41,757 bases of DNA, taken from contig MGZJ01000081.1 of the NCBI GenBank assembly GCA_001802645.1, positions 1 to 41,757 of the forward strand, given 5' to 3'. The stretch is from Geobacteraceae bacterium GWC2_53_11 (GTDB lineage: Bacteria > Desulfobacterota > Desulfuromonadia > Geobacterales > Pseudopelobacteraceae). Numbering within the stretch: the first letter of the stretch is position 1; every line of letters begins with the position of its first letter. Of the stretch, positions 1 to 41,757 are shown piece by piece. The position numbers and the translations under genes were made by a program. Under the pieces are notes generated by a model that saw nothing but the letters and a program-made list of their open reading frames with translations, ran no database searches and was not told the origin of the DNA.

Positions 1-387
1 GGCGCCTATCTGGTGAAACTGCCGGTAGCGCCCCTTTTGCGGCCTCTCATAGCGGAACATCGGGCCGAGGTAATATAATTTTGCCACCGGATCCTGCGCG
101 TACAGCTTATGCTCGATAAACGCACGCATGACACCGGCGGTTCCTTCCGGACGGAGCGTGACGCTGTTCTCGCCTTTGTCGGTAAAGGTATACATCTCTT
201 TCTCGACAATATCGGTCGCATCGCCGATTGAACGGCAGAACAACTCGGTCTTTTCCATAACGGGAACGCGGATTTCACCAAAACCGTTCAATTCGAAAAC
301 CCGGCGGGCAGTCTCTTCAATATACTGCCAGCGACCGGATTCATCAGGGAGAATATCATTGAAACCTTTAACTGCTGTAAGTGCCAC
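1..387 (-). CDS. hisS: Histidyl-tRNA synthetase, N-terminal part (cut by window edge)
   Basis: Class II aminoacyl-tRNA synthetase that charges tRNA-His in the cytoplasm. Only the first 129 codons are inside the window. I translated this end directly: the protein opens [16 protein letters not shown], the usual HisS N-terminus, and contains the class II landmarks TLRPEGTA (about residues 77-84) and motif 2, [18 protein letters not shown] (about 109-126). The start is a GTG at 387, chosen because an AGGTGA ribosome-binding site lies just upstream and the reading begins at the family's normal first residues. It is the last gene seen in a leftward group (secreted protein, comEC, GGDEF regulator, hisS) and begins 49 bp after the GGDEF gene's stop. 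The identity is secure; operon membership is inferred from spacing. Confidence 0.96.
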
Positions 388-436
388 AATTCACCTCAAA
401 AAATTGATACAAGAAACATCACATCCAGCAAACGGA

Positions 437-1810
437 TCAGTCCTGATCCGGTACGACCTGCACTCTCTGCACGCAGTTTTTTCCGGAGGTCTTGCCGGAA
501 TACATGGCTTTGTCGGCCATCTCAAGCAGGGTATCTTTAGATGCCGTATCGTCGGGACAACAGGCATAACCGATGCTGCAGGTCAACCGTATGACCTGCC
601 CTTCAGTTCCGGTAAAATGATGGGCTTCAACCTGCCTGCGAATACGTTCGGCGACAAGTTCAGCCGTCACACAGGTGGTTTCCACCAGAATGGCGGTATA
701 TTCATCGCCGCCGTAACGGATAACGATATCAACATCACGAACCGATTTTTTTATCAGAGCTCCGAATTCAGCCAAAACCCGGCTGCCGACAAGGTGACCG
801 TGGACATCGTTTACCTGCTTGAACGAATCAACATCGATAAACAGAACCGCCAGATGCGACGCATACCTCTCTACACGCTTCATTTCCCGTTCGAGGGCAA
901 TGTCGAGATAGCGATGATTATACAGACCGCTCACATCATCTATAAAGAGGAGATCCTTTGCCTGTGAATACGTTTCCGCATTTTCGAAAGCATTGAGTGA
1001 CTGATCAATCAGGAAATGGATATTTTTCCTGAAGGCATCAATATCGGGAAGTGAATGTGTGTTTGAATTGAGCAACACGATCATGCCGGTCGGTGTTGAA
1101 CCACTGATAACCGGAATCAGGAATGCGCTCGAGAATCCTTCGGCAGCAAATTGAGCTGAGAGATCGACATGCTGAATTGAAAATTCCAGTTCTGATGCAT
1201 CCGTAAGTCTGCTGGAAATTACTTCCAGAAGAGACTTGCCCAGATCCGGAGTTATGCCCTTGGCAACTTTGAGCTCAAACGCCGCAGCTCCCATAAAGAA
1301 ACCGAGAGCATGACTGAATCCGGCTTCCCGGGCAATAGCTTCAACAAGAAGATGATACAAATGTTCCCGATCCAGGCAACCGGCAATTGCCTGGCAGGCT
1401 CTGAATAATGCCAGCATGTTCTTCAGTTCCTGGTTCTCATCCAGAAGACGGCGCTGCTGAATACACTGGGCAACCGAATGCTTGAACTCATCCGGGTTGA
1501 CCGGCTTGATGAGATAGTCGCGGGCGCCGTGTTTCAGGGCAAAAATTGCCGATTCCAGATTTGCATTTCCGGTAACCATGATGACATCAACATCAGGATG
1601 GTCTTCGCGAACCCGTGACAGGATTTCAAGGCCGCTGATATCGGGCATCACCAGATCGGTAATCACCAGAGAGTATTGACCGTTGGCAAGCATCTCAAGA
1701 CCATCACTGCCGCATGAGGCTGTCTCAACCTGATATCCTTCAGCCTGCAACAGGTTGGAAAACATTTCCCGGAAAAAACGGTCATCTTCAACTAACAGGA
1801 TCGTATCCAT
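437..1810 (-). CDS. Response regulator with Hypr-type GGDEF domain (candidate cGAMP synthase)
   Basis: A 457-residue REC-linker-GGDEF protein. The receiver (about 1-115) carries the acidic pair D9/D10, phospho-acceptor D52 in TDLVMPD and a conserved lysine in YLIKP. A GAF-like stretch occupies about 130-280. The cyclase domain has the metal motif FIDVD, signature GGDEY at 367-371 and an RDVD inhibitory site five residues before it. The usual guanine-binding pair is N and D (PleD N335/D344, motif ND...GHxxGD). Here N334 is kept but the aspartate is S343 (GHLVGS). That D-to-S change is the known hallmark of Hypr GGDEF enzymes such as Geobacter GacA, which make 3',3'-cGAMP as well as c-di-GMP. 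Product identity is inference from this residue. ATG 1810 has GGAAG seven bases upstream. It sits between comEC and hisS. Confidence 0.9.
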   Translation of the reverse strand: MDTILLVEDDRFFREMFSNLLQAEGYQVETASCGSDGLEMLANGQYSLVITDLVMPDISGLEILSRVREDHPDVDVIMVTGNANLESAIFALKHGARDYLIKPVNPDEFKHSVAQCIQQRRLLDENQELKNMLALFRACQAIAGCLDREHLYHLLVEAIAREAGFSHALGFFMGAAAFELKVAKGITPDLGKSLLEVISSRLTDASELEFSIQHVDLSAQFAAEGFSSAFLIPVISGSTPTGMIVLLNSNTHSLPDIDAFRKNIHFLIDQSLNAFENAETYSQAKDLLFIDDVSGLYNHRYLDIALEREMKRVERYASHLAVLFIDVDSFKQVNDVHGHLVGSRVLAEFGALIKKSVRDVDIVIRYGGDEYTAILVETTCVTAELVAERIRRQVEAHHFTGTEGQVIRLTCSIGYACCPDDTASKDTLLEMADKAMYSGKTSGKNCVQRVQVVPDQD

Positions 1811-1886
1811 GTAACGTCTTCCGATATAGGAAATTGAACAAATTTTATCTCATATATGTACTCCATTTTCCGGTATGGAGTCAATG

Positions 1887-4280
1887 TCATTCGGGTTTGT
1901 AGGCATTTGAAACTGTCCAGCCATCACCATCCGTAACAATGTCAATCGTCCCGTCACGATCAGTACGGTAGAGAGGTATTTTTTTCGATTCCAGCAGTTC
2001 AACTGTTTGCGGTGAAGGAAGTCCGAAGCGATTTCCGGCACCTGCGGAAATGACAGCCAATTCAGGATGAACCCGCTTGAGAAATTCTTTCGACGTTGAG
2101 AAACGGCTGCCATGATGTCCGACCTTAAGAACGGTGGAGTGCAGTTCATAACCACCGGAAATCAACCGCCGTTCGGCCTCAAAACCCGCATCAGCGCAAA
2201 AGATCATACTGAATGAACCGTAACTGAGACGAAACACGAGCGACTGTTCATTGACGCTGGATTCGTCACTGCCTGCCGCCCGGCGGCCTGACCCGGACGG
2301 TGAAAGCACCGTAATAACGACAGGTCCCGGAAGCGTAACAACATCCCCTGTTGCAAGGGTACGCTGCGGAATCTGCTTCATATCAAGCTCTCTCCGTAGT
2401 TCCGTTGATACATCCGGACCGCTCCAAAACTCGTCAACCGTAAAGTTCTTTATAACAAAAGGAAGCCCGCCGCTATGATCAGGGTGATCGTGGGTGGCTA
2501 TCACCCTGTTGATATGACCTGCATGCAGAACCCCAAGCGCGGGTGCAAGGACCCTCTGACCAAAGTCGTGACCGGTATCATGCAGATAGCCGCCGCCATC
2601 CACAAGCAGAGTAGAACCATCAGGAAGACGTATCAGCATCGATTCGGCCTGACCGACGCTGAGCATCGTAATATGAAGGCGGCCGTCTGTCATGTTTGCC
2701 GCGTGTATATGCAGCGCAAAAGCGGTGACCGGTATCAAGACCCCGGACGCGGCAAGAAGAAGCCTGCTCCGTAAAAAAGTCATACAGAACATCAGCATCA
2801 AAAAAAAGAGCATATCCCAACCGGTGATACCGTAAAAGGAGATAACCGGGAGAGAGGTACACCAGATAATAAACACGTTGGAGAGGGCGATCAGTGTAGC
2901 GGAGGGCCAAAGCAAAAGCGGAGCAACAGGCGGAAAGAGCAACACAAACGGCAAAGCAATGAACCCGGTAAGTACGGCGCCGTATCCAAGAAGAGGCACG
3001 ACGATGAAGTTGGTCAAGATTCCGTTGAGCGAAGCAACCTTGAAGATAAACAGCACCGGAAGCAGCGTTACACATGTAGCCGCGGCAGATGCGGCGGTAA
3101 ACTGGATCAAACTGCGTAACCAGAGCGAGGTTACAGTTGCAGTAAGCCTCATAATCAATGGAACCGCAATCAGTATTCCCCACAACGAGATGAATGAAAG
3201 CTGAAACGACACATCAAAGAGCGTCGGCGGATTACCGGCAACCAGAAAAAACGCCGCAAGCAGAAGAGTATTGATTGAATCCCGCTCCCGCTCAGCAAAA
3301 AGTGCAGCTGCAAAAACCGTCAACATGATAACCGAACGGGCGGTCGCCGGTGCGGAACCGGTCAAAAACAGATAGGCGACCATTGCGGGAACAGCTACCA
3401 ACAGCGCAATCCGGCGAACATTCCAGTAAAGCGCCGGATATTCAAAACGGGTAAGAAACCAGATAACCAGAACCGTTATGAACGCTGCAATAATGCCGAC
3501 GTGAAAACCGGAAATCGACAGGATATGATTAACGCCCGCTCTGGTATACGCTTCGGCAAGATCACGGGGGATTCTTCGTTGATCACCGATCAGCAGAGCC
3601 GTCAGCACGGAAGATACCCTTTCATCAGCAATCGAAGTCCGGATAGCGTCGCCAAGGCGACGTGCGGCAAGATCAACCGTGCGCAGCATTGATTCAACCG
3701 CTGCAGCGCGAATAAGAACAATGTCGTTTTGAGAAGCGACTCGACCAGCGGCAGATATTTCCTGAAAGGCAAGATAGCGCCGGTAGTCGAACTCCCCCGG
3801 CAACCCGAGCCGACGCGGGACTGACAGCCGGGAAATGAAGCGAATGCGGTCGCCTCTGCTCAACGTAACATCACCGTCACCAATATTCAGCAACAAACGG
3901 CCTGAAACTGTGCCTGTACGCCCGTCAATAAAAATATGTTCAACATCCACAACCAACCGGCTGCCATCAGGAGCAACCTGGGGACGAGCTGAAATAACTC
4001 CTTCAATGGTAACCGGCACGTCAGCTGTTATCGCCCGGGTTGAGAGAGAAGACGGTTCGGGAGCTAGCCATGGATGCAGGGCATATGATCCCCAGAGAAA
4101 GAAAAACAAGGCCGTACACACAGAAAACAACCTCGAATCCCGTACAAAGCACGAAAGCACCAGGCACGAAAAAACGGCTATAACTGTGACAACATCACAA
4201 TAATAGCCGTTAAAGGCAGAGAACGTCATGCCTACCGTCATGAACAGGAACGGAATCAGGAACGGCCAGCGGCGTAACAT
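1887..4280 (-). CDS. comEC: DNA internalisation-related competence protein ComEC/Rec2
   Basis: A 797-residue inner-membrane channel that brings single-stranded DNA into the cytoplasm during transformation. Order of parts: N-terminal membrane segments (about 1-60), a soluble OB-like DUF4131 region (about 85-190), the hydrophobic Competence domain with many membrane helices (about 225-520), and a C-terminal metallo-beta-lactamase domain with HDHPDH at 597-602. Length and order match full-length ComEC. The start has only a weak ribosome-binding site but lies 9 bp after the upstream gene's stop, so translational coupling is likely. Whether this organism is naturally competent cannot be read from this gene alone. 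Downstream are the GGDEF regulator and hisS. Confidence 0.95.
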   Translation of the reverse strand: MLRRWPFLIPFLFMTVGMTFSAFNGYYCDVVTVIAVFSCLVLSCFVRDSRLFSVCTALFFFLWGSYALHPWLAPEPSSLSTRAITADVPVTIEGVISARPQVAPDGSRLVVDVEHIFIDGRTGTVSGRLLLNIGDGDVTLSRGDRIRFISRLSVPRRLGLPGEFDYRRYLAFQEISAAGRVASQNDIVLIRAAAVESMLRTVDLAARRLGDAIRTSIADERVSSVLTALLIGDQRRIPRDLAEAYTRAGVNHILSISGFHVGIIAAFITVLVIWFLTRFEYPALYWNVRRIALLVAVPAMVAYLFLTGSAPATARSVIMLTVFAAALFAERERDSINTLLLAAFFLVAGNPPTLFDVSFQLSFISLWGILIAVPLIMRLTATVTSLWLRSLIQFTAASAAATCVTLLPVLFIFKVASLNGILTNFIVVPLLGYGAVLTGFIALPFVLLFPPVAPLLLWPSATLIALSNVFIIWCTSLPVISFYGITGWDMLFFLMLMFCMTFLRSRLLLAASGVLIPVTAFALHIHAANMTDGRLHITMLSVGQAESMLIRLPDGSTLLVDGGGYLHDTGHDFGQRVLAPALGVLHAGHINRVIATHDHPDHSGGLPFVIKNFTVDEFWSGPDVSTELRRELDMKQIPQRTLATGDVVTLPGPVVITVLSPSGSGRRAAGSDESSVNEQSLVFRLSYGSFSMIFCADAGFEAERRLISGGYELHSTVLKVGHHGSRFSTSKEFLKRVHPELAVISAGAGNRFGLPSPQTVELLESKKIPLYRTDRDGTIDIVTDGDGWTVSNAYKPE

Positions 4281-4289
4281 GGCAGACCG

Positions 4290-5447
4290 TTATTTTCTGA
4301 TTTGAAAGGAACCTTGAATTTTCTTCAGAACTGCAGCGGCCTCTTCCGCTCCGATAAGACGATCAACAGGTCCGGTCACGCCAGCCAGACGCAGAAAATC
4401 ATCCGGAGTGGAACTTTTCTTGTTGAACTGCACACTATCAATCCCACCTGCTGGAGGAAGGGTAACAGATAACGTATTATCTCCCGCTTCAAGGCGGTAA
4501 AGACCAATATCATGCTTATACAGGTATGGTTTACCGTCCAGCTTGAAGGGGGTATCATTCACGCTCCCAATCACGGGTTGTCCCATTACATTAAGAACGA
4601 GACCATAATACCCTGTTTCTGCAACAGTAAGAGGAATCTGAAGAGTTTCACCCCGAAAGTCAGCCCGGAGCCACTTTGGGGATGTGAATGGGCCAAGGTA
4701 TGAGGCCGTTGTATACGTAACGGTGGGAGGAAGAGCAATCTTATCGAAATCGGCCCGTGCTTTTGGTGCTGTTTTTTGTTCCACGTCGGGAAGCTGAGAA
4801 TATCGATTCGTCAATGCGACTGCAGTTTCAGCCAACCGCCCTGCAGTCAAGCCATCCTTGAAACGCCAGCCATTAAAAGGCTGAATTGAAGGGTAGTTGG
4901 GTGCTGATAACGAAAATGAATCTATGGCGCCTTCAGGAGGAATCTGTAACGTAATACTGACAACTCCCTCTTTTAACTTCACTTTTGCTATCGTGATCTC
5001 CTGGAATTTTGCCGATTTTGAATCCGCACGGTACTCTTTGTTGCCAACCTTCCACACAAATCCGTTCCCTTTTATAACGGCTTTAAGGTCGTATTCACCC
5101 TCAATAGGCAGCAGAATAGTAAAGGTAGAGGTTGTTGTATCTGAAACACCAAGAATCCACCCTGTTCCGGTGAATGCACCAAACATGGGATTACTGTTCA
5201 TGGTAACCCGGTCCGTCTTTTCGTTGTAGGCCGTTTCAGCCTCATAGCGATAGGTACGTTTTCCGCCAAGGATCAAAAGATAATCGCGATCAACCGGCTC
5301 TTTTGGCAAGCCGCCGTTCCACGAAAACTGTTGCAGGATCAACCGGGCAAAATCTTTTTGCGTAAAGGCAGGAGTCTTGTCTTCCCCCCAGGAAGCCGGT
5401 ACAAAAAACGATAAAGTCGTAATGATTACTAATAGATAACGGAACAT
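4290..5447 (-). CDS. Secreted protein of unknown function with two related beta-rich domains
   Basis: A 385-residue protein with no recognised family. It opens with a signal peptide (about 1-21, hydrophobic core LLVIITTLSFFV, likely cleavage near ASWG). Two sandwich-like domains follow, about 90-180 and 245-342. Both end in the same motif, PPEGAIDS at 170-177 and PPAGGIDS at 331-338, suggesting an internal duplication of a carbohydrate-binding-like or jelly-roll fold. That fold assignment is inference. I chose ATG 5447 rather than an upstream in-frame codon because a strong GGAGGG site precedes it and the signal peptide then starts correctly. It is first in the leftward operon with comEC and shares a 158-bp divergent control region with the histidine kinase gene. 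Confidence 0.8.
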   Translation of the reverse strand: MFRYLLVIITTLSFFVPASWGEDKTPAFTQKDFARLILQQFSWNGGLPKEPVDRDYLLILGGKRTYRYEAETAYNEKTDRVTMNSNPMFGAFTGTGWILGVSDTTTSTFTILLPIEGEYDLKAVIKGNGFVWKVGNKEYRADSKSAKFQEITIAKVKLKEGVVSITLQIPPEGAIDSFSLSAPNYPSIQPFNGWRFKDGLTAGRLAETAVALTNRYSQLPDVEQKTAPKARADFDKIALPPTVTYTTASYLGPFTSPKWLRADFRGETLQIPLTVAETGYYGLVLNVMGQPVIGSVNDTPFKLDGKPYLYKHDIGLYRLEAGDNTLSVTLPPAGGIDSVQFNKKSSTPDDFLRLAGVTGPVDRLIGAEEAAAVLKKIQGSFQIRK

Positions 5448-5527
5448 CAACCCTCCCTGGAATACCTGCAGGCAACAATTGGGGATAAAGAAACACTTCA
5501 TTGCGTATATACCATAGGTCATGCCGC

Positions 5528-5556
5528 TTGAAAACATGACAATTGAGTGATAGAAG
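5528..5556 (+). promoter_or_regulatory. Candidate sigma-70-type promoter for the kinase/HD-GYP operon
   Basis: TTGAAA (5528-5533), a 17-bp spacer, then TAGAAG (5551-5556): five and four matches to the consensus hexamers. It lies about 50 bp upstream of the kinase ATG at 5606, inside the 158-bp divergent region 5448-5605. Picked by eye and not tested. Confidence 0.3.
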
Positions 5557-5605
5557 ATTGATGTTGCTACAGCATATCACTTACCGGAGAAAAGGTGCCA
5601 GTAGG

Positions 5606-7756
5606 ATGAATTCAGACCAAGCCATATCCGATGTTGTCAGCCAGCATGCTGAAATGGAATTGCGCAAGTTTTTCCGTGCCTCCGAGATCGGTTCCAGTCA
5701 AATACTTATGACCGATAGCAACGGGACTATTGAATATGCAAACCCGGCTTTTTGCAGGGTAACCGGTTACTCATCCCATGAAGTTGTCGGAAAAACTCCT
5801 GCCCTTCTCAGATCTGAACGAATGTCTGCTTCATTCTATCAACGCCTGTGGGAATCACTCAAGTCCGGAACTGAGTGGCATGGTGAGTTTTTTAACCGTC
5901 GCAAGAACGGTACGTATTATCTTGAAAAAGCGGTAATTTCAGCAATCAAATCAAATGACGGTTCCGTATCACATTTCATAAAAGTATCCGAAGATATTAC
6001 CGAACAGAAACATTCCGAAGAACATCAGCAACGACGTCTGAAACTGACAGAAGCAATAAACAACGCTAATCTTAGTTTCATGGAACACGGCAATCTGCAC
6101 CAGATGGCTGAGATTATCCTTGAAACATGTATGACCATTACCAGCTCGTCGCGAGCTGTTTTGTATGAAATGCTTCCGAACGGCAACGTCGGAGTTCTGG
6201 CATTGTCAACGACATCACTTGATCCGGTTCCGGGGTTTCAGGAAGTCCAATATGAGCTTCTCCGTAACGGTCAATATGAGGTACCGCTCCATACATCACT
6301 GCTTATGGCTCCGGTCATCGAAGACAGAACGGTTGTTGTCAACGCTCCTGAAGACAATGAATGGTGCGCCTGCTCCTGCCGCATCTGCTCCGCCCCCATT
6401 GTGACCTTTGCCGGATTCCCTCTCAAAATCGGCCCTACGACAATTGGCATGATAGGGCTGGCAAACCGGGAGCAGGGTTACTCGCAAGATGATTTAGTAG
6501 ACCTTGAGACTTTTTCGCACTCCTGTGCTCTCGCCATTTCTGCCGCGCGAGCAGAAACCATCCGCAAATCAACTCTTGACCAGCTTCGCCAGTCACAGAA
6601 AATGGAAGCGATTGGCCAACTTGCAGGCGGGATATCGCACGATTTCAACAATCTTCTTACCGTCATCACCGGCTACAGTACGCTTGCCTATCAGAAAATC
6701 GGCTCCGAGCATCCGGCTGCCAAAGACATAGAACAGGTTATCAACGCGGGTGAACGGGCAACATCTCTGATCCGGCAGCTTCTGGCATTTGGTCGGCGCC
6801 AGATACTTGATCCGCAACCTATTAACGTAAACATTTTTATCGCCAGTATTCAAAAAATCCTGAGTCGGCTGATCGGCGAACACATTTCTCTTACCACCCA
6901 ACTCTCCCACGATATAAGCATGGTGCTTGCTGATCCAAGCCAAATTGAACAGATCATCATGAACCTCGTTATTAACGCCCGTGACGCCATGGAGCGGGGT
7001 GGAACCATCACAATTGAGACAGCCAATCAAACCCTTGATTCTTCGTTTGTACGCAAGAACCGCGGCGCCATGGAAGGAGATTACGTCGTTATTTCCGTTC
7101 GTGACACCGGAATGGGCATGACTGACGAAGTAATTACCCGTATTTTTGAACCGTTTTTTACAACAAAGGCAGAATCGGGAACAGGACTTGGGCTGGCTAC
7201 CGTCTATGGAATTGTAAAACAGAATAACGGTTATATTAAGGTCGTCAGCCAGGTTGGTATCGGAACTGAATTCAAGGTTTATATCCCGCGTCTTTTCAAG
7301 CATACTAAAGACAAAGTTGTTTCCGGTCCCCCCGGAATTGCGACAAAAGCAGAGCGAGGAGAAGGCTTGATTCTGGTCGTAGAAGATGAGCAGACAGTCC
7401 TTGATCTTGCCGCTGTTTCCCTGCGCTCTCAGGGATACGATGTATTAACGGCAAACGGCCCTCTGGAAGCGCTCAAAATTTTTGATCGTGCCGGAGAGAA
7501 AATAGACCTGATACTTACCGATGTCATGATGCCTGACATGTCCGGGACTGAAATGGTTCAGAAAATGAGATTGAAATACCCTGCCGTCAAATTACTGTTT
7601 ATGTCAGGATATTCAGAAGAAAAATTGAACCCCATCGACTTCCAGGGAGAAAAAATCCGGTTCATGACTAAACCATTCAGCCCCGCGGATCTCGCCGCAC
7701 TGGTCCATACTTGTATGACTGATGATTCCACAACTCATGGAGAGCACAAGGAATGA
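5606..7756 (+). CDS. Hybrid sensor histidine kinase (PAS-GAF-HisKA-HATPase-REC)
   Basis: A 716-residue soluble kinase without membrane segments. Domains in order: PAS with PAC (about 20-135), GAF (about 155-325), HisKA with phospho-accepting H345 in GGISHDFNNLL, HATPase with N-box NLVINARDAM, DTGMGM, FEPFFTTK and GTGLGLATVYG, then a receiver (about 590-705) with acceptor D639 in TDVMMPD. The GAF domain carries a cysteine cluster, C254-A-C256-S-C258-R-I-C261, which may sense redox state or bind a metal (inference). ATG 5606 is preferred over upstream TTG codons because AAGGTG lies eight bases before it and the start then falls near the PAS domain. Its stop overlaps the next gene, the HD-GYP regulator, which is the obvious partner. 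Confidence 0.93.
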   Translation: MNSDQAISDVVSQHAEMELRKFFRASEIGSSQILMTDSNGTIEYANPAFCRVTGYSSHEVVGKTPALLRSERMSASFYQRLWESLKSGTEWHGEFFNRRKNGTYYLEKAVISAIKSNDGSVSHFIKVSEDITEQKHSEEHQQRRLKLTEAINNANLSFMEHGNLHQMAEIILETCMTITSSSRAVLYEMLPNGNVGVLALSTTSLDPVPGFQEVQYELLRNGQYEVPLHTSLLMAPVIEDRTVVVNAPEDNEWCACSCRICSAPIVTFAGFPLKIGPTTIGMIGLANREQGYSQDDLVDLETFSHSCALAISAARAETIRKSTLDQLRQSQKMEAIGQLAGGISHDFNNLLTVITGYSTLAYQKIGSEHPAAKDIEQVINAGERATSLIRQLLAFGRRQILDPQPINVNIFIASIQKILSRLIGEHISLTTQLSHDISMVLADPSQIEQIIMNLVINARDAMERGGTITIETANQTLDSSFVRKNRGAMEGDYVVISVRDTGMGMTDEVITRIFEPFFTTKAESGTGLGLATVYGIVKQNNGYIKVVSQVGIGTEFKVYIPRLFKHTKDKVVSGPPGIATKAERGEGLILVVEDEQTVLDLAAVSLRSQGYDVLTANGPLEALKIFDRAGEKIDLILTDVMMPDMSGTEMVQKMRLKYPAVKLLFMSGYSEEKLNPIDFQGEKIRFMTKPFSPADLAALVHTCMTDDSTTHGEHKE

Positions 7757-8799
7757 TGGAACATATCCTGATTGTTGATGATGAAGAGATGATTCGGAAT
7801 TTACTTTCTTCCGCTCTTCTTCAGGAAGATTATATCTGCCACCAGGCTTCCAACGTTGATGAAGCGTTTGTGCTTCTAGGCGAACAGCCAATTGACCTCG
7901 TTATATCCGACATCATGATGCCGGGAAGAAGTGGTGTAGAATTACTTCGTGATCTGAAAAAAGTGGACCCGGATATTGCAGTGTTAATGATCACGGGACT
8001 CTCGGACATGAATACCGCCATGGAGTGCGTTCACCTTGGCGCTGATGACTATATCACGAAACCATTCGGCATAAATCGCGTTGTGCTGACCGTCAAGAAC
8101 CTGATCGAGCGACGCTGCCTTGCAATAGAAAAGAAAAATTATCAGGTCAGCCTTGAATTCAAAGTCATGGAGCAGACGGCTCAAATTAGAAAAACCATGA
8201 ATGAGCTTTCCAGCGCTTACGACAATACCCTCACCGCTTTGGTAAAGGCTCTGGATGCTCGCGAAAAAGAGGTCGGCTCACATTCGGAACGGGTTATGAA
8301 CTTTGCATCGTTTCTTGGCGGGAAATTAGGGATGGCAGGAAAAGAGCTCCAGGAACTGGCAAAAGGGGCGCTTCTGCACGACATCGGCAAAATCGGCATT
8401 TCCGACAACATACTGCTCAAACCTGGTCAACTTGATGATGGCGAGTGGATTGAAATGCGCAAACATCCGCAAGTCGGTTACGCAATCCTGTCAGAAATCG
8501 AATTTTTGAAGATTCCGGCTGAAATCATCCTCACTCACCATGAACGCTATGACGGCACCGGCTACCCCAAACAACTCAAAGGGGAACAAATTCCAATTGG
8601 CGCCCGTATTTTTGCGGTGGTCGATACACTGGATGCCATGACATCTGATCGCCCGTATCGAAGGGCTCTTCCATTTGCAGCAGTCGCCAACGAAATCATT
8701 AAATTTCGCGGCGCGCAATTTGATCCGGCCATTGCCGACCTGTTTCTTTCAATACCTCGAAAGCATTGGGAAGAGTGTGCGGGAAAACAGTTCATATAA
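7753..8799 (+). CDS. HD-GYP response regulator (cyclic dinucleotide phosphodiesterase, RpfG-like)
   Basis: A 348-residue REC-HD-GYP protein. The receiver (about 1-120) has its acceptor in ISDIMMPG and lysine in YITKPFG. A short helical linker leads to an HD-GYP domain (about 160-340) with H209-D210 in LLHDIGKIGI, H262-H263 in LTHHERYDG and the GTGYP loop near 269-273, so the catalytic set looks complete. Such enzymes hydrolyse c-di-GMP, and some cleave 3',3'-cGAMP. Which substrate applies here cannot be told by eye. The ATG overlaps the kinase stop (ATGATGG); an ATG three bases later is equally possible. Overlap implies co-translation with the kinase. The Hypr cyclase lies in the divergent operon. 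Confidence 0.93.
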   Translation: MMEHILIVDDEEMIRNLLSSALLQEDYICHQASNVDEAFVLLGEQPIDLVISDIMMPGRSGVELLRDLKKVDPDIAVLMITGLSDMNTAMECVHLGADDYITKPFGINRVVLTVKNLIERRCLAIEKKNYQVSLEFKVMEQTAQIRKTMNELSSAYDNTLTALVKALDAREKEVGSHSERVMNFASFLGGKLGMAGKELQELAKGALLHDIGKIGISDNILLKPGQLDDGEWIEMRKHPQVGYAILSEIEFLKIPAEIILTHHERYDGTGYPKQLKGEQIPIGARIFAVVDTLDAMTSDRPYRRALPFAAVANEIIKFRGAQFDPAIADLFLSIPRKHWEECAGKQFI

Positions 8800-8800
8800 A

Positions 8801-8834
8801 AAAGCGGGGATCAGTCAAAACTGATCCCCGCTTT
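8801..8834. terminator. Perfect bidirectional intrinsic terminator
   Basis: Arms 8801-8814 and 8821-8834 pair perfectly over 14 bp around the loop TCAAAA; the core is GCGGGGATCAG. The arm starts with A's and ends with T's, so it can act on both strands. It begins two bases after the HD-GYP stop and lies 17 bp beyond the stop of the convergent minus-strand gene. Confidence 0.9.
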
Positions 8835-8850
8835 AGCATCATTGGTTACG

Positions 8851-9147
8851 TTAGTCTTCCCAACCGTCGTCTTCTCCACCCTCAAAATCATCCATAGAGA
8901 GCTCATCATCCACATCAAACCCTTCTTCACCTTCATCCGCTTCAGCATCAAGTGATTCAGAGATATAACGTTCCGGAGAGCGCCGTTCTACATCGGCTAT
9001 TTTCTCGAAACGAACAAGCATATCGGAATTGGTGCAGAAACGATTTTTATTAAACTCACAAGCGCCCAGATCACATAAATCGAACAACTGAATTTCACTG
9101 CAAAGGCGCTGAGGCTGAATTTCGGGCTTCTGTGTAGTGGAGGACAT
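8851..9147 (-). CDS. Small acidic protein with four cysteines, unknown function
   Basis: A 98-residue protein I do not recognise. Residues 16-38 hold four cysteines spaced C-x8-C-x4-C-x7-C (C16, C25, C30, C38), a plausible zinc or iron-sulfur site. The last third (about 65-98) is almost entirely Asp, Glu and Gly and probably disordered. ATG 9147 is chosen, with AAGGG nine bases upstream; a GTG at 9153 would add two residues. It begins 13 bp after the fructose-bisphosphatase stop, so the two are probably co-transcribed. The cysteine spacing and tail are seen directly; metal binding is inference. Confidence 0.75.
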   Translation of the reverse strand: MSSTTQKPEIQPQRLCSEIQLFDLCDLGACEFNKNRFCTNSDMLVRFEKIADVERRSPERYISESLDAEADEGEEGFDVDDELSMDDFEGGEDDGWED

Positions 9148-9160
9148 ACACACCTACCCT

Positions 9161-10105
9161 TTAGCAGGAGCCGTTCAGGAATTCAGATGCTTTGGCAACA
9201 TCCTCTTTACAACCTATATATACCGGGCAGCGCTGATCCAACCCTTCCGGAACTATGTCGAGAATAGGAATATCGCCATTTGTGGCAGCACCACCAGCCT
9301 GCTCAATCAAAAAGGCCATCGGATTGAGCTCGAAAAGCAGCCGCAGCTTACCGTTGGGACTGTCACTAAGGGCAGGATACATAAAGAGCCCCTTCCCTTT
9401 CATCAGAACCTGGTTGATATCAGGCACAAAACCACCGGAATAACGCAGTTTGGCCCCCTTATCCTCCAGGAAACGGATAAAGCGCTCATTACCCTCACTG
9501 TATTTTTTCCGCAGACCGCCAGGTGAATACATATCGCCACACGGCTTCATCTGGATATTTTCACGGGTAAGTGTGTATTCCATCAGCTGATTCATCGTAA
9601 ATTCATACACACCTTTGCCAACGGAATACACCATTGAAACGCGGGGCCCGTACAGGATATAGACTGCGCCCACCATTTTGCGGCCCGGCTGAAGCAGGTC
9701 ATTGCCCTGATATATACCGACAATGGTGCCGACCGCCAGATTGACATCAACAAGCGAAGATCCGTCCAAAGGATCATAGGCGACAGAGAACATTCCCTGA
9801 GGATTGCTGGTTACCTGAAAGATCTCCTCCATCTCTTCAGAAGCAATATTGCACACAACTCCTGAATGCTGAAGACGCTTGCGCATAATCCGGTCTGAGA
9901 GGACGTCAAGAGCAAGCTGCTCCTCACCATACAAGTTTGAAGTGCCGGCAACGCCCAGATCACCGGTACGTACTGCGTTAATAACATACTTGCTTGCCTC
10001 GGCAATTTCACAGATAAGATGGACAAGATTACCGCTGATATTCTGATCTCGCAGATGTTGGCGAAGATCGATCTGAAATTTAGTCTTGCCTGCCTGACTG
10101 TACAT
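9161..10105 (-). CDS. fbp: Fructose-1,6-bisphosphatase, class I
   Basis: Hydrolyses fructose-1,6-bisphosphate to fructose-6-phosphate, the committed step of gluconeogenesis, in the cytoplasm. The 314-residue product carries the class I metal-binding motif DPLDGSS at 111-117, preceded by NIASEEMEE (the usual ASEE acidic loop), and the sugar-phosphate region KLRYSGGFVPDINQVL toward the C-terminus. Length is slightly short of the roughly 330 residues usual for the class, still complete. ATG 10105 is chosen over an upstream codon because GGAGG lies at ideal distance. Gluconeogenic carbon flow fits an acetate-using anaerobe, but that is context only. A small acidic protein follows 13 bp downstream. 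Confidence 0.95.
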   Translation of the reverse strand: MYSQAGKTKFQIDLRQHLRDQNISGNLVHLICEIAEASKYVINAVRTGDLGVAGTSNLYGEEQLALDVLSDRIMRKRLQHSGVVCNIASEEMEEIFQVTSNPQGMFSVAYDPLDGSSLVDVNLAVGTIVGIYQGNDLLQPGRKMVGAVYILYGPRVSMVYSVGKGVYEFTMNQLMEYTLTRENIQMKPCGDMYSPGGLRKKYSEGNERFIRFLEDKGAKLRYSGGFVPDINQVLMKGKGLFMYPALSDSPNGKLRLLFELNPMAFLIEQAGGAATNGDIPILDIVPEGLDQRCPVYIGCKEDVAKASEFLNGSC

Positions 10106-10233
10106 GCTTCCTCCAAACGAAATAAAATGGGAACGTAACTCCAACAAACATACTGAAAAGCATCTAGTTTAGCAAGGCTAAAAGTCCGGTGAGAGGCCGA
10201 TGAAAAGGGATAAATACGGGATAAACATCATGA

Positions 10234-10992
10234 CTAGATCTGATATTCGGAACCGTCGCGCAGCAATTCGACACCGGATATCGACAGTTCTTTTACTTCC
10301 TTATTGATCTGGTCGTAGTATTGCGGTTTGGGATGGGTAATGAGGATACGCTTTGGCAAAATAGCAATTTTCGCGAGCTCATCAACCAGCATGGAAGCTG
10401 TCAAATGCTTTGTCAGCTGGGCAAGCGGCACCATTGAATTGGGAAAGGAAACTTCAACAATCAAAACATCCACTCCGGAGCAATGGGTCCAGATTTCTTC
10501 GGTTGGTCCCGTATCCCCGGTGTAGACGAGCGTTTTTCCACATGATTTCACCACATAGCCGACCGTCGGCACGGTGTGATTCACCGGAATTGCTGTAATG
10601 GAGTACTCTTTGACCTTGTATTCGTGATACGGAATAATAGTTGAAAAGGTAATAACCGGATTCTTTTCATCCGGTATTTTGGTAAAATCGGGCCAGATAA
10701 TATTGTTAAACAGATGGTTCTGCATGGCAACTATAACTTCATCGGTACTCAGAACAGTGACGGTATGGCGTTGATTTTTAATAATTATATTATCAGCAAG
10801 GGCGGGAATACTTCGAATATGATCCAAATGAGAGTGGGTAATAAAAATAGTATGGATTTTCCATTGTTCTTCTTCCGTAAGAACCGAACCGATTGTTCCG
10901 GCATCAAGGAGCAACTGGTCATCCAGTAAAAATGCAGGCGGCCTGAAGTCTGGAAGTTCAGCACCCGCACTTCCCAACACTCTCAGTTTCAT
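10234..10992 (-). CDS. Metallo-beta-lactamase-fold hydrolase, class II cyclic-nucleotide phosphodiesterase-like
   Basis: A 252-residue MBL-fold enzyme. The opening LRVLGSAGAELPDFRP, the motif HSHLDH at 53-58, TGDTGP in the middle and LITHPKP near the C-terminus supply the usual two-metal site. The overall pattern resembles the PDEase_II (CpdP/PDE1) branch that cleaves cAMP or cGMP. A general phosphodiesterase or RNase Z-like role is the alternative. ATG 10992 is chosen because GGGAGG precedes it, rather than the in-frame codon 54 bases upstream. It is divergent from the GspE-like ATPase, with 299 bp between the two starts. A class III cyclase elsewhere in the window (25922-28012) could supply the substrate, which is inference. 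Confidence 0.8.
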   Translation of the reverse strand: MKLRVLGSAGAELPDFRPPAFLLDDQLLLDAGTIGSVLTEEEQWKIHTIFITHSHLDHIRSIPALADNIIIKNQRHTVTVLSTDEVIVAMQNHLFNNIIWPDFTKIPDEKNPVITFSTIIPYHEYKVKEYSITAIPVNHTVPTVGYVVKSCGKTLVYTGDTGPTEEIWTHCSGVDVLIVEVSFPNSMVPLAQLTKHLTASMLVDELAKIAILPKRILITHPKPQYYDQINKEVKELSISGVELLRDGSEYQI

Positions 10993-11291
10993 TTTTCCTC
11001 CCGGCTTAATGGGCTGCGTCACAATGTGGCCGCTATTCATTACCACTTCTATCGGCCAAAGTCATCCCATTTTGATAAAACCAAACTAACATTATCAGTG
11101 ATTCTCGTTACCACAATTGTTCACAAGCAACTTCCCGAAGTATATATGAATATATCTTGAGATATACTTGAAATCTGCTACTCTTACTAAGAGAATATCC
11201 CTTCCTGCTCGACAAATGCATATGTTAAAGAAACAAGTCGCTGCAAAAATGCATAGAACGTACCTTCTCGCTAGCCAAACAGGATGACGCC
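10993..11291. other. Divergent intergenic region, AT-rich near the centre
   Basis: 299 bp between the MBL hydrolase and the GspE-like ATPase. No coding sequence, tRNA or riboswitch pattern was recognised. The notable parts are the candidate promoter and overlapping palindrome at 11151-11184, and the longer inverted arms AAGTATA (11138-11144) and TATACTT (11163-11169). Confidence 0.6.
11151..11184 (+). promoter_or_regulatory. Candidate promoter with operator-like palindrome upstream of the GspE-like gene
   Basis: TTGAGA (11157-11162), 16-bp spacer, TACTCT (11179-11184), with an extended minus-10 TG at 11176-11177. The minus-35 sits inside the perfect palindrome TATATCT-TG-AGATATA (11151-11166), a layout typical of repressor binding. 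The transcript would begin about 100 bp before the ATG at 11292. Confidence 0.35.
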
Positions 11292-13592
11292 ATGCCTCAG
11301 GAAACAGACGCACTACGACAGCAGCTTGAATACCGCAAGCGGTTAATGGACAAAATCAATGAAATCCACTCCGCAGACAATCTTAATACGATTCTTATTA
11401 ATATCAAAGATAGTATTGCCGGACTTTTCAGCGCTGAACGCATAACCATCTATCTGGCAGACGCCAAACGTAACCTCCTTATTTCCAAAGTCAAAAGCGG
11501 CACTGAAGTTCAACAGATCGTCGTACCGATCAGTGATGCCAGCCTTTCCGGCTACTGCGCGATTACGGGCACTATCATTAATATCAAGAATGCCTATGAC
11601 CAGCACGAACTGAAGATGATCGGCAGCAATCTCAAGTTTGACGACAGCTGGGATAAAAAAACCGGATATGTCACCAAACAGGTACTCTGCGTACCGATGA
11701 AATTCCAGAAGACCCTGATCGGCGTCATCCAGATTATCAATAAAAACGGCGACATTCCCTATGATGACACCGATATCAGTTATGCTGTTGAGTTATCCAC
11801 CTCTCTCTCAATTGCAATTCACAATATCTACCGTCTCTCCGTCACCACAAAAGTTATCCGTCACAAGGCGCGCTACAACTACCTGCTTGATAAGAATCTT
11901 GTCGATGACAAACTTCTGGAAAAAGCATCAACACATCCGGATGTTGCCAAGTCAGGGATGGACTCTGTCTTGATGCACGAATTCGGAATCAGCAAGGAGG
12001 ATATGGCAAAAAACCTTTCCTTCTATTTCGGCACTGAATTTATTGGTTACGAGCCCACTTCACCGCCACTTGAAGATGAGTTGCTCAGACGCGTCAGACC
12101 TGATCGTTTAAACAAAGAGTGGTGGGTTCCGTTCAAAATTGAAAACGGGATCCTTCATATTATTATTGATGACCCAACTGATCTCGGGCGACAGGACATG
12201 CTGCGGTTTGTGTATCCCGAATACAAACGCATCAGCTTTATTGGCGCCTTTAGGGAAGATATCCTGAGTTATATCAACCTGTTTTACTATCAAGGAGCTT
12301 CAGGAACATCCAGCAGCAGTATCGACGATATTCTTAACAAGCTTGATTCCAGCGATGATCCTGAAATTGAATCTGAATCTCAGAGGGTGTCAGAGCAGGA
12401 CAGTGTGATAGTCCAGCTGGTCAACAAGATTATTATTGACGCGGTTAACAACAAGGTCTCGGACATTCACATTGAACCATTTCCTGGCAAGGAAGACGTA
12501 CAGGTCAGAATGAGGGTTGACGGCCGCTGTAAGGTCTATCAGAAAATTCCTTACAAATACAAATATGCCATACCGTCGCGTATCAAGATCATGTGTAACC
12601 TGGATATATCCGAACGTCGCAAACCGCAGGACGGAAAGATCGACTTCAAGAAATTCGGACCACTCAATGTGGAATTGCGCGTTGCAACCGTACCGACAGC
12701 CGGTCAACTGGAAGACGTCGTAATGCGTGTGCTTGCCTCCGGCGAACCAATTCCCTACGACAAGTTAGGTCTGACCGAACGCAACTCCCGCGTACTGGAT
12801 GCCTGCGTTCATCAACCATATGGTCTTGTACTGGTTGTCGGACCAACCGGTTCAGGAAAGACGACTACGCTTCACTCGGCAATTTCAGTTATCAATACCG
12901 TTGATACCAAAATATGGACCGCAGAAGACCCGGTTGAAATAACCCAGCGCGGCTTGCGCCAGGTTCAGGTACACCCTAAAATAGGCTTTACCTTTGCTGC
13001 AGCCCTCCGCTCCTTTCTCCGCGCCGACCCGGATGTCATCATGGTTGGCGAGATGCGAGACCAGGAAACCGCAGAAATCGGTGTTGAATGTTCACTGACG
13101 GGACATCTGGTTTTCTCAACGTTGCACACCAACTCGGCACCGGAAACCATTACCCGCCTGCTTGATATGGAACTCGATCCGTTCAGTTTCTCCGACGCGA
13201 TCCTCTGCATTTTGGCGCAGCGCCTGGCACGACGTCTCTGCAGTTGTCGCGAGGAATACGTTCCATCGCAAAAAGAAATTGAAGAAATAATTATTGAATA
13301 TGGAGAAGAAGATTTCGCCAAGACAGGATTAAAGTCTGCTGATATAAAACTTTTCAAAGCTGTAGGATGCCAGAAATGCGGGGATTCAGGATACAAAGGA
13401 CGGCTGGGACTTCATGAATTGCTTGAAGGGACTGATGCTATCAAGGCGCTGGTAAAGCGGAAATCAGAAATTGAATTCATCCGAAAGCAAGCCATTGCAG
13501 ATGGTATGACGACACTGAAACAGGACGGAATACTCAAATGTTTTCAGGGTCTGACTGACCTGAAGGAAGTGAGAAGAGTCTGCATTAAGTAG
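11292..13592 (+). CDS. GspE/PilB-family secretion or pilus ATPase with N-terminal GAF domain
   Basis: A 766-residue cytoplasmic ATPase of the type II secretion/type IV pilus class. A GAF domain (about 15-180) is followed by an MshEN/T2SSE_N-like domain (about 195-330), a linker and the motor. The motor has Walker A GPTGSGKT at 517-524, Walker B region DPDVIMVGEMRD, the His box STLHTNSAPETI, and a zinc-binding tetracysteine element (CSC near the end of the motor and CQKC in VGCQKCGDSGYKG). All catalytic elements are intact. It stands alone, without pilin, PilC/GspF or secretin genes nearby, so its machine must be encoded elsewhere. MshEN-type domains can bind c-di-GMP, making it a possible effector (inference). 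AGGA lies about eight bases before ATG 11292. Confidence 0.92.
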   Translation: MPQETDALRQQLEYRKRLMDKINEIHSADNLNTILINIKDSIAGLFSAERITIYLADAKRNLLISKVKSGTEVQQIVVPISDASLSGYCAITGTIINIKNAYDQHELKMIGSNLKFDDSWDKKTGYVTKQVLCVPMKFQKTLIGVIQIINKNGDIPYDDTDISYAVELSTSLSIAIHNIYRLSVTTKVIRHKARYNYLLDKNLVDDKLLEKASTHPDVAKSGMDSVLMHEFGISKEDMAKNLSFYFGTEFIGYEPTSPPLEDELLRRVRPDRLNKEWWVPFKIENGILHIIIDDPTDLGRQDMLRFVYPEYKRISFIGAFREDILSYINLFYYQGASGTSSSSIDDILNKLDSSDDPEIESESQRVSEQDSVIVQLVNKIIIDAVNNKVSDIHIEPFPGKEDVQVRMRVDGRCKVYQKIPYKYKYAIPSRIKIMCNLDISERRKPQDGKIDFKKFGPLNVELRVATVPTAGQLEDVVMRVLASGEPIPYDKLGLTERNSRVLDACVHQPYGLVLVVGPTGSGKTTTLHSAISVINTVDTKIWTAEDPVEITQRGLRQVQVHPKIGFTFAAALRSFLRADPDVIMVGEMRDQETAEIGVECSLTGHLVFSTLHTNSAPETITRLLDMELDPFSFSDAILCILAQRLARRLCSCREEYVPSQKEIEEIIIEYGEEDFAKTGLKSADIKLFKAVGCQKCGDSGYKGRLGLHELLEGTDAIKALVKRKSEIEFIRKQAIADGMTTLKQDGILKCFQGLTDLKEVRRVCIK

Positions 13593-13593
13593 C

Positions 13594-13848
13594 TCATGAA
13601 ACAGCAGTTCCGCAATATTTACACGCCGTATCCTTCCAGGGAAATGTTCTGCCGCATTGGCTGCATTTCCGGAAATACCCCTTGATCTCGTGTTCCGGCT
13701 TGTTGAAATGAAGTATCAAAAGAAAAAAAGGGAAGACGCCCGACAGCAGCCCCCACATCAGGGGGTTCTTCCCCCGTGAAATAGCCAGCCTGAACCCAAT
13801 GGCAGCCGGAAGACCAAACAACAACAGCAAAAAAATCATTTCGTTCAT
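13594..13848 (-). CDS. Small membrane protein with C-terminal zinc ribbon
   Basis: An 84-residue protein with two membrane helices (about 3-20 and 31-48) and a cytoplasmic-type zinc ribbon formed by C62-x2-C65 and C76-x2-C79. Such double-pass plus zinc-ribbon miniproteins are common and mostly uncharacterised. AGGAGA lies upstream of ATG 13848. It converges with the ATPase gene: the two stops are separated by one base, with no terminator between them. Confidence 0.75.
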   Translation of the reverse strand: MNEMIFLLLLFGLPAAIGFRLAISRGKNPLMWGLLSGVFPFFLLILHFNKPEHEIKGYFRKCSQCGRTFPWKDTACKYCGTAVS

Positions 13849-13947
13849 AACAGGTCTCTCCTAGTGTCAATGGTGTCAATACTGCTGCGATGCAGAATTG
13901 AAAGGAGTGAGGAAATAGCCCCCACCCCGATCGTACTTTTCCCCTGC

Positions 13948-15222
13948 TTAATACGTATACGAAGATGAAATAAACAGTGTCCAGTTGTTTGCTGTTACAT
14001 CTTGAACAGGACTTGTTGGCATGATCTGTGACTTACCATTGCCAAATTTATAGCTGCCTCCGCACGAAATTGATGTGTTTTTTGTAAAATGACTTACCGT
14101 CATACTTCCGCCGTACATATCAATATGTTCCAGCTGATACGTCCCATCTGATACAAGATCTGGTGTATTTGCAATATCAGTAAATAATCCGCCACGCACC
14201 GCCCAATTCTTGTTGATATAATATTCCGCGCCCAGTGCACCATTTATAACTGAAGTACGCTTTGTCAAACCATCTACCCATTCGTAGTCATACGCAGAAT
14301 AATAACTCAAGTCACCTGAAATCAGGAGTGAACTGTTTGGAAAGAACGCTACTCCAGCTGTAACTTGATAAGGATAACTCCGTTTTTGCGAAGTCGTATT
14401 CAATGATTTATTTGTTTGCAGTACAATATTGGCATTATTGGTTGCTCCGCTTGTTTGGTTTTCTGCAGCTGATTGGTTAGCTTGATCCAATATTTCTGAA
14501 CGAAGTATCACAGTCTTTGAAACAGTGAGTCCTAATGATATTTTTTCAGCAGGTGACCACATTATACCAACAATTGGCTTTACACCGAGTTCATTAGTTT
14601 CGCGGTAGGAATTAACCCAATTATGACTTTTACCGTCATCAGATTGCTGCACCCAATTCAAAATTGCTTCAGTATTTCTGGTGTGCGCATAAAGAGTTGC
14701 ACCAACTGAAAACGAATCCGACAGTTGAATGGCAGCAGATGGTCCAAAAAGATTTACATCATTTTTATTATTAAAGTTGATTACATGGGTCGTGTTTCCC
14801 CAACTAGCGCCGTTGTCATAAGTGAATGACTGATCCTGGTCCTCTTGATTGCTATCAGGGACCGCATACGAAAAGCCGAGCTTGATTTTACCGACCGGTT
14901 GTATGATACCGAAAAAGTTCGGCAGCAGTGTTGAGGAGGTTCTGGTCCAATCCTGACCAGCAAAAACACCTTTATAGGTTTTATTTGATACACTATAGGC
15001 ATTAACACTTGCAGAAAGATTCTTTCCTGTTGAATAAGCGATCCCTGCAGGGTTGTAATACATACCACCAGGGTCATCTGATACCGCAGTGTAGGCACCC
15101 CCCATCCCAGATGCTCTATCCCCGACAAGTATATTATTGTAATGAAATTCATCACCCCATGATGTTGCAGCAAATGTTGTTACGGCAAGCAGTACGGCAA
15201 CCTGAGTTTTTGTTCTAATCAT
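13948..15222 (-). CDS. Outer-membrane beta-barrel protein, OMPP1/FadL-like
   Basis: A 424-residue exported barrel. A signal peptide (about 1-23) is followed by VGDRASGMGGAYTAVSDDP and GMYYNPAGIAYS, the N-terminal signature of FadL/TodX-type hydrophobic-compound channels and their relatives. The rest alternates polar and aromatic strands and ends in the aromatic C-terminal residue (SSSYTY) recognised by the Bam machinery. Substrate cannot be predicted. Its ATG overlaps the M48 protease stop by eight bases, so it is the last gene of an SH3-protease-barrel operon. A role of the protease in barrel quality control is possible but inferred. Confidence 0.85.
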   Translation of the reverse strand: MIRTKTQVAVLLAVTTFAATSWGDEFHYNNILVGDRASGMGGAYTAVSDDPGGMYYNPAGIAYSTGKNLSASVNAYSVSNKTYKGVFAGQDWTRTSSTLLPNFFGIIQPVGKIKLGFSYAVPDSNQEDQDQSFTYDNGASWGNTTHVINFNNKNDVNLFGPSAAIQLSDSFSVGATLYAHTRNTEAILNWVQQSDDGKSHNWVNSYRETNELGVKPIVGIMWSPAEKISLGLTVSKTVILRSEILDQANQSAAENQTSGATNNANIVLQTNKSLNTTSQKRSYPYQVTAGVAFFPNSSLLISGDLSYYSAYDYEWVDGLTKRTSVINGALGAEYYINKNWAVRGGLFTDIANTPDLVSDGTYQLEHIDMYGGSMTVSHFTKNTSISCGGSYKFGNGKSQIMPTSPVQDVTANNWTLFISSSYTY

Positions 15223-16132
15223 GGGCTCCTCCTGGGATAACTTTACGGATCATATCAATAGGATTGGCAAGATCAAGCGGATTCAGATTTATCTTTTTGT
15301 CAGTTTTCATTGCGTTTGCAAATCGTTCCGTATTCAAAGCGAGTTTCATATCGGCAATTCCTTCATCAGACATTGCCCGCTGAAGAGTGGCAAGGCGGAC
15401 ATCATATACCGGATATGTTTTACCAACACCGCTCTTGACCTTGCCGATCTTATCAAGAAACGTTACAAGACCTGATGGATCATATCCCGAAAATGCGCAC
15501 AGCACGACCGCAGTAGCGTCTGCCTGCATTTCATCTTCTTTTTTGTAGCCATCCCGCAATAGAATATCGACCGCCTTGTCAACCGCTTGCGAAAAAGCAA
15601 TTTCAGCAGATTTTGAAGCGCCGCCAATCATCGCTGCAATCGACGAAGCAGCAGATTTTTCAGTGCCCTTCAGGCTAAGTTCTTTAACAATATGCCGCTC
15701 GGTAACATGGGCTATTTCATGGGCAAGAACTCCGGCAAGTTCTGCTTCATTACTCATTCTGGACAGAACCGCCGTGGTAATAAAGACGTATCCGCCCGGT
15801 GTTGAATAAGCATTTATTTCACTACTGTCAACAACAATAAAATGAAAATCAAGCTCCGGCCTGCTGCAATTCTGAGTGAGCGTAGCGCCGACCAGGTTGA
15901 CATACTTTTGCAGTTTAACGTTCGTTGACAGTTTGTACTGGCCAAGCAGGCGACCGGCAATTTCACGACCGAAATTAACCTCTTCTTCGGTATCGGAATC
16001 AGCGTATGTATCACGATCAGCAACCGAAGCACGCGCACGCCAATCATCAGCCTTGGACTCGGAGGCGTGGCAGGTCAGCGTTTGAAAAACAAACCATAGA
16101 GCAAGAACAGAGGAAATTTTCAATACTCTCAT
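15215..16132 (-). CDS. Exported M48-family zinc metalloprotease (BepA/LoiP-like)
   Basis: A 305-residue secreted protease. The signal peptide (about 1-24) is followed by a peptidase M48 domain with HEIAH at 138-142 in VLAHEIAHVTERH, and a downstream metal-ligand region in DEMQADATAV. Family members clip or help fold outer-membrane proteins in the periplasm. There is no TPR extension, unlike BepA, so a LoiP-type role is closer. The ATG overlaps the SH3 gene stop by four bases and its own stop lies inside the outer-membrane protein gene, indicating a tightly coupled three-gene unit. Confidence 0.9.
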   Translation of the reverse strand: MRVLKISSVLALWFVFQTLTCHASESKADDWRARASVADRDTYADSDTEEEVNFGREIAGRLLGQYKLSTNVKLQKYVNLVGATLTQNCSRPELDFHFIVVDSSEINAYSTPGGYVFITTAVLSRMSNEAELAGVLAHEIAHVTERHIVKELSLKGTEKSAASSIAAMIGGASKSAEIAFSQAVDKAVDILLRDGYKKEDEMQADATAVVLCAFSGYDPSGLVTFLDKIGKVKSGVGKTYPVYDVRLATLQRAMSDEGIADMKLALNTERFANAMKTDKKINLNPLDLANPIDMIRKVIPGGAHD

Positions 16133-16620
16133 GGTTTACCTCCTTCCAGCTGAAACTGCTTGAGCTCTTCGGGAGAAATCTTGAGGGCGTCAACTTTATC
16201 AAGTGCACCAAAATCGCTATGTTCCCCTTTGGTAACCCTCGCCCGATCTTCATAGGTAAGCCCCTTCATTCCGGCGACAACAGCCGATGAGGATGAGGTT
16301 CTGGCTCTGGCACCCAGTTTGGGGCCTGCTTCCCCGCTTTGAGCAGCAGCTTTGCCAAGAGGAGGTGTTTTTGCGGTCTGAACAGACGGGACAAAGCCAG
16401 TTTTACCTTTATACACAAGCTTGACCCAGCTCCCCTCTCTGCCGGTGGAGGAAAACTGGAAACCGGATTCAACCGTGCCGAGGATATCGGAAGAAATTGC
16501 AGGCTTGGAAAATATCTTGGCTTTGAAGGGTTGAACGTAAAGAGATTCAGCAATGGTAGGCACAGCAGTACACAAAACCAGTGATCCAATCAGCAAAACA
16601 TGCAAAAGGTGTATTTTCAT
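16129..16620 (-). CDS. Exported SH3-domain protein
   Basis: A 163-residue protein with a signal peptide (about 1-24) and one bacterial SH3-like domain (about 27-82), seen from the pattern SLYVQPFKAKIFSKPA through GSWVKLVYKGKTGFVPS. The C-terminal half is low complexity and charged, with no recognised domain. SH3b domains usually bind peptidoglycan or protein partners. It is the first gene of the operon with the M48 protease (ATGA overlap) and the FadL-like barrel, suggesting a common envelope role. Confidence 0.8.
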   Translation of the reverse strand: MKIHLLHVLLIGSLVLCTAVPTIAESLYVQPFKAKIFSKPAISSDILGTVESGFQFSSTGREGSWVKLVYKGKTGFVPSVQTAKTPPLGKAAAQSGEAGPKLGARARTSSSSAVVAGMKGLTYEDRARVTKGEHSDFGALDKVDALKISPEELKQFQLEGGKP

Positions 16621-16732
16621 ACCGAGTACCTCACTTGGCGAAGATGTTTAAACTTCAAACAACGTTTAAATTACCATGAAATCAGTGGAAGTCAAAGAAT
16701 TGCAGTAAAACCAATCGTTATTGTTCCTGATA

Positions 16733-16773
16733 GAGAATGCCCCACACATCACTTAGATGAGTGGGGCATTCTC
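16733..16773. terminator. Strong hairpin after the surface-protein/lipoprotein operon
   Basis: GAGAATGCCCCAC (16733-16745) pairs perfectly with 16761-16773; CAT/ATG inside the loop can extend the helix. It lies 36 bp beyond the lipoprotein stop. Neither flank has a long T-run, so it may be a rho-independent terminator of modest strength or an mRNA-end stabiliser. The rest of the 16621-16809 gap shows nothing else. Confidence 0.6.
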
Positions 16774-16809
16774 CTTACGCTAGGCAGATTTCACAAGCTC
16801 ACGGACAGT

Positions 16810-18120
16810 TCAGAGTCCGCTGGAAGTCACTGTCTTGCCGAAGTTAATGCCTGAAGCAAGCGCAGTTCCATTCTCATCTGTCGCCTTTACAGTAGTAACG
16901 GTAAAATCAACAGCAGATAATGTCTGACCAGTTGTACGATCAGTTAGAAACGAGAAAAGCGGACCGGTTAGTGGGTAGCCACTTGCTATTTGTAACCTCA
17001 TCTTGCGGGAGGAAACGTCCCAATACAAAACTTTAATACTTGCATTTTGATCTACTCCAGCAGCAAGCCTCAGTTTGGTTTCTAATTCTAGAAAGCTAAG
17101 TTCGGCAGCAGTTGAAGTGATTGAGACAGCAGGCATGGTTGCCGCAACAGGCATGGTAATATCCAGTATAAGTCCGTACAAAGTGCCTGCTGGAACATCA
17201 GTGCTAATGTCAAGCTGAACCCGTGACGGTGGCACATAAGTATCAATGCTTTTGGTAATAATCGGTGCAACGACAGCCTGAGTTACAGTGGTCAGCGTGG
17301 TTGGTGTGCTGGGAGCTGCAAGCGTAAACTGTTTTACGTCGCTTGTCGTAACATCAATAGAGAGAGTGCTGTCGTTCATCAATTTCGTCGGATCAGTGTT
17401 TTTATCAATGGCAGCAATAACCACATTGAGGGTATTCACCAAGTCAATCAGTGATTGCGTGTTAATTGCAGTATAATTACCGCTCGATATTGCCGCCTTC
17501 ATTGTGGTTTGCGCATCGGTTATCTGCTGCTCCAGCGCCTGAGGCGAAACATCGGTAAAGATCCTTTCAGAAAGAGTTGTCTTCTGGGTCGCAGTCAAGA
17601 CAGTTGGCTCACCAAGCACCAGATTAGTCAGACCAGCATCCGTCCCAAGTTTTTGTGAGGCAACCGTTACGGCAGCAGTAGAAACCGCACTCAGATCCTG
17701 ACTGGGTACTTCCGCGTTAGGAGCAACAAGCGCTTTTTCAACAAGTTTGCGGAGCACCTGTCCGCCACTGACCGCCTTGATAACATAATCGGCTCCAGGA
17801 GCAAGGTCGGATATTGTGAATGCGCCGGTCGCTAGATTAAGATTGGCACCTGTTGCTTCACCGACAAAAGTGCCGTCAAGCGTGTAGGCTTTTACGGTAG
17901 TTCCAGCCGGTAACGCTAATGCCACAGTTTTAGAAACTTGTTTCCCAACCAAAGAGGAAAGCGAAGGAAAAGAAACTGTTCCGCTGACTGATGTTTTTGC
18001 CGCAACCGAAGTCGGTGGTGTCGATCCACCGCCCCCTCCTCCGCCGCCCCCGCCGCCACAACCAAGGAGCGTACCCAAAATCATAATGCAGAGAGTCTTA
18101 AGTATAGCCTGTATTTTCAT
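16810..18120 (-). CDS. Large lipoprotein with polyglycine linker, unknown function
   Basis: A 436-residue lipoprotein. The signal (about 1-20) ends in a lipobox LLGC with C21 as lipidated residue, followed directly by eleven glycines and STPP, a flexible tether from the membrane. A carboxypeptidase-regulatory-like beta domain covers about 40-125 (TVKAYTLDGTFVGEATG and LAPGADYVIKAV). The remainder is rich in Thr, Ser, Ala and Val, without a recognised family. Start 18120 is chosen because it places the signal peptide at the N-terminus, with AAGGCGG upstream. It begins 33 bp after the giant surface-protein gene and is probably co-transcribed, perhaps as its membrane anchor or partner (inference). 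Confidence 0.82.
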   Translation of the reverse strand: MKIQAILKTLCIMILGTLLGCGGGGGGGGGGGSTPPTSVAAKTSVSGTVSFPSLSSLVGKQVSKTVALALPAGTTVKAYTLDGTFVGEATGANLNLATGAFTISDLAPGADYVIKAVSGGQVLRKLVEKALVAPNAEVPSQDLSAVSTAAVTVASQKLGTDAGLTNLVLGEPTVLTATQKTTLSERIFTDVSPQALEQQITDAQTTMKAAISSGNYTAINTQSLIDLVNTLNVVIAAIDKNTDPTKLMNDSTLSIDVTTSDVKQFTLAAPSTPTTLTTVTQAVVAPIITKSIDTYVPPSRVQLDISTDVPAGTLYGLILDITMPVAATMPAVSITSTAAELSFLELETKLRLAAGVDQNASIKVLYWDVSSRKMRLQIASGYPLTGPLFSFLTDRTTGQTLSAVDFTVTTVKATDENGTALASGINFGKTVTSSGL

Positions 18121-18153
18121 ATCACACCGCCTTGTCATTTTATTGTAACTCAA

Positions 18154-21100
18154 TTACCAACTTACCAGACCAACCAACTTACGAAGAGCAACTACAACAT
18201 CTGATACATCAACGACACCATCAGGGCTTGGTTTTCCTCCTACCAGCGGTGCGATGTCAATCCGTTTGAGTTGGGCTGCGCTCGGAGTGCTTCTCATAAG
18301 TGATGCCTTGAGAATTTCATTTACATCCGCAATAGTGAAGATTCCATCAGCGTTGTAATCTCCGTCAGGAAGCGCCGTAGTGAATGAGCGGTTAAGCGCA
18401 GTTACTTTGTTCCCTGCAAGGTCTTCAACATTGGCAACAGACAGGTAAATTACAGCCCCGGAAGGGAGAAGCGCAGCCGGAGTGAATGTTGCGATTTTCG
18501 TACCCGGACTATAGGTTATCGAGCCGGCGATTGGTGCCGTTGCAGTTGAAACCTGGATACTGGTGCTGCTGATCGTGCTTTCCTTTAACGCTTCGCTGAA
18601 CGTAACGGTTACCGTACTGTCATACGCCACACCGGTTGCTCCGGCAGACGGTGATGTTGCCGTGACCGCCGGCTTTACCGTATCGATGGTGTACGTTTCG
18701 GTTCTAACGGCCTCACTGTTGCCAGCCGAATCTTTTGCGAAGAATTTAAGTGTTGTTGTCGCAGAAATCGTGATAGCTGCGGTGTATTTTGTCGATGATG
18801 CCGTTGGTGTCGCACCGTTGACCGTGTAATAGATTGATGCACCGGCTTCGCTGGCGCTCAATGTGACGCTTTGCGCAGAATTATACAGCCCTCCGACAGG
18901 AGAAACCGTTGTTACAGGCAGGCTTGTATCAATAACATAAACAGCAGTCTTTATCGTTTCACTGTTCCCTGCGGTATCCCTCGCAAAGAATTTAAGGGTT
19001 GTATTGGCAGAGATCAGAATCGGCGTGGAGTAAGCTGATGATGACGTTGTCGGATCAGAGCCGTTCGTGGTGTAATAGATCGTCGCAGTTTCATTGGCAG
19101 CCAAAGTAACGTCAAATGAAGCACCATACGTACCGGCAGCGCGGGATGAAGTAGTTACCGGAGCGATCTTGTCAATGGTGTAGGCCTGAGTCTTGACCGT
19201 CTCCACATTCCCGGCAGTATCTTTCGCGAAGAACTTGAGGGTAGTATCGGCAGAGATCGAAATTGGAGCGCTGTAAACGGTTGAAGATACCGACGGAGTA
19301 GCGCCATTTGTGGTGTAATAGATCGTTGCAGTTTCATTGGCGTTCAGAGTAACGGTCTGATTAGCGTTGTACAGCCCACCGGCAGGAGAAGCAGTCGTTA
19401 CCGGCGCCGTAGCATCAGTAGTCTCTGTCGTAAAGGTCAGCGTCGTAACCGGTAAAGCATTACCAACCATATCGGTAACGGTGCTGAACTGAATACTGTA
19501 TGTTGTTCCGGGTGCCAGAGGTGCACTCGGGACAAACGTGTGTGTTTTGCTATCTGCTGTTGACGAACCAAAACCCTGAACATACTGATTTGTTGTATTG
19601 TTCTTCAAAGCTGCGGTCAAATCCGGCATACCCTTGATTGCTTCGCTGAAGGTTATGGATATTGCAGCGTTTATCGATACACCGGTTGCATTGTTAGCCG
19701 GAACAGTTGAAACAAGTGCCGGAGCTGTTGTGTCGCCAGCAGTACCTGACGTCGTTGGGGTAAAGTTGCTGCCTGTTGTGGCCTTGTTGCCATTCTGATC
19801 TCTTACACTGACAGACCACTTATACGCGGTGCCGACCAGAAGTGTCGAACTTGAAGATGAACCACTGCCGTACGTTATAGACCTGATAGAGCTGGGAATT
19901 GACCACTGTTCCCACATTTTATTATTGTTAGTGGCATTATCAACCCACAATGAATACTGATAATTTCCGGCAGGAGCAACCGTAGGCGCTGACCAACTGA
20001 AGGTTGGCACAGTGGACACCGGACTACTGATTGTCGGGTTAACCGGATAATTGTTTATGACGCCGGTAATTGCTGCGGTGACTCCAGTTTCTGTAGTTCC
20101 ATCAGAATATCTGATGGTAAATGAATAGGTATCTCCAACAACCGGGGCAACGTTATTTCCTCCCCAGAATTGGATATCCTTACCGTTATCATTTCCAATG
20201 GTAAGATCCATTGGTACATAAAATTGCGTTGAAGAGGAGGGAGCAGTATCAAGCGTAACAGAGACAGGCCGTTTTAATTGTCCTGTGACAGAGCCATTCA
20301 CATTAAACCATTCGTCGGTTCCGCTTTTAAAATGATCTGTCGTCACGCTTACAGTAGAATTTTTGCTTACCAATGCAATGGTACCCATTGCTGTTCCGGC
20401 CCCGCCAGAAAGATTGATGATCGGAGCCTGATCATTACTTGTATTTGAAATATCGCCATTGCCGATTATTCCATCTTTATTCAAATCCAGAATTACATAC
20501 ACCTCATACCCGCCATCCGGAATCCCGGAAACACTGAAAGCCTGGCTGGCTGTAGCATTGGCAATGGATGCAAAGTGCACCGAGCCGATTCCCTTATCGC
20601 TTCCCGTACCAGCAACAGCTATGAGCAGTGGGGTGCCGACAGGGATGGTTCCGTTATACGTTACCGTTCCTGAAACCGTATTCAAACCTGTTCTGGCTCC
20701 GACTGTGATCGGGCCAACTACAGCAGAGGCGGTACCAGTCAGGGTTCCTGTACGAGGTACAACCATGAAATAATAATTTGTGCCATTGGTAAGAGAACTA
20801 ATGGTAATAGGCGAATCCAGACCGGCAGGAATTGACAGTTTTTTGCCAGCAGATGAAGTACTGACCTGAGCGGTCGTATCCCAGTAGATATCGTAATAAT
20901 CGGCATCAATTACGTTGTTCACCGTATTTGGCTGCCAAGCCATGAGAACCGCCGAATCACCCGGTTTAACCTCAACATTCTGCGGTGCGCCTGGTGCAAC
21001 TTGGGCAGGCGCGTTTAAGGTAATATCTCTTGCTGTTGCAGTGCTGCCTGATGAGCTGCCAACCGGTGATGAGGCGGTACGAAAGCCGGTGTCCTGAGAA

Positions 21101-24100
21101 TCCAGATAGGCAGTAATGGTATTGCTGACATTACCGGAAGGAACGCCGCGAATCGTATAGTTTGCGGAGGTCATACCGGTCGTCCATTTAATTGCCGTAC
21201 CAAGTGTACCGTTATTGGTCTGAACACTTACATGCACATAACCGGTTTTTGTGCCGCTATAGGATATTGTGCCGGTGAAGGTAACCGGCCCGGTAGGAGT
21301 CACGCTGGAAGGAGTTGTTACCGTAATGGGGCTTGATTGTGCCGAACAGTTATTTGCCGCATCACATGCAGCTACCGAATAGCTGTAGGTTGTCATTGCA
21401 GCAACAGTTGTATCCGACCAGAAGGTGTTTGTAGCACCTGATGGCTGCGCGACGAGATTACCATCACGGAAAACTTTGTAAGAGGTAACACCCACGTTGT
21501 CCGTAGAACTGCTCCAACTGACATCAACCTGTGAAGCACTCACAGCAATGGTCGTTACATTTGCCGGAACTGTAGGAGGAATGGTGTCAGTAGTACCGCC
21601 AATCAAAGAGAACGGATAAACATTCGCATCGTTATCATTGACATCAACATCGGATGCATACCCATCACCATCTGCATCAGTGAGAGTCGAATAATTATAG
21701 CCAGTCCCATGATACCCAACCATCATAGAGCGGCTACGATTGCTATAAACCATAGTATTGCTACCATCATTACACTGAACTCTCAGCATAAGCTGCGACG
21801 GGGCAAGCGTAGCTGACGTAAAGGCTACGGAAGAAGCCTGAATCAGTGAAGACGTCACAAGAAGATCTGGAGTGCCTGTTCCATAAATATCTGTATTGGT
21901 AAACACAAGTAAATTGCACCAGGTAGTAATATCACTGATGACAGGAGCCCATGAGAAACGCATGTCACCATTTGGATCCGTAGTTACCTGAATGGTTTTC
22001 ATATCTACAACAGGTAGTGCATGTGGGGATGTCAGATAATCATAGCGGAAGGAATTATTACCGTTACTGTCAAAAGCGGTGAACTTGTACAGACCGGACT
22101 GTAGTGAGCCTGATTCATACAAACGATATTGGCCATTACCAACATTTGATGCTTGAGTCATCATATTCCTGGTAAAGCCGTTCGGTCCCTCGACACGCAA
22201 TTCAGTAATAGTCGCACTCGTGCTTGAAGCAGCAAACCATATTTCAGTTGATGCAATGCCATTGGACGGCACTGCATTTGCTATGCCGTAGTTCCCGATT
22301 GTCGGCAGAACCGCTGAGTACGGCGGCGTATCTGACAGTACGCCCACAGACCATAACCCGTTACGCCTATTACGTTGGGTGTTGTAATTGCTGCTGTCAT
22401 ACACCTCCACGCGCCATTTCACATTTGTAGAATTACCAAAAACTGAGCCAAGCGTCGAGCTGGGAACATCAATAATTGTTTGATTAAGCCGTCCAGTAGT
22501 ATAGTACGTCCCGGTAACCATATCCTTAATCTGAATACGATAATAGAGAGCACCATTGTAATCTACATTAGCCCAGCTGAAGCGAATATTGCCGTTTGAC
22601 TGTTCAATTGCTTGGTAAGTACTGTTGTCTGGTGCCGGATATACAACCGGAGTTGTCAGGGTAACATAGCTGAAGTGATCCAGTCCGTTGGCAACAAAAC
22701 GTATTTTATAGTTTCCTGCAGCAGGTGCAGGGTTGAAAAAATGTAAAAAATCGACACCATTTGATTGTTTATCAGCAACCAGGTCATATGTGTAGTAAAG
22801 CGAACCATCCGGGGCGTAAATTTCAGCTAATGTTACAAGACTTGCATCAGATGCAGAGCAAGCGGTGCCGGTCGAGTTGCATGCTGCAAAGCCAAAGTTA
22901 GCGCCCTGGGTACCATCAGCCTCAACTTGGTTAAAAGCACCTGCATAGGAATATAGAAGCATTCCTGCATTATCCGACACCTGAGGTGTGAACGGTACAT
23001 AGGACGAACTGGAACGGTTGGTCATCATATCAAATGTTGCCGATTCTGAAGCCTCAACCCTCACTTGATACGTTGTTCCAACCACCAGGCTTGCCGCAGG
23101 AACATCATCAAACCCCTGCATGGTTCTGTTGCTGAAATACACCGGAGCACCCGTTCCATCATTAATCCTTACTCTATAATTATATGTCTTTGTGTCATTC
23201 AGTGAAGCCCAACTGAGGCGATACGAGCCATCAGATTTTCGCTGGAATTGAATTTTTGTACTGTCTACAACCGGCACAGTTGCTACGCCTCCGTGAGTAT
23301 CCACGCGCTTGGACACATGCCCCTGACCATCATCAAGCGTGAATGTATATACACCTGGAGTCAGCGCAGTCGGCAACTGATAGTTAAGATCAATCTGGCC
23401 ATTGATAAACGGCTTAATGTCTGCATTTGTAAATGAATAGTTGAAGCCGTTCGGCCCGGTAACTGTGGCCGTTACATTTGTTGTCGGAGAAAGCGCCGTA
23501 GCATTTTTGACTAACATGTCAAGAGAATCTGCCTCGACTCCACTAGACAAAGTACCATGATACACACCGGCTGAAGAAATAGCCGGAAAAGCAGTGTCAA
23601 CAGCAATATTAAGAGTACCCTGTGCTGTCGCAGAAACGGAATCCGTGACTTGTACAGTAAAAGCATAATTGCCCGTTGCCGTATTAGAAACAGTTCCAGA
23701 GAGGACGCCAGTACTGCTTAACGTAAGCCCCCCCGGGATTGAGCCTGTCGCAATTGAGAATGTATATGGTGGTATGCCGCCAGTTGCATTAATCTGCTGT
23801 GAATAGGCATAACCTGCTACACCATTCGGTAACGACGTTGTGCTGATTGCAAGCGGAGACGTTGCCGTTGCCGTTGCTGTTACAGGAGTTGAAGATGCAG
23901 AGCAATTGCCAGCCGCATCACATGCCACCACGGTGTAGTTGTAGGGAACGCCGGTGGTTACCGTAGTGTCGGACAGGGAAGTGTTGGTTGCACCAAAAAG
24001 CTGGTCGAAAATCGAACCATTACGGTAAATGGTGTAATAGTTAACTCCGACATTATCGGTGGCAGCATTCCACGTAACATTTATCTGATTGGAATTCACT

Positions 24101-25779
24101 CCTGCGGCGGTAACGCCGCTGGGAACCGATGGTGCCTGACTGTCTCCGGTTGTGCCATAGGTAAAGCTGGCTTGCTGCGTTGCGGAGTTGCCTGACGCAT
24201 CAAAAACCGAAACTTTCCAATTATAAGCAGTATTGTCAGTCAGCGCTGTCTGGCTTGCACTACCGTCAAAGTTAAAGTTTACGGAAGTTGCAGCACTGGA
24301 CATTTCCTTTGGATCCCAGAATATGCCGCCTCCATTTTGCTGTTCGAGAGACACCTGATAACCGTAGAATCCGGCTGGGGGGGAGGCCGGTGCCGACCAT
24401 GTCAAAGCAGGAGTGGCATTGAATGCCGTTGCGCCAACCGGTGAAACAGGGGTGGCAAAACTGTTCAACACACCGGTAACCGAGCCGGTGATAGTTCCGA
24501 TACTCAGATCGGAATAGGTAACATTAAACGTATAGGTATCATTGATCTGTGGAACCACGGAGGCGATCCCGGCCCAACTGTTGAACCTGCCGTAATCATC
24601 CAGGGCAATGTCAAGCGGACCGGTTACATTTGATCCAGTAATCAAAGTAACTTTAACCGGACGTTTGTACTTCCCTTCAATTTCAAAATTGAGTCCGTAA
24701 CTTTCATTGAAATCGTCTTTCCAATGATTAGTGCGAACGGAAGCTGCCGATTCCAGAGCGGAACTCAGGGTAATATCAGCATTTGTAGCTGGGCCGTTAG
24801 CAACAGTCACTACTGGTGCCACAGCGTCACTAACATCCAGATCTCCTGCATCCATCAAGCTGTTGCCGTTCAAATCAAAGAATGCATATACCCGATAGGT
24901 ACCATTTGGAACACTGCTAACCGTATAACTTTGGGGAGAAACCGGCGATACGACCTTGGTCATATAAATCTGGGAAGGAGGACCATTCTGGTTGTTGTCA
25001 ACCACCGCAAGCAACAAAGGCTTACCCAGCGTACTGCCGGTAAATGTCACCGTTCCGGAGACAGAGTAGCCGCCGAGAGCCGACCCGATAAACACGGAAT
25101 TTGCATGAGTTGCCGGAAGACTTTCATTGGCACCGATTTTTGCGGTGACGGCAAAATAGAGGGTGGCTCCATTTGCTATGGGCGTTCCGCTTGAAACGGT
25201 CGTCAAATCCGTCAGGATCAGTCCGCGCATATCGCCGGTTGCAGGAATGTTTATCAGACTGCCACCTTGGGTGGCATATGTACCGACGACATCGCTTGAG
25301 GTACTCCAGAACAAGCCATATTTGTCGGCCAACTCGCCTTGGCCGTTGTTAATGCTGTTCCACATGACCAACGCGCTATTATCTGACGGCAACACAATAA
25401 GCCCGTTTGGCGCAGGAACGGTTGAAACCGTGGGCGTGGTCAACGCTACATTGACTCCGCCTGTATTTGCAGTCACGCTGATGGAGCTGGAAACACCAGA
25501 AGGGTCACTGGCATGACGGCTGCCAGTATCCAAGACATCCTCGAACGCAGTCACGACATAATTGCCCGCTGGGACACCCTGTATCGTGAAGATCCCCGGA
25601 GCACTTGCGATGCTGGTGCCAAAATTGCCATTCTGAGTTCGAATACTCAGGTAGACCGTTTTGGCGTGCGTAGATGTCACTGTACCGCTGATATCAAACG
25701 CCAGCGCCGCTGTCGAAAAGACCGACAGTAGCAAAACCAACGACAACAGGTACTTCCATAATCCGGCATTCTTTTTCAT
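18154..25779 (-). CDS. Giant multi-domain secreted surface protein (2541 residues)
   Basis: Signal peptide 1-27. Two copies of a long module, about 28-545 and 1494-2012, share the order TIQGVPAGNY / TIRGVPSGN, PLLLAV / PLLIAV and a closing PAGFYGYQ / PAGNYQYS block. After the first copy come an FN3 domain (about 547-640), a putative-Ig (He_PIG) domain (640-727), three related beta modules (730-1360), a calcium-binding DADGDGY motif (about 1364) and a second FN3 (1397-1490). After the second copy come a Big_5 domain (2014-2119), three 81-residue chitobiase C-terminal-type repeats (2122-2365), another Big_5 (2366-2467) and a dockerin-like tail (2470-2541). No LPXTG or barrel is seen. The role is probably adhesion or matrix; the gene continues into the lipoprotein gene 33 bp downstream. 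Confidence 0.9.
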   Translation of the reverse strand: MKKNAGLWKYLLSLVLLLSVFSTAALAFDISGTVTSTHAKTVYLSIRTQNGNFGTSIASAPGIFTIQGVPAGNYVVTAFEDVLDTGSRHASDPSGVSSSISVTANTGGVNVALTTPTVSTVPAPNGLIVLPSDNSALVMWNSINNGQGELADKYGLFWSTSSDVVGTYATQGGSLINIPATGDMRGLILTDLTTVSSGTPIANGATLYFAVTAKIGANESLPATHANSVFIGSALGGYSVSGTVTFTGSTLGKPLLLAVVDNNQNGPPSQIYMTKVVSPVSPQSYTVSSVPNGTYRVYAFFDLNGNSLMDAGDLDVSDAVAPVVTVANGPATNADITLSSALESAASVRTNHWKDDFNESYGLNFEIEGKYKRPVKVTLITGSNVTGPLDIALDDYGRFNSWAGIASVVPQINDTYTFNVTYSDLSIGTITGSVTGVLNSFATPVSPVGATAFNATPALTWSAPASPPAGFYGYQVSLEQQNGGGIFWDPKEMSSAATSVNFNFDGSASQTALTDNTAYNWKVSVFDASGNSATQQASFTYGTTGDSQAPSVPSGVTAAGVNSNQINVTWNAATDNVGVNYYTIYRNGSIFDQLFGATNTSLSDTTVTTGVPYNYTVVACDAAGNCSASSTPVTATATATSPLAISTTSLPNGVAGYAYSQQINATGGIPPYTFSIATGSIPGGLTLSSTGVLSGTVSNTATGNYAFTVQVTDSVSATAQGTLNIAVDTAFPAISSAGVYHGTLSSGVEADSLDMLVKNATALSPTTNVTATVTGPNGFNYSFTNADIKPFINGQIDLNYQLPTALTPGVYTFTLDDGQGHVSKRVDTHGGVATVPVVDSTKIQFQRKSDGSYRLSWASLNDTKTYNYRVRINDGTGAPVYFSNRTMQGFDDVPAASLVVGTTYQVRVEASESATFDMMTNRSSSSYVPFTPQVSDNAGMLLYSYAGAFNQVEADGTQGANFGFAACNSTGTACSASDASLVTLAEIYAPDGSLYYTYDLVADKQSNGVDFLHFFNPAPAAGNYKIRFVANGLDHFSYVTLTTPVVYPAPDNSTYQAIEQSNGNIRFSWANVDYNGALYYRIQIKDMVTGTYYTTGRLNQTIIDVPSSTLGSVFGNSTNVKWRVEVYDSSNYNTQRNRRNGLWSVGVLSDTPPYSAVLPTIGNYGIANAVPSNGIASTEIWFAASSTSATITELRVEGPNGFTRNMMTQASNVGNGQYRLYESGSLQSGLYKFTAFDSNGNNSFRYDYLTSPHALPVVDMKTIQVTTDPNGDMRFSWAPVISDITTWCNLLVFTNTDIYGTGTPDLLVTSSLIQASSVAFTSATLAPSQLMLRVQCNDGSNTMVYSNRSRSMMVGYHGTGYNYSTLTDADGDGYASDVDVNDNDANVYPFSLIGGTTDTIPPTVPANVTTIAVSASQVDVSWSSSTDNVGVTSYKVFRDGNLVAQPSGATNTFWSDTTVAAMTTYSYSVAACDAANNCSAQSSPITVTTPSSVTPTGPVTFTGTISYSGTKTGYVHVSVQTNNGTLGTAIKWTTGMTSANYTIRGVPSGNVSNTITAYLDSQDTGFRTASSPVGSSSGSTATARDITLNAPAQVAPGAPQNVEVKPGDSAVLMAWQPNTVNNVIDADYYDIYWDTTAQVSTSSAGKKLSIPAGLDSPITISSLTNGTNYYFMVVPRTGTLTGTASAVVGPITVGARTGLNTVSGTVTYNGTIPVGTPLLIAVAGTGSDKGIGSVHFASIANATASQAFSVSGIPDGGYEVYVILDLNKDGIIGNGDISNTSNDQAPIINLSGGAGTAMGTIALVSKNSTVSVTTDHFKSGTDEWFNVNGSVTGQLKRPVSVTLDTAPSSSTQFYVPMDLTIGNDNGKDIQFWGGNNVAPVVGDTYSFTIRYSDGTTETGVTAAITGVINNYPVNPTISSPVSTVPTFSWSAPTVAPAGNYQYSLWVDNATNNNKMWEQWSIPSSIRSITYGSGSSSSSTLLVGTAYKWSVSVRDQNGNKATTGSNFTPTTSGTAGDTTAPALVSTVPANNATGVSINAAISITFSEAIKGMPDLTAALKNNTTNQYVQGFGSSTADSKTHTFVPSAPLAPGTTYSIQFSTVTDMVGNALPVTTLTFTTETTDATAPVTTASPAGGLYNANQTVTLNANETATIYYTTNGATPSVSSTVYSAPISISADTTLKFFAKDTAGNVETVKTQAYTIDKIAPVTTSSRAAGTYGASFDVTLAANETATIYYTTNGSDPTTSSSAYSTPILISANTTLKFFARDTAGNSETIKTAVYVIDTSLPVTTVSPVGGLYNSAQSVTLSASEAGASIYYTVNGATPTASSTKYTAAITISATTTLKFFAKDSAGNSEAVRTETYTIDTVKPAVTATSPSAGATGVAYDSTVTVTFSEALKESTISSTSIQVSTATAPIAGSITYSPGTKIATFTPAALLPSGAVIYLSVANVEDLAGNKVTALNRSFTTALPDGDYNADGIFTIADVNEILKASLMRSTPSAAQLKRIDIAPLVGGKPSPDGVVDVSDVVVALRKLVGLVSW
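18685..19413 (-). repeat. Three tandem ~81-codon chitobiase_C-type repeats inside the giant gene
   Basis: Units at about 19171-19413, 18931-19170 and 18685-18930. Each begins with (A/L)PVTT and contains IYYT(T/V)NG, a T-rich strand and LKFFA(K/R)D(T/S)AGN, ending YxID. Protein identity between units is high by eye, so this is a recent duplication and a likely site of copy-number change. Confidence 0.85.
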
Positions 25780-25921
25780 AATTCCTCCTGACCTGTTTCT
25801 GTTACTGGACTCGAAATTTTAAAAGACATTTCTATTAAAGTGTAAACACGCATCTGGTTAACTTATTCTTCCGGTATAAATATTACAATATAAAATATTT
25901 CAACAAACCCAATAGATATAA
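25780..25921. other. AT-rich gap upstream of the giant surface-protein gene
   Basis: 142 bp between the cyclase stop and the surface-protein ATG. A good ribosome-binding site (AGGAGG) lies just before the ATG at 25779. The minus strand has TTGAAA followed 17 bases later by TTTATA, a weak promoter candidate. No riboswitch or GEMM-like conserved core was seen. Confidence 0.45.
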
Positions 25922-28012
25922 CTACTTAGACTTAGCTACAAACACCCCATCCCAGTCTTGTGGGGGTGGTGAAGCAATAAAATCCAGACAACGTCCGGCA
26001 TACAGTTTCGATACATTGTCATTATTCTGGTTATAGAGGCGCTCAAACATCTCCAACGCCGCAGGAAATTCCCTGTTTTTGTACAACCGGAGCGCTTCGC
26101 CGAACTCGGCTCTCAGGGAGGGATCGTCAGCTACCATCAGCTCATAAATCGGTACCGGCAGCTGTTTCCCCTTTACCGCCACCAGATCAATTTCACGGAA
26201 CGGGAGATCACTTCCAGCCATTACCTTGGTCGATTCGCTGACGATGATGTGCGTGCCGTACATTTTATTGAGCCCTTCCAGGCGGGATGCAAGGTTAACG
26301 TTATCACCAATTGCGGTATAGTCAAACCGCATGGCTGCCCCCATATTGCCCACTACGGCGTCACCGGTGTTGATCCCTATACCAATGTCTATTGTTTGAA
26401 GGCCGCGCTCGACAAAAGAACGGTTAAGCTCATCCAGCTTTACCATCATTTTAACGGCAGAATGACAGGCGTGGCCGGCATGACCGGCGACATCCAGCGG
26501 GGCATTGTAAATCGCCATAACAGCATCGCCGATGTACTTGTCAAGCGTCCCCTTTTCTTCGAGAACAATCAACGTCATCGGGTTGAGATATTCGTTGAGC
26601 ACCTGAACAAGGTCTTCCGGCGACAGTTTCTCCGAAATTGAAGTAAAACCACGGATATCAGAAAACAGGATGCTGATTTCACGCTTTTCTCCGCCAAGTT
26701 TGAGGCTGTCGGGATTCTTCATGATCTGAGCAACCAGATCGGCTGAAACGTAATTGCTGAACGCTTTCTTCATATAGCGTCCCTTACGATCAACAACCAG
26801 ACTACGGTAAATTTCGGAACCGACCGTCGTGAGTCCGAGTGCCGTCAACGGAGGGAGCAGCGACAGATCCAGACGATACCTGGTAAACAGCAGGTAATTT
26901 GTCACGATATACAAAACGCTCAAACCGACACCGGCAAAAAAACCGAGTGAAGCACTGGGAGCTAACCCAAGCAGCAGAGCAAGAACAAGCGGCAGTACGA
27001 CCAACAGCACCCGCTCCGCAATGACCGTGCTGTTGTTATGGATAATGAAACTCTGCTCAAGTGTGTTGGCGGCCACCGTCGCGTGGATTTCAACCCCCGG
27101 CAGGATGGGGTCGAACGGAGTGGGACGGACGTCGTAAATCCCCATTTCAGTAAATCCGGCAAAGGCGATTTTGTCCTGAAGTTCATGCGGTGGAAGTCTT
27201 TTATGCATGATATCTGCGGCAGAGTAGGTTTTAATGGTACCGCCGGGACCGTAATAATTAACCGACAACACCCCCTCCTGGTTGGACGGGATCACATATT
27301 TTCCCAACTTAATCGCGCGTACCCCGGAGCTTCCGATTTCAACCTGAGCCATTTCACGGGTAAACTGCTGCAATGCCTGTAGCACCATGGACGGATAGAC
27401 ATCACCGTTATACAGCATAAGCAAAGGCAACTGCCTGAACAGACCATCACTGTCGGCTATTACGTTAAAAAAGCCGTACGCGAGCGCCCCTTGACCGATA
27501 ACGGCAATATTTGCATCCATGTTGGCATATTCAATAAGGGGAACGGAGGTTACACCGGGATCAATAAATAGCTGCTGGATTTTTGACGATTGGATTTGCG
27601 CCAGGACATCAGGATCAACGGGGTGCATTTCATTTCTGAAGAAATGTCCCGCAATGACATTGCCGGACAAGGCAATGCTTTCAGCAAGTGCACTGTCGGA
27701 GGCTGGATTTTGTGTTTCGGAAAAAACCACGTCAAGGGCGGAAACCTTAGCACCGTACTCTGCCATCCCCTTTACAAGTTCGCCTATTTTTTCACGAGAC
27801 CATGGCCAGCGCCCGATTTCCTTGACGCTTTTGTTGTCAATGGCAACTATTACTACCGATGATGGCGGCTTAACCGTTCCCCGCAGCAATAATCGCAGAT
27901 CCTTCATTTTGAGATCTACATTGTGAACAAAGGTAAGTGAGGCAAACTCTACGCAAAAAATAGCAGCTGTAGAGGCAATTGCCAGCAGAACATACATGAG
28001 GTATTTACGCAT
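25922..28012 (-). CDS. CHASE2-domain class III adenylate/guanylate cyclase
   Basis: A 696-residue membrane sensor cyclase. A first membrane helix (about 5-27) is followed by an extracytoplasmic CHASE2 domain (about 35-340), three more helices (about 345-420) and a cytoplasmic catalytic domain (about 440-620). Metal ligand D452 lies in LFSDIRGFTS. LDKYIGDAVMAIYNAP carries the substrate-selecting lysine, and DYTAIGDNVNLASRLE has threonine at the partner position, the Lys/Thr pairing of class IIIb adenylate cyclases. The product is therefore probably cAMP, by inference. Start 28012 is chosen because the longer frame overlaps the VOC gene and adds a charged, non-membrane segment. A terminator lies just upstream, so the gene may need read-through or a nearby promoter. 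Confidence 0.92.
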   Translation of the reverse strand: MRKYLMYVLLAIASTAAIFCVEFASLTFVHNVDLKMKDLRLLLRGTVKPPSSVVIVAIDNKSVKEIGRWPWSREKIGELVKGMAEYGAKVSALDVVFSETQNPASDSALAESIALSGNVIAGHFFRNEMHPVDPDVLAQIQSSKIQQLFIDPGVTSVPLIEYANMDANIAVIGQGALAYGFFNVIADSDGLFRQLPLLMLYNGDVYPSMVLQALQQFTREMAQVEIGSSGVRAIKLGKYVIPSNQEGVLSVNYYGPGGTIKTYSAADIMHKRLPPHELQDKIAFAGFTEMGIYDVRPTPFDPILPGVEIHATVAANTLEQSFIIHNNSTVIAERVLLVVLPLVLALLLGLAPSASLGFFAGVGLSVLYIVTNYLLFTRYRLDLSLLPPLTALGLTTVGSEIYRSLVVDRKGRYMKKAFSNYVSADLVAQIMKNPDSLKLGGEKREISILFSDIRGFTSISEKLSPEDLVQVLNEYLNPMTLIVLEEKGTLDKYIGDAVMAIYNAPLDVAGHAGHACHSAVKMMVKLDELNRSFVERGLQTIDIGIGINTGDAVVGNMGAAMRFDYTAIGDNVNLASRLEGLNKMYGTHIIVSESTKVMAGSDLPFREIDLVAVKGKQLPVPIYELMVADDPSLRAEFGEALRLYKNREFPAALEMFERLYNQNNDNVSKLYAGRCLDFIASPPPQDWDGVFVAKSK

Positions 28013-28046
28013 AATAGCACCACAACATGGGGTATTTTCAGAACGT

Positions 28047-28076
28047 AAAAAGGCTGAGCTACTGCCCAGCCTTTTT
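28047..28076 (-). terminator. Intrinsic terminator overlapping the VOC gene's last codons
   Basis: Arms 28047-28059 and 28064-28076 form a 13-bp stem with one G-U pair around the loop AGTA (minus-strand sense); the 3' arm supplies the U-run. The 5' arm encodes the last residues of the VOC protein (KAGQ) and the stop codon at 28059-28061 enters the loop, so coding and termination share bases. Confidence 0.8.
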
Positions 28077-28490
28077 TTGCGGCGGTAATGCTTCGTCCAG
28101 GACAATCAGATAACCATCGGGATCAAAGCACCACATCTCCTTGACGCCATACGGCTTGATATCCAGCGGATACAGGACCTCCAGCCCTTCCTCCATGATA
28201 GCGTCACGAATATCTTCTATTTCAGTAACTTCAAAATGAAGGGTAATACCGATACCGCGAGGAAACATGCTGAAACGAGGTTCCAGTATTGGATGGGCCT
28301 TGATGACATCCGTCTCTTCTACAAAAATTATGGTCATACCCTCCATTTCAATAACCAGATGGTCGGGAGCACCTTTTGAGGTAAAAGAGCGTCGCACCGG
28401 CAGTTCCAGAATACCTGCATAGAAGGCTTCCGTGACAACAAGCTGGGCAACGGCAAGCTGAATTGAATGAGGAGTGCTGTGTGCTTTCAC
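28059..28490 (-). CDS. VOC-superfamily (glyoxalase/bleomycin-resistance-like) protein
   Basis: A 143-residue single-domain protein with two beta-alpha-beta-beta-beta units: SIQLAVAQLVVTEAFYAGILEL opens the first and GIGITLHFEVTEIEDI the second, ending CFDPDGYLIVLDEAL. Likely metal ligands are H and E in LHFEV and VLDE; the usual first ligand is replaced by glutamine. Members include glyoxalase I, dioxygenases and drug-binding proteins; the substrate here is unknown. It overlaps ccdA by four bases (ATGA), so it belongs to the redox operon. Confidence 0.82.
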   Translation of the reverse strand: MKAHSTPHSIQLAVAQLVVTEAFYAGILELPVRRSFTSKGAPDHLVIEMEGMTIIFVEETDVIKAHPILEPRFSMFPRGIGITLHFEVTEIEDIRDAIMEEGLEVLYPLDIKPYGVKEMWCFDPDGYLIVLDEALPPQKKAGQ

Positions 28491-29218
28491 TCAATCCCCT
28501 TGTAGAACAATGAGACGTACCCGGAAAGACGAGAAAGCCAGTTGGTGTATATCAAGATACCGATCACCATCAGGAAAACACCGGTTATTACTTCACATAC
28601 ACGGATATATTTTTTAAAGCGATTAAAGAGAATAAGGAAGCGATGCATGGCAAGCGCGGAAAGAAAGAACGGCACCCCCAACCCCAGAGAGTAGACAAAT
28701 AACAGGAGAATCCCCTGGTATACCTTCTCCTCGGTAGCAGCAACAGCTAAAATAGCCGCCAGTATCGGCCCGATACAAGGGGTCCAGCCAGCGGCAAAGG
28801 CGATGCCGACCAGGAAACTACCGATATAACCGGCAGGTTTATGTTTAATGGAAACGCGCTTTTCACCCAGAAGGAATTTGAGAGGAAGGATGCCGGTGAC
28901 ATGTATGCCGAGCAGTATCAGAAGAACGCCGCCAACTTTTCTGATGAGAGTAGCGTGTTCATGCAGGAAAGAACCGATGTACGTGGCAGAGGCGCCGAGG
29001 AGAACAAAAACAGCGGTAAAACCGGCAATAAAACACAATGAATGAAGGAGCGACTTTTGCCGGATGATATGCGAAGGGTGCTCTGCCAGCATATCCGCAT
29101 AGGACATTCCTGTAATGTACATCACGTAGGAAGGAATAAGCGGGAATACACACGGTGACAGAAATGATAACAGGCCGGCAATAAAAGCCCCGATGTAGGT
29201 TACTTCCGGACTGTTCAT
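28487..29218 (-). CDS. ccdA: CcdA/DsbD-type transmembrane thiol-reductant carrier
   Basis: A 243-residue inner-membrane protein with six predicted helices. It carries electrons from cytoplasmic thioredoxin to periplasmic thiol proteins. The paired redox cysteines are C23 in LSPCVFPLIPS and C148 in GWTPCIGPILA, the CcdA signature. It lies nine bases after the TlpA-like gene, which encodes the natural acceptor. The pair normally keeps cytochrome c apoproteins reduced for haem attachment, fitting an organism rich in multihaem cytochromes. AGGAA precedes ATG 29218. Confidence 0.93.
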   Translation of the reverse strand: MNSPEVTYIGAFIAGLLSFLSPCVFPLIPSYVMYITGMSYADMLAEHPSHIIRQKSLLHSLCFIAGFTAVFVLLGASATYIGSFLHEHATLIRKVGGVLLILLGIHVTGILPLKFLLGEKRVSIKHKPAGYIGSFLVGIAFAAGWTPCIGPILAAILAVAATEEKVYQGILLLFVYSLGLGVPFFLSALAMHRFLILFNRFKKYIRVCEVITGVFLMVIGILIYTNWLSRLSGYVSLFYKGIE

Positions 29219-29226
29219 ATAAATTC

Positions 29227-29754
29227 CTATTTCATCAAACTTTCCAGAAATGAGACAACTTCAGGAGAATCCCAGACTACGCCGCCGATAACTTTTTTGA
29301 CGATAACGCCCTGCTTGTCTATGACAAACGATTCAGGCACCCCGGTGATTCCATAGGATTTGGATGAAGCTCCGCTGGCGTCAAGATATGTTGGAATCGA
29401 CATACCGGACTCTTTGAAAAACGCCTCAACGGCAGGCTTACCACCTTCATCGATTGACACGGCTACCATCTGAAACGGTTTTCCGGCCATAGCCGTGTTC
29501 AGCTTCATCATGGAAGGGATCTCTTCGCGACAGGGTGGGCACCAGGTAGCCCAAAAGTTCAGCAAAACAACCTTGCCTTTAAGCTCTGATAATTTCAGGG
29601 TGGCACCATTGGATATCGAAACAACCGACACTTCCGGAGCATGGCTTTTCTCGGCGGCAGCAGATCCCCCCCCCTTATTAGGGGAGTCCTTTTTGGTACA
29701 GGCGGAAAGAGATGCAACCAGGCACATCACGAAAAGTAAGAGAATCCGTTGCAT
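29227..29754 (-). CDS. TlpA/ResA-like thioredoxin-fold lipoprotein
   Basis: A 175-residue periplasm-facing lipoprotein. The signal peptide ends in LSAC, with C19 as lipid anchor. The thioredoxin domain (about 42-172) has WATWCPPC with redox cysteines C72 and C75 and the cis-proline region GVPESFVID. It most likely receives electrons from CcdA, encoded just downstream, to reduce apocytochrome or other thiol substrates. GGAGG lies right before ATG 29754. Confidence 0.93.
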   Translation of the reverse strand: MQRILLLFVMCLVASLSACTKKDSPNKGGGSAAAEKSHAPEVSVVSISNGATLKLSELKGKVVLLNFWATWCPPCREEIPSMMKLNTAMAGKPFQMVAVSIDEGGKPAVEAFFKESGMSIPTYLDASGASSKSYGITGVPESFVIDKQGVIVKKVIGGVVWDSPEVVSFLESLMK

Positions 29755-29808
29755 GAAACCTCCGGGACGATGAATGAGATAGATAGGAATAAAAACGGTT
29801 TTCGCGAT

Positions 29809-30777
29809 CTACTTGCTGCGAGTCACGACATATTCTGAAAGACTGAGCAGGGCTTCGCGCACCGGTGAGGGAGCGAAATGGTCCAGATGGCTCTTGCAAC
29901 GGTTGATGAAAAAACGAGCCCGTTCGACCGTATAGTCAATACCGCCATACTGTTTGACAAAGCCGGAAACCGCCCTGAACTCATCAAGAGACATTTCATC
30001 CTGCTCTACGACGGCAGCGATAACGGCACGCTCAGAATCGTTACAGTGGAGCAATGTATGAATCAGCGGCAGGGTAATTTTTCCCTCTTCAAGATCATGG
30101 CCGATGCTCTTGCCAAACTCTTCTTCAGTGGCAATGTAGTCGAGAATATCATCCATCAGCTGAAACGCGATGCCAAGATCCATGCCGAAATCGGCAAGAG
30201 CCTGCTGCTGACGCTGCGGAACTGCTCCCAGAAGTGCTCCCGCTTCACAGGCGGCAGACATCAAAATTGCCGTTTTGGAGCGGACAACCTTGATATATTG
30301 CTCTTCCGCCAGATCCAGCTCACCCGTACAGAGCAGCTGCATGACTTCGCCCTCGGCAATTATCGTGGTCGCATCGGAAAGCACCCGCAAAATATCCATG
30401 CTGCCGACATTTACCATGAGCGAAAACGATTTGGAAAACAGAAAGTCACCGACCAGCACCGACGCTTCGTTACCCCACAGAGTGTTTGCCGAGGCTATGC
30501 CACGCCGCAGAGTGGCACTGTCAACAACATCGTCGTGCAGAAGGGTTGCCGTATGAATAAACTCGATAACGCTGGCCAAGGGGATAGCCTTGTCGGCTGT
30601 ATAACCGCTCAAACGTGCGGCAAGGAGCAGCAGGGCGGGACGAACACGCTTTCCACCACTTGAAAGCACATATTCACCGACTTTACGAATCAGGGGAACG
30701 TCAGACTGCAGATCTTTGCGAAATTGCTGTTCGACCAGTTTAAGGTCTTCACCGATTATGTTGAGCGCTGACTGCAT
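29809..30777 (-). CDS. ispB: Polyprenyl diphosphate synthase (octaprenyl type)
   Basis: A 322-residue trans-prenyltransferase that extends farnesyl diphosphate with isopentenyl units, making the side chain of respiratory quinones. The first Asp-rich motif DDVVD is at 82-86 and the second is DDILD. GGKRVRPALLLL, LRRG and the C-terminal GKITLPLI are all typical. The chain length (ispB versus another long-chain synthase) cannot be settled by eye, so the symbol is tentative. AAGGA precedes ATG 30777. It opens the leftward tlpA-ccdA-VOC group and is divergent from the helicase, with 183 bp between. Confidence 0.88.
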   Translation of the reverse strand: MQSALNIIGEDLKLVEQQFRKDLQSDVPLIRKVGEYVLSSGGKRVRPALLLLAARLSGYTADKAIPLASVIEFIHTATLLHDDVVDSATLRRGIASANTLWGNEASVLVGDFLFSKSFSLMVNVGSMDILRVLSDATTIIAEGEVMQLLCTGELDLAEEQYIKVVRSKTAILMSAACEAGALLGAVPQRQQQALADFGMDLGIAFQLMDDILDYIATEEEFGKSIGHDLEEGKITLPLIHTLLHCNDSERAVIAAVVEQDEMSLDEFRAVSGFVKQYGGIDYTVERARFFINRCKSHLDHFAPSPVREALLSLSEYVVTRSK

Positions 30778-30960
30778 TTATGGCATCCTTTAAGGAAATT
30801 CGGGTCATAGTAAAGGAATGGCTTCTGGTTTGTCAAAGCATTTTTAGGCAGTATTTATGCCGTTTTGACGTACTATGGCCGATATGTTTCGGTTGCCAGA
30901 AGCATCAGCACGGTATATGGTGGTATATTGATGTAAAAGATGAACCGTAAAGGAAATTTT

Positions 30961-32343
30961 ATGAAATTTGAAGAACTTCCGATTCCCGAGCAGGTGCTTC
31001 GCGGCATTGCAGAGACCGGATTCAGCACCTGCACCCCCATTCAAGAGCAAACCCTGCCGATAACACTGACCGGTACCGACATTGCCGGCCAGGCTCAAAC
31101 CGGCACCGGCAAAACCGCCGCCTTCCTGATTTCTCTGTTCACCCGGCTGCTGGCAAACGAAACGCCTGCGGGCAGACCGAGAGCACTCATTCTGGCGCCG
31201 ACCCGCGAATTGGTCGTACAGATTGAGGCTGATGCCAAGCAACTGGGTGCCCATTGCGGCTTCGTCGTCCAGGCCATTTATGGCGGCGTCGATTACATGA
31301 AACAGAAGAACGCGCTTATGGACGGCGCCGACATTATCGTCGGAACTCCGGGACGTTTGATTGATTACCTCAAGCAGAAGATCTACAGCCTGAAAGATAT
31401 CGAGGTATTGGTAATCGACGAAGCCGACCGCATGTTTGACCTCGGTTTTATTGCCGATCTGCGTTTCATTCTGCGCAAGCTTCCACCCTTCGAGAAACGC
31501 CAGAATCTGATGTTTTCCGCAACTCTCAATCCCCGGGTCATGGAACTGGCATACGAGTTCATGAACTCCCCGACCAAGGTTTCGGTCACCCCGGAAACCA
31601 TGACCGCCGAACGCGTGGAGCAGGTGCTGTTTCACTGTTCCCGCAAGGAAAAGTTCTCCCTGCTGCTGGGTCTGCTCCGGCGCGACGGCATGGCGCGCAC
31701 CATGATTTTCATCAACACCAAGCGCGAAGCGGAGCATCTTCATAACCTCCTCAACGCCAACGGTTTTCCCTGCAAGGTTATTTCAGGAGATGTTGAACAG
31801 CGCAAGCGGATGAAGATTCTCGACAACTTCAAGGACGGTACCCTTCCGATCCTGATTGCCACAGACGTCGCATCCCGAGGGCTGCACATTGATGGTGTCT
31901 CGCACGTCATCAATTATGATCTGCCGCAGGATTGCGAGGATTACGTCCACCGCATCGGGCGCACGGCCCGTGCCGGTGCCGAAGGAAAAGCTATTTCCCT
32001 GGCAGATGAGGATGGCGCTTTCTTTCTGGAAGCGATTGAAGAGTACATTAAAGCGAAGATTCCTACCGAATGGGCCGACGACGAACTGTATGTGCTCGAC
32101 CATGTACGAACGGCACGGCCAAAGCGGGTTCAGGATATCAAACGGGACAAACCGGGAAGCCCCCGAAGCAGTGACAAAAGCAGACGCCCGCCGGTGAAAA
32201 AGGCTGTTACCGCAGTTGCCAAACCGGCGGCGGTTGTTCCGGCAGGTGGAGAGGAAATCAAGAAGAAAAAACCGCGCCGGCGCAAGAAAAAGCCAACAAC
32301 GGCTGGTGAACAGAGCGGCGGTACGCCCCCCGTTCAGGAATAG
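30961..32343 (+). CDS. DEAD-box ATP-dependent RNA helicase (RhlE/RhlB-like)
   Basis: A 460-residue RNA helicase. Seen motifs: Q motif TPIQEQTLPI, motif I AQTGTGKT at 45-52, PTRELV, DEAD at 153-156, SAT, and HRIGRTARAG. The tail after about residue 380 is low-complexity and very basic (runs of K and R), typical of RNA-tethering extensions. Such helicases unwind short duplexes in ribosome assembly, cold adaptation or RNA decay; the exact paralogue is uncertain. ATG 30961 is chosen over an upstream in-frame ATG because AAGGA lies at the right distance. It is monocistronic, closed by a terminator at 32353. Confidence 0.94.
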   Translation: MKFEELPIPEQVLRGIAETGFSTCTPIQEQTLPITLTGTDIAGQAQTGTGKTAAFLISLFTRLLANETPAGRPRALILAPTRELVVQIEADAKQLGAHCGFVVQAIYGGVDYMKQKNALMDGADIIVGTPGRLIDYLKQKIYSLKDIEVLVIDEADRMFDLGFIADLRFILRKLPPFEKRQNLMFSATLNPRVMELAYEFMNSPTKVSVTPETMTAERVEQVLFHCSRKEKFSLLLGLLRRDGMARTMIFINTKREAEHLHNLLNANGFPCKVISGDVEQRKRMKILDNFKDGTLPILIATDVASRGLHIDGVSHVINYDLPQDCEDYVHRIGRTARAGAEGKAISLADEDGAFFLEAIEEYIKAKIPTEWADDELYVLDHVRTARPKRVQDIKRDKPGSPRSSDKSRRPPVKKAVTAVAKPAAVVPAGGEEIKKKKPRRRKKKPTTAGEQSGGTPPVQE

Positions 32344-32352
32344 AAAAACAAC

Positions 32353-32380
32353 AAGCCGGATACCACTGAGTGTCCGGCTT
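32353..32380. terminator. Intrinsic terminator between helicase and GGDEF regulator
   Basis: AAGCCGGATAC (32353-32363) pairs with 32370-32380 over 11 bp with one G-U pair; the loop is CACTGA and TTCTTTT follows. It lies ten bases after the helicase stop and just beyond the convergent regulator's stop. Confidence 0.85.
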
Positions 32381-32385
32381 TTCTT

Positions 32386-33342
32386 TTACCCCATCTGCAC
32401 ACCTTTAATGGTGTTGCCCCCCTCGGCATGGGCCAGGCAGAGGTTCTGGTCAGCCTTATCCAACAGGATATCCGCACTGAACCCCAGCTTCTGCTGACTG
32501 GCGGTAAATCCCGAGACACCGAAACTGGCCGTAACCTTCAATTCCTTGTCATACATATTCATCACCATCGATGCGATTCTGATGCGCAGCCGTTTAGCTA
32601 CGATCATGGCTCCGGCCGAATCGGTTTCCGGCATGATCACGGCAAAGGAATCCTGCCCGTAGCGGGCGATCCAGTCAACATCCTTGCGCACCGCTTCAAT
32701 CAGGCTGTCAGCGCAACCCTTGAGGATAACATCTCCGGCGTAATGTCCATGCGCGACAACCATCTCTTCAAGCTGATTGATCCCCACCAGAATAACCGAC
32801 AGGGAACGCTCATAGCGATAGGCCCGCTTGATTTCCTGGTGGATGCGCTCGTCCATGTAGCGGCGACTGAATATACCTGTTACCGGATCGACCAGGGACA
32901 GATTCTTTATGGTCTCTATATAGCGTTGCTGGGACTGTTCAAGGTCAAGAATACGCCGGGCGGTCTTAAGGCGGGAAGTCAGTTCAGCCTGATGCGGCGG
33001 TTTGACCAGGTACTCGTCGGCACCGGCCTCAAGACCGGCGATAATGTCATTTTTTGAATCCAGGGAGGTCAGGATAATGATGTACGTATACCGGCCCGAG
33101 TCATCCGCCCTGATAGCACGGCATAACTCCAATCCATTCATTTCCGGCATAACCCAGTCGGTCATGACGATCGGATAATACCCCTTGCGGAATATTTCCA
33201 GCGCTTCCCTGCCGTTTTCAGCAGAAACAACGTCATAGCCGATTGATTTAAGATTGGCTTCAAGTACGCTGCGCTGAAGACGGTTGTCATCAACGATGAG
33301 AATAGGAAAGCGGTTCTGTGCAGCAGGTTCTAAATCACTCAT
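32386..33342 (-). CDS. Response regulator with degenerate GGDEF domain
   Basis: A 318-residue REC-GGDEF protein. The receiver (about 12-130) looks active, with acidic D18/D19, acceptor D62 in MTDWVMPE and lysine in YLVKPP. The GGDEF domain (about 160-315) has lost catalysis by inspection: the signature is GQDSF at 229-233, the metal aspartates expected in the F-I-D-x-D strand are replaced (VGINQLE), and the inhibitory site reads KDVD instead of RxxD. A binding or scaffolding role under phosphorylation control is more likely than nucleotide synthesis. It converges on the helicase; a 2-hydroxyacid dehydrogenase gene ends 40 bp upstream. Confidence 0.9.
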   Translation of the reverse strand: MSDLEPAAQNRFPILIVDDNRLQRSVLEANLKSIGYDVVSAENGREALEIFRKGYYPIVMTDWVMPEMNGLELCRAIRADDSGRYTYIIILTSLDSKNDIIAGLEAGADEYLVKPPHQAELTSRLKTARRILDLEQSQQRYIETIKNLSLVDPVTGIFSRRYMDERIHQEIKRAYRYERSLSVILVGINQLEEMVVAHGHYAGDVILKGCADSLIEAVRKDVDWIARYGQDSFAVIMPETDSAGAMIVAKRLRIRIASMVMNMYDKELKVTASFGVSGFTASQQKLGFSADILLDKADQNLCLAHAEGGNTIKGVQMG

Positions 33343-33382
33343 AGACTGACTCCGCAGAAATGGAACGTACCTGTAATCAATC

Positions 33383-34366
33383 TTATTTCAAAATCTGCCT
33401 GTTCACCACATTGATCGGTGCACCAGCCAGAAAAGCGGCAACATTGGCGGTGACAATCGCCATCAGACGCTTACGGGCGGCAAGAGAAGCCCAGGCGATA
33501 TGCGGTGTGAATACGCAATTAGGGGCATGCAGCAGCGGATTATCGGCCACCATCGGCTCGCGGGCAACCACATCCAGACCGGCGCCAGCTATCCGGCCAT
33601 CGTGCAGCGCCTGCGCCAGATCGGCTTCATTCACCAGCCCCCCGCGGGCAAGGTTTAAAAACAGCGCTGAAGACTTCATCATCCCAAGCAGCCGGGCATT
33701 AACAAAGCCGCCATTGTCCGGGGTCTGGGGGCAGTGGAGACTGACAACATCCGCCGAAGCAAACAGCTCCTCCAGTTCGACAAAACGGACCGGTACGCTG
33801 CCGGTATCCTGCGGAATCCGCGGAGCATAAGCGATTACCTTCATACCGAAAGCCGCCGCGACCCGCGCCACCCCTCTTCCGATAGCACCATACCCGACAA
33901 TACCCAGCGTCAGGCCGCTCAGTTCAAGCAGCGGTGTCTTCCAGTAGGCAAAATCGGGACACGCCACCCACTCGCCGGCCTTCACGGAGGTGTCGTGCAG
34001 ACCGGCATGCATGGCAAGCTCCAGCAGTAGGGCAAAGGTAGCCTGGACGACCGATTCCGACGAATACGCCGGGACGTTGGATACCGGAATCCCGCGTTTT
34101 CCCGCCGCCGCCACATCCACATTATTATAGCCGGTCGCCAGCATTGAAATGTATTTGAGGTTCGGCAGCGCTTCCAGCACGGCCTCATCGAGCCTGACCT
34201 TGCTGACCAGAAGAATGTCGGCGCTTTTGGCCCGTTCCAGCGTAAGTTCATCAGCGGTACGGTCATAAACCGAGCAACGGCCCAACGCTTTAAGCGAATC
34301 CCAGGGATTGTCTCCGGGGTTCACCGTATAGCCATCCAGAATAACGATATTGGATTGTTCTGTCAT
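33383..34366 (-). CDS. D-isomer-specific 2-hydroxyacid dehydrogenase (glycerate/hydroxypyruvate type)
   Basis: A 327-residue cytoplasmic NAD(P)-dependent oxidoreductase. The Rossmann motif GYGAIG is at 158-163. The catalytic triad is visible: R241 in NLARGGLVNE, E270 in VVAREP and H289 in TPHIAWAS; the last string is typical of glycerate dehydrogenase-like members. The second beta strand ends AYAPR, without the acidic residue that favours NAD, so NADP use is possible (inference). AAAGGG precedes ATG 34366. The small basic gene upstream ends 18 bp away, so the two may be co-transcribed. Confidence 0.9.
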   Translation of the reverse strand: MTEQSNIVILDGYTVNPGDNPWDSLKALGRCSVYDRTADELTLERAKSADILLVSKVRLDEAVLEALPNLKYISMLATGYNNVDVAAAGKRGIPVSNVPAYSSESVVQATFALLLELAMHAGLHDTSVKAGEWVACPDFAYWKTPLLELSGLTLGIVGYGAIGRGVARVAAAFGMKVIAYAPRIPQDTGSVPVRFVELEELFASADVVSLHCPQTPDNGGFVNARLLGMMKSSALFLNLARGGLVNEADLAQALHDGRIAGAGLDVVAREPMVADNPLLHAPNCVFTPHIAWASLAARKRLMAIVTANVAAFLAGAPINVVNRQILK

Positions 34367-34384
34367 CGTGTAGACCCTTTCATG

Positions 34385-34549
34385 CTACTCCGCTGCCGGC
34401 GCCGATTCCTCAGCTTCAGCTTCGGTGTCTTCAGCTATATCAGTCCCGTCAGGATTTTTTTCACCCTTGCGGGCTTTCTTTTCATCCTTCTTTTTCTGAC
34501 GATCCAGTTCCTTTTTACGTTTTTCAAATGAATAATTCGGCTTGGCCAT
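34385..34549 (-). CDS. Small basic conserved protein (MAKPNYSFEKR type)
   Basis: A 54-residue protein. The first half is dense in Lys and Arg, a single helix with KKK runs; the second half is acidic (E, D, A). The opening MAKPNYSFEKR is typical of a widespread family of tiny proteobacterial proteins without known function. ATG 34549 is chosen over upstream in-frame ATGs because AGGAG lies seven bases before it. It sits 53 bp after the ABC-F gene's stop. Confidence 0.75.
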   Translation of the reverse strand: MAKPNYSFEKRKKELDRQKKKDEKKARKGEKNPDGTDIAEDTEAEAEESAPAAE

Positions 34550-34602
34550 GGTCATTCTCCTTTGTTCCAACCATTGATTGGAATTGATAGTGGTACAGAT
34601 AC

Positions 34603-36237
34603 TTAATGCAAGCCAGCCGCATGATGACTCTTGGAAAGGTAATAATCGTAGGTCCCTTCATACACCCGCATCTCGCCATGATCAACCTCAAAAACCCGAT
34701 CTACCAGCAAACGGAGGAAATGGCGATCATGGCTTACCAGCACGATCGTTCCGCCGAAGTTTTGCAGGGTTGCCAGCAGCATTTCGCGTGAGCGGATATC
34801 CAGATGGTTGGTCGGCTCATCCAGGATCAGGAAATTGACCGGACGGGCCAGAATGGTGGCCAGCACTACCCTGCTCTTCTCGCCGCCGGAAAGGTTCTCA
34901 ATACGCTTGTCCACGGTGTCGCCGGAAAACAGGAACGCGCCCAGCAGGTTACGGATCGTGCCGATCGTGGCCAGCGGTATGGCATCCTGCATGGTTTCAA
35001 AGATGGTCTTCTTCGGGTCGAGCAGTTCCATCGCATGCTGGCTGAAGTAGCCGATCTCCACATTGGCGCCGATGGTCATGCTACCGGTTGTCGCTTCGGT
35101 CTGGCCGGCCAGAATTTTGAGAAAGGTCGATTTACCTGCGCCGTTGACACCGACGACCGCAACCTTGTTGAGCCTCTTGAACATGCCGGTAACGCCGTGG
35201 AAGACCGGCTTTTCCTGGCCGTCATGGGTTGTCCAGACCTTGCCGAGATTTTCGAAGGCAGCCACGTCGTCACCGCTGCGCGGCGGTTCGGCAAAATCAA
35301 AACGGACAGTGCGCTCCTCAGCAGGAATCTCGATGCGCTCGATTTTTTCGATCTTCTTGACCCGTGATTGAACCTGGGCCGCATGGGAAGCGCGGGCAGC
35401 AAAGCGGGCGATAAACTCCTCTTCCTTGGCCAGCATATCCTGCTGCCGCTTGTGTGAAGCGATCAACTGTTCGCGACGGATATCCCGCTCACGTTCATAA
35501 AAATCATAATTCCCGCCATACGTTGTAATGGAGGCATTGACAACCTCGATAACCCTGCTCACGACCCGATTCATGAAGTCGCGGTCATGGCTGGTCATCA
35601 GGAGAGCGCCCTTGAATTCAGTCGCCAGCCACTCCTCCAGCCAGATGATCGATTCCACATCCAGGTGGTTGGTCGGCTCGTCAAGCAGCAGCACATCCGG
35701 CTTGAGAGTCAGGATGCTGGCAAGGGCGATGCGCATTTTCCAGCCGCCGCTGAATGACTCGACAGGATGATCGTAGCGGTCGGGTCCGATGCCGAGCCCG
35801 GTCAGTACGGCCTGAGCGCGTGTATCCAGATCATACCCTTCCATATGCTCAAACTCTTCCACCGCAGTACCGTAGCGTTCCAGAAGAGCAGCCATCTCGT
35901 CATCGGACTGCGGCTCGCACATGGCCGCTTCCATCTCCTTCATCTCCGCAGCCAGCCGCACGGTGGAACCGCAGGTTGCCATGACCTCTTCAAGCGCGGA
36001 CCTTCCGGACATATCCCCAACGTCCTGGGAAAAATAGCCGATGGTGGTCTTTTTGGGCAGAATCACCTCGCCTGAATCCGGCTCCTCTTCTCCGGCTATT
36101 ATGCGGAATACCGTCGTTTTTCCGGCACCGTTCGGGCCAACCAGACCGGTATGTGTTCCCGGAAGGATCTGGCACGAGGCGTCACGAAAAAGAATTTGAG
36201 AACCGTGCTGTTTGGATATGTTTGACAATTGCACCAT
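34603..36237 (-). CDS. ABC-F family ATPase (YheS/Uup-like ribosome-associated factor)
   Basis: A 544-residue soluble protein with two ABC ATPase domains and no membrane segments, the ABC-F layout. Domain 1 has Walker A GPNGAGKT at 34-41, signature FSGGWKM and LLLDEPTNHLD. The linker around 250-310 is a charged coiled coil with SRVKKIEKIERIE, the P-site interaction motif region. Domain 2 has GVNGAGKS, LSGGEKSR and LILDEPTNHLD. Family members bind the ribosomal E site to rescue or regulate translation, or protect against antibiotics; this subgroup is not assigned. AAGGGAG lies about ten bases before ATG 36237. Its leader contains the nested palindrome at 36284-36358. Confidence 0.92.
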   Translation of the reverse strand: MVQLSNISKQHGSQILFRDASCQILPGTHTGLVGPNGAGKTTVFRIIAGEEEPDSGEVILPKKTTIGYFSQDVGDMSGRSALEEVMATCGSTVRLAAEMKEMEAAMCEPQSDDEMAALLERYGTAVEEFEHMEGYDLDTRAQAVLTGLGIGPDRYDHPVESFSGGWKMRIALASILTLKPDVLLLDEPTNHLDVESIIWLEEWLATEFKGALLMTSHDRDFMNRVVSRVIEVVNASITTYGGNYDFYERERDIRREQLIASHKRQQDMLAKEEEFIARFAARASHAAQVQSRVKKIEKIERIEIPAEERTVRFDFAEPPRSGDDVAAFENLGKVWTTHDGQEKPVFHGVTGMFKRLNKVAVVGVNGAGKSTFLKILAGQTEATTGSMTIGANVEIGYFSQHAMELLDPKKTIFETMQDAIPLATIGTIRNLLGAFLFSGDTVDKRIENLSGGEKSRVVLATILARPVNFLILDEPTNHLDIRSREMLLATLQNFGGTIVLVSHDRHFLRLLVDRVFEVDHGEMRVYEGTYDYYLSKSHHAAGLH

Positions 36238-36283
36238 CGTGTAAAAACTCCCTTGTATCTGTTGTGTTTAAAGAATACACCCA

Positions 36284-36358
36284 ACCACCCCCAACCCCTC
36301 CTAATTTAGGAGGGGAGCCTGAAGTCCCCCTCCTAAATTAGGAGGGGCTAGGGGTGGT
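36284..36358. repeat. 75-bp nested palindromic repeat element
   Basis: Arms 36284-36315 and 36327-36358 are inverted copies, 30 of 32 bases matching, around an 11-base spacer. Each arm is itself a palindrome built on CCCCTCCTAA/TTAGGAGGGG plus a short ACCACCCC end. The result is a cruciform within a cruciform. It occupies the 137-bp gap between the ParB-like gene and the ABC-F gene. A shorter relative with the same plan lies at 41720-41757. Confidence 0.85.
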
Positions 36359-36374
36359 AAGGTTTCAGTCTATT

Positions 36375-36809
36375 TTAAAGCGTAACCAGCCACACATACG
36401 GCACCATGCCGTAATTCCAGCCCAGGCAGAGCCTCCGGTAACCGGAGAACAGCACCCCTTCCCCGCCGCAGCTGAGAACTATGGGCGCCGGAAGCGCAAG
36501 CTTTCCCGCCTCCTGCAGCGCATCCTCCATCCGGGAATAGTTCTTCCGGTAGCCCCGTTTTGCCTTGGCCAGATAGGTCTGATACTCCTCATACGAACTG
36601 TACGATAGCGCAACCGGAAGATCTCCAAGGAGTGGTGCACGCGGATACGGAACCAGCGTCCCCTCATCGAAACTACCGATTATCCGGTCCCAGGTTACGT
36701 CGTGATTACCGTACCACTCCTTTTTTGCCGGATGACTAAAGAACTCCCAGCGCTCCTCTTCAATATCGGGCTTCTGCCAGCTAATCGCAAGCGTTGAGGA
36801 TGATATCAT
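36375..36809 (-). CDS. Orphan protein with ParB/sulfiredoxin-like nuclease fold (tentative)
   Basis: A 144-residue protein I cannot name with certainty. Its last third, PIVLSCGGEGVLFSGYRRLCLGW...GMVPYVWLV, follows the pattern of ParB N-terminal/Srx domains (a strand, then G-x-R-R-L, helix, G-x-x-x-V-P-V strand). The usual companion helix-turn-helix DNA-binding domain is absent. The ATG at 36809 is chosen over 36824 because GGAG lies four bases before it. It begins 20 bases after the U-run of the terminator of the upstream binding-protein gene, so it needs its own promoter or read-through. The fold is inference. Confidence 0.6.
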   Translation of the reverse strand: MISSSTLAISWQKPDIEEERWEFFSHPAKKEWYGNHDVTWDRIIGSFDEGTLVPYPRAPLLGDLPVALSYSSYEEYQTYLAKAKRGYRKNYSRMEDALQEAGKLALPAPIVLSCGGEGVLFSGYRRLCLGWNYGMVPYVWLVTL

Positions 36810-36828
36810 GACTCTCCGGGGCATAAAA

Positions 36829-36855
36829 AACCACAGGGCGGGTATCCCTGTGGTT
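36829..36855 (-). terminator. Intrinsic terminator of the branched-chain binding-protein gene
   Basis: AACCACAGGG (36829-36838) pairs perfectly with CCCTGTGGTT (36846-36855); the loop is seven bases. On the minus strand the stem is followed by a run of six U's. It is 71 bp after the stop of the gene at 36927-38216. Confidence 0.85.
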
Positions 36856-36926
36856 CAGATGAAGGCCAACTATAGCATTTTCGCCGCATGCCGGGCAATA
36901 ACTATCAGAGGAACAACGGACTTTGA

Positions 36927-38216
36927 CTATTTCTCAGAACCGTACTCCTCCAACTCATGCTTCATGTTCACCATGTCACGAATCTCGGACCACTCCTTGA
37001 AGTCAACTGCGGCTTCTTCGCCATTCATGGTGGCAATAATATTGAAGTAATCCATCTGGTACTTGCTCTTTTTGACTTCAGCCGCCGGCTTCACCTTGAC
37101 GGCGTACACGGTCTGCACCGACTGGTGGTCGAATTTGCGCCATTGCTGCTCATCCTTCAGGCCAACATATTTCCGTCCTTCAAGTGCAGTGATAACCGCC
37201 TTGGTTTCAAATGTTTTCGCCTTTTCAACAGCTGCCTTGTATTCATGCAGAATGACATAAGCCGATGCCCCGGAGGTCGTTGGATAGCGGTTGTAGCGCT
37301 TTTCGAACTTCTCAACAAACGCAATCCCCTTCGGATAATTGTACTTGAACGGAACACTCCACATCCAGGGTGTAGCTCCGACAATCCCTTCCATTGCCTC
37401 AGGTCCAGCCCCCTGGGCCATATCCTCGTTCATCTGGGGGACAATAATCTGCATCCTGTTCTTCAAGCCCATTTCGTCGGCCTGCTTGACGGCGATTTCC
37501 ATGTCGCGGCCAAACAGCGACAGCACAAGAACATCGGAACCGTTCTCCTTGGCTTCACGCAATGCCGCCTTGAAGTCTTTGGCTCCCAGCTCCGTGAGAA
37601 CTTCGGGGTATTTCGTCGTATCCTTGGTATCGGTAAATGAACGGAGTACCGATTCAGTGGTCCAGCCCCAGGTATAATTGGCAGTTATGTAAAAATATTT
37701 CCGTCCTTTAAAGTTCTTGTTGAGATAATCGGCCATGACCTTTCCGGCGGAAAAGGCGTCGAAACATTCACGAAAAATATGGCGATGCCCGTATTCACCA
37801 GTCGTCTCGGTTGAATACGACAGGGTGGCGAAAAACAGCTTGTTTTTCAGAAGGGCGACTTCGCCGGTCGCGATGGCAACCGCACTTGAAGAACCGCCCA
37901 GAATCATCGGCACTTTTTCCACGTCGTACAGTTCGGCCGCAGTTACCTTGGCAATTTTGGGGTTGGATTTGGTGTCGCGCATGACCAACTGCACTTTTTT
38001 ACCCAGGATACCGCCTGCGTCGTTAATCTCCTCGACGGCAATCTCGGCAGCGCGCTTCTGATCAAGTCCCTGCTTGGCATACGGACCGGTTTCCGGGTAG
38101 TTCAACCCGATCTTGACAACGCCGGGTTCAGCAGCTTCAGAGCCAGAAATCAAACCAGTCATCATAAATGAAACGGCACATCCAACCGCCACTATACCTC
38201 GCATCAATGCTTTCAC
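36927..38216 (-). CDS. Periplasmic branched-chain amino-acid ABC transporter binding protein (LivK-like)
   Basis: A 429-residue type I solute-binding protein (Peripla_BP_6). The signal peptide (about 1-28, cleavage near SEAA) precedes VKIGLNYPETGPYAKQG and EEINDAGGILGKKVQLV, the classic opening of LivJ/LivK-type proteins. Substrates are usually leucine, isoleucine and valine, but related members bind urea, amides or aromatic acids, so the ligand is open. No permease or ATPase genes of the transporter are adjacent, so it is either an orphan or acts with a distant LivHMGF set. The start is GTG 38216 with GGGGG upstream; an ATG 12 bases later is possible. Confidence 0.9.
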   Translation of the reverse strand: MKALMRGIVAVGCAVSFMMTGLISGSEAAEPGVVKIGLNYPETGPYAKQGLDQKRAAEIAVEEINDAGGILGKKVQLVMRDTKSNPKIAKVTAAELYDVEKVPMILGGSSSAVAIATGEVALLKNKLFFATLSYSTETTGEYGHRHIFRECFDAFSAGKVMADYLNKNFKGRKYFYITANYTWGWTTESVLRSFTDTKDTTKYPEVLTELGAKDFKAALREAKENGSDVLVLSLFGRDMEIAVKQADEMGLKNRMQIIVPQMNEDMAQGAGPEAMEGIVGATPWMWSVPFKYNYPKGIAFVEKFEKRYNRYPTTSGASAYVILHEYKAAVEKAKTFETKAVITALEGRKYVGLKDEQQWRKFDHQSVQTVYAVKVKPAAEVKKSKYQMDYFNIIATMNGEEAAVDFKEWSEIRDMVNMKHELEEYGSEK

Positions 38217-38305
38217 TCGTATATCCCCCTGTAGTGCCTAAGTATACAATATCTAGTAAATATTACGCAGTTTTATAACACACATTAAAGTGAAAATTAA
38301 ATACA

Positions 38306-38337
38306 AAAAAAGGGCGCCCTGACGGACACCCCCTTTC
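38306..38337 (-). terminator. Intrinsic terminator downstream of the YbiT-like ABC-F gene
   Basis: On the minus strand AAAGGG-GG-TGTCC pairs with GGGCG-CCCTTT (two-base bulge, two G-U pairs) around the loop GTCA, then a run of T's. It lies about 28 bp after the ABC-F stop at 38365. Confidence 0.75.
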
Positions 38338-38364
38338 ATGATACATAAACAGCAGATTCAGCTG

Positions 38365-40002
<1,638 letters not shown>

Positions 40003-40011
40003 GCTGGTCTG

Positions 40012-40018
40012 ATGCTCC
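40012..40018 (-). promoter_or_regulatory. Ribosome-binding site of the YbiT-like ABC-F gene, placed beyond the leader terminator
   Basis: AGAGGAG on the minus strand, about ten bases before the ATG at 40002. It lies after the U-run of the hairpin at 40035-40063, so the main gene can be translated only if RNA polymerase passes that hairpin. Confidence 0.7.
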
Positions 40019-40034
40019 TCTGTTTGAAATAAAA

Positions 40035-40063
40035 AACCACAGGGCCGGGTGAGCTCTGCGGTT
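40035..40063 (-). terminator. Leader terminator just upstream of the YbiT-like ABC-F gene
   Basis: On the minus strand AACCGCAGAGC pairs with GCCCTGTGGTT (one G-U, one A-C mismatch, seven-base loop), followed by six U's. No minus-strand gene ends upstream: the next gene, at 40307, runs the other way. It therefore sits in the ABC-F leader rather than at an operon end. Its U-side sequence ATAAAAAACCACAGGG is shared with the terminator at 36829-36855. Confidence 0.75.
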
Positions 40064-40065
40064 CA

Positions 40066-40086
40066 CTAACTGAGCAGGAATACCAT
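40066..40086 (-). CDS. Candidate hydrophobic hexapeptide leader (MVFLLS)
   Basis: ATG at 40086 and TAG at 40066, six codons, with GAGG four bases before the ATG. The stop lies two bases before the stem of the leader terminator, so a ribosome paused there would cover the 5' arm. The size, hydrophobicity and position resemble leader peptides of inducible ABC-F resistance genes (the msrD leader is also a hydrophobic hexapeptide). Against it: short frames occur by chance, and TTGTCA-16-TATTAC (40122-40095) could start transcription right at the ATG, leaving no ribosome-binding site. Confidence 0.35.
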   Translation of the reverse strand: MVFLLS

Positions 40087-40300
40087 ATAACCTCGTAATA
40101 AAGCAATATATTTCGCTGACAATTTCCCGCCACATTGACTTTACCTTGCCACAGATGCTATTCAGATAGACAGCCAAAACCGGTAGTAACCACGGATACA
40201 GGGGATGAACACGGATATAATCCTGATGGTACAAAAGTCGTTCAGCCTTTGTCCGTGTTCACCCCATCCATCCGAGTTCAAATGCTTTTAAGAGGTTTCC
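40087..40300. other. Intergenic leader between divergent ABC-F and RND genes
   Basis: With the two leader features above it forms a 298-304 bp gap between the ABC-F ATG and the RND start. It holds the inverted repeat at 40192-40274 and a possible minus-strand promoter, TTGTCA (40122-40117) and TATTAC (40100-40095). No convincing gene or RNA was found in the remainder. Confidence 0.55.
40192..40274. repeat. Imperfect inverted repeat of the ACACGGATA type
   Basis: Left arm about 40192-40217 (CGGATACAGGGGATGAACACGGATA) is kept below the limit only in parts: core GGGGATGAACACGGATA. Right arm about 40249-40274 carries its complement GTCCGTGTTCACCCC. The arms differ at a few bases and are about 31 bases apart. 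It lies directly upstream of the RND ribosome-binding site (AGAGG, 40291-40295). Confidence 0.65.
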
Positions 40301-40306
40301 GTGTCC

Positions 40307-41757
40307 ATGAAACAGAGCCGTCTATTCAAATTCATAGCCACCTATCCCCGCCTGATCCTGGCGCTGGCCCTGCTGTTTTCCGCCCTCTCCATCATCTATA
40401 CCATTAAGAACATGACCTTCCTGACCGGGCGCGACGACCTGATGCCGCGGAACGCCCCTTTCCAGGTCGATTACCGTGCCTACCGCGCCGAATTCGGCGA
40501 CCAGGAAGAGATCGTGGCGGTGCTGGAATCGGACGATGCGGTGAAATCCACCAAAGCCGCCGATGCTCTTTATGCCGCACTCAGCAAGGAGCAGGGCGTG
40601 TTCCGCGAAGTATTCTACCCCGGCGGCCTCCCCTTCTTCCGCAACAACGGCCTGCTGTTCATGCCGCTGGAGGATTTGAAAAACCTGCGCCGCACCCTGA
40701 CCATGGCCGCCCCGGTGCTGAAAGATCTGGCCGCCGCTCCCTCAGTGCAGACCCTGTTCACCAGCCTGACCGGACAGATCGACCGCTACCTGCAGTCGAA
40801 TGATCCGAACGACCTGGCGAGCATGACCTTCATGCTCACCACGCTGGACAAAGGCTTTGCTTCGGCTTCGCTCAGCACGGGCGCTTCGGCTTCGCTCAGC
40901 ACGGGCGCTTCGGCTTCGCTCAGCACAGGCGCTTCGATTTCTGCCAACAATGAAGGGCCGGTCCCTGAGCGGAGTCGAAGGGTGTCCATGGATTCCTTCC
41001 TGAAGGGTAACGGAGGCGGCGCGCCGTCCATGCTGGAGAGCGCTGGGAAGCAGCAGGTCATCACGCTGCTGCCGGTCAAGGACGCTACAAGTTTCGTCGC
41101 CTCGGAAAAGTCGATCAAGGCCGCCCGGAGAGTCCTCGCCGGAATCCTTGCCAAGCCTGAATTCAAGGGGGTTACCGGCGGCCTGACCGGCGTGCCGGTG
41201 CTGGAATACGAAGAGATGGCCACCAGCCAGCGCGACCTGCAGCTTGCCACGGTTCTCTCCCTGTCGCTCACCGTCATCCTGCTCCTGTTCGCCTTCCGCG
41301 GCCTGCTCAACGTCATCGCCGCCATGGTATCGCTGATCGTCGGCATCTGCCTCTCCTTCGGCTTTGCCACCCTGGCCATCGGCCACCTCAACATCCTCTC
41401 CATGGTGTTTGCAATTATGCTGATCGGCCTGGGGATCGAGTACGGCATCCAGGTGGTGCTGCGCTATCAGGAAGAACTGCGCTGCGGAGCAAGCGGCCTG
41501 GATGCCATCGAAACCGGCCTGACCGCCAATATCCGCTCCATCATCATGGCGGCTGCAACAACGGCGCTGGCCTTTGCCACCTTTTCCTTCACCGATTTCA
41601 AGGGGATCGCCGAACTGGGCATCATCGCCGCAGGAGGGGTCTTCATCTGCGTCCTGGCCACCTTCACCGTGCTGCCGGCCATGCTGGTGCTGCTGGAGCG
41701 GTTCAGGAAGGCCTCGCTTCCCCCTCCCTTGACGGGAGGGGGCCAGGGGGTGGGTGA
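40307..41757 (+). CDS. RND/MMPL-family exporter, N-terminal part with in-frame repeats (cut by window edge)
   Basis: Translated directly: the frame is open from the start to the window end, over 480 codons. Membrane helix 1 (about 15-33) is followed by a periplasmic domain beginning MTFLTGRDDLMP, then five helices (about 310-475) with GLGIEYGIQVVLRYQEE, the MMPL/RND helix-4 motif region. These proteins export lipids or hydrophobic compounds using the proton gradient; HpnN-like hopanoid export is one possibility, not proven. The start is ATG 40307 or GTG 40301 in the same frame, with AGAGG upstream. Residues 185-208 are three ASASLSTG repeats and are followed by a PVPERSRR segment. The gene is visibly richer in G and C than genes left of 33000. 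Confidence 0.88.
   Translation, partial: MKQSRLFKFIATYPRLILALALLFSALSIIYTIKNMTFLTGRDDLMPRNAPFQVDYRAYRAEFGDQEEIVAVLESDDAVKSTKAADALYAALSKEQGVFREVFYPGGLPFFRNNGLLFMPLEDLKNLRRTLTMAAPVLKDLAAAPSVQTLFTSLTGQIDRYLQSNDPNDLASMTFMLTTLDKGFASASLSTGASASLSTGASASLSTGASISANNEGPVPERSRRVSMDSFLKGNGGGAPSMLESAGKQQVITLLPVKDATSFVASEKSIKAARRVLAGILAKPEFKGVTGGLTGVPVLEYEEMATSQRDLQLATVLSLSLTVILLLFAFRGLLNVIAAMVSLIVGICLSFGFATLAIGHLNILSMVFAIMLIGLGIEYGIQVVLRYQEELRCGASGLDAIETGLTANIRSIIMAAATTALAFATFSFTDFKGIAELGIIAAGGVFICVLATFTVLPAMLVLLERFRKASLPPPLTGGGQGVG
40859..40930 (+). repeat. Three 24-bp direct repeats inside the RND gene
   Basis: Units at 40859-40882, 40883-40906 and 40907-40930, each GCTTCGGCTTCGCTCAGCAC plus four bases; the third differs by one base. 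Each encodes ASASLSTG, so the frame is kept. A fourth partial unit follows. Confidence 0.92.
40955..40983 (+). repeat. Inverted relative of the 24-bp repeat (CCTGAGCGGAGTCGAAGG type)
   Basis: CTGAGCGGAGTCGAAG is the reverse complement of the core of the upstream repeats (CTTCGGCTTCGCTCAG) with 14 of 16 matches. Its translation PVPERSRR is what this common dispersed repeat gives in this frame. It shows the insert is a palindromic repeat cluster rather than native sequence. Confidence 0.75.
41720..41757. repeat. Palindromic G/C-rich repeat at the window end, within the RND frame
   Basis: CCCCCTCCC-TTGAC-GGGAGGGGG (41720-41742) followed by a G-rich tail ending TGGGTGA. The plan (CCCTCC palindrome, then GGGG-TGG tail) matches one arm of the element at 36284-36358. 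The RND frame is still open through it. Confidence 0.7.

Follow-up and report, generated by a model that had tools for sequence, protein, structure and literature searches.

A GacA orthologue with a cross-dimer histidine as a putative cGAMP synthase of the Hypr GGDEF class in Geobacteraceae bacterium GWC2_53_11

Among the systems described so far, the closest to the locus analysed here is GacA (GSU1658 in Geobacter sulfurreducens and Gmet_1914 in G. metallireducens), a receiver-GGDEF protein with a serine at the base-recognition position, a GGDE[F/Y] motif and an I-site, which shares its genome with cGAMP-type GEMM riboswitches (PMC6456294). In the G. metallireducens enzyme (GmGacA), the nucleobase is contacted by Ser348 on its Watson-Crick face and by Asn339 on its sugar face; the metal is held by Asp374, Glu375 serves as the catalytic base across the dimer, and the cross-dimer residue, an Arg in most diguanylate cyclases, is Tyr304 (PMC6456294). 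Tyr, Ser, Ala or Gln at this position was reported to give mainly cGAMP and Arg more c-di-GMP; a residue other than Arg is usual rather than strictly required, as two tested Hypr enzymes carry Arg, and GacA was promiscuous in vitro, with c-di-GMP and c-di-AMP as further possible products (PMC6456294). A second active cGAMP synthase, GSU1937, has been described with a HAMP domain, the Hypr Ser and a GGDDY motif (PMC8835794). Bd0367 from Bdellovibrio bacteriovorus is also a Hypr GGDEF protein, in which Ser (S214) takes the place of the Asp and the I-site is conserved, but it belongs to a distant lineage, carries a cross-dimer Met and has a role in gliding and prey exit (PMC9140294). PleD from Caulobacter shares the receiver-GGDEF architecture and the I-site with the response regulator studied here, but differs in its Asp344, cross-dimer Arg and GGEEF motif; the PleD-type Asp is conserved in strict c-di-GMP producers (PMC9140294). 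The phosphodiesterases PmxA and V-cGAP3 have an HD-GYP domain, the same kind of catalytic domain as is encoded at 7753-8799 in the present locus, and PmxA from Myxococcus acts best on cGAMP (PMC8844925).

The window, i.e. the whole 41,757-nt stretch of DNA that was analysed (contig MGZJ01000081.1), encodes near its start a response regulator with the following features.

437..1810, minus strand: predicted gacA orthologue, 457 aa from an ATG, with a receiver, a middle region and a Hypr-type GGDEF domain
1472..1801, minus strand: receiver domain, residues 4-113 (Pfam Response_reg, E 6.7e-30)
1655-1657, minus strand: codon of the phospho-acceptor D52 in the receiver
476..943, minus strand: GGDEF domain, residues 290-445 (Pfam, E 2.8e-40)
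914..916, minus strand: codon of H299, cross-dimer position (Y304 in GmGacA; placed by alignments, role from PMC6456294)
809..811, minus strand: codon of N334 (N339 in GmGacA; alignments)
782..784, minus strand: codon of S343, Hypr base-recognition position (D344 in PleD, S348 in GmGacA; phmmer and profile alignments)
728..739, minus strand: I-site RDVD, residues 358-361 (sequence and alignment)
698..712, minus strand: GGDEY signature, residues 367-371 (sequence and alignment)

Both sequence and predicted fold gave the Geobacter GacA GGDEF structure as the top solved relative (61% identity), the comparison with GacA being made with this PDB domain and with the published descriptions of GSU1658 and GSU1937. 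The entry, 6d9m, is a T4-lysozyme/Geobacter GGDEF fusion that, judged by its title and residue spacing, is probably G. metallireducens GacA, for which PDB 5VS9 is given in PMC6456294. No Pfam match was found in the middle region of the protein, and the fold-comparison rows spanning it had a large rmsd. Among the 25 listed of 117 NCBIfam matches there was neither a cGAMP-synthase model nor an equivalog model at cut-off, and automatic annotation would probably label the product a diguanylate cyclase. A plasmid origin was rejected, as tblastn (E 1e-30) returned a single distant plasmid record, from Ilyobacter, with 27.5% identity.

A scan of genome contigs yielded 79 loci, kept from 432 stretches encoding a relative, of which the 46 closest (L041-L086) were taken as orthologues (47 with the window). 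The Ser at 343 together with GGDE[Y/F] was present in all 46 orthologous loci from other genomes, so that it can be neither chance nor a sequencing slip. At E 1e-60, 66 of the 76 family genomes, own genome included, have a GacA. The genes around the gacA orthologue are as follows.

1..387, minus strand: hisS, first 129 codons, running off the contig start, downstream of the gacA orthologue
1887..4280, minus strand: comEC (Competence, DUF4131 and metallo-beta-lactamase; Pfam), upstream of the gacA orthologue
4290..5537, minus strand: 415-aa protein without a Pfam match, the same-strand upstream gene in the comEC-gacA-hisS run
5543..7756, plus strand: hybrid histidine kinase (PAS-GAF-HisKA-HATPase-receiver; Pfam), divergent
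7753..8799, plus strand: response regulator with HD-GYP (Pfam) and the motif HHERYDGTGYP, candidate cyclic-dinucleotide hydrolase

The first-pass annotation, made from the sequence of the locus, had expected the position next to hisS and comEC to help trace orthologues, and this proved right and useful: all 46 orthologous loci have hisS as a direct downstream neighbour at less than 400 bp, and of the 44 with at least 300 bp available upstream, 40 have comEC next to gacA on that side, again at less than 400 bp; the exceptions are L070, L085, L086 and L079, the last with a late-starting gacA match. The same two neighbours occur in loci carrying the label Geobacter, for example L077 and L083. The best PDB match, the 53-row tree and this conserved hisS/comEC setting together identify the 437..1810 product, at the level of sequence, as a GacA orthologue.

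As to the base-recognition site, the same annotation had placed S343 at the D344 position of PleD. This was borne out by phmmer, where S343 in NDVHGHLVGS aligned with Ser in 6d9m and with Asp in the GHDIGD segment of PleD, and by a profile alignment containing both domains, which gave the same placement; Ser343 therefore stands where a canonical diguanylate cyclase has its Asp. N334, GGDEY and RDVD were intact, as had also been claimed. The third residue of the GGDEF motif is Asp (not Glu) and the cross-dimer residue is His299 (not Arg), as expected of a Hypr enzyme. Counted from the Ser, the counterparts of GmGacA S348, N339, D374, E375 and Y304 are S343, N334, D369, E370 and H299. In an alignment of 39 rows, D326, D328 and E370 were invariant and D369 was present in at least 90%; R358 and D361 of the I-site were invariant and D52 almost invariant (alignment A1, 39 rows). 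This conservation bears on the proposal that the GGDEF domain is catalytically idle and serves as a c-di-GMP receptor through its I-site, which would agree with the intact I-site of the 437..1810 product and with the purification of GacA with bound c-di-GMP (PMC6456294). Decay looks otherwise in a second response-regulator GGDEF protein of the window (32386-33342, minus strand), which has GQDSF, lacks the base-contact Asn and looks catalytically dead, and with D326, D328, D369 and E370 retained as above we consider an idle receptor extremely improbable.

The D-to-S change had further been read as a mark of cGAMP synthesis. This is supported through the GacA orthology, but the change alone is no proof, because four of five engineered D-to-S enzymes were dead and one remained a pure diguanylate cyclase (PMC6456294). 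The case for a cGAMP synthase is instead supported by sequence features taken together, namely orthology with GacA, an Asp within GGDEY and a cross-dimer position that has lost its Arg. Likewise, condensation of ATP and GTP to cGAMP holds as the expected main activity but not as an exclusive one: given the promiscuity of GacA in vitro, cGAMP would be the main cellular product. Across 83 GGDEF domains in the 79 loci, a count that leaves out three reference rows, Ser was paired with GGDE[F/Y] in 71 of 71 domains and never with Arg, and the Asp-type domains had GGEEF in 11 of 12 and Arg in 8 of 12, a pairing rule that has been published already (PMC6456294).

His299 is an addition to the first-pass reading and, with GGDEY in place of GGDEF, distinguishes the protein from GacA, which has Tyr304. 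Position 299 is His in 33 and Tyr in 14 of the 47 orthologues (window included), with no Arg. His requires five changes on the 53-row tree, which suggests that His and Tyr alternated in evolution, although the tree has several weak forks and very long branches for some of its outgroups. The main text of PMC6456294 has three mentions of histidine, all in the context of kinases, and among the matches listed in a literature search no title or beginning of an abstract concerned a histidine variant. His299 can presumably replace Tyr; however, this residue also opens the possibility that the protein is mainly a diguanylate cyclase, in which Ser343 makes base recognition less selective and His299 makes c-di-GMP the chief cellular product. 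Such a reading would accord with GSU3350, which has a GGDEF motif and as a D-to-S variant remained a diguanylate cyclase only (PMC6456294), with the lack of His among the Hypr residues covered in PMC6456294 and PMC9140294 (Tyr, Ser, Ala, Gln and Arg, and Met in Bd0367), and with two Asp-type GGDEF domains of the own genome that also have His at the cross-dimer position. It is opposed by the GacA orthology, by the absence of Arg from all 47 orthologues and by the cGAMP-type riboswitches in the same genome, and we therefore judge it improbable. The 33 His and 14 Tyr orthologues form a natural series for testing how a GGDEF dimer chooses between c-di-GMP and cGAMP.

The 437..1810 product is thus very probably a GacA-orthologous Hypr GGDEF enzyme that makes mainly cGAMP and acts via the cGAMP-type riboswitches of its genome. 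This reading is built on the orthology, the identities and conservation of residues, the synteny, the predicted fold and the presence of riboswitches, and the catalytic mechanism, the product and the I-site logic would carry over by analogy from work on GacA. In the proposed mechanism, a homodimer would bind one purine NTP per GGDEF half-site, Ser343 would accept adenine or guanine with Asn334 contacting the base, the GGDEY Asp would keep the metal at the distance required by Ser, and, across the dimer, the Glu of GGDEY would activate the 3'-OH on the partner subunit. With His299 in place of the guanine-favouring cross-dimer Arg, the main cellular product should be 3',3'-cGAMP, which would exert its effect via the genome's five cGAMP-type GEMM riboswitches; c-di-GMP would be a side product and I-site inhibitor. 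The window copy is presumably expressed and likely to make mainly cGAMP. The gene extends the known GacA pathway and adds no new kind of system; the chief gains lie in the natural variation between His and Tyr at the specificity residue, in the HD-GYP protein linked to the gene and in how many candidate synthases the genome holds.

Rfam assigns all ten GEMM-I riboswitches detected in the own genome to c-di-GMP-I families. When the pocket positions were placed on these sequences with the help of a reference aptamer, five (L036-L040) had a cGAMP-type pocket, with A in place of the G of the c-di-GMP class, four (L031-L034) were of the c-di-GMP type, and L035 was neither. The pocket positions themselves were taken from PMC6274999. 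Cyclic GAMP-type GEMM-I riboswitches thus share the genome with the GacA orthologue. Of the five cGAMP-type switches, four are clustered on a single contig in a span of 6 kb, including a tandem pair ahead of the gene for a 622-aa fn3 protein, and the genes at the five encode DUF4382, fn3 and OmpA-like proteins and a protein without a Pfam match followed by a GGDDY cyclase. As to riboswitch control of metal-respiration genes, the 1.5-kb stretches following the ten GEMM-I riboswitches showed no CXXCH, the cytochrome motif, in contrast to several riboswitch targets in G. sulfurreducens (PMC6456294). Across the family, the cGAMP-type pattern was present in 59 of 76 genomes, own included, and a reversed control pattern gave zero matches in the same 76. 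It occurred in 56 of the 66 genomes with GacA (ten had no match) and in three of the ten without (Fisher p 7e-4, a value that ignores relatedness and includes some incomplete genomes), so that GacA and the pattern are found together in 56 of 76. As a side observation, L035 (1501-1576, own genome, contig 15), whose pocket is of neither type, is followed by a gene for a 403-aa protein that by eye resembles a cyclic-nucleotide-binding plus transglutaminase-like protein.

The own genome has 40 GGDEF matches, 39 of which were covered by alignment. Ser or Thr at the Hypr position occurred in four of the 39, namely the window protein, L026 (862-1998; Ser, GGDEF, cross-dimer Ser, N-terminal match to a NifA model), L121 (1438-2535; Thr, GGDEF, cross-dimer Met, membrane-bound look by eye) and L123, where the domain is decayed. 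The match outside the alignment, P0002 (L128 4539-5909, contig 59), combines HAMP, Ser and GGDDY and is the second gene below a cGAMP-type riboswitch (L128 3419-3494); its sequence marks it as GSU1937-like and as a candidate cGAMP synthase. P0002 homologues were found in 51 of 76 family genomes (E 1e-40), including G064, one of the three pattern-bearing genomes without GacA at E 1e-60. When 30 of these 51 loci, own included, were scanned for the motif, 29 had Ser with GGDD[F/Y] and one had no motif. The riboswitch lay upstream in the own genome only (1 of 30 loci; strict pattern, loci extending only ~1.5 kb beyond the match), and a general feedback loop via P0002 was rejected on this count.

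These proteins raise the question of whether the GacA orthologue is the main source of cGAMP. Most of it could come from other synthases, chiefly P0002, which is compatible with the reading preferred above. P0002 has the HAMP, Ser and GGDDY described for GSU1937, L026 and L121 offer Ser or Thr plus GGDEF, and on Fe(III) citrate loss of GSU1937 cut a cGAMP reporter by 70% and loss of gacA by 10% (PMC8835794). On fumarate, however, loss of GacA in G. sulfurreducens cost ~80% of the reporter signal and loss of GSU1937 25% (PMC8835794), and with P0002 linked to a riboswitch in the own genome only, a chief role for other synthases appears unlikely.

The HD-GYP response regulator is the remaining neighbour of interest. 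A homologue of the 7753-8799 protein, defined by ≥65% identity across ≥300 aa, was present upstream in 20 of the 34 loci whose upstream flank (~6 kb) is complete. Of the 14 remaining, four (L047, L057, L058 and L073) have a kinase homologue that extends up to the edge of the locus, and an HD-GYP gene could therefore follow outside it; both homologues were absent from ten complete flanks (L050, L051, L063, L065, L070, L077, L078, L080, L083 and L085); the absence from L077, L078, L080 and L083 sets the present locus apart from these. Homologues of the 4290..5537 protein and of the kinase were each found in 9 of 34 full flanks, and the hybrid kinase is a possible input to the GacA orthologue. 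The top solved relatives of the 7753-8799 protein were the HD-GYP enzyme 4mcw and then V-cGAP3 (5z7c), with nearly equal scores, so that sequence does not decide its substrate and an assignment to cGAMP on this basis was discarded. As the genome also has 19 HD_5 matches, and as the ten complete flanks lacking the homologue weigh against a link, proximity to GacA is only a lead, by which the HD-GYP protein may take part in the GacA pathway, this conserved neighbour being a candidate cGAMP hydrolase. It is tempting to speculate, with considerable doubt, that the GacA locus of this clade is a compact cGAMP control unit, comprising a His synthase (repeatedly alternating with Tyr), its own HD-GYP hydrolase and a hybrid kinase, to which a second, riboswitch-controlled GGDDY synthase in the own genome would add positive feedback.

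Further along the window, a protein of metallo-beta-lactamase fold that matches class II cAMP phosphodiesterases (10234-11046, minus strand) adjoins a GAF-MshEN-T2SSE ATPase (11292-13592, plus strand), and a protein with CHASE2 and an adenylate/guanylate cyclase catalytic domain (25922-28105, minus strand) adjoins a protein of 2541 aa that carries Ig-like and fn3 domains (18154-25779).
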